Source: Membranipora membranacea
Taxonomy: Eukaryota > Bryozoa > Gymnolaemata > Cheilostomatida > Membraniporidae
Assembly: GCA_914767715.1 (NCBI GenBank)
Contig: OU612071.1
Coordinates: 22,627,681-22,691,680 of the forward strand
DNA length: 64,000 nucleotides
Reading direction: 5' to 3'
Shown here piece by piece: positions 1 through 64,000 of the stretch. Both the position numbers and the translations under genes were made by a program. Each line of letters starts with the position of its first letter. Within the stretch, counting starts at the first letter, position 1. The notes below the pieces were generated by a model. The model was given only the letters and a program-made list of their open reading frames with translations. It had not been told where the DNA came from and searched no databases.

Positions 1-2850
1 TTGGTTGCCAATAGAAGTATTTATTTATACATTGAAATGGTACTTACTCTACTGGCAATTCGACGGGAGCATAGTTGCTCTACTGCAGGAACATTCTCAA
101 TCTCAGCAAGTTGTTGTTTATTTACTAGCCTATATCTCATCAGTCATTGCATCAAGCAAATCCTCAAATTCTATCCTGACGTCTGGTTTCCTGCCTTGCA
201 GTTGAGGACTGAACGAGCCCTCCGTCTCATTTGCCTGAGGTATACTGATATGTATGTCTTGCATTTTGTTGAAATTGTGACAATAGGCTGCTTGCAAATA
301 ATAAATCCAGAAATATTGTGCTCCCACACATTCCAGTGGGCAGTATCAGCTTCAGCAATTACACTACATTACACAACACTAATTAGGCTACATGTAACTA
401 CTGCAGTTATTTGCAAAGAAGGGTTATAGAGTGACATCCAATTATTAACCCAGTTACCATTTGCTGAGTAAACCCAGACAGGTCACAAAGTCAATAATAC
501 TCTGTTTAATATTCAGCATATATTTCATATGGAGTCTATGAGCTTCAACCGTCCTGTGCTGTATCAGTTTGATATGCTTGACCGATTTCAATGGCAGGTC
601 TGTCTTATAAGTCTGCTAGCAGGCGCTTATATTGAATTATAATGTAATACGTTTTCCTGGTGTAGCTTGCAATAAAATGAATTTTTTTTAGAAAAACATT
701 GTGATCCTTGTTCGGCTTTTTCTAACGAGTAGATCGGTATAAATAGAAAAAAACAAGGTAAGAGAAATAGAGAGGGGGGTGAATGTTTTTTGCTAGATGA
801 TAATATATACAAAAATGCAGGAGAGGCAGATAGGAAAATTGTACACAACGTGGGGGAGATAAGCCGTAACTCATAAATTACCTTCATAAAAAAACCAGCA
901 GAGCTAGGATAATTGTACTATCTAAATTGATTGTTACTTGTTGGATTGGTATGTATCGTGAAAGACATTCCACATTCTTATCAATCTAGAAATCAATGGC
1001 CATTGACAAATCTTCTTTCATACAAAAATTTACTCAGTTACTATGCTTTCATCTGATGGTTATTTATCTAAAACTTACACAATGGCTGGTCCGAAACGAC
1101 ATATAGTAGCTGGTAAGTGGCAGGCCATATGAAAATTTGGTGGACAGTCATTGTGTGTTCTGACATATCTTACTAGAGAAAGCTGAAGTAGTCCAGCTGC
1201 TCTGCAAATGTCCGTTTCTGTGATTAATCTGTTAAAGATAAAATTTAACATCTATGAATTCAACACCACTCCATTCATCGAAAATAAAATCTACTGACAT
1301 TCCCTGTACCGCATGGCTTGGATGCCATTTCAATTTCAGCCGCAGAAAGTCGCAACGTGATAGAGCTGACATTCTTTCTGTGACATGGAAAGAAAATGCA
1401 AAATGATACCCCGTATCTACCGTTGATCAGCTAATCACCTAAATCCCTCCATCAATACCTTTAGATACACTTGCACCAAAAATTGCTATATAGTTCCAAA
1501 TGATGAAGCATTGAAAATATAATGGTCGTACAAATTGGCAATGATCGAGATGGAACTCCATGCCTATGCTTGATATCCCAAACGATGATTTATCGAATTA
1601 AACTGGAAAAATGCTAGCTTACATCATCATGGAATTAATTGCCGTTATGCACCTTGGTATAACATGTGGAGATGATAATCTCTTTCTTTCTCCCCCTGAA
1701 GGCCCAGTTAGTGGTTTTTCTAAGTCTATGCTGAGAAATAAGAAGCTGAATTGGTGCACACTGGTAGCCTGGGATTCAGTCCAACAATGAGGCCTTGTTG
1801 TAACAGCCATCACCTGTCATGTACCAGGTCCTGACAGTGACCATTCTGGCTGTCACTGGAAATGCCATATAATAATCATTTCTTATTCACTTCCAGTGGC
1901 AGAAATAATGACATTTTAATAGACATTTATTGCAATAACGACGACCAAATAATGGGCTGTGTCCTGGTGTGTGAGATTACGCTTTGCCATCTCGATGAGT
2001 GGGAGCCAATTAATTGTAGCTTTGCTATTACCTAGTTTTTGCAATTCATTGATATCATAATGATGTCCTGTTTTTACATATTTTTGGTAGTACTATATAG
2101 GAGATAGTTTTTACTCCGTTCAGTATGTTTTGTTTGAGAGAGCAATCAAGATGCTGATGTACAATAAAAAGTCTCGTCAATTCGCCCTAGTAACCGCTCG
2201 GTGTGCGGCATAGAAGTTTAGTGCCGTCACATTGTCTGCGTTATTGGTGATGTTGGATATTGCTTCTGTGGTGTTATCTGCTCATGTATCACTAGTATTG
2301 TACCCTTATAAATGGACCCATGTGCTTGTGTTTTGTTTTGGTATATTGTACAGTGTAGATGCGATATATGGTATTATTTTCCTGGAATTCTGGCATTGGC
2401 ATATCATGCTCTCTGCGCATTTTGTCCTGATGGTATTTTGACCACGGCATTATGGCCAGGTTATGACTTTACCGCTGGATACCCCAGCACATGTTTGACA
2501 ATAATGACTGACCTGAAAAATGCACTTCAACAATTACTCATGATGTGGTTTTCAATCAAAAGGTCTGTCATCATTACTGTGTAGCTAGTCTGAGCCCCCT
2601 AGACTCGTGCCCCCACATCTGACGGCCCCCTGCCAGGGCAGAACTTGTACTCATAGCAACTTAAATAAAATAAAATCACTGTTGGTTCTTTGATGAAGTT
2701 TTATTGTTTTGTAGCTAAAATTATGATAGAAAATGATGTTTTCAAAGGAATTCATCATATTCTTAGGTCAGAAGGGAATAGTGAAGTACTTGCGCAGCTT
2801 TTCCGTTCTGGTGATGGCGGATGTATCAACTACCTGAAAGACGCAAATAA
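1..2850. other. No supported gene
   Basis: I see no exon with matching splice signals and recognisable protein content here. The longest open frame, at 1-429 on the plus strand, has no start context, no family resemblance and low-complexity composition, so I treat it as chance. A short open stretch at 2724-2863 could be a decayed exon lying just left of the tandem array: its protein text is not repetitive, and it runs directly into the first array unit. Confidence 0.5.
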
Positions 2851-2861
2851 GGATATATTTT

Positions 2862-5835
2862 AGTGAATCTGACAAAGCTAAGAAAGCAGTTCTCTACTTT
2901 GATGCTATCTTAAGTCCTGGTGTAAATCATTTAATTTAAGTCACAGTGTCGCTATCATATTGTTTGGTATTGTTTTGAAGTTCCCAGTCTAATTTAACGT
3001 GCGTAAGCAACCTTTGACATTCACTAAGTTCAAATGCAATGAAATTTGGTGTCCGGGACGAAGTGTCATGGAAGAAGCAGTCGTTTGTTATTATATTCTA
3101 TTATTAAATCAAATTAAAATTCAAGGGCTAATCAAACCAATTGAAAATGATTACATAAAATGTCACAAAAATATCTATTCTTGTGACTTTTATCAACGCC
3201 AGGATACAATGATCGACTCCATCTCAGCTTCAAATATCTATTTTAGATGACACTGCACTATTTTTGCCAAGGTCAACCACTTAAAATTCATCATTGGCTC
3301 TCAGTTGTTCTCTAAAGGAGTGGTTGAGGATGTAAGGGCTCCCATGTGTGACTATGGGTACTACATTAGCTGCACAATGACGATATCATGTAGAGGTTGT
3401 GTTCTGTTTTGGTCTTTTTGCTGAATATATTTTAGTGAATTTGACAAAGCTAAGAAAACAGTTCTCTACTTTGATGCTATCAAAGGCCCTGGTGTAAATC
3501 ATTTAGTTTAAGTCACAGTGTCGCTATCATATTGTTTGGTATTGTTTTGAAGTTCTCAGTCTAATTTAACGTGCGTCAGCAAGCTTTGACGTTCACTAAG
3601 TTCCCATTCATTGTGTTCACATTGACTTGAGGAGCTATGGAATCATGGCAAAAGCATTGGTTCAATTTAGTTGTGTATTGGTTTGTGTTCCTTTGTTAGA
3701 TTAGGGCCAAGCGCAGTGGATAGCATCAAAGACTGTTCCAATTCCCTTTGTCCGACGCCCCCCCCCCCCCTTCTAAATTGTAATCAACAAAGATATCTGA
3801 GTCATGGAAATAAAAGAGAGGGAGTCATCAGTGATTCCAGAGAGTAAGAATTATATTGAATTACAAAGATTAAGAAACACACAACTCTATCAAATGCAAT
3901 GATATTTGTTGTCAGGGACGAAGTGTCATGGAAGAAGCAGTCATTTGTTATTATATTCTATTATTAAATCAAATTAAAATTCAAGGGCTAATCAAACTAA
4001 TTGAAAATGATTACATAAAATGTCACAAAAATATCTATTCTTGTGACTTTTATCAACGCCAGGATACAATGATCGACTCCATTTCAGCTTCAAATATCTA
4101 TTTTAGGTGACACTGCACTATTTTTGCCAAGGTCAACCACTTAAAATTCATCATTGGCTCTCTGTTGTTCTCTAAAGGAGATGTTGAGGATGTAAGGGCT
4201 CCCATGTGTGACTACAATAGCTGCACAATGACGATATCCTGTAGAGGTCGTGTTCTGTTTTGGTCTTTTTGCTGAATATATTTTAGTGAATTTGACAAAG
4301 CTAAGAAATCAGTTCTCTACTTTGATGCTATCAAAGGCCCTGGTGTAAATCATTTAATTTAAGTCACAGTGTCGCTATCATATTGTTTGGTATTGTTTTG
4401 AAGTTCTCAGTCTAATTTAACGTGCGTCAGCAACCTTTGACGTTCACTAAGTTCCCATTCATTGTGTTCACATTGACTTGAGGAGCTATGGAATCATGGC
4501 GAAAGCATTGGTTCAATTTAGTTGTGTATTGGTTTGTGTTCCTTCGTTAGATTAGGGCCGAGCGCAGTGGATAGCATCAAAGACTGGTCCAATTCCCTTT
4601 GTCCGACACCCCCCCCCCTTCTAAATTGTAATCAACAAAGAGATCTGAGTCATGGAAATAAAAGAGAGGGAGTCATCAGTGATTCCAGAGAGTAAGAATT
4701 ATATTGAATTACAAAGATTAAGAAACAAACAACTCTATTAAATGCAATGAAATTTGGTGTCAGGGACGAAGTGTCATGGAAGAAGCAGTCATTTGTTATT
4801 ATATTCTATCATTAAATCAAATTAAAATTCAAGGGCTAATCAAACCAATTGAAAATGATTACATAAAATGTCACAAAAATATCTATTCTTGTGACTTTTA
4901 TCAACGCCAGGATACAATGATCGACTCCATTTCAGCTTCAAATATCTATTTTAGGTGACACTGCACTATTTTTGCCAAGGTCAACCACTTAAAATTCATC
5001 ATTGGCTCTCAGTTGTTCTCTAAAGGAGTGGTTGAGGATGTAAGGGCTCCCATGTGTGACTATGGGTACTACAATAGCTGCACAATGACGATAGCATGTA
5101 GAGGTTGTGTTCTGTTTTGGTCTTTTTGCTGAATATATTTTAGTGAATTTGACAAAGCTAAGAAAGCAGTTCTCTACTTTGATGCTATCAAAGGCCCTGG
5201 TGTAAATCATTTAATTTAAGTCACAGTGTCGCTATCATATTGTTTGGTATTGTTTTGAAGTTCTCAGTCCAATTTAACGTGCGTCAGCAACTTTTGACGT
5301 TCACTAAGTTCCCATTCATTGTGTTCACATTGACTTGAGGAGCTATGTTATCATGGCAAAAGCATTGGTTCAATTTAGTTGTGTTCCTTCGTTAGATTAG
5401 GGCCGAGCACAGTGGATAGCATCAAAGACTGGTTCATCAAATGCAATGAAATTTGGTGTCAGGGACGAAGTGTCATGGAAGAAGCATTCATCTTTTATTA
5501 TATTCTATTATTAGATCAAATTAAAATTCAAGGGCTTATTAAACCAATTGAAAATGATTACATAAAAGGTCATAAAAATATCTATACTTGTGACTTTTAT
5601 CAAGGTCAGGATACAATGATCGACGCTTTTTCAGCTTCAAATATCTATGTTAGATGACACTGCGCTATTTTTGCCAAGGTCACTCACTTAAAATTCATCA
5701 TTGGATCTCAGTTGTTCTTTAAAGGAGTGGTTGAGGATGTAAAGGCTCCAATATGTGACTATGGGTACTACAATAGCTGCACAATGACGATATCCTGTAG
5801 AGGTTGTGTCCTGGTTTGGTCATTTTGCTGAAATC
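2862..5835 (+). repeat. Four-unit tandem array, ~850 bp period, carrying a conserved ~60-codon open frame
   Basis: The block beginning agtgaatttgacaaag recurs at 2862, 3434, 4285 and 5142. The open frame starting MEEAV recurs at 3068, 3928, 4776 and 5475. Full units are about 850 bp. The junction before the first open frame lacks, and the last one shortens, a segment of about 280 bp that includes a C-tract (about 3763 and 4610). The frame encodes about 60 aa (for example ..IKIQGLIKPIENDYIKCH..) in all four copies. A second frame just downstream (..IIGSQLFSKGVVEDV..) also stays readable in every copy. The fourth copy is the most diverged. This looks like repeated tandem duplication of part of an unrecognised gene or element. 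I cannot name the protein. Confidence 0.9.
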
Positions 5836-5865
5836 GGGCCAAGTTTTTACCAAAGACGTAACCAA

Positions 5866-5928
5866 CATAGACCTACTAATAATAGATAAATTTATTTAAT
5901 AAATAAATTTATTATTAGTAGGTCTATG
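5866..5928. repeat. Long palindrome (hairpin)
   Basis: A 19-bp perfect inverted repeat (CATAGACCTACTAATAATA) flanks an AT-rich, self-complementary core (AAATTTATTTAATAAATAAA). Nearly all 63 bases can pair, apart from a 2-3 nt bulge. It lies just right of the tandem array and may be a small inverted-repeat element or the relic of one. Confidence 0.85.
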
Positions 5929-7600
5929 GTAATCAATGATTACTAGTCAAGCCATTCCTTTCGATTTCCTCAATTTCCTGTTTTCCGATTGGTCTGAATA
6001 AGTAGAATAACATGGCAAAATGATCACTTGGTTGGGAAAATTCAAACCAAAAGAGAACGTCCAAATTTTACAATCGGTCTTTGGGAGGATAACTCTTACA
6101 AATAAGTATTTGTGCGTCGCCAACAAAAACTGTATCACAGTATTCAGGAGTTTGATTGTTGGATTAACCCAGTGGGTGTATGGGGGGAAGAGGTTTATTC
6201 TGTTGTACTGTACCATGGGGCGCTTTTATTTTATTTGAATTAATGCATATTGTATTCATTATAAAAACTGGTCAGTATAGGGCCTTTAATTGTTGTCTAT
6301 GCTTCCCTCCTAGTTCTTGCTTACCGAGCCTCAGGGTCCTGCAGCTTTTAATGTGAGAAGGCAGGGTCCCCGCATTGTGTATCTGAGTAATGAACACGCT
6401 CAAACTAGAAGCAGTCATATTTTAACAAATATGTACCCGCAAGGTTCACAAGAAAATCTAATCCCTACAAGCATTAGTATTGATAAATCTTGACACCATA
6501 GTAGTGTTAATAAATCAGAGGCCCCCCTAAGTGCCTGAGCTATGCGCCACCCCTGGGCTGGGAGTATTACCTTAATATGTTTAATATTGGTTACAGTGCC
6601 AACAAAATAACCATGTTAATGCTGATACGGCTTATCAGCTGATATTAAATTAGCTCTTCTCGCTTGTGTATAATAAAAATAATATATTCACCCTATAGCC
6701 ACAGATCACTTCAAGTTAGTTTCATGTATTTTCAGGCACTCATATGAGACCCTCAATATCAGTGCTTGACTTGAGAAGGTTACAGGCTATGAGCCAGAGA
6801 TAAAAGGTAAAGTAGGCCGGTTCAATATAAGTTTAGCTAGAGAAGAGTTCCATACACTCTGTTGGGTCGCTGTCTTTGTTCATGTTGGACTTCTGCTGAT
6901 ATACTGAATCTTACAGGTGAGGCACGTTCTCATGATTGGATCCGTAGGGCGCTGGCAGTCAGGTTGATATTAATAGACCTTTTCTAGATTAGTTACTTCT
7001 TCTGGAGGTTTGTCTTAGCTTGTCTTTCCCTGTATTGGATAGATGGCAGGCTGGAATTTATCACCAGTCTGGCATGGGTTCAGATCTCTGTGACCAACAG
7101 ATCTCACAGAAACTTTTTTTAAGTCTGTATTCGACAAATCGACCCGGAGATGTAGTCAATCTGAAGTTTTAACGCATGTCGACTGGGCTGCTCCTGTAGC
7201 AATGAAATTACAATTGAGATGCTGTGTCTTTGGATTGAGCACATTTTGAGACCGAGGCACAGTTGGCCATCAGTAGATGTCAGGGTTGTGATATATGACT
7301 TTTGTCACTGTTGTTTATAGAGCTGGAAGTGCTGGTTTCACCGATTTAAGATGTAACGTCTGTCTGCTACGGCCGGGTCCCGTCATCTGAATTTTATTAT
7401 TTATATATTAAGTATTACATGAAGCCATAGGCTATAGGAGATTTATGGACCATGATATTATCTGAGCCCTTAATCTTTGTATTTAGTATCTCGCACATGT
7501 GCTGCACCATACCACCTTCCTTTTTATACTCGTTCGTAATTTGCTCAGTTATCTTTAGCTATCAATTTTAGGCATGAGCATTTTATTCCATATTCCTATT
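5929..7600. other. No supported gene
   Basis: Plus and minus open frames around 5947-6238 overlap on opposite strands, and neither resembles a known protein or has splice support. The rest holds short AT-rich sequence with stops in all frames. I see nothing functional. Confidence 0.5.
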
Positions 7601-7723
7601 CATTACATTACATTACGTTACGTTACATGACATTACATTACATTAAATTACATTACATTACATTACATTACATTATATTACATTACATTACATTACATTA
7701 CATTACATTACATTACATTACAT
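7601..7723. repeat. (CATTA)n microsatellite
   Basis: A pentanucleotide CATTA repeat of about 24 units, with a few interruptions (cgtta, catga, aatta, tatta). It ends about 130 bp upstream of the transporter start codon, so it probably sits in the 5' flank or 5' UTR of that gene. Confidence 0.95.
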
Positions 7724-7855
7724 GCACATGCATATAATTGACAATGGTTTGTTAACTTTGCAGGACCTTGCAATTCTAATCCCATCTTTGACACTTGCAT
7801 AATAGACCTGTGAAAGCATCACTCCAAGTTAGACCCATATTTCAAAAATACATAC

Positions 7856-10800
7856 ATGGAGAAGGATAATGCTGAGCAGGAGATAGAAGATAGCCACAGA
7901 GCAGGAGAGAAAGGCGAAGATAACGACAAAGATGAAATCCTAACAGATAAATACGAGTTTGTAGATGGGGGTAAGTGTGGTTCAATTGTTCAGGCGTCAG
8001 AAGCAGGGTCACCATATATAATTTGAATATGCTAAAAAAGTTACATAACCTCGCATGTTCACAAGAGGTTGACAACTTCTCTGCAATTTTAAGAATTTGT
8101 TGTAAAAAAATTGAAATTTAATTTCGAAGTTGCCCCCATCCAAGTTATCTAGTATTATAAAGCATTTTTGGATGATCACTCTCTTTTTCTGTTGAGCATG
8201 CCTCATGCTCTCATTTCCTCTGCTCTTCTATGTCCGCTTTCGGCAGGGGTGATAAACCCTGGATTTGCTCCATTGTGGCCCAACAAGCGCTAGAACTTTT
8301 ATATCTCTATAATTTATGGCAGGTTTGATGCATGCACACAAGGTCCCTCTGGTCTAGTCCCTAGTCTGATTGTGAGCTTAACAACAATATAAGAAAAAGT
8401 ATAGCTGCCATATAGCCTTTAACAGAATTTTACACAGCTCTGTCGTTTGTGTTCAAAAACTGTATCTTATCATAAATATCTACCTTCAGTTTTAAGTTTT
8501 TCCCTACCAAAAGAAAGCATTGACGTGTTCTTCATTTTATAGGATATGGCTGGGTTATAGTTCTGAGCTGCTTTGTATTCTTGATGATTGCGGACGGCAT
8601 TACATTGTCTTTTGGAGTTCTGTATGATGACCTGGTGACTAGATACAACACAAGCAGAACAGCAGCATTCTGGTTGCTGTCTATGCAAATTGGAATCAGA
8701 AGTATTTCAGGTACAAATTGTCAGGAACCTTCATTTCTGAGGTACAAGTACCAAGTGATGTAATACAACTTTAATACTAATTTCTTTGGATACTCTTCGA
8801 CCTAGAAATTGGGAGACAACCAGGGACGAAGCAACATGCAGCAGTATTTAAACCGAATCGATTACCTATAACAATACATCAACCATTGAAATTTTAATTT
8901 GTATTGTATTGAAATTGTATTGGTATTGAGTTTGTGATAGATATTGGTTATCGTGAGGGTCTATTCGCAGTGTGCTTAGGAGTGTAGAATCCTGGTACTG
9001 GCTTACGTTTGCACATTTATGATAAGACATATTCATTGTCCTACAGTATGCATAGAGCGTACACTTCAAAAGGACAGGACATCCCGCTTGTCCAAGTGAT
9101 GGATAGGGAGGGAAGGATATCGTCACATCTGTAAGCGGTTAACATAGTATAAGAATGTAAAACGTTCATGTTTCAATCCAAGCTGAAGCCTTCCCATATT
9201 TGGGATCATATTCTGCGCCATGGCCCGCCTAAAAAACAAACCTTTGGGCCCAACTCATCCTCTTTTCATCATATAATGCTCACCGATTTTTTTCAATTCT
9301 TAGTGTCAATCACAGTAGGGGTCTGATGATGCCCCTTCCTGTTACACTGAAATCCGAGGCTAATTTCTTGTCAATTTTCTTCTTAAAAAGGGATGAAATG
9401 CCTTAAAATTGTCTCTGATTTTTAAATTTTTTCTTGAGGCAGCCCCCCCCCCCATATCCCCTTTGGGGAAGGCGCTATAGCACCCCTCCCACACCCACCT
9501 GGTCTGGCCCTACCACTTCAAAACATATGGATACAGTGTTAACTTTTTCTACCACAACAGTCCCCCCCTCTTCATTGCTCAATAACATAGAGACATTTAT
9601 GAATTTATCAAATTTCAAATTATAATCCCCTGAAGCTGAGGAAGTCTCTAAATTTTAATTATGATCATTGGCATATGATCAACCATAATTTTTTAACCAA
9701 GCAAACATCACAGTCCCAAAACACTACTATTGCTTTAATTGTTGATTGACTTTGAACTGTAAATGCCCCTGTATATATATTTACTGTGATTGTTTCAGGT
9801 GTATTTGTGAGTGGAGTTATAAACACATATGGTGCACGCGTTGTAGGAGTTTTAGGATCATTACTTCTAGCATCTGGAACTTTGATATGTGCTCATGCTC
9901 CAAATATATACACCTTATACATCTCATATGGCTTCATCAATGGTGAGTCGGCTGTTTGTCAGTTTAAAAATTTCATTGTCTCAGGGGATGTTCAGAACTC
10001 GACTTACAGTAGGGTGTTTTTGGGGCCTTTAACATTTAACTTTTAGACATTTTGTTTGTCCATGACTAAAGTTCTCTGAGGAGTTTTCGAAAAATTGACA
10101 GTGTTCATGAACCACAAAAATATTGTCACCGCTTAAACATATATAATCTGGTTAAACAATGAACACAGACAGGCAGCTCTCTAAAATACAACAAAATAGT
10201 AAAAATAAAACATCGACAGAAACAGCTTAGTGTTGACTAGCCTTTAGGTTGCAGAAATTGAGTCAAATTTATCTTGTCATTGCATCAAATTTCTAATCTA
10301 CACATACACATATTTTGAATCAAAAACCAGGTTTTCCAATCAAACGAGTCATGAATAGATTTTGAAAAAGGAGCAGGCTACAAAGTTAAAAAAACAGGAT
10401 AGTATTTGGCTCATTATAATCTTTTTTTTGAACACCTATCTGCTATGTATGGATACAGGGTGTTAGTAGCACTGATATCTTTAGGGACTAGTGAAAATGA
10501 TTTTTACTTTTTCTGTAGGTCTTGGAATCAACATGCTCCTACATACTGGTAGTGTTATATCAAATCACTATTTCAGACAGAGGAGAGGTCTCGCTTCCTG
10601 CATCATCTCATGTGGAAGTGGGTTTGGCATTCTAACATTCCCTCTTATGACTTCTCACCTGCTTTATGTGTTTGGTCTCAATGGAACATTTTATATGTTA
10701 GCCGGAGCCACCCTACAAGGAATTGTTCTCAGTTCCGCAATAATTCCGCCACATCAGACCCTTCGCTTAAAACTTTATGCTAGAGGAAAAGGGACAAAAT

Positions 10801-12144
10801 CTGACAGACAGACACCAGAACCAGATACTAAACTTTCAGCTCATTACCCAGTTTGTCAAATGAAAACAACAGAGACATCTGACAATACTCAGGGGACACC
10901 ATCGTTCTTGGATAATATGAAGCTTGTCCTGAGAAAATCTGCAGATATCAAGCTACTACGTAATCCAGTCTATTTAATATTTTGCATGAATTCGGCATCT
11001 CTTCGATTTTGCACTGTAGCACCGATCGTTTTGTTACCAGCAAGAGCATCAGACTTTGGTCTGTCATCAGAGAGTGGAGCTCTCCTGGTTTCAATAGTAG
11101 GGATAAGTAGCATAGTAGGGCGCTTTTGTTACGGATTGACAGCAGATACAGCTGCTGTGAGGCCATATCGTCTTTATCTCTATGTATCTACATTCTTAGG
11201 AGCTGGTCTCATCTCAATGGTGAACTTCGGTGAGAAGTTTTATCATCAGGCTATCTATGCAGGAAGCTTTGGGTTCTTCTTTGGTAAGTCATTGATTAGG
11301 ATAATTAAATAGTATCTGTTTCTATCTGGTTATGCTTTAATATCAGGACTTAGAAAATGGTCGCCTGGTACAGCAGACAGGTAGACGATAGACTTTTACC
11401 TTTCTCAGATTACATGTGCACTAACTATGGAGTAAACATAGAGTAGCTGGAATGGCAAAGTACTGAGTGAAAACCCTTGAGCAAAATACTCACTTATATT
11501 AATTATGATTGTTATGTTCATCCATTATCATTTACAGGAGCACCATTCAGTTTGAGATATATGGTATTAGCTGACCTGATTGGGGTAGAAAATCTCATCA
11601 CCGGATCTGGAATGCTTTCTCTCACAGATACAGTGTTTATATTACTTGGCCCCAGTGTGGGAGGTAAGTGATGCCTGTGTATGAGATTGGTAACTTTACT
11701 GTAGGAAGTAAATGGAGCTCTCTTTGTATTAGTAGCAGCATATAAGATATTTTGGCATTGACTGACAGCAGATCTGTAGACTGAGGTGCCACTTGTCTCT
11801 ACCTGTGTGTGACTATGCTGCACATTGACTCTCACTGTTTTTCTATGGTTTGAGGTCTGTCAGTCTGTCAGTCAAGCAAACCATTAGTATGTGATAAATG
11901 TGATTCAAAGGATTTAGGGATATAATCAATTTATGTTACAGCATGGCTGTATGAAGTGTCTGGTAGCTATGATGTAACATATGCTGTATTTGGATCTTCC
12001 TTCATTTTCGGTGGAGTAGTGCTTCTTCTCATTCCTCTTGTCAGGAAATTTTGTTGGTGTTCTAAGCATGATATTTTGGAGGAAGGAGTAGATGCAGCCT
12101 ATGCTAAGCCTAGTGGAAATATCAACAAAGCTTACGAAGAATGA
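7856..12144 (+). CDS. Monocarboxylate-transporter-like protein (SLC16 family, MFS)
   Basis: A six-exon gene: 7856-7970, 8543-8710, 9799-9942, 10519-11283, 11538-11663, 11942-12144. The total is 1521 nt, encoding 506 aa. All five introns are GT..AG and all interrupt codons at phase 1, so the frame is closed from ATG to TGA. The family imports or exports lactate, pyruvate and related monocarboxylates, or other small organic solutes, across the plasma membrane. The first 30-odd residues are acidic and cytosolic (..KYEFVDGG). The MCT signature DGGYGWVIVL follows across the first splice junction into TM1 (..IADGITLSFGVLYDDL). Exon 4 holds the middle helices, a polar central loop of about 80 aa typical of the 6+6 MFS fold, and TM7-8 (..ISSIVGRFCYGLTAD). 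Exon 6 gives the last helix and a short hydrophilic tail. Length is normal for the family. The substrate cannot be read from the sequence. Confidence 0.93.
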
Positions 12145-12149
12145 GAAAA

Positions 12150-12480
12150 GAATGCATAAAAGTGGCAATTTTCATATCTGATTCATTATGCATAGCCAGA
12201 CATTGACCATTAAAATATATAGCTGGCAATCAATCAAAATTAAGACGACTCTACTGTCAAATCTGAGTTATTGTTTTGTGAGATTATAATGGTTCAAACT
12301 GAACAATAGAAACCGAGTTTTACTTTTAATGCGGTGAGAATGCATTTTTGTTTTAACATCTTTTCTCACTATAATTCCGCCTAGCCAGGCATTGACCTCA
12401 TACTCAGTTTGTTATTTTTGTCTAAAATCCTTGTGGTTGCCTTTTAAAAACAAATATTAGGCAATCAATCAAAAATCAAA
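12150..12480. repeat. Diverged tandem duplication downstream of the transporter
   Basis: A block containing agccagacattgacc .. ggcaatcaatcaaaatt (about 12190-12240) recurs as agccaggcattgacc .. ggcaatcaatcaaaaatc (about 12382-12475). The period is roughly 190-235 bp. It is presumably in or just after the 3' UTR of the transporter gene. Confidence 0.6.
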
Positions 12481-12847
12481 ACCAAGTCTTCGGAATTTCC
12501 TTTTAGAAGTGCAAATACATGATTGACGGCATCCCATTAACAACTTATAAGCTACCATCTCATATTGTTGACTAAAGGTCATCAACTGTTTTCACCACTT
12601 GATGTTAATGTGGAAAGTTCTTTGTTTCCATGGCAACAGAAGCACAAGACGTTTTCTATACACAGGCAGAGGAGAGGTGTATATTTGCTTATGAAACCTA
12701 GACAGAAAAAGCACATTTTAATAGGGTTTGGAATTATGTTCCATACGAGAACATATTGCATAAAGCAGGACTTGATGATGCACTGCTGCTGCTGCTGTTA
12801 TAGTAAATCATCGGAGTCCTCCCAAGACATTCATGTGTCTATAATGT

Positions 12848-13319
12848 TGTCGGATCGAGAAAGATCACGACAGTTCACTGCTGGTAGAGTTCATATGAGA
12901 TTACTTTATAATACTGAATGCAGTTTTTCAACAGATTGATGATTTTATTACTGAACTACACCCTGGGGCAAATGCCCCAGGCAACTGATAAATTGCAACA
13001 CCAAGTTGTAACTGTCACATGTAACTCTCGATCGTAACTCGCAATTGTAACTGATTCTTCAGAGCAAAAACCACTGTTCTTTATACTGACCTGTATAAAT
13101 AGGAAGTAAAAATAGAAACAGGTGGGATGATAAGTCGCTATTTTGATGGCCAACCTCTGCATTTAGATGGTAATTAAATGTGCAAAAAATGGAAGTAAAT
13201 GCAGAAGAGTATAACAATTAATCAGATTAGGACCATGGCAACCATGACAGTGCAATATACAACGCCTAGCTTCATGTAGAGTCATGCACCTAGGCGTGTC
13301 ACATACAGCGTATGTGACA
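12848..13319 (-). repeat. 3' LTR of the non-autonomous element
   Basis: Closely matches 14309-14798. On the plus strand it begins tgtcggatcgagaaagatca and ends tatgtgaca. It lacks about 19 bp present at the outer edge of the other LTR. A TATA-like tataaatagg lies inside both copies. Confidence 0.88.
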
Positions 13320-13334
13320 CATGCACCCCCCTGG
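13320..13334 (-). other. Polypurine tract of the LTR element
   Basis: The plus strand reads catgcaccccccctgg-like sequence directly after the LTR, which is GGGGGG-containing purine-rich sequence on the element's own strand. The position immediately before the 3' LTR is where the plus-strand primer should be. Confidence 0.6.
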
Positions 13335-14289
13335 TTGCGATCGTCCTCGATTGCTTTTACTGGTTCAAAAAACATTATAGCTTATGTCACACAAGGATAA
13401 TCATTGCAATATCAAATTTAAAACCTCAAAATGAAATACAAAAAAATGAAAAAATGTCATGCATAAAAGATGGTCATAACAAAATCATGACATTCCCTTC
13501 CAAGGCTGAAGAACCTTAACAACTGCTTCAGGTCCATTGACAAAAAAAATATATCCCACTTTCCTCTCAACTCTAGATCTACGAACCTAAGCTTTGCTTA
13601 GATTACTGGACAGACGAAGGTATAAAATTCATGAAATATTATAATGCTGCTTTCCTGCACAACTATCATTTAAAAAACCGGCATTGCAGGAAATTCAAAC
13701 AATAAATATATAAAGTGCATGATCAAGGTTGTGTCGATGGTAATAATATCAAATAATTCATTAACTCCTAACTAATACAGTGACCATATTATTTCATGGT
13801 GATCCTTGCACTAATACTGCTGCTATATGAAGATCAGTTGCCAGTCGGTTGTAGTCAGCTGCATTCCATAATCTTTTACTCTTAACGGATCTTAGGTTAC
13901 GGTTGCCTAATGTTTTTATAGAAGTGTTTCTATTTTTTTGAGTTACAGTGCTCACACCACCAGATTAGTTTGTCTGCTGTTGTAGACTGAGACTGAATAG
14001 AGCTGGTTGAATAAAATCAGGAAATTGCAGAGGTACCTTGTCAGTTGGTGAATCATGAGCAGAAGATCAAATGTCATCACTAGTATATCAGCTTCCATAT
14101 ATTTTGTCTCTACATCATCTAGAGAGTCCGTCTCCATTTCTCCTAATAGTAATGTAGACGATGTAGACACATATGGTTCCATTATATTGCTTGTATTAGA
14201 TCATCTACTCCAAGTCCACAATCTCAAGCCTCTTTCTTGTATATTCAACGCTATCAGTCTCATAATCTGACGGTGTGAAGTTCTCTCCT

Positions 14290-14306
14290 CACTCGGTTGG
14301 GCACCA
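14290..14306 (-). other. Primer-binding site of the LTR element
   Basis: The minus strand reads TGGTGCCCAACCGAGTG starting 2 nt inside the 5' LTR. The leading TGG pairs with the CCA end of a tRNA, as expected for a minus-strand DNA primer. I have not matched the rest to a particular tRNA. Confidence 0.75.
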
Positions 14307-14308
14307 AT

Positions 14309-14798
14309 TGTCGGATCGAGAAAGATCACGACAGTTCACTGCTGGCAGAGTTCATATGAGATTACTTTCTATTACTGAATGCAGTTTTTCGGCAGTTTGA
14401 TGATTTTATTACTGAACTACACCCTGGGCAAATGCCCCAGGCAACTGATAAATTGCAACGCCAAGTTGTAACTGTCACACGTAACTCCCGATCGTAACTC
14501 GCAATTGTAACTGATTCTTCAGAGCAAAAACCACTGTTCTTTATACTGACCTGTATAAATAGGTAGTAAAAATAGAAACGGGTGGGATGATACGTCATTA
14601 TTTTGATGGCCAACCTCTGCATTTAGATGGTAATTAAATGTGCAAAAAATGGAAGTAAATGCGGAAGAGTATAAAAATTAATCAGATTAGGACCATGGCA
14701 ACCATGACAGTGCAATATACAACGCCTAACTTCATTCAGAGTCATGCACCTAGGCATGTCACATACAGTGTATGTGACACGCCTAGGTGTATGTGACA
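14309..14798 (-). repeat. 5' LTR of the non-autonomous element
   Basis: Direct repeat of 12848-13319 with scattered substitutions. Its outer end contains an extra segment (tgtgacacgcctaggtgt), which looks like a short internal duplication of the terminus. The substitutions between the two LTRs show that the insertion is not recent. Confidence 0.88.
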
Positions 14799-14802
14799 AT
14801 GT

Positions 14803-17800
14803 GATTATTAATCTCATCAAGCTATCAAACAGGATTCTAGAGTATGTTTTTGGCAATTGTTTTTTAAATCCACTCTAGTTTTAATTATATCAAATAGAGT
14901 CAATAGCTGCGTTATCCAATTAAAACCTTCCACATTCAATTATTCAATTATTCAGGAGTTACCTAGCCATGAAGAAAACAACTTGATTTTGGGGTCTACC
15001 CTTACCTTTGGAGCAATTGGGAATAAACTGGATGAAAAAGAGAGGAATTTGCTAATTTCAAGTTATTAAAACATGTTAAAGTTATGCACTATCAAAAAAA
15101 TTTCTAATTTTCTTGAAAATCTTGCAAAGCAGATTTCTGAATGAAAATTTTACATTCTTCATATAATATTATCAGTCAAGCGATGCGAAGCATACATCAA
15201 TCAAATATCCACAATCTATCTGCACCGCCTAGGCCTACTCCTACTCCAAGTGATAGGACCAAAGTTCACTATCCCCTCTTCAAGCAGCTCGGCAGGAGGG
15301 TGCAACTCCAAACATAGGCAAATTGGATCATGCATGACCAAGGGCCACAAGCGGCTGATCACAGTCACCGATCTACAATGGATCATCATTTGAAGGAATG
15401 CATGGAGATAACCTTTTTGCTGAAAAAGTGGGTAGCGCCATAACTGACAACGACTAGCAATTGCTTTGTGATATAACCCCTTTTGTCAGCTGGAAGTTGA
15501 AATTGAGGCTCAAAAAGAGTTTATTTTAATTGTTATGAATAAATATTCTATTTTCAAGCAGAATGCTTGCTTACAAAAGACTTCGAATTAGAAGCCTGAG
15601 TGTATGCTAGTTCGCAATGCATTTATGATATCACTGGGAAGGTAAATATCGTATTTACGAATCGTCAATTGTCCTGCTTGGTGATGGAGTCTTAGATAAA
15701 ACCTATAGCCAGGCAAGATCATGTAGATGGATCATGTTAAATGTCTGATTTAATCAAAGTTTCGGTAAAACTTCTTCACACAAACAAGTTACTTATTGGG
15801 AAAAATTTGTTTGTCATTTCACAGTTAATCAAAATTGTAAACATACCAAGCGTGATTTTATACCAGTTGCTACCATTATCGCATGCTTGATTTAACAGCG
15901 AGTAACCAAAACCACAATTCTGTCTGATTACTAATTGTCTCGGTCATTAAATACTCATATAAAAAACCATTACACTCCAAACAAGATATTCTATCATTGA
16001 AAATGGCACATTCAAAGAATTTGAAGCATGAAATCTTCTTGGATCACATCTTATCGTCAAAACTTTGGTCCATCAAGTTAGCATGTCGCTGGAGCAGCTC
16101 CGCAAAATGGTTAGAAAACTCCGTTGAATGGAATATTCCCCATCGAGGCCAATTAGTTCAGTTTGCCAAACTTGTCATTTTGTACTTTGAAGCGCAGGGC
16201 CAGCAAAGTTTCAGCATAAGAAAAGATAAATTGTAAATAACATGAAGAGACTCTTAATAGCATTATTGGCCTGAATTCTGGACTATAAATTCACTGAAAC
16301 ATAAAAGTATGTATATAGCGTTATGCTGAGATGGTACTGACATAAGATTAATATATTAGAGCACAGCTATTTCATTCCAGTGTAGAGAACACTGCACATA
16401 TTGAGCCAGAGCAACTTTATCAGGCGAGAGAGACAACGATGCTAGGGCGAGCTGCTATCATCATCAGACTCAATTCTCCAGATATCCTACGATGAAAGAT
16501 GATCACTCACATCTTCTAACGCTTGTTTGTAAATTCAATCATGACGATGCCATTGATTTTATGTCCACCAGTAATAGATTGTTACCAGCTCCATTTCAAT
16601 GCTAAGTGATTCAGAAAACTTGTTAACTGGCAAGGGCTGCTCAAACGTTTAAACGTTCAAACGCTCAAAGATGGGTAGATCACATTAAAGATGTGTACTG
16701 GAACGGTGGCAACAAATCTGATTAATCTTGATTGTTTTCTTTTTTATGACATATGGGATGCCTGCCTTCCATTGCAGTCAATATGTTTGGTTTTGTCAAA
16801 TGAAAAGCTGAAGAAAAAATAGTTCAAATCTTAGTTTCATAATGTGCTAGAGATAAAATTTTACAGGAGAGCAACAAATGTACTCAGAGAGAAGGAGAAA
16901 GTGAACAGAATGTTTCACATAATTTGCCACAAGATTCATTATTTCGTTTGTCGAGTAGAGCTATGGAATAAACTGAAGGTTTTGCCATTTCTTTTTTTAT
17001 GGGATACAATACCAGTGTACTAGTATGTGCTGTTATGACCAATTATCTGGCTGTATTTGTTATTACTGTTCAAAGCTCATAACCCAATCCTATAAAATAT
17101 ATTTGTGCCAGCATAGATGATGAACTGTGCATAATGTTCACTACGTAACGTGTTGAAAATAGTGATGGCAAATTGTCAGATTTTGGCGAGATAGTACGAA
17201 AACGAGACAGCAATAAATTTCGTGTCCGAGACATACATCGATGCCGATAAAATTTAAAAGTGCCCCTTTGGGTTGAATTCAATATGGTACAGAAATTACG
17301 TTGGCATGTTGATATTAACACTTTGGAAGATCAATGGTCACAATAATACAGTATAGTTAGGTGTTGTCTGTACAATTGGCACATTGAGTAATCATCAAAA
17401 CAATGTTTATAACTAAGAGGTCACGACATACTACTGTCTCGGCGATATGGGACAGTGTCTGGAGGAGACAAGTCTCATGTGATTGAGACCGAGACATTGC
17501 CATCACATGTTGAAAAGCTAGATTATCATATTTAATAACATCAATATATTTATATGTATATGCATTGATACTAATCAATGGATTTGTGGTAAAATACAAT
17601 ATATGGCTATTTGTTGAGAAATTACATCTCTATATAACTCTGTGTCAGTATTTGGATCTAACTGAAATTCTGGCAGCCTCTATGTTATGCATTGACTGGC
17701 GCCTCAGTAAAAACCTTCAAAAACTCAGGCAAGCTAAGTAACAAAAGTTTACGGCCGGCTGTACCATTAATGAACTTTTGGACTAATAAAATATGAGAAA

Positions 17801-18123
17801 TTATTTCCAGCAACCATGCATAAATTGCCAAATGCTTGTTCAGGGTCAGATATGTTCACCTAATCCATGAACATATATATCAGTGAGTATCACTAAATTT
17901 TGTTGCCCCCTGAAACCTTGATATGATTGTAAAACACATTGCTCAACAGACGCAGTTATGGGAAGGTAGATTAAAAGCAACATACTTATATTTTACATAC
18001 CATTGGCTGGCTTATGAATTTATTGTTATAACAAATCGATATTGCATGTTTGAAGTGCTTGAAATATTTAGAGCCTCTCAATTGAAAATTTTCTCAATTT
18101 CTCTCCATTGACTGAGAAGAGAC
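14803..18123. other. No supported gene
   Basis: Open frames at 14857-15069 and 15997-16236 are short, have AT-biased composition and show no domain. A cluster of minus open frames at 17070-17599 also has no family resemblance. I see no splice-linked exons. The 5' UTR or promoter of the lectin-like gene presumably lies at the right end, but no TATA or other motif decides it. Confidence 0.45.
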
Positions 18124-19752
18124 ATGGAGATAATAGGTCTGATGATCACCCTGGTAATAGCCTGTACTGGGCTTACTGCTGCAAAATATGAAGCAGCTTC
18201 GTTTGAGATTCTTATGGTCGACAACACACCTCAAACATCACAGCTCATATCATGTAGAATCAAATGCGCACCAGCTTGCCATGTCAGATCAGAATGCCGG
18301 GGGGGGGGGGGGGTAAAACTATTAATCACAGATAGAGGATACAGATGTTAATTGTCTCATGTATGAGTGGCTGAAGCCTGGCAGAGGAGATGTCAAAGTT
18401 TTTGCTACTAGACCAACTGAAACACATCACATCCTCTGATATTTGGTTAGCATGTCCAACTTTCTTTCCCTTCACGTTGGAACAAAATCATTATGAGTGA
18501 TTGTGATCCTTTTTTCTATGGAAGACATAAAAGACAGATTTGACTAGTTTTATTGTTTGTGATATTTTTGTTAGTCATTCTATTCAAACAACATAACACA
18601 GATATACATGATATATGAACTGTTTTAGCTTTAGAGGATACTGCAGAGCTACCGACTACAGGTACAGTAGGTAATCTTCATGCATCAAACGCAATAGACG
18701 GGATATATGATGGCAGCTCAAAGTCTATTGCCCACAGTCCTTCTCCTTCTCCTTGGCTGCATATAAATCTAGATGAACCAGCTGTGGTGAGAGGAGTAAA
18801 GATCTGGAATTGTGTTGCTGATAGCAACCCAGGTATGCAGTAGCTCATTGGATTTGTCAGAAACTTTTCTGGGTTTATCGCAACAGTTCACAGTTAACGC
18901 ATTGTCTAATAATAGTGCCAAATTTGAGATTCATTGCGCCTAATTTCATTGAAACAGCATAATTTAGCTCTTAAGTGTTAAGGCAGTATATTTTCACGCA
19001 GGGATGAAATATTTGGATCTTTTTCCTTTTTTCGATGCAACATGCATCTTTTACTATCTCTTGAGATAAGGTAATAAAGTTTAATTTTGATAAAATCTTT
19101 GAGTCTTGCTAATCTCTTCTAAAACTTTTAAGTTTGTGCTGCAGACTTTAAAGTGTATTATCCTAGTCTTGAGTGATTGTTTTATTGCATTACTTTATTT
19201 TTACAATATGACATATCACATCAAAGGGTGGCTTTGGTTAGTAGAATCATACCACAGTTCAGCACCAATGACCAGTGAAGAGCTAGAGCACTAATCAATC
19301 ACACTCGCTCCCCATCTTTAATAAAGAATATTCTACGCTGTGATTAGCATGCTCACTTTTTACCACTCACAGTCAAATAATTGCCCCGCCCCTACCATCC
19401 CCACATAATGTGTAAAAATATTTCGTTGCTTGCATGGCTCAATTCTTGGTTCCCTGATTAGTTAGCTATGGGCAAGTGCATAACCACCTGTGACCAATAC
19501 TCTCATCAATTCTTTGTCTCAGTTAGTGGACTGAGACTTCAGAATGTGTTAATAACAGTTGCTATGTCATTTGATGATGAGGGATTCGGAGAGCGCCTTA
19601 CTGACTCAGCATGCTCATATTCTCCAGGAGTTCAGCCCCCTGTAGGGATACACCTGTGTTATAAAGCTATGGGTGGTAAATGTGTGAGAATCACAGCTGC
19701 TGGTGTAAACGATTATCTTAATTTGTGGGAGATCGAGATTCATGTGTATTAA
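18124..19752 (+). CDS. Secreted F-type-lectin/fucolectin-like (F5/8C-type domain) protein
   Basis: Three exons. Exon 1 runs 18124 to about 18312, exon 2 18629-18832, exon 3 19523-19752 (TAA stop). Exon 1 starts with a signal peptide (MEIIGLMITLVIACTGLTAA) and ends in a 15-base G tract whose last G forms the donor gtaaaa. As read, the frame is one base out with exon 2; one more or two fewer G would close it. Exons 2 and 3 join cleanly at phase 1. They carry the fold core seen in eel-fucolectin/tachylectin-type domains: NAIDGIYDGSS, then PWLHINLDEPAVVRGVKIWN, and the closing strand CVRITAAGVNDYLNLWEIEI. The fucose-binding RGD-type triad expected after the VKIWN strand is not visible, so sugar binding is doubtful. 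Likely extracellular; possibly immune recognition or adhesion, which is inference. Confidence 0.8.
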
Positions 19753-20519
19753 AAGTTGCATTTGTACTTACTATTGAGCACTGATATTAAACTGATAACA
19801 TAATTATATGTTTTGTGAAAAGTTGCTATCCTAGATGCAAATGAATTAAGTTTATAACTAAAGATGTTGGAAAGTAATGTGGGATAAACAATTACTAAAT
19901 TAGGTTTTATAATTATATCGATATTATAATAATAGGATCAGTGGATATTATAATGAAAAAAATTATTGTGACCTGACACTGAAAATGCAATCCTAATATT
20001 GTTTACCTCTGGTTCAACACTCTACTTGCTGGCCTCTCAATCTTTTCACCAAAAATTGTCCAGTTGAGAGAAACTTGGAGAAAAAAAGCCTTTAGATAAT
20101 AAACTACACTAGGATAGAGTAACTATTATATAAAGCAAGCAATAAAATTATATAGAAATTGCCTTTTATGATTACGATTATTACTTTGATTCAATCTGAT
20201 TCGCCTCTCTTTCTGTCTGAGATTATATTGTAATGTTTATTATATATACGATATTTATTTGTAATGTGAAATAGAACTGACTATGAGCTTTGTTTATAGA
20301 TGTTGTGGATGGGACTTACTCGAAATGAAAATGCTTTTCAGAGAAGCTAATACAATAATCTACAAAACAGTTATTTCCCAATATAAAAAACAATTGCTTA
20401 ATTATACCTTATGTCATATCTATATGTATAGGAAAACATGCTGAGGGTGTGGTGGTGATCTTATTAAATTTTAATTTGTCCTATACTTAGTAAATTAGCT
20501 TCAATATCACAATGAGTGA

Positions 20520-20704
20520 ATGAAATTGAGAAAATGGAATAATCACAATCCTCCTTATTTTACTCAATGGCACAGGGTTGTTTGCTCTCTGATACCCCTG
20601 TGCGTGTGCATGTGCGTGTGCATGTGCGTGTGCATGTGCGTATGCATGTGTGTATGCATGTATGTATGCATGTATGTATGCATGTATGTATGCATGCATG
20701 CATG

Positions 20705-20736
<32 letters not shown>

Positions 20737-21070
20737 TGTATGTATGTATGTATGTATGTATGTATGTATGTATGTATGTATGTATGCATGCATGCATGCA
20801 TGCATGTATGTATGTCATTGAAATTGAGAAAATGGAATATTCACAATCCTCCTTATTTTTCCTCAATGGCACAGGGTTGTTTGCTCTCTGATACCCCTGT
20901 GCGTATGCATGTGCGTGTGCATGTGCGTGTGCATGTGCGTATGTATGTATGTATGTATGTATGTATGTATGTATGTATGTATGTATGTATGTATGTATGT
21001 ATGTATGTATGTATGTATGTATGTATGTATGTATGTATGTATGTATGTATGTATGCATGTATGTATGTAC
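20520..21070. repeat. Duplicated unit with (ATGT)n/(GCATGT)n microsatellites
   Basis: A 90-bp lead-in (gaaattgagaaaatggaata .. gatacccctgtgcg) occurs at 20522 and again at 20820. Each copy is followed by GTGCAT-type and then long ATGT-type repeats (about 20600-20815 and 20900-21070). The whole unit is tandemly duplicated at a period of about 300 bp. The long open frames on both strands here are products of the 4-bp repeat and are not genes. Confidence 0.95.
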
Positions 21071-21342
21071 CTTTATTATATCACTACTGATAAATAAAAT
21101 TGCTGGACTGCTGATAAAACTGATAAAATGCAGGTATAAATAGAAAAAAATAAAAGTGGAAAGGACAAATTTAAAATTTTCAATAAGTATAATGTTAGAT
21201 CTTTATGAGGTTAATATGATACTGTCTTGCGGCAGCATATCCGCAATATTTCACAAAGTTGCATAATTATAATAAGTGAGATGTTAAGAATTCAATAAAA
21301 GATGTTTCTAGGGTGGAACAACGTGCTGAATCCAATATTAAG

Positions 21343-22257
21343 GGTGTACCCGGTTGTAGCAATCATGTCAGCGGCAGCGCGGCAGCATACCTGCAATTTT
21401 CTTCACAATCGGTTAGGTAAGTGAAATGTTAAGTGATTAATATGGTCAGCAGGAAACACGACTATATGTGTGATTTTAACAAGATATTCTATCACATAAT
21501 TTTAAAAGGTGGTCAGCGACAGCACTACATATCAATGAGAACAAGACCAAAAGCAGCCTAGACGTGAGACAAATTTGATGTATGAAAAAAGTGTGTACCC
21601 AGTTGAAGAGGTCAGCCGCAGCACTACTGCATATCCCAAATATTGACACTATCGATATGTGATTAGTGGGAAGTCAAGAGTTTGATGCAGTTCACACAAG
21701 TCAAGACTATAGTCCTGGGTTATACATTGTATGTTTTATCATTGCATGAGGTGGTTGGCGAGAGACAGCGCTACCGCATATCCCCATATCATGTCATTAG
21801 CATGTTAGGAAAGTATGCGAAGCTTGCATATCTAAGTTTTTCAGACTCTGACAGTTGGGTTTCTTTGCTGAAAAGTGAGGCACTCATTGAACTCTTTGCT
21901 CATGGGTTATGCAAAAGATATCCAGCCAAAAAATGTCATAAGAGGCAATTGAAACATCAAAAATGTTGTTGGTAATTGCCCCAAGACAGTGGTCTTAAGA
22001 CCATACAATATCATACTAGTCCCATGAGAAGTTTGACATAATTCAATTGAAATTTTTCAATTTGTGCTGGTCTGATACGATCAGACTTCTCTACAAGTTT
22101 ACTTCGTGGATTAATAATGCAATGCAATTTCAACCTGGAACTCCCTGATGATTAGATTAGTTAGACTACACAGAATAGGAGTTATTTCCCCACACATATA
22201 ATGCCAAAACAAAAGACCTTTTAATTTCTAAATATGACCACTACAACTGGGTACACC
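21343..22257. mobile_element. Candidate TIR element (~915 bp) with internal subrepeats
   Basis: The left end gggtgtacccggttgtag and right end ctacaactgggtacaccc are inverted copies with one mismatch in 18 bp, and similarity weakens over the next ten bases. Inside are diverged repeats of the type ggtcagc..cagcactac.gcatatcc near 21370, 21513, 21610 and 21755. An open frame at 21682-21975 has no recognisable transposase. No clear target duplication is visible. Confidence 0.5.
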
Positions 22258-22669
22258 CAGTGAATTTTACAGAACATACACCAATGAAGTATAAAACGTA
22301 ATCAATATCGTCCTCTATATGGTCCTCTATTTGCTGAAAACATCCAGCAGTACAACCGCGTCATTAAATTTGTATGTCGCCTCAGACGCGGACAACCATT
22401 AGGTGCAGACTAAATCAATTACATTGCAACTAAAGTATAACCTGCTGTGATGCTCAAAGTGTTCTAGTCTTTAAAAACTTCCCTCTGGCAAGGCTTAAGA
22501 CAGCAAACTTCGTGATGATGCCAGGAAGTTAAATTTCCGTGCAGAATGTGTTTGTTTTTTAGAATAATTTTCAATTGAATTTTCACAAGTGTATATTATC
22601 ATTGTTTTCAACAGAGCACTCACAGAACAATGATTTTTTCATGATATATGGTGTGGTTTAATGTCTTAT

Positions 22670-23880
22670 TCATACGAGCGAAATGTTAGCTTCTGATCCT
22701 TTAGTCGTAACTGTCGGATCGCCCCCTTTGCCTTCAATGCAAGCCTCGCCATCAGATTCCACGTATCGGATTTTGCTTTTGTTTGCACATTCAGCCTTTT
22801 CGCTTAGCCTGCAGTAGATGGATTTCACCAAATGACAGTATGCAAGCTTTGTAGTTATTCCGAAAATGTTCTTGTCAACACTGACACGGTCACATTGTAA
22901 GCGGCTGAGTTCCTTCATCATATTTAGCAAAGATACTGAGGACAAACTCCCCATAGCTCTCTTCCTTCCCGTAGCTTGAAGCAAAATAGCTCCATAACAT
23001 TTATAAGATATGTCAGATAAGATCTGTGATGAGCGGTAATGTTTCTTCATAGGTTCATAAAGATCTTGATGAAAGACTCCTCCGCTGCTGCGTGGTCATT
23101 GGCTAGGTCGTCAAAGAATAAAACGACAGAATCTCTATTCACACTGTTCCCATCTGGGAATATTTTGAAAACCAGGTGGATCGTATCACCATCATGCAGA
23201 TGATAGCAGGTCCGTTCTTCTGACTGCCACAAACCACCACTTGATAAGGGCCCAGGGTTTACTGCATTGTTTAATGCAGAGAGATTTGAGATGTAATTGA
23301 ATAATTAATATGAAGTGCAATCCTCTTTAGTGTAGGCACAGTTTTCCCACTGATCACATCATTAACAGTTTTCCAATGATGGTACTTCAGCTGCTGGCTA
23401 GGGTTGTCTCCAACCCATTCTGAGAACATTCCCTAAGGTAACTTGGGCTGCAGTTCTCACATTTTCCATCGAGACATGAGTAGTTATTTATTTTGCATAC
23501 TACTGTCTTAGCAAGTTTGAGCTCATTGAGAGCTTGTTTGGCGCAGCAAGGTTTTCTCTGAACATGGTAAACCTCATGGCTCTAGTCAGCATTGTGATAT
23601 TGTCACATACCCCATATACCCACACCTGGAACCACTCGGCATACTTCATCAGCTTCAGACTCCTTGATTTTAGCCGTCCAAGGTTGTTATGTCGCAAATG
23701 GTATCTGGAAATCCTTGTTTAAACACACTGTAAGCTGTCTTACAAGAGTATCTTATCACGCTTAATGCAAAGCCAGATTTGGTAGTATTTGGGTATGTTA
23801 TAATAAAATACTCCCTTAGATAAACGTCAACAGACAACCCAACGGCCATTTTAGATATTCTTGGATTCATGCCCATCCCA
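22670..23880 (-). pseudogene. Decayed mobile-family gene (same family as 52903-53880)
   Basis: Minus-strand reading segments at 23876-23670, 23697-23500, 23232-23047 and 23050-22670 follow one another in different frames. The segment RSLKLMKYAEWFQ..VCDNITM parallels KHVKLMKAARWLQ..ICDSIAM in the copy at 52.9 kb. Further on, RDSVVLFFDDLANDHAAAE resembles the conserved F-x-SDDL-x-HD stretch of an uncharacterised gene family that is multicopy in invertebrate genomes. The last open frame (22670-23050, 126 aa) is intact but I cannot place it in that family. It overlaps the preceding one by ATGA, in a different frame. Frameshifts and stops make this a pseudogene. Confidence 0.55.
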
Positions 23881-24423
23881 ATAGAAGTATAGACTTTGGC
23901 TTAAACCCCAGCAGTAGCATTAGCATCTGCAGATTCAGCAGGTGACGGGGTATTGTATGGTTGGTTGCAGTTATTACATGTATTCTATTAATACTGTAAC
24001 AACAACATTCAGAAATTAAATGACGAAGACAAACATGAAACGTGTACGTGTCAATAAAAATAACGATACAGAAAATCACAAAATTATACATACAGAAATA
24101 AGTGGTCGATATCTACTTGATAACCTATCACCAAAAACAATCAGTAACAAACCTCACTGGGGTCTTATAATACCCATAGATAAATAATCAGGAATAGAGT
24201 GATGTTGGTTTTGTGATAATAGAGCTGCATGTATCTAGGAATAATGATAAAAGCTCAGAATGATTGTTAAATAATCCGTAACAAGTTATAAACACATGTA
24301 TGTTTATACTTATATTTTATAACGAGTCCTCCTTTAAGTGTTTAGGGAAAAAAATCAACCACTGTTCATATCAAGGATTTCCCTTGAACAAAAACAGTGA
24401 ATTTACTCGCACATGATCATCTT

Positions 24424-24702
24424 CAATTTCAAAGTACGAAAACGGGGGTCTAGAAGGGTCTAGAGTATCTCACTCCACTGTAGCAGATTCACACTAAAAT
24501 TATGATCCACTTACAGTATAACAGTGAGCCTAGCCTAGGTTTGCCTAGCACAGTTAAAAGTCTGTTCTACTTACACTAGAAATGATCAAAAAACAGTATT
24601 GGACAAAGGTAGCGTAGTCAAAGATACTTTAGTGTCTATCCGTCACAGGGGAGATAACATACTCTAGACCCTTCCAGACCCTTGGTTTCACACTTTAAAT
24701 TA
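24424..24702. mobile_element. MITE with ~45-bp imperfect terminal inverted repeats
   Basis: The left arm, aatttcaaagtacgaaaac then gggtctagaagggtctagag, pairs with the right arm (24656-24702). The core gtctagaagggtctagagtat is matched with one mismatch and the outer part with several. The interior, about 185 bp, is non-coding. Size and structure fit a miniature inverted-repeat element. The superfamily cannot be assigned. Confidence 0.7.
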
Positions 24703-25744
24703 GGTTACATGATTCAAAAAAGTCCTTCTACGAAAAACTTTTTTGTTCATTGCTATGGCAAAGCTTTGATATAAGCAGTGGTTGTCTTTTGCTTTCCTAA
24801 ACACTTTAATACGAAGGAAAGGTGTTGAACAAGAAATGAATAGTAATAAAACTTTATATGCTAAGTTACACACCTTTACAAGATAAGTGAATAAAATCCG
24901 CCCACTACAGCTAATAGCTGACAACAATTCCAATTAGCTGTCCGGTAGTATTATGTTAACATTTTATATTGAAAGGTTTTTCAAGAGAAAATTAGTCGCT
25001 TGTTCTTACACAAGTCACCTCATTAAATCTGTGAGGAGAGCAGTAAAATAACTAGGGACACAACAAAAAATTTTGAGGCCCGATGAACATGTCAACATTT
25101 TGGGAACAGCTAAGACCAAGAACAAAAACGCACTGTTACCGAACTTGCTGGGCAATGCCAGCACATTCCCCCGGCCAGACGGAGTCAAAAGGTGCCCACA
25201 GTAAGCAACAATGTGTCCAAGGCTAACAGCAGCACTGAACTCAATCAAAGAGCACAAGATAACAATTACACATGACACCATTTAGAGACTTGCACTCAAC
25301 TACAGAAAGAATTCACTGTCACCAAAAATTCAATAGTCACCTTTTGCCTTCAACATCTATTATGAGAAATGGTATGTCCCTAGTAGTATTGTTTCCGAAT
25401 AATCTACCTTTAATAAAATGTATAATTTGAGATTCCTATATATAATACAATGGTAAAATAACATCACAAAAAATGACAACGATACCGATACAAATAATAT
25501 TGAGAACATATCATACAGCTCTAGAAAAATACACAATAATTGCGTCGGACATCACAAAGTACTCAATACGATCTGCATGAGAGAAATGCGAGGTGCAGGT
25601 TACAAGAAATAGTGCCTAAATTGATTTTCTAAAAAGGGTAAGTCCATGATACATCCCTCAGCTTTGCTTGCACTTCCAGTTTGTGGATTGGACATTGTAG
25701 TGTTGTTGTTGTCAAAGTTTTTAGGTCCGGTGAACGATCACCAA

Positions 25745-26014
25745 TTACCAACCCAACCTATCTGGTATGAATCTCCCTACTCGGCGAATATTCCGTAAAT
25801 CTACCTTACGACTTTTCCAGATTGATCTGGGAATATCTTCATCTTTGATACTAACTATATCGGCAATTTTCACATTTCGCTGGGGAGTCTGCCATTGTTG
25901 GCGAGACTGGATATTACACAGATACCCCTTGCGCCGCGGGTTCCTGAACCCGGTGACTATTGATTGGACCTTAAGCCACCTTTTACTGGAATGAACAATC
26001 TCGTCATAAAACAT
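25745..26014 (-). pseudogene. BEL/Pao-type LTR retrotransposon pol fragment (integrase C-terminal, DUF5641-like)
   Basis: The minus frame ends ..ADIVSIKDEDIPRSIWKSR.. and is preceded by a run with YLCNIQSRQQW. Both match the conserved layout of the domain after the BEL/Pao integrase core: W..YL..L..R..W, then GD.V.IK.D..PR..W..G.V. The frame is 89 aa, has a start within the fragment by chance and ends at a stop. No RT, protease or LTR was found beside it. It is a truncated remnant. Confidence 0.7.
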
Positions 26015-27581
26015 ACATGTCCGGTATAAAACAATTGATATCTCTGAGGACCGTCAGGGAATTACTGAATACTGAATGCTATACTGTCTACTGGGCTTTA
26101 TATTATATAAAATTATATTATTTTCTAATCACTGTTATTACATCTCTGATTGCATGTTGCATATAAAGTTTCGCTTCTTTCACTGGATGGCAGGTAATCA
26201 AAAATTGTTTTTTAAGGTACTTAAGCTACATTATTTGGGACCCTAAACTTCCTCTCAGTAATAATTGCCTTGCATGGCACTGAGGTGACATCCAGGTAAA
26301 AAGATTTTTTTCGTCAAGACAATATATGTTTCATAAGTTGTATTGTTCTTATTTTACGGAGCAAAATGCTATTGAAATATTACAAAAAAATTGAAAACAC
26401 TATAGCTACCACTTTTAATAATTTACCAATTCACAAGAATCGAGCCCGTCCATATCACATCTTTAAGAGAGCATCTTTGTGACTTTATTTTCTTCTTTTC
26501 ATTTTTCATATTTTGAAAAAAATATTCTCAAAGGATGAGTATTATCCAAGAATAATCTTTCTGGCTAGAGAGACAACTCCAATTTCATTCCTTCCAACCA
26601 ATGGTTTCCTGGATACAGAATTCATGAGGCAGCCAATTTTCTATCTATTTAAGTGAAATATCCAAATTATTACATTCAGAAAAAAATTTAATATAAACTA
26701 ATTCATTTTTCTTGAATTTTTATCGGTGACCTTATTCATGGATTACCTCTGCTTCTCCGTTGATACTTGGCCAGGGTGCAGTGAGTGGGGAATAAGTCTT
26801 TCCATCAATAAGTCCCATGTTTGTTTTGGTGGCACAGAAAGTAATGTCAAGATCTCTCAGAATTGAAGTAACACTATATATTAGATTAACATAAATTTTT
26901 CTCATTGGCTAGATTTCCTAGGCTGCTGTTCTGTTCCATAGTGCCATCGTTGAGCAGCATTGACAAGCACTTACCTGTGGTACAACCAAGCATGACTGTG
27001 ATGATAATAGGAGAGGTTTTGATAGATATGGATTGTTAGGACATTCATATCATCCGAAGGATTGATATTCAGAGTTTAGCCGTTATTATATTATGAATAG
27101 AGTAATATTAGGTAGGGCATGACCTTCACACATCACTATGTATGCTGTCACATGTTTGACAATATAAGTGACATCTAAGTAAAAGCTGTTTCAATATTTT
27201 ACAACTTCACTATCATAATAGCTGTGGGCCGATCAAGTTTACTTAGCAATCTTCAGGATTTGAGAGATTAATATTGTTGTAGTCTCTAGACCCAAGACTT
27301 GGCAGGTGTGGAGTAGATGCTACATCAAAATTGGACCGGCATTAAGGTGTAAATGAAATCGATATTTGTGAACTAATCCAGTTTATGCAATCATTTTAAA
27401 AAGCCAAAAATAAAATATCTCGCTGAAAAGGAAACATAACTACAAGATTCGACTCAGACAATGGAAATACCTGGCATTCATTGAAGGTGTATTTTTGTGG
27501 AGACCACAAGTTGTGCGACCTAGTAAGAATGACTAACTTTTAGTTCCGCAATCTCTGGCAAAGTTTTCTTCTACCCTCGGT
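26015..27581. other. No gene seen; upstream region of the propeller/EGF gene
   Basis: No open frame above the noise and no matched splice sites. AT-rich runs dominate 26300-26720. The promoter and 5' UTR of the gene starting at 27582 should lie at the right end, but I see no decisive core-promoter motif. Confidence 0.5.
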
Positions 27582-30500
27582 ATGGCGGGGTATTCTCATC
27601 TTGCTACGCTCACTTTGCTGGCAGCTTTTGTCAATGGCTTTTGGTAAGTGAACATTCGTCAAATCTCTAGTCTAAACACTCAAACTGTGTTCTGTTCATC
27701 AGTGAGTCAGAGTTAGATACAAGTCCTGTTTGATCATCAGAAATAAAGGATGCAGCAATGAAAGTGAGTGATCAAATCAGAGCTTTAGAAATACTTGCTG
27801 ATATCCAGTTTATGGTGTATCACAAATGTGAAGGTTCCCTTTAATACAACAAGAGTAAATGAACTAGTCTCTTTAATCTTTTACCATGAACATTTGAACA
27901 TCTAAAAACAAACTATATTTATCCCTAATGATATTTTAGTCACTCTGACTAGCTACTTATTCAGTTTCTATCTGTTTAGGTGTCGAACTTGGCCGAATCT
28001 AGAGTATTATAACATGGATAGTTTCGGCTGGGAAATGTCGGTTATCACAGGAGTTAATAGTCTTGATTTTACAGACAACTTCATGATAGTGAGTAATAGT
28101 ATTATTATCTATGCACCGCTTATTGTTAGATGTTTATGTGTGAAAAACTTTACGGTTCAATAACCTTTAACTTAAATGCCAACTTGCTGTTGACTGGTTA
28201 ACGATAATAACTGCCTGAATCGATTTCTTTTAGCCGATGCGGCATGACCCAATGCAAATCATGGTAGGAAATGGGAATGGATATTCCCCTAGCACTGGTG
28301 AGGGATGCATACAAATATACTACCTGCGAAATAGAACTAAATCAGTGAGAAGTGAGTCAATTGTTTGTTAGAATCATACTTTCTCTGTTTCTTCTCAGAA
28401 ATGTCTAGCATGGTTGACCTCTCTGAATGAGCCAAGAGTGTGTTAAAATTGTTGCAATTAGAAGTAGGAGGTGGCACAAATGTTTAGAGCGCCGGGCTTC
28501 AGCACGAAAGTGTTGAAGGTATTAAGTTCAAGTCCCACTTCAGTCCACTGACTACTTGGATTGTTGGACCCCCAGGTGTGCTTCGACCTGCCTAGAAACT
28601 GAGAGCAATTTGGCACAGATATTACGGGCTCGTCCTTTAGACACACCTCAACTCTACCCATTCTCCAGGATGTGGTGAGTGATGGAACCTTGCGATTTTA
28701 ACAGATTCTTTAACCAACAATTCTCAAATTAATATGTATTGGCTTTATGGCCTACCAATGTTGATTTGTGAAAGACATTGCTTTTCTGTTTCCCGTCTCC
28801 TTGGATCATATTATTGATATGCATCATTGGCTAGCCATCGGGAATGAAGCGGATATAATTAAAAATAAAGTTTTTGGTACAAAAAAGATTTTTTTCTGCC
28901 CTTATTACACTCTCCTTGTCTTGGCAATCAGTCCCGAGACAAAGCAAATAACCAAGGTCAACTGAATAAGAAGTTGCTCTCCCTCAACCACCTAAGGAAA
29001 ACTTATTGGTAAGGATAACTTGGAACTACTGTTCACAGGCAATGCTAGGCTTTTATGTTATTCACATCTTCTTTCCTTCAATCTGATATCCGGTCAGGAT
29101 GCCAGTATTGAAAGAAAAAGGTCTGCTCGAAATCCCCTCCCACCTCCCTTTCACTAAGCTATGTCGTACATCGTTGAAATTCTAACAATTTCATGATGAT
29201 TGTGTTCATTTGTTTGTCATTTCTGCACCAGATTTAACAACATCTAATACTTTGGCTAGTACCCTGGCTACCAAACAACATATACAGCGGCGTTGATCGT
29301 CACTTTCGGGTACAAATGCGTGCAGCGCCCAATATTTTTTCCGCTATAATATGTGACATTATAAGAAAGAAAAAAATATTGTGAAACATGCTCCATTTTA
29401 GAGATTGCCGGTAAATGTTCCCGCCATATTCAAAGTAACTTCAGATACAAGAATGGCTATGGGTTAGCAGCAGAACTGATGTGGCCTGACCATGGTTATA
29501 TGACTAAGGATAGACAGTGGATTCTATTCGTGGATAACCAGAGATGTGCACGTAGGATGAGGACGAGAACATTTGAAGTCTTGACTGTTATAGGTATAAC
29601 AAACAGATGAGCCATAATTTGGTATGCCATATTTCGATTAGCTTGACTCTGAGAAAGGAAGGTTGGGTTTGCTAAGTGGCGCCGTATACCAATTCCTTTT
29701 CGGGATGATAGGCCTCTCTCTATTGGTATACTGTTCGGCACACTCAACATATAAGATGGAGCTGAAATGTGCATGTTTTGAAAATAGGAAATAAATAATT
29801 TTTGGTTCAGCATAGGCGCCATTGAAAACTGAAAGGGACAAGTTTTTGGGAAGTTTTTTTGGTGCTCTAATGCTTATCGATCTCAATTTCTGACTGTGTG
29901 GTTGACAACTATTCTGGAGTTTTTCATGCATTTGCCACTTAGAGCTCAAAAATAATTTGAAACACCTGGTCACTTTAACATCTCAATAGTGTAGATGCTA
30001 GGTCTGAAATGTTTTGCATACAAATTAGATTTCTATCTGGTCAAATCAATTTTTAACAATATTTTGGATTGAAAGAATAAAGGCTCAGGCACAGCTCTGA
30101 AACTGTCTTAATGTGTAGCAGTGATTGATGGAGCTTGAAGTTTTTCTGCCAAGCAGCACCTTGAATATTGCAAATTTTTTTAATTGCTTCATTTTAGAAA
30201 TAAGTGAATAGATATAGCTGAGGATATTATCGTTTAAATATTTCAGTGAATTGCCCTTCGTAGTCTTTGATGAGTGAGCTCTCATATGAAAGAATAACTC
30301 CAATGTGACAGTGATATAATCCCTATACGTTTTTTTTTCTAACTTCCAAATTGCATTAGATGTAGAAACAAGAACATACACGTGGTATAAAGCACTTGTC
30401 AAATTAATTATTACTGTCACTTGGCTTTTTGCTTTGCTGCTGGTACAACAGGAAAATTTGCGAAATATTTCAATGTTATCAGGTAGCTGTCATAATGGAC

Positions 30501-33500
30501 TTAATCATGGTTCACATGGCACTAATCGGAAGGTGATAGGGATGGTATTTCTTGATGAAAAAAATCTTTGGGTCTTCTTCATGAGTTCGGTAAGTGTTCA
30601 CTTGCTACAACAATGGATTACATGTACATAGTTTTGTAGAAATAATTTGAAAATTCATGACAGACTTGCCAGGTCAACCAAAGCTCCCAATTAAATAGCT
30701 GCATACCAGATGTTTGTCAAGATGCCAAAAGCGAGCCAATGGGTGTATATGGGCTGCAAGGGTCACCAGTCATAAAGATTATTACTGCAGGTATCTGCAA
30801 TCAGTATGCACTGAGCCCCTTTTATAACAGTCTCCACACTACAGGTAGTAGAGGGCTAAGGTGTACCAGATAACCAATCAAAAGCTGTATGTCAGGATGC
30901 CCTTCAATGTAAAATTCCAAATATTGATTGCTGCAATAGCCCTTGTACAACATTCATTCACTGACCTTCACAACCCTACCTGTGTCATATGGTGATGGGC
31001 TATTGAATCACATTGCACACCCCTCTATAAATTTATTCAGTCCATGCAGCGAAGCTACAACCTGCACAATGTCTGGTGCTGTAATTGTAAAACCTCAGTC
31101 ACTCTAACAATCAGTTATACGGTAATACGGTACGACTCAACACTGATGCTGACACTGACAGTGTTTTCTGTGGTTAACTTTTAGTAGTGATTCGCCTTTT
31201 GAGCTTTTTCATAATAGCGCTTTACCACAAAGCAATTCTTCTCGGGCACCCAGCTAGTGTGTTGACACAAATTGTGCTGTGTGGTACAGAACCACCGTGA
31301 TCATCTAAGTTTGACAAATTTATACCTCCAGGTAGATCTTCTCTCATTAAGCGAACCTCATTGCTGCCAATATCCTGTTCCAACAAGTAAGATATCTAAA
31401 GATTCCTTGGATGCCTGACTTCTGAACTTGTTAATCAATGAGTCAATTAGGAGTAGGAGGTAGCTCAGTTGGTTTGAGCACCTGCCCGCTGGTGCGCAAG
31501 CTTTTGAGGTCTTGGGTCCGAATCCCTTAGCAGTCTACTGACTACTGGGCTCAATTGACACCCGGGCGTGCTCCAACCTGCGTGCAAACTGAGAGCAACT
31601 TGGCCCCAAATATGGCGGCCGTGCCCTTAAGCCACCTGTATTTCTCTTCGGAACGAGACAAATTTAACCCCCGTCAGGCACTTTGCCAGCATGTTTAAGA
31701 AAATCTTGCCAGCAACTTTAAAGCCATGATATCGGTCATAACTGCCCTAGGTCCACCGCCTACCAATCTTTTGGTAAGCTCAAATCATTCATACACATAC
31801 CACTCACAAGGGATGATGCCAGTCTTCTGGATTCTATTTGGCACTTTGTCAGTATTTCTACCTAGCAGAACATTCCATGTATAGCTTATGACTGATGCAA
31901 CTATGCCTGGCGTCTGATTGTTGATATGGTACACAGACCTTATCGATGCTTCGACTATGAAAATTGTTAAAATAGATTATCATATTATACAGTTAGGTAG
32001 CCTCAGGCAAAAAGCCTTGATATCATACTGAATAAATAATATGAATATTCATTTGCATGTATATTTTCAAGGGACTTTATATTTATCCTTGGAGTGGAGC
32101 TACATGGCGGCAAGTCTCAACTCTTCAAACAAATGTACACAATCACTTTGGCTTTGAACCTGGAATGATCACCAAGGGCACCTATAATAATTTCAAGGTG
32201 TTTCAGAAGTTGGCATATGGTGAGAGGATCATATCCATCCTGTTTCTATAAAATTTGTGATTACATCATCTTGAAACAATCATGCACCACTTCAAAAGGG
32301 TGTAAGAGCTGTGTGACAATTGGGCCGATTAGTTGGCTGTAAATTTCATATTATTGGAACTAGTTTGGCAATATACATTGTATCTTGACGAAAAATTAGA
32401 CAAGAGGAAGAAATGTATGATCAAGTATAGTATAGTATATTAGGTGTACAACATCAGAAATCACAATATTTATGTATGCATACCAGTTTGCATTCGTTGA
32501 ACTGGCCATAACAATATCTTTTTTCATTCTCAAGATTCTGTTGGGAAAAAAAATGAGTGCGAGTAAGGCATAAATAAAAAAAATGGGGCGGTTAACCCAC
32601 TGTGATATATATTGTAGTGCAGACAGGTATTATTGCTGTTAAGAGGATCAGCCCTTGTTAAAACTTCATCATAAAATAAACATGGACGCCCAACCAGATG
32701 TTTTACACCAACAACCCCTGTACTTAGGTGTCCAAAATCAAGAGGGATTGGAACCACCATTTCTTCTTTTAGAGCAATAGAAACAAAAACTTGCACCTTA
32801 ACTTTTGCATAGCTGAATGCATACCAACTTAGCAGATGGAATTATATCTCAGAGAGAAAAACTGGGTAACTCCTGAAGTTCGTAGGTTGTTTGAGCAGAG
32901 AAATTGTGATTTTTTAAACGATAGAAATGATTACCGTAAACTGAAATCTCAAACTCAGAATTCCATCAGACGTGCCAATAAAAAACATGCTCAGGAAATA
33001 GAGCAAAATATCTCTCTCTCGATGCGAACACTTGGAATCAGTTTTTTTAATATATTTGATAAGCCATGTGATGTACCTGTTTTACCATCTCTTTTTCCAT
33101 ATTGTGATGAGTTTCTTAGCGTATTTCACTCTGTGCGGCGTCAAACTGAACCAGAGCCCAGGGCCAGATACTATCACACCCCGTCTACTCAAATCATCAG
33201 CGCCAACCCTTGCTTGACCACTCACTGAACTGTTCAACATGTCGATCAAACAGGGAGGCATGCCTACAGTGTGGAAAATGGCAAGTATCAAACCCATACC
33301 TAAATGTGCTGGTGCAAATGAACCAAAGGACTTTAGACCGAAAGCTCTTAAATCGATTGTCGATAAATGCCTGGAAAAACTAGTTATCAAAAGAATGTCA
33401 TCAAAGCTAAATGACTCATCACAGTTTGCGTGCAAACCAAAAAGGTCAACTGAAGACGCTCTAATCACTTTGATTGACAAGATCGGTGAACCTCTGGATT

Positions 33501-36500
33501 TGAATGCCAAGAACCATGTCAGAGCTCTATTCACCCATTATACAAGTGCCTTCAATACCATCAATCGAAAATCACTCACAGATAAACTCGGTGACTATGA
33601 CGTCCATCCAAACATAGTTAATTTGGTTTATAATTTCTTGACCGACCGAAAACAGAAGGTAATAACATCAACCAACACATCCCAAATCGTCAGCACGTCC
33701 ACAGGGCTGTGTCCTGAGTCCGTTCCTGTTCTCTCTGTCTGTAGCACAGATGCCTTTTGTCCATCAATCAACAACTGTTATGAAAAATGCTGACGACACC
33801 GTTCTACTAGAATATCTTTCTGAAACAACACAAAGTTACAAGAAGAAGCTACCCATCTAGGAATCTGGTGCTTCTCCAACGTCCTTCTTCTCAATGCCAA
33901 GAAAACGAAGGAGCTATTTCAGCAATGTAAGAGGTAACTCTCTGCCAGCACCGTCATTAATCATCAACAATAGCAACATCGAAGTTGTGAACTCATTCAC
34001 CTATCCAGGCAGAGTTTTATCTAATAAACTAGACTTTACACTTTAGACCATCAAGAATACTTACTTGCCAACCTCTACCATCTAGGCATAAACGCGATAA
34101 TAATATGAACGTGTCACAGATCATTTATAGAAAGTGTTATCAGCTACAATCTAGTGGTAGTCTTTAAACATCTCAAATCAGACTCTCATTGAAAACTAAA
34201 ACATCTTATCAGTACTGCATAATACCTAGCCGGCGGTTAATTTTTCCTAATACACAATACCTATGCACATAAACTGAAAAACCAAGAGCCTGAGAATGGT
34301 TGCTGGCAACCATTATGACCAAGTGCTAACATTAACAACGCTTCCATCAGGCAGGTTTCAGGCAATATAATAACAAACTTAGCTACGCCTCAACAGTTTT
34401 AGGGCCTGCTCCGTCAGATATTTGAACACAGTTTTTCGTAAAAAGATTTGAAAAAAAAAATTTACATACAATTATTTATTTCCATATATTGTTTTATATC
34501 CATATATTTTTACATTACAATCAAACTGAGCTTACTTTTAGAGAATATTTTTAGAGAGCATCCACATAAACGTTTTTATTTCTCTTCCTGAGACAATGCA
34601 ATACATACATACATACATACATACATACATACATACATACATACAAAAACGCCATGGCACATGAAAACACCCCATTATTCCCGTGTTACGCCCCTTAAAC
34701 CACAGTAGTCCAATATTCAAACATCATGGTCAAGATGCTCTTTCACATGAGTTTAGCCATATACTACATACTTTCAGATCTGATTTTTACACATGTAAAC
34801 ATGTTGTTGCCTTGAACAAAACTGGGAGCTTATATTGTAAGACTTTATTCAAATCAAGAGGAAAAAATCAACATCAGGCATTTTCTTTTGAGTAATAGGG
34901 AAATAATAGCAAGCTTAACACTTATTTCTGCTATATCTTTCAGGTGTGACTTCTTACGACTTTACAGATATTTCAATGACAAGCGATAATTCTGTAGATA
35001 CAACTAGAATATTCAAGTGGGTTTTATTTGGATCTTTTATGTAATTGGTCACAAGTTGAGGTCAGGGATAATAGTTACTATGGTTGCTTTACCTGAATCC
35101 TGATCAAGTTAATATGCTGCATGTTCGAGCTTATTCCAATGAAGGTTCATGATGTCTCTAGATAACTTGACTGTTACTAAGTTGCTTCTAAATTCTTTCA
35201 ATCAAATTAAATCTTTACTCCTTCTAATAAGTCTTTACCAAACTTGAAGTACAGCTATCACCCATGCGAATTAAATAATTCTGTTTGGCTCAAAGAAATC
35301 TTATTGAGGCTTCAATCTCAAAATTGTCACCTGATTGTTAAAAGTGTTAAACAATTATAGTTAAATAATATGCACAAACTCAGAGTATGAAATTAACGCA
35401 CTAGGTGATGAAGAAGTGGTGACAACACCAATATTTACGCTAGATAATTCATTCATAGCGTGATTTGGTTTGTGCAAATTATTTGCCCTTTACGTGATAA
35501 TACTGAAATTGCAGCCTCATATTATTAGTTTTGAGCTGTACATAATCATTTCATTAGCACACATTTGCCGGTGTGGCAGCAGTAGTTTGAAGATGTATAG
35601 AGAGAGTGTAATAAGGTCAATGAACATTTGCTGAGAGGATATAAGATAAAATTATAAAATTCAAATGGAATCACCATTATTTACTGCTATCATCTTTATC
35701 GCAGCCTGCTCCATTACTCTCATGTTCCTCTAGTCTTAATTGTAAATCTGCCAAAGCACCCTTATTTTAGTTGTACAAATAACTATTCTCTTCTGGGTCA
35801 TTAGCCGTATCTTCGTTTCCATATAATATAAGTGCTGAGTTGATTGCTGTTTCAATAATATTTGTTTTCATCTCACCTTCAATTTGATCAATTTTCTGAT
35901 GTTATTACATCATTTTCATTGTCAATACTTGTAGCTTGCGGAGACCCTATAGCATCAAGAGGACTGACAGAATCAAGAAGTCTGGTAGTGGAGCAATATA
36001 CAATTACAACTTCAGAACAAGAAACTTTAAAATGAGCCCCAGCAATGGTCATGTGTCCCAACATCCATATTACCATGAACTCCTGATGGTCACCGATTGG
36101 AAACTAGCTTCAATCTTTTTACTCAATACTGGGACTGGTTAGTATAAATATCCAATAATTATTTCATCATTGCGATCACTAGTTTTTGTTCGGCATTTGT
36201 TGTAATCTTTCAAGTCAAAATTAGTATCTTTATGCACTACATGTAGTTTATTTGTTTCAGGTGATGTCCGGCAATACTGCAGTCGAGCTACAGGCTCTGT
36301 TTATATTTTTACAACCAGTAATGAACCTTACTGCCGGTTCACATCATTGAAGAGCACCATGTGGGTCGGTGGGTCATCATTGTCTGCGCTTGTGGTGGAT
36401 AGAACAGCATGGTTGATTCATCAAATTATGCTCAGTATGTTCATGTTTAGATTATGTATTCAAATAACTATTCATAGTGATAATCGACGTGCATTATCCA

Positions 36501-39500
36501 CAGCTGAATTGCTGGTAGGTTCAAATGTAAACTAGAGGTGATAAGCAAGAAATCTTGTTCATATTTCTAAATGTGCAGGCATGTTAAACTGAATTGCCAT
36601 TTAGTAATAAAATCAACCTTACCTGGTGAGGCATGTGTGCCCGGGTCAGCACAGGTGTGTTGTTCATACAAGCCAGATTAATTAGATTATTACCATGAGT
36701 GCACAACTTCCTTTGTGGCCCTAATTCCAGCGCTTTGTAAATGGGTTGAGGCAAAGGCAAGGGATATGGTGAAAAAGAAAGTTTATTGGTTTCCTAAATG
36801 GTGACATGTGAGATTTTTGCTTTTATAACAGCTCAAACATCAAGTCAACATTATGCTCGTTCATCAATAGTTCTATGCGATAATCAACTTCTATTTGCTT
36901 CTTTTTTAAGCCAACAATATGGAACAGCGCCACAATAGATGTGATAAATGCTGGCATGCACCAGGATCACCTACGTGTTATGATACAAGGGAGGGTGTCA
37001 ACTGTGTATGCTCAATCGGCTACGAAGGTTCAGATTGTGATATCCGTTAGTTCTCATTGCAGCTACAGCAATTATTGTCGAATACTTGTTCTAACTCATC
37101 CTGTTTCTCATTCCTTTCATCAATCAAATAGACTCGTTGCACTATCACGGTAAATAGCAAATTCAATCTCTTATCTTGTCATAAAAAATACAGATATAGA
37201 CAGATAAAGAAAACCTGTACATGAAAAACTGAATTCACCATGGTATTTTTTTACAGCTATCTGCAGCCCTAGTAAATGCAATGGTCATGGACAATGTACA
37301 ACGGATGTCACCAATAGGGTTATATGTATGTGTACTGCTGGCTGGAGAGGTGAAAGGTGCAATATACAGTGAGTTCAAATTTTGTTTGGGAAATACTTTG
37401 TATCCTTTGTTAAGTTGTTGCTAATAACGGTCCTTTTTGTAATATAGCTATCAAATTCATAATCTCTGAAATCTGCTTTGATCTTCTACATAACAACTGG
37501 AACAAACTAGTACATACATAGTTTGTGATGTATACTTGCTCCATCATTTTCAGAAGATATTTTTTGTTGGACTATGTGAAGAACACAGTCATGCAGATTG
37601 GGGTAGAGCACACTCCACCATATAATGCTCGGGTAGGATCTGGATTTCTCTTGGTAAGTTACACCGATTGCATGAGCAATCAGATGATTAACTATCATAT
37701 TATCAACAAAGCAGGCACTGAAAATGCATATTATGCTAAGTGGAAGTAATTATAATTAGTGAACATTGTTACTTTAATTATTATTTGATTATAGAAAAGT
37801 ATTCTTAAGTTTTTTTACATAACACAAGAGATGATGCTGGATAGCTGTTTGAGAAGAGAATTATTTTCTGAATTTCTATTTTATAGAAGAAGCTAGGTGA
37901 CCCATCTGTGCTTATTGTTGGTCACAGACAGTGGGACAGAGCTGGAGAGGGTGCAATTGGCTATTATCGTCTAGGGAGAATGAGCAATTTCGTTTGTAAG
38001 GAACATAGTTTTTTTGCATATCTCTTTTGCAATGCATAGTAACATGAAGAAGCATTCACATGTGATTATCAGATTCCCCAAACTTGGTATGGCTATAAGA
38101 TGCGTTGGGATTGATTGTGAGACTGAGAAAAAATCAATGTGTGATCTCGACTGAACTAGATAATTATCTGTTTCGTTGATGGTTAGGAAATAAACAATGC
38201 ATTTACTTTCCAAAGATAACATTAAATGCTCATAGAGTCAAGGTTTGGCTACACACACCGCTACGCTTGGTCAACATGCAGCACAGGCCTATCCATAACC
38301 AGTCAGACTCCTTTCGATAACAATTCCATTTGTGTCTGATAAGGTTTCCTATCGTCCAACATTAACTGATCAAACTATTCATTTTTCCTTATTAAATAAG
38401 ACTTTTGCTTTGTGTCTTACATCGTAATCGCTGCAGAACTGCATGGACCAATTTGGCAACTGATAACCGATTTTAATTTAAGATCTTGCTGGAAACTTGG
38501 AGCGGAGGTGGGGACCAAGCCAATACAATGATGGTATCGGTACTGAAGCACATATGGTTGTTCCATTGTTTGCATATCAGCAGTTAGATGGAGAGTGGTT
38601 GCATTTTGTTGACACATGGTCATGCGTACGCCGGCTTAAGCTTAAAATTGAACTTCAAGTACTGACATGGCTTGGTTGGTTCTTTTGTAGCACTTGGTCA
38701 TTTCCATCGTGTTTCAAGCAAAACTTATAATTGATATATACATGAAGTCACGCGATCATAAATGCTACAATTTTCTGATGATGAGTGAATATTGTTATTG
38801 GTCAGCACGTATACAGTAGAATTGAGGCATGGTCAACGTTATTAAAAGAAGCTGATTATTACTTTCCTTGAGCCCAACCATTGCCCTCTCTCTCTCTTCT
38901 CTCAATATACTAATATGCTGAGAAGGGTAGCTGTATGTGTTGGCAGATCTTACAGATACTGATGTTCATGATCATGTAATAGAGGATAGACAAACTACTC
39001 CTTGCTTATTGGTCATTCATCAAATACTCATTTCCACTGCTAGTGCACGCGTATCTGCTATTTGACTGTAGGTGTAGGACGGTGTGGGAACGGAACCTTA
39101 GATATGAGCCAATATGGAACCCGAAGAGAAGTAACAGGCATGACAATGTTGGAGTTCTCTAACCGCAAATTCTTTGTTTTCTCGGGCCCATTTGTGAGTC
39201 AATGAAGCAATTTTATTCTCATAGTGAGGAGATTGGTTTGAATCTAGCTTGATCGCACATTCTTTACATTAAAATCTTCTTTTGAGAAATAATTCAAATA
39301 ATTATTATAAATATGTACATCTCTTATGCAAATATGATCATAGAATGAAAACAGAGATGGGCTTAAATAGTACAGGCATGACAATCAGAATTACTCAGCT
39401 TCTTAAAAATGTTTTGTTCTCTTTGGGTTTCAAATTGCAACTCTTATTCTTGAATTTCCATGAAAGAGATTTAATGTATTCCACAGGTTGGTGATTAATA

Positions 39501-42500
39501 AATCTACTGTCAAGTTCCCTTATTTCTTTGTTAGCATTCTTTTTCTTTTCTACTGAGAAAAATAATAGCAAAGACAATCAAATTGATGACTAGAGACTGC
39601 AGATTTCAAATGTATGACAGTTTAATTTGTTTTGGGTGATTTGAGATATTGATTAATATCATGGTATTAAACATGTTTATTCAACAATTATATCATTCTT
39701 TTTTAAGTCGATTTTATTAAGCGTTTGATTAGATTTTCCTACCACATACCAATTTGAGAGTCCTCTAATAACGATCAAATCTTTAAAGATGTGGTATTGC
39801 AGTATGAATAGTGTTCTCTTCATTTAATTTTAGGGTATTTACCTATCTTCAATCTATGGAAGTAACAAAAGATTGGTTGTTTCAGCCAGTGAGGCCAGTG
39901 CTTACTCAGATGTTATTTATGGATCATTGACGAAGGAAAGTGCCATAAACTCTAATATGGTTTACCATAACACGCCATACGGTATGTAAACTTTAAATTA
40001 TATTAAACTTATGGTTCATTTTTGTCAGAAGACATTTGCTATTTCAGTCCCGGCATCAAAGTAGAGAAAATAAACTTTGGATTATCTTCAATTTATGGTC
40101 TATTCTTGTGAGAAGAAATGTACACGAAAATATACAAAACTAGTCACATAGAACGACTTCCCTTATGGGATTGCCTGCTTTCATTCCGTCCGCACCACTT
40201 TCTGTATCTCAACTCTGCAGTAAGATTCTCAATGACATGTTGGAGTTGCATCACCATAATAACAGTGAGCATGCAGTATTAAACAATTGTGACTTGATTA
40301 CAGATGTGTCACTTAAATTTATAAAGCTATACTGTTGATATGAGTAATACTGAAAATTTATAGAGTTTATATATTGTCGATGTTTTGTGTGTGAGTTTAC
40401 TCAGCCAATTTAATTGTAGAAGCTATGTATAGAACAATGTAAATAGTGAGGATCTTGTCTCTACAGCATCCTATTGAAAAAAACTCCTCGAATAAATTTT
40501 TTAGAAACAATTTTTTTTCTTCACTTCAATCCCAATTGGCTACCGTTGCTTGGCGAAACAGGTATGTTTTTTTTGAAATTTTCAGTTACCCATCGTAAGT
40601 AGAGTTACCTCTAGAACCAACTGAGTTAAAAGGCACATCAATAACTGACTTTTGCCAAACTTCTCCACCACAGCAGTGGCTTAGGTCTTTGTAAAAACCT
40701 GACCAGGCAGCAATGCAGATCCAATTTAGAGGATCGCTCATTGAATGAAAAACTCTTATATCCATTGAGTTTCCATAGCAGAAATTAATTTTCCCAAACT
40801 GGAAGGCAAAACCCACTCACTACCATTAAAAACACTGCAACACCATAACAAACACTGCTGAACTTCTTGCAAAGGGATTCATATAATAATATAGCAAAAA
40901 TTTTTGATGTTATAGCTCACAAGAATTTTATGTCGTGTCCATAAAATCCGCTCTAGACATTCTGCTTCTCCTTCTATTTATAATTAATTAACATCTTCAG
41001 TAAATCAAACATTAATCTGATAATTACCGTTAAATTTTCAAACAATTCATAAATGTTGTCTACATTTGTAGACTTTTACTTTTATCAGGTATTTATAATT
41101 CCCTGTAACATAAAAATGGCACTACAAAATTAAAAAGCATAGGCGAAGAATTTTACTACCACAAACTTCTTGAGACCTTGGACAATTATTGCAGGTGATG
41201 AATCACACTCTAGAAATAACGATGGCTTTACTAAAGGAAAATTTCATATTATTGTACAACAGTCGATGACCCCTCAATTGCGCATTCCATTAACAAATTT
41301 ACTTCAATATTGAAGTCAAAAATGGGACCTAAAGTTAAATTTCTAGTTATGCGGAGAAATCTAGAGAAAATACCTTGTTAAACCATTTCTGACACAGCTT
41401 GGCTTTGCCTAGCAGAGCCACCAGTCAAAAATTTAAATAGAGAGTTGTGACATCAAAATATCTAACCAGTTGCTTTGCATGGAGTTATATGAGCTCTCAA
41501 AATGTAGGGAGTATCTTCTTTCCCAGCCATCCACTATTACTGATGACACATGTTTTTGTTGACCAATCAGGTGTCTCTAAAATCTAGCTAAGATCAAACA
41601 TTTTTATTAGTTTTGGATCTCAGCTAGACTTAAAAGGCACCTGATTGGTTAAAAACAACATTATTGTCATCACTAATTGTTGATGACTGGGGAAGAAGAC
41701 GCTCCCTGCATTTTGAGAGCACATATAACTCCAGGCAAAGCTACTGGCTAGATATTTTGATGCCACAACTCTGTATATTAATTTTTGACTGGTGGCTATG
41801 GTGGGCAAAGCCCAGCTGTGGCAGCAGTGGTTTAACACCTCACTGTTTATTGATGTTCAAGGCTGGCTGAGGGTAAGGTATAGCATTTGCATTGTAATCA
41901 TTGAATGCGAAACTTGCTAATTTAAGGGCATGTTCAGTGCACTGAAATGCAAAGGAACACAACTCCCAATGTGTTCGTTTAGTAGTGTAGACTTGCGATA
42001 CAGAAAGCGGTGTAGGCTATGCAGTCATTTGAAAGTATTTCCGTTCCAATATTAATAGGAATCACAGCGTATGACTTTGATCGCGTCACTGAATTGGGCA
42101 TTGAACCATCTGTCACCAGAGTTGCAAGGTGAGCAAACACTTTTACAAATAGGTATTTATTTTCTCAACCAGCCTCGGTAAATGTCTTTCAGTTCACCCA
42201 CTCTTTGCATTGGTTTTAGATGACCATATTGGCTAAAATCGAATTGTTAAGTAACTCACCATATTCAAAAGTAAAATGGGTGGTTGAAGGTCACGGCAAC
42301 AATGTCTGTGCCGAGTCTGCTCTCAGTCACTATGCAGGTGGGAGTACTTGTTGGGGCTCCTGCAGTCCCTGTTGTTAGTGTGGAGCAGTGGGATTAGAAC
42401 TCATGACAATGAAGATGGCATAGTGGTTTATGTTGGAGCTCATGACTACAAATTTATTGTGATTTGATTGGACTCTAAAATAGCATATAGTGGTAATTGG

Positions 42501-45500
42501 TTCAATGAATTGCACATTAAAATGGTAAACAAAAGACTGATAAGGTGGCATAAAAAATGGCGTTAAATTTTCGTTTTGTTGTTAAAAAGTAGGCCTAGCC
42601 TGTTCAAAATATACAGCTATGCTAAGAATGATACCACAGAGAGTTAGGAATGTGTTACTCATGAAAGCAATGAAAGCGTATGAATATCATATCAATACAT
42701 TAAAAATTAAAATTATGAGACTTTCCAACTGCCAAAGAGAAATTTCTTATGATTTGTGGCTACACAAAAAGTTAAAGTTTTCTGTCTGTCTGAAACTTTC
42801 CTTAAAGTGAAAAAGCCAAGTCATCAGTTTCATTTAAGTTGTTATCAGAGTGTAAGGATGGATAGACCTGCAAAGAAGAACAAGGGTGGTGGTCTACTTT
42901 GTTTCTTATTGCAGAAATAATTGAACTGACTAAGCATATCACAAACGTATGCGTTAAATTTGTTGCTTTTTTTTAGTATGTGATATTTCTTCAGAATTTT
43001 TGACTCTTATCGGAAGCTTTTTTTGAAATGACTACAGCAGACACGCATACTTGCCAACCTGTACTCATAAAGCGTTTGTAAACGCTTATTTGACACTAAT
43101 TGAGTTTTAAACGCAAAACGCTAGTTGTACTCATTTATGGTTTTCCAAACGCCTGTTCATCTAATTAGGCAATCAAAAACGCATCTTTTATCTTTAGTGT
43201 TTACTTGGTTGTCATGGTTAAATAATAGTCTAAAAATCTGGTATTGGCTGCAGAAAACCATGATGTTGATTTACAGTTGACTTTTTACCTGTCCAAGTTT
43301 TGCATGAGCCAAATTGCAACTTTTCTTCAATGAGACACAACATAACTAGTAATCCATTGTAGAATATGGTGGTTCTGCCAACTTCAACTTTTCTTTAATC
43401 AGAGTAACAAAGTTGTCTACCTCCTTGTTGGGGTGAGATAACTCAGATCTCCTGCCCCAGTGTTTTAAGGGCAAACCAGGGAGGATGGGCAAACAGGGTT
43501 TCAAATAGCCTGTCTTGTCTAGACAGGCTAGGTTACAAACAACATCTCATTTATTATTAGCAGATTGCACCTTACAACGCAAAGGGAAAAAGACTAATGT
43601 TGAGTGATCTGCACTCCTATGCTACTAAGGACTACTTACTGTGATAATAGCATTTTTTGGGGCGTTTTCGGGTCATTTGAGGCACCCTGGAGTTTTGTAC
43701 TCATTTTTAAGCATTTTGCAAATTTTTGTACTCATTTTGGAAAAATTTGGTTGGCAAGTCTGCAGACAAGATAAATGTATTAAAAGTTTAAAACTTCCAT
43801 CAGTTATTTAAACCAATCATCATGTAAAAACATTCTATTTTCAGACTAAAGCCATACACAGCTGAGATACATCAGTACTATGATACAGGGGCGATTCATA
43901 GCTATGACAATAATCAGGAGGCGAGTTTACGTGACATCGGAGGAGTTATTGAGATTAATCCCTCAATCCCTAACCTTTTAATGGTAGCTGATAAGGGCAA
44001 AGATAGTGTAATACTGTATAACATAACTACCGGTACGCTCCGTGTTCCTGATCATTCATTCATGAATCATTAAAAATTGTACATCTTGTTATGCTACTCT
44101 TTGCATGCATATGAGTATCCGCATCGGGAGTTGAAGCTGAAGAGGGTCCATTCCAGAGAGAGAGAGTGATGCGTTATTGTTTGTGAAGTTAATTTTTTTT
44201 AAGTGTGCCTCATTTATCAGCAAGTAAATCAGCTAAAATCTTCAACCTTTTTTTCATAGGAAATCTGTTGGGAGTTTGCAGGAAACATAGTTCTACAATA
44301 ATAACATCAAGTCTAGAGACATGCAGATGGTCACTGATGCAGAGTGCAATGTGGCTAACTCCTACTACAGCACTGGTGTCAGACTATAAATATAGAGGAA
44401 GGATTTATGTCATCAACTTTCGTAAGTCGACACAAGATACCATGAGTTTTATTGCAACTCAGTAAGTCAAGTTTTATGCAGCATTGAACTATGCAGCGGA
44501 CCATATAAATAGTTATGCATAATATATTTTGCTGAAACACCTCCAAATAGTACATGCAAACACAAACACAATACTCTAAAGTAACACTACAAGGGGAAAA
44601 CAGCTCACAGTCCTGTATTCATAGCTGTGGCATTCATCTTACACTACGATTTTACGTTGCATTTTCTACACTAGGTATTTCTATTTTATCGGAGTTGTTC
44701 TCTCTCTGAATGGTCACATAACTCTATAAATACCCTTCTTTGACCCTGCATATAATTGTTGTCAGGGCTCTCAACCACTCAGATTTATCCCGAATTACAA
44801 AGGTTTATGGTTTAAACATAGACAACTCAGGGTATTTTCGACTCTTCTTTTCATGGGGAAGTCGTCTCAGCATGGTCCTCTGTATGGTCTACTTTTATGA
44901 TTATATGATATGATATTATATTATGATGTTGTAATATATGAAACATAAAACCAGGATGCAGTTAGTAATGATTATTATGATGATGATGATCTGAACTCTG
45001 AAAAAAAAACAATGTAATTCACTCGCAGCGCCCTATAAATTGTTTCTAGACTTCGGTGACCGGACCTGTTACGATGGCTTACAGAGCAAACACATCCTCA
45101 GCTGCTTATGAATAGAGCATTTCCTCTAGGTATATTTAAAATATTAAGTGTATGGAAAATTTGACAAACTGTTGTGATGTTTTAATAAATTGAACCTAAC
45201 CAGGGCCGTAGCTAAGAAAGAATGGTAGGGGAGGCAAAAGAACTAGACGAGTGCTAAGTATCACAGGGAGGGGGCTGTAAGCTCCCCCAAGCAATTAAAG
45301 GCCTATATTAAGCGATTTGAAATCCCAGAGACGCTGATTCTGACATGGATTATTCAATTACAGTGGTTTTAGGCCACTGTATTTAGCATTCTAGGGGAGG
45401 CAGTGCGTCGCTGGCTCCTCTTGACCATGGGCCTGCTAACCTCTAATATAAATTAAACTGCTCTGTTAGGAAGTTGTGTGAATTGTTTGATAGATTTCTA

Positions 45501-48500
45501 GCCTAGGCCTATTGGCATCTGGCTGTATTTGGTGTCGAGCTGATGACATGAGGACACATACAATCAGGCACTTGGAGAGTGAGATGATCATATGATCACA
45601 ACTTAAGTTGCGGGGTCGCTAGTAAACATGTGCTGTTTGCCCTAATAATTAGATCAGCACCAGTAAGGAGATTTGACACCAGGATATTGGGATAGGTTTG
45701 ATGTGTTCCCTTCTTGGTACTAAATTATGATGTGTCTGCCGATGATATGTGATGTGTTATTTGGATAATCAGCAGAGTTGCTTCTACCAATGTTCAGAGT
45801 CAGTTATTTTAACTAAGTCATTTGCATCAAAAACTGCCTACATTTGCCGTGTTTGTGTCAATTTTGTTTGTTGCAAAGTCCACTGTGCCGATGCAATAAA
45901 CTACCTATTCAAAGCAAGGAGCACCTGCTGTCCCTTGTCGAAAGTGAATGCATAAACAAAAATACTAAGTCATGGTGAGTAGACGATAATCAGGCACAGC
46001 CTATCCCATGGATTAATGGTGGAGTCTAGTCAATGTGATAGAAAAGACCAATGCAGTGGCAAAACTTCTTGTGGATTATAATCTGGTACACAAATTACAG
46101 CTACCTATGTTCTAGTATGTTAATTGGTGTTTACCCAATTATCAGCTTAGTGAATAATGCCAGGTGGATGAAAGGTGAGAGATTTAATTTCGTTCTGAGA
46201 TTAGCAGCTCTACATCTGCTATAGTTATGTGGTATTTTTCATCAATAGCGAAACTGATAATGTGTCCTTTTTGTTTCTTCCTCGATTATCAGGTGTGTAA
46301 ACACCATACCATTTCTGAAATTGGCCCAGATTTTCTGCTGAAGTTGTGGTATCACTGGTAAACTTGGTAAAGAGGGTGTGTTGTTTGCCCTTAGAACTAC
46401 ATCATCACACAGTAAGGACACACAACACAGGTTTAGGGATAGGACTGTTCTGTCTGTATTCTTGATACTCAAATCTGGAGATGTCTGTCCATATTATTAG
46501 GTTTGCTAGTTGAATAATCAGGAGAGTTTTTGCTACCGATGTCAGATTATATCAACAAAGTTATTTGCATCAAACAACTGCCTATGTCTTGCCATGTTTT
46601 GGTCAGTTTAGTTCATTGCCCAGACCGCTCTGCTGGTATTTTATACTGGCTACTACAAGTGAAAGCGTAAACAAAAAGACTTAGTCAAGATGAGTAGATC
46701 ATAATCAGTCACAGCCTATTTCATGGATTAATGGTTAGGTCCACAAAGGACAATGCATTGACAAAAACTTGTTGTTGGTTATGATCAGGTATGTTAGTTA
46801 AATGTAATGCATTTTTACTTATTGCTATTCGCACAGTTATCAGCTCAGCAATTATCAGCTCAGGGAATAACATCAGCTAGATGATTAGTGAAAGATTGCA
46901 GTTACCTGCTTTAGTTATTTGGTATAATTGGTATCAAAACTTATAAAACTTATGCATAATCATCTTCCTCATTGTTTCTCCCTCAATTACCAGCATAATA
47001 AATACTGTACCAAATCTGGAATTGGTCCCAGATTTGCTACCCTCAGCATTAGCTTTGGCATTAGTAACATTGTATAGCCAAACTTAGCGTAGAAGCTGAC
47101 AACACAATATTAACATGAATAGTTTTGCTGGAGATCTAAGAATTCCAGAATTTAAATCTTCTGTTCGTATCTTTGACCCCTAAGACTTAAGGTTCTACCG
47201 TTTGTATAAAGTTCTGACCAAAGTATTGGAGTCCAGACACCTTCTTCGACAGTGATAGCATACAGACATTACCACCAATTCAATTACAATTTACCTGCTG
47301 TTATAGATTAGGATCGCTTTTTCGGATATTTAGAACTTCGCAGCAATCACCATCATGGGTGAAAATGTAAGTGAAAATGACCGAACACTCTGTGCATGTG
47401 AGTGAGTAATAGCTCATACTCGTAGCTAAATCTTTGTCATGCACTTATTTTAAAATATTTACTAAGCAGATCAGTAAGCCTTAAGATCACTCATTAGGCT
47501 AAGTAGTTTCTCTTTGCAATGTGTCATCTCTAAGTATCCGTTTGTGATTGAGTGAATTAAATTTGGATGGTTGTACTACTAAAAATATGATACTTGATAT
47601 TAATATCTTCAGTAATAAGTGACACTGATAAATAGTTAAATTTTTAATGTTGCATACGAGTAGGCTACCAAGCTAGCCCTCTAAGTGAGTAAAGGATTTA
47701 AAGAAAAACTGCCTGGTTTGACTAAATTATAGTACCCCACCTGGTCTTAATTCTTACCCTCAAGGATTCTGATTTTGCCGAAACTTATTCTACGGCCCTT
47801 GGTGTTGTCTGGTCCAAAATTTCATGTAATCATTTTTAAAATCAAGCTTCCTTCACATGAGTTAACAACCCTGCATGAAGTAATGTCAGCAGTTTTGCCA
47901 TGGGAGAAAAGGTTAGGGACAGCAAGACGATCAAGATCTATCGGGGAAACCACATGTCCTTCAAATATGCAGTGTGATTCTTTAAGTTTTCTGAAGTCTT
48001 GTTTGAGGGCTACCCTTTCATTGACGGAGTGCTATTGAGTGAAAACCAAAGTCGGTACCTGCGTATGAGGCCCTAAGCGGCCATGAATAATATGCCTTGC
48101 GGTTAGAACTTTTCTCATAATTTGCACATCGTGTTGAAAACAATTTACTACCTGTGCATAAAAAGAAATTCCACTTGACTCTCTATTTATGTTAAAATCG
48201 TCGTGCAGGGCGGTATCACAGTATACGGTCACACCAGCCCGGTCTCACCCAAATGCTGCATAATACCTGGCCTATTTCACTCATTCTTAATATTACGTAA
48301 ATGAGAAACATAGGATGATGTGTGTATTGACATTGACAATTTTGTACCTACATGAATAGACAGACAATCACCAAATCTATCCATCTCATAGGGATCGGAA
48401 ACTCACGCCGGTGAGTTGTATCAGCCGAAAATATTCGAAGGTGTTGTCAACAACCCATCCGTCTTTTAACACAAATTGAACCCGCTAATCTGTGATTTTC

Positions 48501-50224
48501 TCTTGTTCTAAATCAGGAAGAGCTTAATAGTTTCTTCACCATAAAATTTAGCTGTGTCTAATGCTGAATATAATTGATTTCTCTCAGATTATCACATGGA
48601 TTTAAAGTGGAATATTAATGTCATGCTCAATTCAATCAACAAGCCCTTGATTGTATGATAAGATAGATCATAACAAAAAAATCCCTGATTTCTATTCAGG
48701 AATGACCTCACCTGTAATGTTAAATGATAAGTCATTCTTTTTTTAAGTTATCAATTGTTCAGATAGCTCGTCTAAGTAATTCGATCAAAATTGTAGCGAC
48801 GATTTTATTCTTTTGGTAATCTGCTTATGAACTTTCACCATAGACACTCATCTAAAACCCGGCCAATTTAATTTTTATGGCCCTAAATTGCTCTCTAGGC
48901 TTAAAGTGCCTCCCCCCACAAAACCTTCCAGCTGGTTTTACTTTGACGCTTCAAGCCCTCAAGACAGTCAGGATTGGCAGGGTAACAAATTGAAAGCTAG
49001 AAAAAACACCCTCTCATCATGATAGAATATGGTTTGCGATGAATTATTTTGCAAATCAACTTAATGCCGATACATACAATTACTGTGAGTGTTTCAGTAA
49101 ATGGCAAACTAAATAATTGAAAATTCCTTTGACAGAGTGCTGTAGTGGTTTGATTGTTGGATTGATGCTGGACTTGCTTGGTTTTGTGACTCCTTATCAG
49201 CTTGAATAGACTCTAATGTTTGTTTATTCACGTGGGGACAACTCCTAATTCAATTCGTAATAATCTAGTGTAGACAACGCATCATAAAATCGTAGTGTTA
49301 GCACTAGACAAGCCCAGAGTGCTCTGATTTACCATTTAGTAATAAGTCTAAGTCTTCATCGCCAAGAGGGTTTTCCCCTCTATTGAAATTGAAATTGGTT
49401 TTATCAAAAATTATCCTTTCAACATAAGCAAGATATAGGCTGACACATTCAGGTAAATTGAGTTTTTTCATTCTCTTCTAAATGCAGGGGTTGGTGCCGA
49501 TGACTGTGCCAGCGCGCCTTGTGGTCCTCATGGAATTTGTTCTGACTCATGGCGAGGAAATGGCTTTGAATGTTTATGTCATGACGACTGGTCTGGCTCA
49601 ACATGTTCAATATGTAAGTTCAAATTTTCCTCAATACTTGGAGCGTTCAAATCAAAAACATGTGTCTGCAGATCTAATGGCTGAATAAAATTCAGGGGTC
49701 TTATCACTCGCCATCCCGAAGCATGGTCGGCAAAGTATTAGTGCTTTATTAGCACATACCATCATGTTTACATGTTCTCCTGATTTGAATCATTGTTCTA
49801 TTTTCTTTGGTTACAGATTCTCCAAGAACTGGTGAGTGCTTATGACAATATTACTGTACCTAGGAGTACCAATTGGTCTCTACTATATTTATCAGAACCG
49901 GAGTGCAACAAATTTTGACCTGAAACTTGTTTATCCAAAATTATTTGTCTACTCAAATTTGTAAGCGTTGCATGTATCAGAACCCCAATGATACTGTCTG
50001 TAAGCAAATTTTGAGGATTTGTATGCAAACATGACCTGTAAATGGTGTTAAATGTGACTGTAAACTATTTTAATTATCTAGGCGCAGTTTTTCCTGTACT
50101 CGGAGCCTTTGATGAAGGTGGTCATCTGATGAGCATGGGCACATCAAGGAGTGAGACCTTCTCAATCTTAATGTTCGCTGCTGCTTTAACTTTCTGTTAC
50201 CTTCATTTATCTGAACACCATTGA
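27582..50224 (+). CDS. Secreted or membrane-anchored protein: two NHL-like propeller modules, three EGF-like domains
   Basis: Twenty-two exons: 27582-27643, 27980-28088, 28234-28351, 29402-29593, 30483-30589, 32072-32219, 34944-35016, 35935-36137, 36261-36434, 36911-37045, 37257-37368, 37554-37653, 37887-37995, 38483-38674, 39072-39193, 39834-39981, 42068-42128, 43845-44032, 44260-44421, 49488-49613, 49817-49831, 50082-50224. The sum is 2799 nt (932 aa plus TGA), and the phase fits at every junction. Residues 1-19 form a signal peptide (MAGYSHLATLTLLAAFVNG). Residues about 21-395 are module 1, about 402-477 two EGF-like domains, about 478-838 module 2, about 840-880 a third EGF-like domain. 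The tail ILMFAAALTFCYLHL ends six residues or fewer before the stop, suggesting a GPI signal or a membrane anchor. It should act at the cell surface or in matrix. I recognise no named gene. Exon 21 is only 15 nt. Weakest calls: the donor at 36434 and the acceptor at 36911. Confidence 0.85.
28461..28665 (+). mobile_element. tRNA-derived SINE, copy A
   Basis: Shares with copy B (31451-31645) the order gtaggaggt at the head, a box-B-like gttcaagtccc, the stretch cagtc(c/t)actgactactt..g, gtgtgctt/gcgtgct..acctgc and aaactgagagcaa.ttgg. Its box A is degraded. It lies in intron 3 of the propeller/EGF gene. Confidence 0.75.
31451..31645 (+). mobile_element. tRNA-derived SINE, copy B
   Basis: The head is tRNA-like, with box A tagctcagttggtttgagc (31461-31479) and box B ggtccgaatcc (31515-31525). 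The non-tRNA body is shared with copy A (for example aaactgagagcaacttggcc). It lies in intron 5 of the propeller/EGF gene. The plus-strand tRNA-like part cannot fold as a full tRNA, so I do not call a tRNA gene. Confidence 0.8.
32836..33830 (+). pseudogene. Non-LTR retrotransposon (CR1/L2-like) reverse transcriptase fragment
   Basis: It lies in intron 6 of the propeller/EGF gene. A first frame (32836-33228) ends a linker region. A second (33239-33793) holds RT core blocks: IKPIPK..KDFRP.AL.SIVDKCLEKLV, QFACKPKRSTEDAL, ALFTHYTSAFNTI and LTDRKQKVI..STSTG. The catalytic ADDT block follows at about 33790 in another frame, so a frameshift separates it. The PQG block is altered (LCPES). No endonuclease is seen. 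It is a dead, 5'-truncated insertion. Confidence 0.85.
34597..34644. repeat. (ATAC)n microsatellite
   Basis: About eleven perfect copies of the tetranucleotide catacata, in intron 6 of the propeller/EGF gene, about 0.8 kb downstream of the LINE fragment. Confidence 0.95.
36911..37368 (+). other. Two EGF-like domains (exons 10 and 11)
   Basis: Exon 10 (36911-37045) gives C..C....C..C.C...GYEGSDC (CDKCW..PTCYDT..VNCVCSIGYEGSDC). Exon 11 (37257-37368) gives CSPSKCNGHGQC..VICMCTAGWRGERC. Both have the six-cysteine spacing and the closing C-x-C-x(5)-G-x-x-C. Exon 10 is phase 1-1, the usual shuffling-competent class for extracellular modules. Confidence 0.9.
41390..41830. mobile_element. Foldback element (~435 bp, ~205-bp arms)
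   Basis: The left arm (about 41394-41605) and right arm (about 41607-41826) are inverted copies over nearly their whole length. Examples are ccaccagtcaaaaattt / ttaatttttgactggtgg and gacatcaaaatatctaacca / ctagatattttgatgcc. There is almost no loop. It lies in intron 16 of the propeller/EGF gene. Arms differ at about one base in eight, so this is an old insertion. It carries no coding capacity. Confidence 0.88.
43055..43762. mobile_element. Possible TIR element with ACTTGCCAACC ends
   Basis: ACTTGCCAACC near 43059 is mirrored by GGTTGGCAAGT near 43750. Both ends are followed or preceded by tgtactcat in the same orientation. The inverted repeat is only 11 bp and I see no target duplication, so this is tentative. 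It lies in intron 17 of the propeller/EGF gene. Confidence 0.3.
45201..45435. mobile_element. hAT-like MITE
   Basis: It begins cagggccgtagctaag and ends ccatgggcctg, so CAGGGCC/CAGGCCC form short inverted ends. The sequence ctaac sits on both flanks as a possible target duplication. Internal tggtaggggaggcaaaa and ctaggggaggcagtgcg are typical of CAGGGsCGTAGC-type short elements. It lies in intron 19 of the propeller/EGF gene. Confidence 0.55.
45749..46760. repeat. Old tandem duplication (~770 bp period)
   Basis: The run gtcatttgcatcaaaaactgc .. gagtagacgataatcaggcacagcctatcccatggattaatgg (about 45815-46020) recurs as gttatttgcatcaaacaactgc .. gtagatcataatcagtcacagcctatttcatggattaatgg (about 46555-46735), with many substitutions. 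The open frame at 45749-45955 is inside it and is not shared by both copies, so it is not a gene. It is within intron 19. Confidence 0.7.
46770..49487. other. Remainder of intron 19, no additional gene
   Basis: Opposite-strand open frames at 47775-48038 (+) and 48032-48232 (-) have no supported family match, although the right half of the plus frame is vaguely like the end of a LINE pol protein. I see no exon of the propeller/EGF gene here. The phase from 44421 to 49488 closes without one. Confidence 0.5.
49488..49613 (+). other. Third EGF-like domain (exon 20)
   Basis: Phase 1-1 exon of 126 nt encoding CASAPCGPHGICSDSW followed by FECLCHDDWSGSTC, with six cysteines in EGF spacing. It is followed by a 15-nt exon and then the C-terminal exon with the hydrophobic tail. 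Confidence 0.9.
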
Positions 50225-50637
50225 TTACCGTGTTCTTTTCCTGACTGTTTATCAAATATTCAAACAAACTAACTGACTTTTAAGAATTAGCAAGTAATCT
50301 CAATTATGTCTAGTAAAATTTTAAGCACAAATTATTCACAAACAAGTAAATTCAATGAATGTTTTGTAGCAGTTTTCGCCTAAATATATCTTTAGGAAAC
50401 AAAACATTTTACGATTTTATGATACTGCCTCATCTTTAATTTCTTTGTCGAATACAGTCTGTATTGATACAGTCTGTAGGGCAAAAATGAAACAGACAAG
50501 TAATATCGAGGTTTCAAACAAAAGGAGCGAGACTATAAATGTGCGTGAGTGTTTCATCTGCCAGCATTCCTACACTGTTATCCAAACGGTTCCAATTGAA
50601 CATTCCAAATGACTAAAACGTTCCAAATGGTCATCAT

Positions 50638-50728
50638 ACATGTCATATGGGACCTAAAACAGTCATTTGGAACTTTAAATTGTAGATTTGAAGTTCCAAA
50701 TGACTTTTAAGGTCCCATAAATTCCAAT
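50638..50728. repeat. Short foldback
   Basis: Left gggacctaaaacagtcatttggaactt and right aagttccaaatgacttttaaggtccca are near-perfect inverted arms of about 27 bp around a loop of about 18 bp. The same tccaaatg motif also occurs just outside, at about 50604 and 50622. It lies about 400 bp downstream of the propeller/EGF stop codon. Confidence 0.8.
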
Positions 50729-50988
50729 TACAGTGAGTAAACAAGTCTAAGGATTTAACATCCCAGCAACATGCAATGGGGACAGGTCATAAAATAGTTG
50801 GGCAAAGGTGAGATATTTCTGAAATTTGTTAATCACATAAAAGTGAAAGTTGTAATCCCCACATACAAAATATTATTTTGAGTGCATATTTGAGTACCAA
50901 AATGCTTGACAATAGGTACACACAAAGAAATTTTAGAATCAGAATGATTCTAGCTCATAATCAAAAGGCAAATAAGCATCAAATAAAA

Positions 50989-51221
50989 GTTGTTTTGATT
51001 CCAAGATAGTTCCCCCACTTCACCCTTAGAATTAATCAAATAAGAATCCTATTTTAGAGTTAATTTTACTCTTTTATCACCTTTGGCCAATTTCAAAAGA
51101 CAGTTGGTTAATTCAGAGTATCAAATCACAGCTGATTGTTTTTCAATTAGCAGGTCATTTTAGCGTCAAAATAATTCATTCCAAGGGTGATGTAGGGGAA
51201 CTATCTCAGAATCAAAACAAC
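50989..51221. mobile_element. MITE with ~45-bp terminal inverted repeats
   Basis: The left end gttgttttgattccaagata .. cttcacccttagaatta and right end ccaagggtgatgtaggggaactatctcagaatcaaaacaac are inverted copies with few mismatches over about 45 bp. The inner ~140 bp is non-coding. No convincing target duplication is seen. Confidence 0.75.
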
Positions 51222-51796
51222 GCTATAATAGTAATAGTAATAGTAATAATAATAGCATAGCCATTTCCACCCTTGTGCTCAGACAATGAAGAAGTTCATC
51301 ACTTACAAACCTACAGCCAGAAATAATTCTACTGTGATCGGATATTTATACTTCTCTAAACAGATACTTTATTCTTCTCCAGTTTATTCCAAGATCTGCT
51401 CTGGACTCAGGTAATTTTCATTAATTTACGGTATGTTCATTCTCATAAGATAACAGTTAATGGCGCAATTATGCAATTTAAGTCCAGCTAAGGTGATGGT
51501 ATGAAGTAGTCTTCATTTTCGAGCTCCATATTGCTACTAAAACAACTCATAAATGAATCGATCTAGATTATGATCTAATTAATGATCTTTGGGCAGCTAA
51601 GGTGGTGATTGCAAGCTTCAGTATGAAACAAACTCAAAGTCCACAGAGATGTTCATATAAGAGATTTTTAGAGCTTGACTGGAAGGCGCGTGAATTTCAT
51701 TCACCTTCAAAAGTGGCATGATATTAGAAATATGATTCGTAGGCATTGCTAGTGGAAAGGCGAACTAGAAAAGTAATGATTGATTGATAAACTGAA

Positions 51797-52075
51797 TGGG
51801 GTTAAGTAACGGAATTTTTGCACATGACACTCTGTTGCTGGCAGACTAGGACAGTAGTGATTCTATAAATGAATTCTACTATGTGTTTGATGATTGTGTA
51901 ATTTCATGCTTTGGAATGTGACCGCATCTGTATGAGGATAAGTAACAGACTTGTTGCACATGACCCTCTGTTGCTAGCAGACCAGCACAGTAGTGACTCC
52001 ATAAATTTATTCAACTATGTGTTTGATTATTCTGTAATTTCATGCTGTGGAATGTCACCACATCTGCACTGGCTT
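51797..52075. repeat. Tandem duplication, ~137-bp period
   Basis: Two units share gcacatgac(a/c)ctctgttgct(g/a)gcagac, agtagtga(t/c)tc(t/c)ataaat and atgtgtttgat.attctgtaatttcatgct. The open frame at 51911-52099 is an accident of the second unit. Confidence 0.85.
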
Positions 52076-52902
52076 AGCTATGTGATTAGATGCACATGAT
52101 ACCATAATGTTTCAATCAAATATGTTGTATCAAAAATTTGAGGACGACTAAAATTTTGATACTATTCATGGGCAGGAAGGTGTTGTTTTAAAGTTGCAGT
52201 ATGATCTTATTCTGAGCCCACCGTGCTTCTTATATTACCTTTGTGTGGAGGTTCACCGGTTCACCGTAGGGTGCCTGGTATTGAAGCATATTTCCACTCT
52301 AAACTTGTTTTCTTGAGTTCTATCCTCAAATTTCTAGGCTTATTAGTAGAAATATGTTTGTCATGATAGACCGTCGCTGTTTGACTGTTGATTTCAGACT
52401 CAAACAACATTGACTATGATCAGGATTGTAATAATTTTAGTATGTAATGGGTCATAGCTCACCTATGCACGGAATTTGTACTGAAATATTTTACCTCAAC
52501 TCTCGGATATCAGTTGAATGGACCAGGGGGGATTTCTAGCCTTCAATTGTGGCCCTGCCATTTTTTACTGTCCCGTGCAGCTTAGCTGTGCACCAAGGCC
52601 ACATAGCGCCCGAGAAAGCCCAGCCGGGTCTTAGCCCCCCAGCGGGGCAGAGGTTTTGGAGGAGTGTCTTAGGTGAAAGTTAACAAGCTAAAAGAATAAA
52701 GCAGTCAACCTATATATGCAGCATGGCTACACACTGTCAGAGCTGCCATTTTGATTAGGTGGGCATGAGCTGTTGCAACAGAAGTGATTACTGATAAAAA
52801 TAATCACTTGACAATTTACATGACAATTGTTGGCCGACATTAGGTTATTCCTGAAAACACTCAGTTAACTCTTGACGCAGCCATCCCTTATCGGCTTTAG
52901 GG

Positions 52903-53880
52903 ATGGCATACGCCATTAATGACAGGCTGTGGATTTTGTTTGTTACGATCTATCTCATCATACAATCAAGGTGCTGTGTTCTACAACAAAGCAAAAAGTC
53001 CACATACAAAAGATATATAGCAGAAATCCCAGAGGCAAAGCTGAGCAAAACAACTTTCTACAAACTGAGACCTAAACATGTGAAGTTAATGAAAGCCGCC
53101 CGCTGGCTACAGAGCGTTAGTGACATATGCGACTCGATAGCAATGATGTGCAAGTCAATCAGGCTTTCTATGGCAAGAACTGGACTACATTCTTCTGACT
53201 TTAGCTTTCCTGGTAGGGAGATGGACTTGGCAGCAAAGACGGTTTATGATCTAAAAAATGAAGCGTGTCTCAGAAGAAGTTGTAAGAAATGCTCAGCTGA
53301 GGGATGTTTTTTTCAGCGATTGGTTGGCGAGATGCGATGATGGTGGTGGTGACGTGCGAGAATCGGGCAGATGTAATCAAAGCACTAGTCACTAGAATGG
53401 CAAACTTTACTTTGCATATCTCAAATGCTGTAGCATAACTGCCTTCATACAAAAGGTGTAAGGAGAACCTCTCAACAGATGAGGCTGTCTGCGTTATCGA
53501 TTTTGCAGAGAACTATGTTTGCAGACAATCCTCGGAAGCCCAATCAGCGTACTATGTTCGAAATTCTGTTACCATACACCCTATGGTGATTGTGTTTAGT
53601 CCCTGTTCCGATGTAAAGAGAGATTCATTTGTGAGCATAACAGCATATAAAACACGTGCACATCTGGTCAGACGGGTGCAGTGCACAGTATAAATCTCAC
53701 ATTCCCCTATTCAACTTATCCACTTCCTTCGAGGTCCCACTAAAGTTTACATGGAATTACTACGGCTCACGGCATGGAAAATCTGAAGGTGAGGAGAGCG
53801 GTGTTGTTAAAACTTATTTGGAAGCAATGTTGTTATCATCGATTTGCAGTCCCGATACCAGGCTTTTTAATTATAATTAG
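52903..53880 (+). pseudogene. Decayed mobile-family gene with DFAENY / WSDGC..QYKS / GSRHGK motifs
   Basis: The first open frame (52903-53340, 145 aa) contains KHVKLMKAARWLQSVSDICD and a Cys-rich end (RRSCKKCSAEGC). After frame breaks, 53473-53650 reads DEAVCVIDFAENYVCRQSSE..SVTIHPMV, and 53656-53880 reads IWSDGCSAQYKSHIPLF..YYGSRHGKSEGEESGVVK. These motifs, in this order, belong to an uncharacterised, highly multicopy gene family known from cnidarian and other invertebrate genomes. The acidic residues (DFAEN, WSDGC) look like nuclease or transposase-type metal ligands, which is inference. At least two frameshifts and stops separate the parts. A related copy lies on the minus strand at 22670-23880. 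Confidence 0.65.
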
Positions 53881-53889
53881 TCAATTTCA

Positions 53890-56310
53890 ATCCAAATAAA
53901 TTACTGCAAATAAATGATAGCACCATTGCTACTACACAATTTAATGTCGTAATGTCACCCACTATTAATCACTCGGCGCATGCGCGAACTGTTGAGGTAT
54001 AAGTTCGTCTCTGCAGCATAGGGCTTGAATTAATCAACATAAACCGAGTACCTAAATTGGGTAAAAATGAAAACCCGTAATTTGGAAATATTTGGGCCTT
54101 AAGGTAAGGCTGGTAGGGGTTGGCTACCCTAGAAGAAGTGGGCTGTGGGATCAGCTCATACCTCAGTCGCATACCTACCTCACACTGCTCTATCTGTTAT
54201 CAGTCATGGAAACACTTTATAATTGTATACCGTTGGATCACTGCTAAGGCAGTCCAATCTCACTTTCACACTCGTCTCACTTATTACGATGGATATAGGA
54301 TCAAATGCAAATTTTGTGATACGATATGAAATGGTAACCTGGTCCTATTTTTCCTATTGTAAACTATTTTACCGTGTTTGATTCACTGAAAAATACAGTA
54401 ACAATTTTGTTATGTTGCCATGCTAATTCCGAATGCTAATGCGAATTACAGGGTAGTCGGGGAAGTCTCCAAAGGAATTATGTCCTCACAGACAAAAGGG
54501 TTTCTCTCCACTCTGTGTGGCAGACCTCAACCTCCCCAAAACAAGGCCACTACAATTTGCGGCACCATATGGCATCTTGTGATAGAGATGAAAAAAAAAC
54601 TGCTCATATAATCGTGTATTATACAATCTGATGCCGTTTATATTTGTATCACAAAAACAATAATTATAATGCTTTATTCTGTAATAGTAATCCCTCAAAA
54701 TAATTAGCTGTTCTCATTTGATCTACCCCCTCTTGCTTAGAAAATGTTATTAACTTTACAGCCATATGTCCAGCCGGAACCTCGAAGAACAGTAACAGTA
54801 AGCTGTATGTCACCAGCTGTCAGTACGCCTCCAGCTAACCAACCAGAATGCTGTATTACGCCAGTTCTTGGGTCACCATATCCGGGTATAGACAGTCATG
54901 TGAGAATCATTTGGAACAGGTTGGCTAATTTTAGAGAACATGCAATGAGTCTGTAATATGTAATCTGATCTCAATTGAACATTCCGTCCGTTGTTGCTCC
55001 CAACAGCAGATTAAATAGAAAAAACTGTGAAAGTTTGCATTTTAGGTTAGGTATATTGGTGGGTCACGCTGCCCATCTCAAGTAGACTCTCCATTATTCT
55101 GACGCAATATTTGACCAATAACATTTTTTAACCCTCATATACAGCTTTGAAATAATGTTTTTAATTGGCGTGGTATAAATTCTGTGACAATTAACTTATG
55201 ACACAAAAAATTATTCCGAAGAAAAATTACCAAGTAATGGAAACCATACATTATCAGATCAATGCCATTAAACCTCCTGAGACCCAGTTTTGTTCGTCCT
55301 TTGATCATCATTAATTACCATCATTCTAGTGTGGAGACATTCGTCTACACTAAAACCTTCAGTAATATAGTGGCACAAGTTGGAAGAGTGGATGCGTATG
55401 ACGGTATCTTAAGGTTAGAACGGATTTTGCAGCAGTACATAAGGTCATACCATCACCTGGCAGTTCTGCAACTTCAGCGTACAAAGTCCAAATCCAATGG
55501 CAGCAAAATCAGGTATATTAGTCATGTCTCATTACTGTAATGTTGTAATTTCAATCTAATTTTAAATCCTAGAGAAAGTTTACCATTCCACACAGGCTTG
55601 AAAAAATGAAATTCATAACTAGCAAACATCTTATTTGTTATTTTATTTTTATTTATTAAATGTATGTAAGTGTAAATTTCACCAACACTTCCCGATCTAT
55701 CTTCAATTTAAACTATCGGATAATGTGAATTCCATTCATTCCAGTCTGAGGTATGATTCGATTGATGTCAAAAGCGCACCATAGGACGTTATGTGCTCAT
55801 CAGAGTAGTTGATACGCTGAGATAGAAGATCAGGCAGAAATCAAGAGCGGAAGATATGTCCACACTGGTTGCAATGAGGGAGGAAGTACTTGATGAGCCA
55901 AGCATCCGAGAGGTCGAACACCACCAAAATCAAAGATTTGGGCTCACTCACACCACTGTAGAATTCTACAAATTTATGTTGATGTTGATCGGTACTGGTG
56001 GTCAAACTTCTCACTAACTGGAGCTGACTCAATAAAAGCTATGCAAGGTAATTAAAAGATGGAGAATTCTGAACCACGCTGTAGGTTTCTCTCCTCCGAG
56101 AATTCTTGTTAAACGGCAACCTGTACAACTAGACCTGACCGCAGTCCATTGCCGTACGTACTCTAAGCTGAAAACTTTTTGACAAATGACATACTAATGG
56201 TTACTTACATTGTATCTGCAAGCTTGGGCCAAAAAAATGTGCCCACCAAGTATTTGTGGACTCAGATAGCCGGATTGCAATAGTTCATTCTTGTAACCAT
56301 GCTTAAATTT
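53890..56310. other. No assigned gene; scattered open frames
   Basis: Open frames at 54744-54956 and 55262-55540 on the plus strand have varied, protein-like composition (the latter with a Leu-rich ..GILRLERILQQYI..LAVLQLQ..) and could be exons of the PHD-finger gene to the right. I could not link them by splice phase or recognise a family. Everything else is noise level. Confidence 0.35.
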
Positions 56311-56318
56311 CTTTATAG

Positions 56319-56899
56319 ACCTACTTCTCGTCTCAAAAGAATTAGAAGCCAAGTTCTCTGCCCTGCATGGTAAACTACCAACTCACGAGAAGAGAGGTTA
56401 GTATTCTTGAAAATTATGTTCGAAACCGCTACACATTTTGCATGAGCAACCCCTTTAGAAGGAGATCAGCTACATAAGTCTGATTTTCATGTTCTGTTCT
56501 ATTCATTTCAGAGATCTATAGTATGGCGATCGATGCCTTCGTAAATACATCAGGAAGAGAATTCAGAAAGGCAACCAACGAAAATGTGGAGAAGAAAAAA
56601 TCACAGAGAGTGGAGGTAAATAACTATGCGTAAATAGAAAGTCAATCGTTAAAAAAATTACAAGTTGGAGCATTAGTACTCCAGAACCTTTCTCATATTA
56701 ATAATATTTTTCTTTAGGTATGGGCTGCTACGAAACGCAGAAAAAAACCAATTCAAATAATGAGAACTGCGGAATATGTCAGAAAAATGATTCAAGTGAT
56801 AACGATGGTGACAGGTGGATTCTGTGTCCTAGGTGTACCAACTGGTTCCGTCACAAGTGCTCGGAACTTACAGATGAGCAGTTTGTATGCAAAAAATAG
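56319..56899 (+). CDS. 3' exons of a PHD-finger protein (partial)
   Basis: Three exons: 56319-56396, 56512-56615, 56718-56899. Phases match at the first junction (phase 1) and are 0 at the second. Exon 1 reads LLLVSKELEAKFSALHGKLP and exon 2 a basic helix-rich stretch (..EFRKATNENVEKKKSQRVE). Exon 3 begins VWAATKRRKK, an NLS-like run. A 7-A tract (56741-56747) then puts the frame one base out. In the shifted frame is a PHD-type zinc finger, CGICQKND..RWILCPRCTNWF then HKCSELTDEQFVCKK, then a stop. The finger has Cys4-His-Cys-Cys, and the final Cys is missing because the stop falls two residues after FVC. PHD fingers read histone tails or, in invertebrates, often end transposase-derived proteins. 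The upstream part of the gene is not identified. Confidence 0.6.
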
Positions 56900-57516
56900 C
56901 AGTGGTAAACAGTGGTCAGATACATACACAAGTATGAGTAAAAATATTTTACGTTTGAGATTGTGTATTGCCTAATTTCTAATATCCATCCTGTAATAGG
57001 TTGATAGCATCAAAACCCTTATAGTCGAGATCCAAGGGTCAACATCCATGTTGAAAGTCTGAAAGCTGAGATTCATACATTATCGAGTAGAAGTGTTATA
57101 TTATGTATTCCACCCTCAGAACAGGAATCACAAGGGGTTCTTCTGTTTATTTTGCTGTTTAATATTTTGCAATTGATGACCTTGATTTTTGTTGTCATCA
57201 GATTTATGTAAATTGACATGCAAATAATGATTACACTTTTATTTTTTGAGCTATCAATTTTGAATGCAAAACATCTTTTTTTTTACCACTTTCATTGCAC
57301 CAAATTTGTTGTATTAACAGACATTTAGGGTCAGGAGTTGAGTTGTCCTTGAATGACAAGGTTATACTTGATATTTAGCATTAAAAAAGCGAGATGAACC
57401 CTCGTCTTACACACAATCACAGCAGGAGCAGAAATCATTGTTTTTTATTGGAAAACTCACTTTCATGAGGAGAGGGTTAATACAAACTCCAAGTAACTGT
57501 CGGAGGAGATTAATTT

Positions 57517-58257
57517 TTGATTGTTAGATATACAAATATAATAAAACGAGGAACCAACTACTCCAACACTGTGAAATCCGCTATTATAAAACCACTACCC
57601 AAAGTAAAAAATCCACAAGAACTGAAACACTATTATCATCAATTTGCATATAGATCAGACCGTTCTACACAAGATGCCATTCTCTGCTTGACTACCACAG
57701 TAACCACCAATTATGCAAGATGCTTATTTCTAGACTTTTCGTCAGCCTTCAATACAATCAATGTCTCCAGTCTCATATCACAACTCCAGCACCTCGACTC
57801 TGCTGTCACTGAGTGGATATCTAGCTTTCTCAGTGACAGAGTACAAAGAACTATGGTAGACGGCAATCTATCTCGACCCATCAAGACAAACACTGGTACA
57901 CCTCAAGGCTCCGTTTTAAGTCCTCTTTTGTTTTCCATATATACGGACCGGATTACATCTGAATTGAGCAATGTTACCATAATCAAGTATGCTGATGACA
58001 CCTGTATCAGTGGCTGCATTTCTAATCAACATGATCTAGACTCATACTTTAACGAGATAGACAAGATTTCTAAGCAATGTACTGATCATGATCTTTTATT
58101 GAATGCCAGCAAAACTCAGGAAATATTATTTTCTACTCAACGAACTAAGCCCCATACCCCTCCTATTGTTTTAAATGGTGAAAGCATTACTATGTGTGAC
58201 AAAGTCACTTATCTTGGTATTATGTTAGATCAAAAACTCGCCAGCTATATCTATTGA
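57517..58257 (+). pseudogene. Non-LTR retrotransposon reverse transcriptase fragment (CR1/L2/Rex1-like)
   Basis: An open frame of 246 aa with RT blocks in order: IIKPLPK, then HQFAYRSDRSTQDAI, CLFLDFSSAFNTI, TGTPQGSVLSPLLFSIY, IIKYADDT (the catalytic YADD), LLLNASKTQEILFS and VTYLGIMLD. The stretch between KNPQELKHYY and HQFAYR is about 60-90 aa too short: the palm block with the RP..L/SIxxKxxE motif has been deleted. The core catalytic sites remain. It ends at 58257, where it runs straight into an unrelated transposase sequence. Confidence 0.9.
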
Positions 58258-58846
58258 CCCCACATTAAACCTCGGTGATTTTTATGTGACTCCAATCACA
58301 CACAGGAATGTATTAGTAAAATCTTGGAAATCTGGTAATCCTGCTTGCTTCTGTGGCCCAATGCTCATACACTTTCACAAAACTTTTGCTGCATACCATT
58401 CATTGATGGCAGAAATTAAGAAGCTGTGCCAGGCTTTAGAAAACCTGTGTGCCTATGGTACAGACGGGGAGGGGAAGTTAATCAAGGCCCTAAAAACTGT
58501 ATTTCCCATTGCCAGACAGGTACGCTGTTATTTACATGTCGAAAAAAACCTTGTTTCAAAAGTGGTTCTTGGCATTCGTACAACAGTGAAGAGTGCATTG
58601 TATGACCTTTGCACATCTACAGACTTTGATGATTCATATGAACATACTGTGAACCTCTTCACTGAAGTTTGTCCTAGCCCTGAAGCTGTCAAGTACCTGA
58701 ATAATAATAGAAACATGCTGAAACAAAACGTCAATTGCGCTAACAACAATGGTCAACTGTTCTATAATAACCCATCTGAATCTGTCAACCAAAAAATAAA
58801 ACATGTCATGAAACACAGGTCAGCGCAGCACGTATGTAGCCCATAA
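58244..58846 (+). pseudogene. MULE-type transposase fragment
   Basis: The frame opens AISIDPTLNLGDFYVTPITH and continues CGPMLIHFHKTFAAYHSLM, LCAYGTDGEGKLIKAL, VRCYLHVEKNLVSK and FYNNPSESVNQKIKH. This matches the DDE core layout of Mutator-like transposases common in invertebrates: first D in DPT.NLGDF, second in GTDGE, H in the CxxH step, E in SESxN. About 200 aa are present, so the N-terminal zinc-finger part and the C-terminus are missing. It starts inside the last codons of the RT frame, in a different reading frame. Confidence 0.75.
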
Positions 58847-60077
58847 CCGCTGCTGATTTGTGATAGAAAGGCAGCACAATGTGCTACACCACAAAAGCTC
58901 ACAAAAACTGTGATTTGCACTCCACTTAACCATACTGACTCTCGTGATCTGACTGGGCATGTAGATCACTGATAAACTAGGCTATCATTACCACAAAGCA
59001 GGTGTCGTAAGGCTAAGTATGCATCATGCGTGACTTGAACTTGCGCATGTGCAAGAACAATGAGTTTAGATTGGGTTCTGATTGCAACATTGGAAAGGGG
59101 AATTGGGATACCCCCTGCATAAACTGTCAATCAACATCAGCTAATAATGACAAGAAAGGATAACTATTAATAAGAAATCCGCACGCTTTGGGGATTATGT
59201 CACCAGAGCAGGTAGCCAATCAGATGGCTTCGGAATTCCGAGACTCAATTTTGCAGAGATCAGCTCATGCCCAGAGCTGAGCATGCGCAGAATGCCACTT
59301 AACAAAGCCTTATCGGAGGCCTACCAGGGTATTGGGATTCTAGGCAATTGTGCTCAGTTGTCATTCATTGGTCTGTTCCAATAGTAGAAGATGGACTATT
59401 CTGCATTGTCTAAGGGCTTAGGCAGTGTTGGTTGCATGGTTGGCTAAAAATTGTCTAAACCATTAGGAGTACATTCTGAATTATCTCATTGCTAGAATTT
59501 TTAGGAGTTATGATTCCATGGAAATGAAGAGTACAATTTCCAATGCAGCTGTAACTGGAAATTATAATTCAAAACGGCGGCCCCCATGCAAAAAGAAAAG
59601 TTTTCACAAGGGAGAGGAAAAAGCAAGGAAACATGGTAAGTTCAGTCAGTTCACTGACCTAAATGGGTTACCAACATGTGCTGGGAGTACTGTTAGTATA
59701 TGCACTTACATACTGTTAGCATATGCACTTGCATTTTGCATTTAGTTTGGAAATCAAATGCTAAGACTGAAATATCTGATAACAGGCCTGTCGGCAGGTC
59801 GGCAAAGTTCCGGCGCCGTCCATCATCCAGGCTCTTGCAAGAAAGGAAGTTGGCATGCAGCCATTTTGGTAGGGTATCATTGGATATATCACATCATGGT
59901 TTTTTTTTCAGCAGGACAGGATTGGATTTAATCCATGCAACAACATCAAATTTGGCTGCCATCAGTTTTTATACTTATTTCTATCATTCTGCCAAGATGA
60001 CTAGCTAGTAGAAGAATAGTTTGGCTTGCTAGTGTTAGCTAACAAGGCATTTAATAGACTTTCCCTATGCTAGCTAA

Positions 60078-60250
60078 ATAATGGGGACATCTAAGTTACG
60101 TTAACCTCGATTATGGGGACATGTAAGTTACGTTAACCCCGATTATGGGGACATGTAAGTTACATTAACCTCAATTATGGGCACATCTAAGTTACCTTAA
60201 CTTCGATTATGGGGACATCTAAGTTACGTTAACCTCGATTATGGGGACAC
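60078..60250. repeat. 32-bp minisatellite, ~5.5 copies
   Basis: The unit is ATTATGGGGACATCTAAGTT plus ACGTTAACCTCG, repeated in direct orientation from 60078 to about 60250. Variants at a few positions (ATG/ATC, CCC/CTC, GGCACA) show the copies have drifted. There are no spacers. Confidence 0.95.
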
Positions 60251-60419
60251 AAAATCATAATGAGTTCTAAATATTGCAATTATGTAATCATTTTAAGGGT
60301 GTAGATTATTTGAACATCGATATGCCCAATCTTAGTGGAGGGTTTCATCCAAATTAAAAAGTCTATTGACGCAATATGGACGGAAAAACTCCTGTATAAT
60401 TCTTAATTAATTGATTCTA

Positions 60420-60480
60420 AAGCAGGAAACTATTGCTCTATGCCATAATGGCTTCATCTACCAGAAGCAAAGCTCAACTG
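60420..60480 (+). other. Possible FLYWCH-like zinc-finger exon remnant
   Basis: The frame reads TIALCHNGFIYQKQSSTG and then meets gtgagt, a good splice donor, at 60481. HNGFIYQK is reminiscent of the opening strand of FLYWCH fingers, which often accompany MULE-type transposases. The match is short, no second half is found, and the link is speculative. Confidence 0.25.
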
Positions 60481-61918
60481 GTGAGTCTTTGTATATGATC
60501 ATTTCCGAAGGACCGTTGTTGAAAACATTTAGGCAAGCAATTGTGCTACCCTTGGATGTACCAATTGTTGCTGTTGTGTTAGATAATAATAAATATACAC
60601 TAAAGGCAAACATAATATTATAATTCCTAGACCCAATAGCTTTTGAAATCATGCTAATGATGATGTGGGAGAGCGTCACTAACCCCAAACATATGTTAGG
60701 AACTTGTCACATATATGTCAAGTTTGGTGGGTTTTCCTTCCATCATATTTTCTATCCCTCCTCAGTTCTAACTGAGCCTTATTCTCTTATCGATATTCTC
60801 AGAGTTTAGCCTGAGGAAGGCAGACATGAACATTCACGAGATAGAGATACCAGCTACTCGGGGCCTGGGTGAAGGTTGGCTCTAAGTATCTTCATCAGAC
60901 CGACCATTGTAGACAGACATACTTTCCCTATAGCTGTACTTATTAGGTAAGTTAATATAGACACAACATGACACACAAAGATGTGTAGTAGTCTAGAGCG
61001 GACCGAACCTTTCCCTGCGCGAGTTGTAGCTTGCCCGGACAAATGAAGGCTTTTATTTTGCAGTTCATGTGAATTTTCCTCACTGAAAGTCCACACCGTA
61101 TAGTGGTAGGTGAAATAAGCTCATTTTGTGCAGTCTGCTGCGCGGTTTCGCTATCCTCAGAATAAAATCCTCAGAATAAGAACATAATAGATATGAGTTT
61201 AGTTTTAGTTTTCTGTTGTTTGAGTATAGACATGTTTTCTTGTTGTACCCTGTGTTAGTTCTATGAGTATTACACTATTAGGCTTGCTGCGAGATGAACG
61301 AATAGTCCTGACGGCTCGCCTGATACTTAGTTCAGCAGTGAATGTGTGTTGTTGAGCAAGGTTTCAGGTGTGCTGTACACGACAAGTCAACCTCCCTGAA
61401 GTCCCAACGTAGTTCCTTCCAAACAATCCGTTGATTGGCACATTTGCAATGCATTCCATTCTATCATAATATTATGCATCATCCCCATGGGTTTGGTCCC
61501 AGTGTAGACTATAGTTTGATAGATTTTATTTACACCAATCTTAATCTTGATGAGTAAGACTTTTTATATAATCTCTTATCTCTCTCTCTTTATTGAGCTA
61601 ATTATCTAGAGGTACTCACTCACACAATGATACATTTGTTTTATATTCCCTGAATAATCTGTAGTCATGTGTCACTGGAAGTCAATAAAATATTTTATTA
61701 TGTAATTATAATCCTGATTAGGAAACAAATTAAAAGTATAAATTACCATCCTGTCACTAATCTGCTTTGTTTGAGATATAAATTGGCCCACCAACCACCT
61801 GCAAGTCAATGTTTACTTTTTCAGTTTGCAATAATGATATGCTTTATTCTTTAATATTGATAGATGATATTGATGAAGAGTAATCGATAAAACAATTTTA
61901 GCAATCTTTATGGAACAG

Positions 61919-62019
61919 GTGTTGATAGTGAGCTGTTACAGCGTAGGCTTAAAGAAGAAGCCAAAGAGGAGGAAGACGCCAAACTCGAGGCAGCGTGTAC
62001 CCTTGTCACACTTGGTTCG
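61919..62019 (+). CDS. Single internal exon of an unidentified gene
   Basis: The acceptor is ggaacag/GTGTTGAT and the donor GGTTCG/gtaagc, both good. The 101-nt exon reads VDSELLQRRLKEEAKEEEDA then KLEAACTLVTLGS, an acidic and basic helix then a hydrophobic helix. The composition is clearly coding. It opens at phase 1 and closes at phase 0. I could not connect it to the PHD exons at 56.3-56.9 kb or to anything to the right. Neighbouring exons may lie beyond the window edge. Confidence 0.55.
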
Positions 62020-62929
62020 GTAAGCATAGCATGAAATATTCAAGTTGGTGAGTCGTGGTGCAATTTTGTACATTTATACATGTACTGTATTTGTACATTT
62101 ATGACTCTGAACCGATATATCGTTTACTTTGTTTTAGTGTGGGGATCCTCCAGATTCACTGTTTTCGGAACGTGAGAATTGCCATACATAATCATTTGGA
62201 GTCATTCGTCTGGAGTCATTCGTCTTTAATTGTTTTATTTGCATACTCCTGCAAAATCGAAAAACAAAAATATAAGAAGGAAGTTTATATTCATAGATAA
62301 GTACTTATTTTGCTCATTTACCTAACTCCTTTGACCAAGTCCCCATAGTTTGAGCTTTTATAGATACAATGTTACGTCATTAGCTTAGCTTAGCTCAGTT
62401 TCCTCCCATAGTTTGTAATTTTGTAATGATGTGATATATCTGGTCAAGAAATAACATCCTCATAACTGAGAATTTTTCCCTATCTGAGTTTTGTATTGGC
62501 TGGCTGCGAAAATATAGAGACTTTCCTTTACTTCAATTTATTCGAACCCAAAGAGCCTATTGTCGTCCACACCAACACCATTCCATTCATGTTTCATCAA
62601 TAGCAGTAAATCTTCAGTCTGAGACTACCAAGAATCAACATCTCACTGTGTGTTGTAAGATTGAATGCATATCCATACCAATTGACCCCATAATTCAAAT
62701 TGCAAGTTTACAAACAGAAATATTTATGTAGTTAGTTACCAATCTCTTTGCAATCAATCAACTATAAGAAGCCCAAAAGTGGTTAAAAGATAATTAGATT
62801 GTGAACCACAATGCTGCCTTTAGAGAGTGAATGTGAGATAACCAGAAAATTATTTAGTCAATCTGATTGATTTTTTCTCAGTAATTTTGCGCTTTCTCGA
62901 GAATTTCATCACAGCCGCAACCATTTTTT

Positions 62930-63860
62930 GCTGCATAATATATTGAGAATTTAACCTTTGACCTTGTCACTAAATACATTTATCTAGTTGTCTAGTTGTC
63001 CCCGCAGTTGGTAATACACTGCTTCACAAGTCCCCACAATTACAGTTTTTTCATCTCCAACAGGATCACACTGTAAATTAGTATTCAATTAGTATGCGTT
63101 GTATAGTAATGTTAATTAGTATTATTAGTATCAATCATGCCATTTCCTATCCCATGTTCTTTGACAAGCTGTTTTACTTGTGTAGTCTCATGGTTTTGAC
63201 TACACAGCATATTGAGCATTAACTTTTGACCTTTGACCTGCCATCTCTCAACAACTGATAGTTGTCTATTAGTCCCCGCAGTCGGTAATACACTGCTTCA
63301 CAAGTCCCCACAATTTCAATTTTTTATTTCATGATTTTATCATTGTAACTTTCTCAATAAATGTTCATCTCCAATAGGATCAAGCGGTAAAACTATGTAA
63401 AAGTTTTACACTGAATTGTATACTAGTATTAGTCAGTATTATTAATAATTATGTTATTGTATCAATCATGCCATTTCCGATTCCATGTTCTTCGAAACGC
63501 TTTGTTACCTGTGTAGTCCTCATCAGTTTAATTACGCAAAATATTGTCCATTAACTTTTGACTTTTGCTCTGCCATCTCTAAATACCTGGTAAGTAATTG
63601 TCTAGTAGACTCAGCAGTTGCTAATACACTGCTTCACAAGTTCCACAATTTCATTTTTATTTCATGGTGGCTTGGCAATAACTATTCATCTCAAACATGA
63701 TCACATGGCATAACTAAGTACAGGTTTTTGCACTGAATTGTATACTAGTATTAATCAGTTTAAGTTGGTTTTTGTAGGTTCATGCCATTTCCTCTGCCAA
63801 TTTTTAAATCTCTAGTACCGACAGTTGGTAATACATTGTTTCACAAGTTTATGCCAGCTG
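62930..63860. repeat. Diverged tandem repeat, ~275-330-bp period
   Basis: The phrase ggtaatacactgcttcacaagt recurs near 63010, 63284, 63617 and 63828, each time preceded by a tract like ttgtctagt(tg)tcccc(g/a)cagt. Between them recur tcaatcatgccatttcc(t/g)at, ttgactttgac.tgccatctct and tgattcaagtg-type blocks. Four units, 10-20 % diverged by eye. The right edge of the array is near the window end. Confidence 0.85.
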
Positions 63861-64000
63861 CTTGAACACGTCTCCCCATCTAACAAAGTTCCTTAAGAAT
63901 ATATCTTCAAATTCCGAAGAAGGAGAAAGCTACCTGAGATTTATTTATCAATAATGTTACTCACGTAGGATTTATTTCCACCCATAAGATTTACCGTCAG

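Follow-up and report, generated by a model that had tools for sequence, protein, structure and literature searches.

A gene of 22 exons in a 64-kb stretch of the Membranipora membranacea genome (the whole of the DNA analyzed here, referred to below as the window) encodes a 932-residue protein of extracellular type, in which one large module is present twice and is accompanied by EGF domains. This much, which had been proposed in an earlier note made from the DNA letters, is well supported. We further consider it fairly probable that the product is a cell-surface or secreted protein, that its two modules are NHL-like propellers, and that together with the EGF domains they form an ectodomain used in adhesion or ligand binding.

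Rebuilding the gene model by script gave coordinates and a length identical to those of the earlier note, which had described 22 exons with closing phases and a product of 932 aa. The model extends from 27582 to 50224 with a CDS of 2799 nt (932 aa plus the stop), all 21 donors are GT and all 21 acceptors are AG, every phase closes, and the spliced frame contains no internal stops. The previously described order of signal peptide, M1, EGF, EGF, M2, EGF and hydrophobic tail was likewise recovered, the signal peptide by eye and from hydropathy. The parts of the gene are as follows.

27582..27643, + strand: exon 1, with the start codon and a signal-peptide-like stretch at aa 1–20 (the 15-mer beginning at aa 7 has a mean hydropathy of 1.61)
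27980..36434, + strand: exons 2–9, module M1, aa 21–395 (rebuilt model, M1/M2 alignment and junction match)
27980–28088, 28234–28351, 29402–29593, 30483–30589, + strand: M1 exons 2–5
32072–32219, 34944–35016, 35935–36137, 36261–36434, + strand: M1 exons 6–9
36911..37045, + strand: exon 10, EGF-like domain 1, six cysteines at aa 406–438
37257..37368, + strand: exon 11, EGF-like domain 2, with the best stretches of Pfam EGF and EGF_Teneurin
37554..44421, + strand: exons 12–19, module M2, aa 478–838 (rebuilt model, M1/M2 alignment and junction match)
37554–37653, 37887–37995, 38483–38674, 39072–39193, + strand: M2 exons 12–15
39834–39981, 42068–42128, 43845–44032, 44260–44421, + strand: M2 exons 16–19
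49488..49613, + strand: exon 20, EGF-like domain 3 (cysteine pattern and weak PDB EGF matches)
49817..49831, + strand: exon 21, 15 nt, from the rebuilt model
50082..50224, + strand: exon 22, linker, hydrophobic C-terminal tail and stop

With leave-one-out codon scores the frame of the model is preferred in 20 of the 22 exons, the exceptions being exons 11 and 20, both of which are EGF exons. When stop codons are ignored the model frame is preferred in 14 of 22, so that codon usage alone lends only moderate support to the gene model; scored in this way, all 22 exons are above zero in their own frame. Exon 21 is the least certain exon of the model and is optional by phase, which is also kept if this exon is skipped. 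A tblastn comparison of the 932-aa protein with the 64-kb window at E values up to 0.1 matched only the gene itself, including cross-matches between exon 4 and exon 14. Rfam at its gathering thresholds and a tRNA scan gave no matches.

Elsewhere in the window, positions 2788–5832 hold about four tandemly arrayed units at a spacing of 699–860 bp. One 300-nt block of the array is 92–98% alike in four copies, another has three alike copies and one at 69%, and each unit contains a similar open reading frame of 78–92 aa, of which the copy at 5379–5651 has no Pfam match at E values up to 0.01. Parts of a gene for a major facilitator superfamily transporter lie on the + strand at 9756–11309, with a PF07690 match at 10485–11306 (E 5.7e-16) and a second piece at 9756–10040 that is below the cut-off (E 0.0035). 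Two + strand open reading frames at 18112–19749, each with several cysteines and the first with a hydrophobic signal-peptide-like start, have no Pfam match at E values up to 0.01 and perhaps represent another secreted protein. Reverse transcriptase pieces (PF00078) are present at 33218–33787, inside intron 6 (E 1.3e-7), and at 57514–58251 (E 7.8e-28), a piece of a Mutator-type transposase (PF00872, E 8.8e-8) at 58229–58840, and tandem repeats at 51792–52099 (136 bp, about two copies) and 60081–60249 (32 bp, 5.3 copies).

The proposal that the same module occurs twice was borne out by comparison of the two copies. M1 and M2, cut for alignment as aa 21–402 and aa 478–841, align across most of their length with 28% identity (blastp E 5e-27), and their local alignment scores 259, whereas 1000 shuffles averaged 37 and never exceeded 64. 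The exon structures agree as well; exit phases are 0,1,1,0,1,2,1,1 in both exons 2–9 and exons 12–19, each unit is entered at phase 2, and two exon pairs, 4 and 14 (192 nt) and 6 and 16 (148 nt), are equal in length. All seven internal junctions have the same phase and fall within three alignment columns of each other, five of them exactly, and at most three matches were obtained in 20,000 random junction placements. These seven matched junctions are strong evidence that the 16 module exons are real and that an eight-exon unit has been duplicated. With the exon structures of the two copies matched in this way, the module exons are more secure than is usual when a gene is predicted from DNA only. 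Judged from the divergence of M1 and M2, the duplication would be ancient. Because the EGF exons directly behind the modules (exons 10 and 20) are both phase 1-1, the copied unit may have been the module together with an EGF domain. Two pairs of cysteines are kept in both modules (M1 145/163 corresponding to M2 595/616, and M1 344/362 to M2 791/806), which suggests disulfides in an extracellular fold.

The EGF-like domains of the earlier note were confirmed by Pfam, by PDB matches and by a cysteine-pattern scan. Pfam EGF (PF00008) scores 29.4 bits against a cut-off of 21.5 and EGF_Teneurin (PF23106) 38.6 bits against 24.3; each has three stretches at an E limit of 10, the best being in exon 11 (aa 443–474 and aa 445–477, respectively). 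The EGF cysteine pattern occurs three times in a six-frame scan of the 64 kb, in exons 10, 11 and 20 and always in frame, and the protein shows both the six-cysteine pattern and the Pfam match of an EGF-like domain. In the PDB, a Notch1 EGF match at aa 414–477 spans exons 10 and 11 (E 2.3e-9), and the exon 20 region has weak matches to EGF chains at aa 841–880 (E 0.098 and above). Inspected by eye, the three EGF-like domains contain no calcium-binding EGF signature. Pfam matches to EGF_TEN, EGF_2, Pox_T4_N, GPR128_N and hEGF fell below cut-off and were set aside. The C-terminal tail is borderline hydrophobic, with a best 19-residue hydropathy mean of 1.60 at aa 911–929, and is a putative GPI signal or transmembrane segment. 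The protein contains three N-glycosylation motifs.

The modules had also been described as NHL-like propellers, to be checked by profile search and structure prediction. What stands of this is a weak profile similarity to NHL domains that lies above controls on average; but no Pfam family, and hence no NHL repeat HMM (PF01436), matches M1 or M2 at E values up to 10, and the single-exon structure models are of low confidence. An NHL profile built from the NHL domains of SOQ1 and 92 of 120 listed SOQ1 relatives was compared with the module alignment using hhalign, giving a score of 24.2 (P 0.019) across exons 8–9 and a further alignment, scoring 18.7 (P 0.12), that runs from exon 3 into the beginning of exon 5. 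The score of 24.2 was reached by two of 200 column shuffles, and the reversed alignment scored 14.3. Taken singly, 93 NHL domains scored a mean of 19.4, a median of 19.0 and a maximum of 33.1, although, being related sequences, they do not amount to independent trials. Both controls, 37 E. coli proteins (mean 14.7, maximum 19.7) and 74 N-terminal non-NHL parts of the same NHL proteins (mean 16.1, maximum 22.2), scored lower on average but overlap with the NHL domains, the best E. coli score of 19.7 exceeding the NHL median. TolB and Pgl, which we take to be propellers, were outside the best 12 of the 37 E. coli proteins.

An NHL-repeat HMM built from 295 windows gave 2.9 bits for M1, 0.2 bits for M2 and 2.4 bits for reversed M1; at least five of 1000 shuffles of each module scored higher, with maxima of 4.5 and 5.5. 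Within the NHL-aligned stretches, LLMVxD and G-x-G...A...P are conserved in both modules. Two-row single-exon structure models had a mean pLDDT of 40.6 for exon 14 and 55.4 for exon 18, too poor to decide the fold, and the exon 18 model consists of five beta-strands at low confidence. Foldseek, run with the exon 18 model only, returned 105 matches at E values up to 10, the best of them mostly non-propellers, and none at E values up to 0.001. The internal repeat signal of the module is marginal and was reached by two of 60 shuffles. On balance we regard a beta-propeller fold of the module as likely, and on the profile similarity an NHL-like one is plausible. In the PDB the module profile matched only two sequences, both virus capsid chains (E 0.16 and 0.18) that we judge not to be relatives.

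Searches for homologues gave 4579 candidates for the whole protein, none at E values up to 1e-3, and 2445 for the module alignment, none at E values up to 10, in a database that includes nr/UniRef plant proteins. This search requires shared exact five-residue words, of which M1 and M2 share none, and is insensitive at such divergence. Pattern scans of viral and prokaryote contigs, which are non-animal collections and may omit records from the window's own genome, gave 18 and 71 matches respectively, none of them confirmed. Given the word requirement and the viral and prokaryotic nature of the contigs, the lack of relatives says little as to whether the protein is undescribed, as the earlier note had suggested, and other animals may well have homologues that are already annotated. 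Among the literature matches listed, none announces this protein, and the module is an orphan in that no family matched it in the searches made.

Tandem propeller-EGF units ahead of a membrane segment are the plan of LRP4 and LRP5/6, and in LRP5/6 the propellers bind ligands, according to PMC3843708 and PMC6966886 (for ligand binding, PMC3843708). The layout of our protein is therefore of a known kind, and the earlier statement that no named gene has this order is too strong as far as architecture is concerned. The order M1-EGF-EGF-M2-EGF would agree with the YWTD rule of an EGF domain directly after each propeller if the modules are propellers. The protein resembles LRP4, LRP5, LRP6 and the EGF-precursor receptors, all of YWTD propeller-EGF type, in having large modules in tandem with EGF after each, a signal-peptide-like start and a C-terminal hydrophobic tail. 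Pro-EGF has an order similar to the LRP plan, and a YWTD propeller is about 260 aa long. A divergent member of this YWTD (LDL-receptor class B) group, that is, an EGF-precursor or LRP relative that has drifted past recognition, is nonetheless improbable. The order would be that of LRP4 and LRP5/6 if the modules are propellers (PMC6966886, PMC3843708), but Ldl_recept_b is absent from the Pfam results for the whole protein and the modules at E values up to 10, as is LDL-A from the Pfam results, and no LRP or nidogen chain in the PDB matches the module profile at E values up to 10. The module, at about 370 aa, is also longer than a YWTD propeller, and the tail, if transmembrane, is followed by only about four residues, unlike LRP-type receptors.

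That the module has some other, non-propeller all-beta fold, its NHL-like motifs having arisen by chance or convergence, we regard as unlikely, if less so than a YWTD origin. It would agree with the lack of any relative, family or credible structure match for the module, with the weak NHL HMM scores and low-confidence models, and with the lack of significant fold matches; against this, few shuffles reach the NHL profile score, NHL domains score above two control sets on average, and both motifs are conserved in the two modules within the aligned stretches. Least probable of all is that two adjoining genes, or a pseudogene, have been joined in error. The weak point would be the 5-kb intron 19, across which exon 20 is linked to exon 19 through phase alone, and reading on from exon 19 meets a stop after 44462; the evidence from duplication leaves exons 20–22 outside. 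However, the junctions of both modules are matched, M2 is entered at phase 2 directly from the second EGF domain, and the spliced frame is free of stops.

The module is weakly similar in profile to NHL propellers of SOQ1/NHLRC2 type, the alignments taking in G...A...P and hhVxD stretches, and differs from them in having no HMM match, extra conserved cysteines and a fusion to EGF domains. In teneurins the EGFs precede a single NHL domain. Our protein is like them in its EGF domains, with EGF_Teneurin above cut-off and the longer EGF_TEN below it, and in the pairing of EGF with NHL if the modules are NHL, and is unlike them in its signal-like peptide, its two modules and its domain order. No YD/RHS family appears in the Pfam results at E values up to 10, and the type II and YD features of teneurins were not found. 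PMC6428715 describes teneurins as type II proteins, with the NHL and YD region within one super-fold, and reports them only from bilaterians and one choanoflagellate clade.

Under the NHL-like propeller reading that we prefer, the protein would be at the cell surface, either GPI-anchored or single-pass, or secreted, and would carry a beta-rich module twice, with one or more EGF-like domains behind each copy. The module would most likely be a six- or seven-bladed beta-propeller with blades like NHL repeats, and its two conserved cysteine pairs would be putative disulfides. Going by the architecture, the two propeller faces may bind ligands or partner cells and the short membrane tail may anchor the protein; by analogy with LRP-type receptors the EGF domains would be packed spacers. 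A soluble form is conceivable, because read-through of intron 19 continues the open reading frame from exon 19 to 44462 and then to a stop, ending the protein soon after M2.

It is possible, if on the doubtful side, that this receptor family reached the LRP-like tandem propeller-EGF layout independently, with an NHL-derived propeller bearing its own disulfides in place of the YWTD propeller. If the module is not an NHL-type propeller, the two diverged copies of an unmatched domain provide a seed for a profile. If it is one, then different propeller families have given rise to the propeller-EGF receptor plan on more than one occasion, and there is an extracellular module, so far lacking a profile, to be described.
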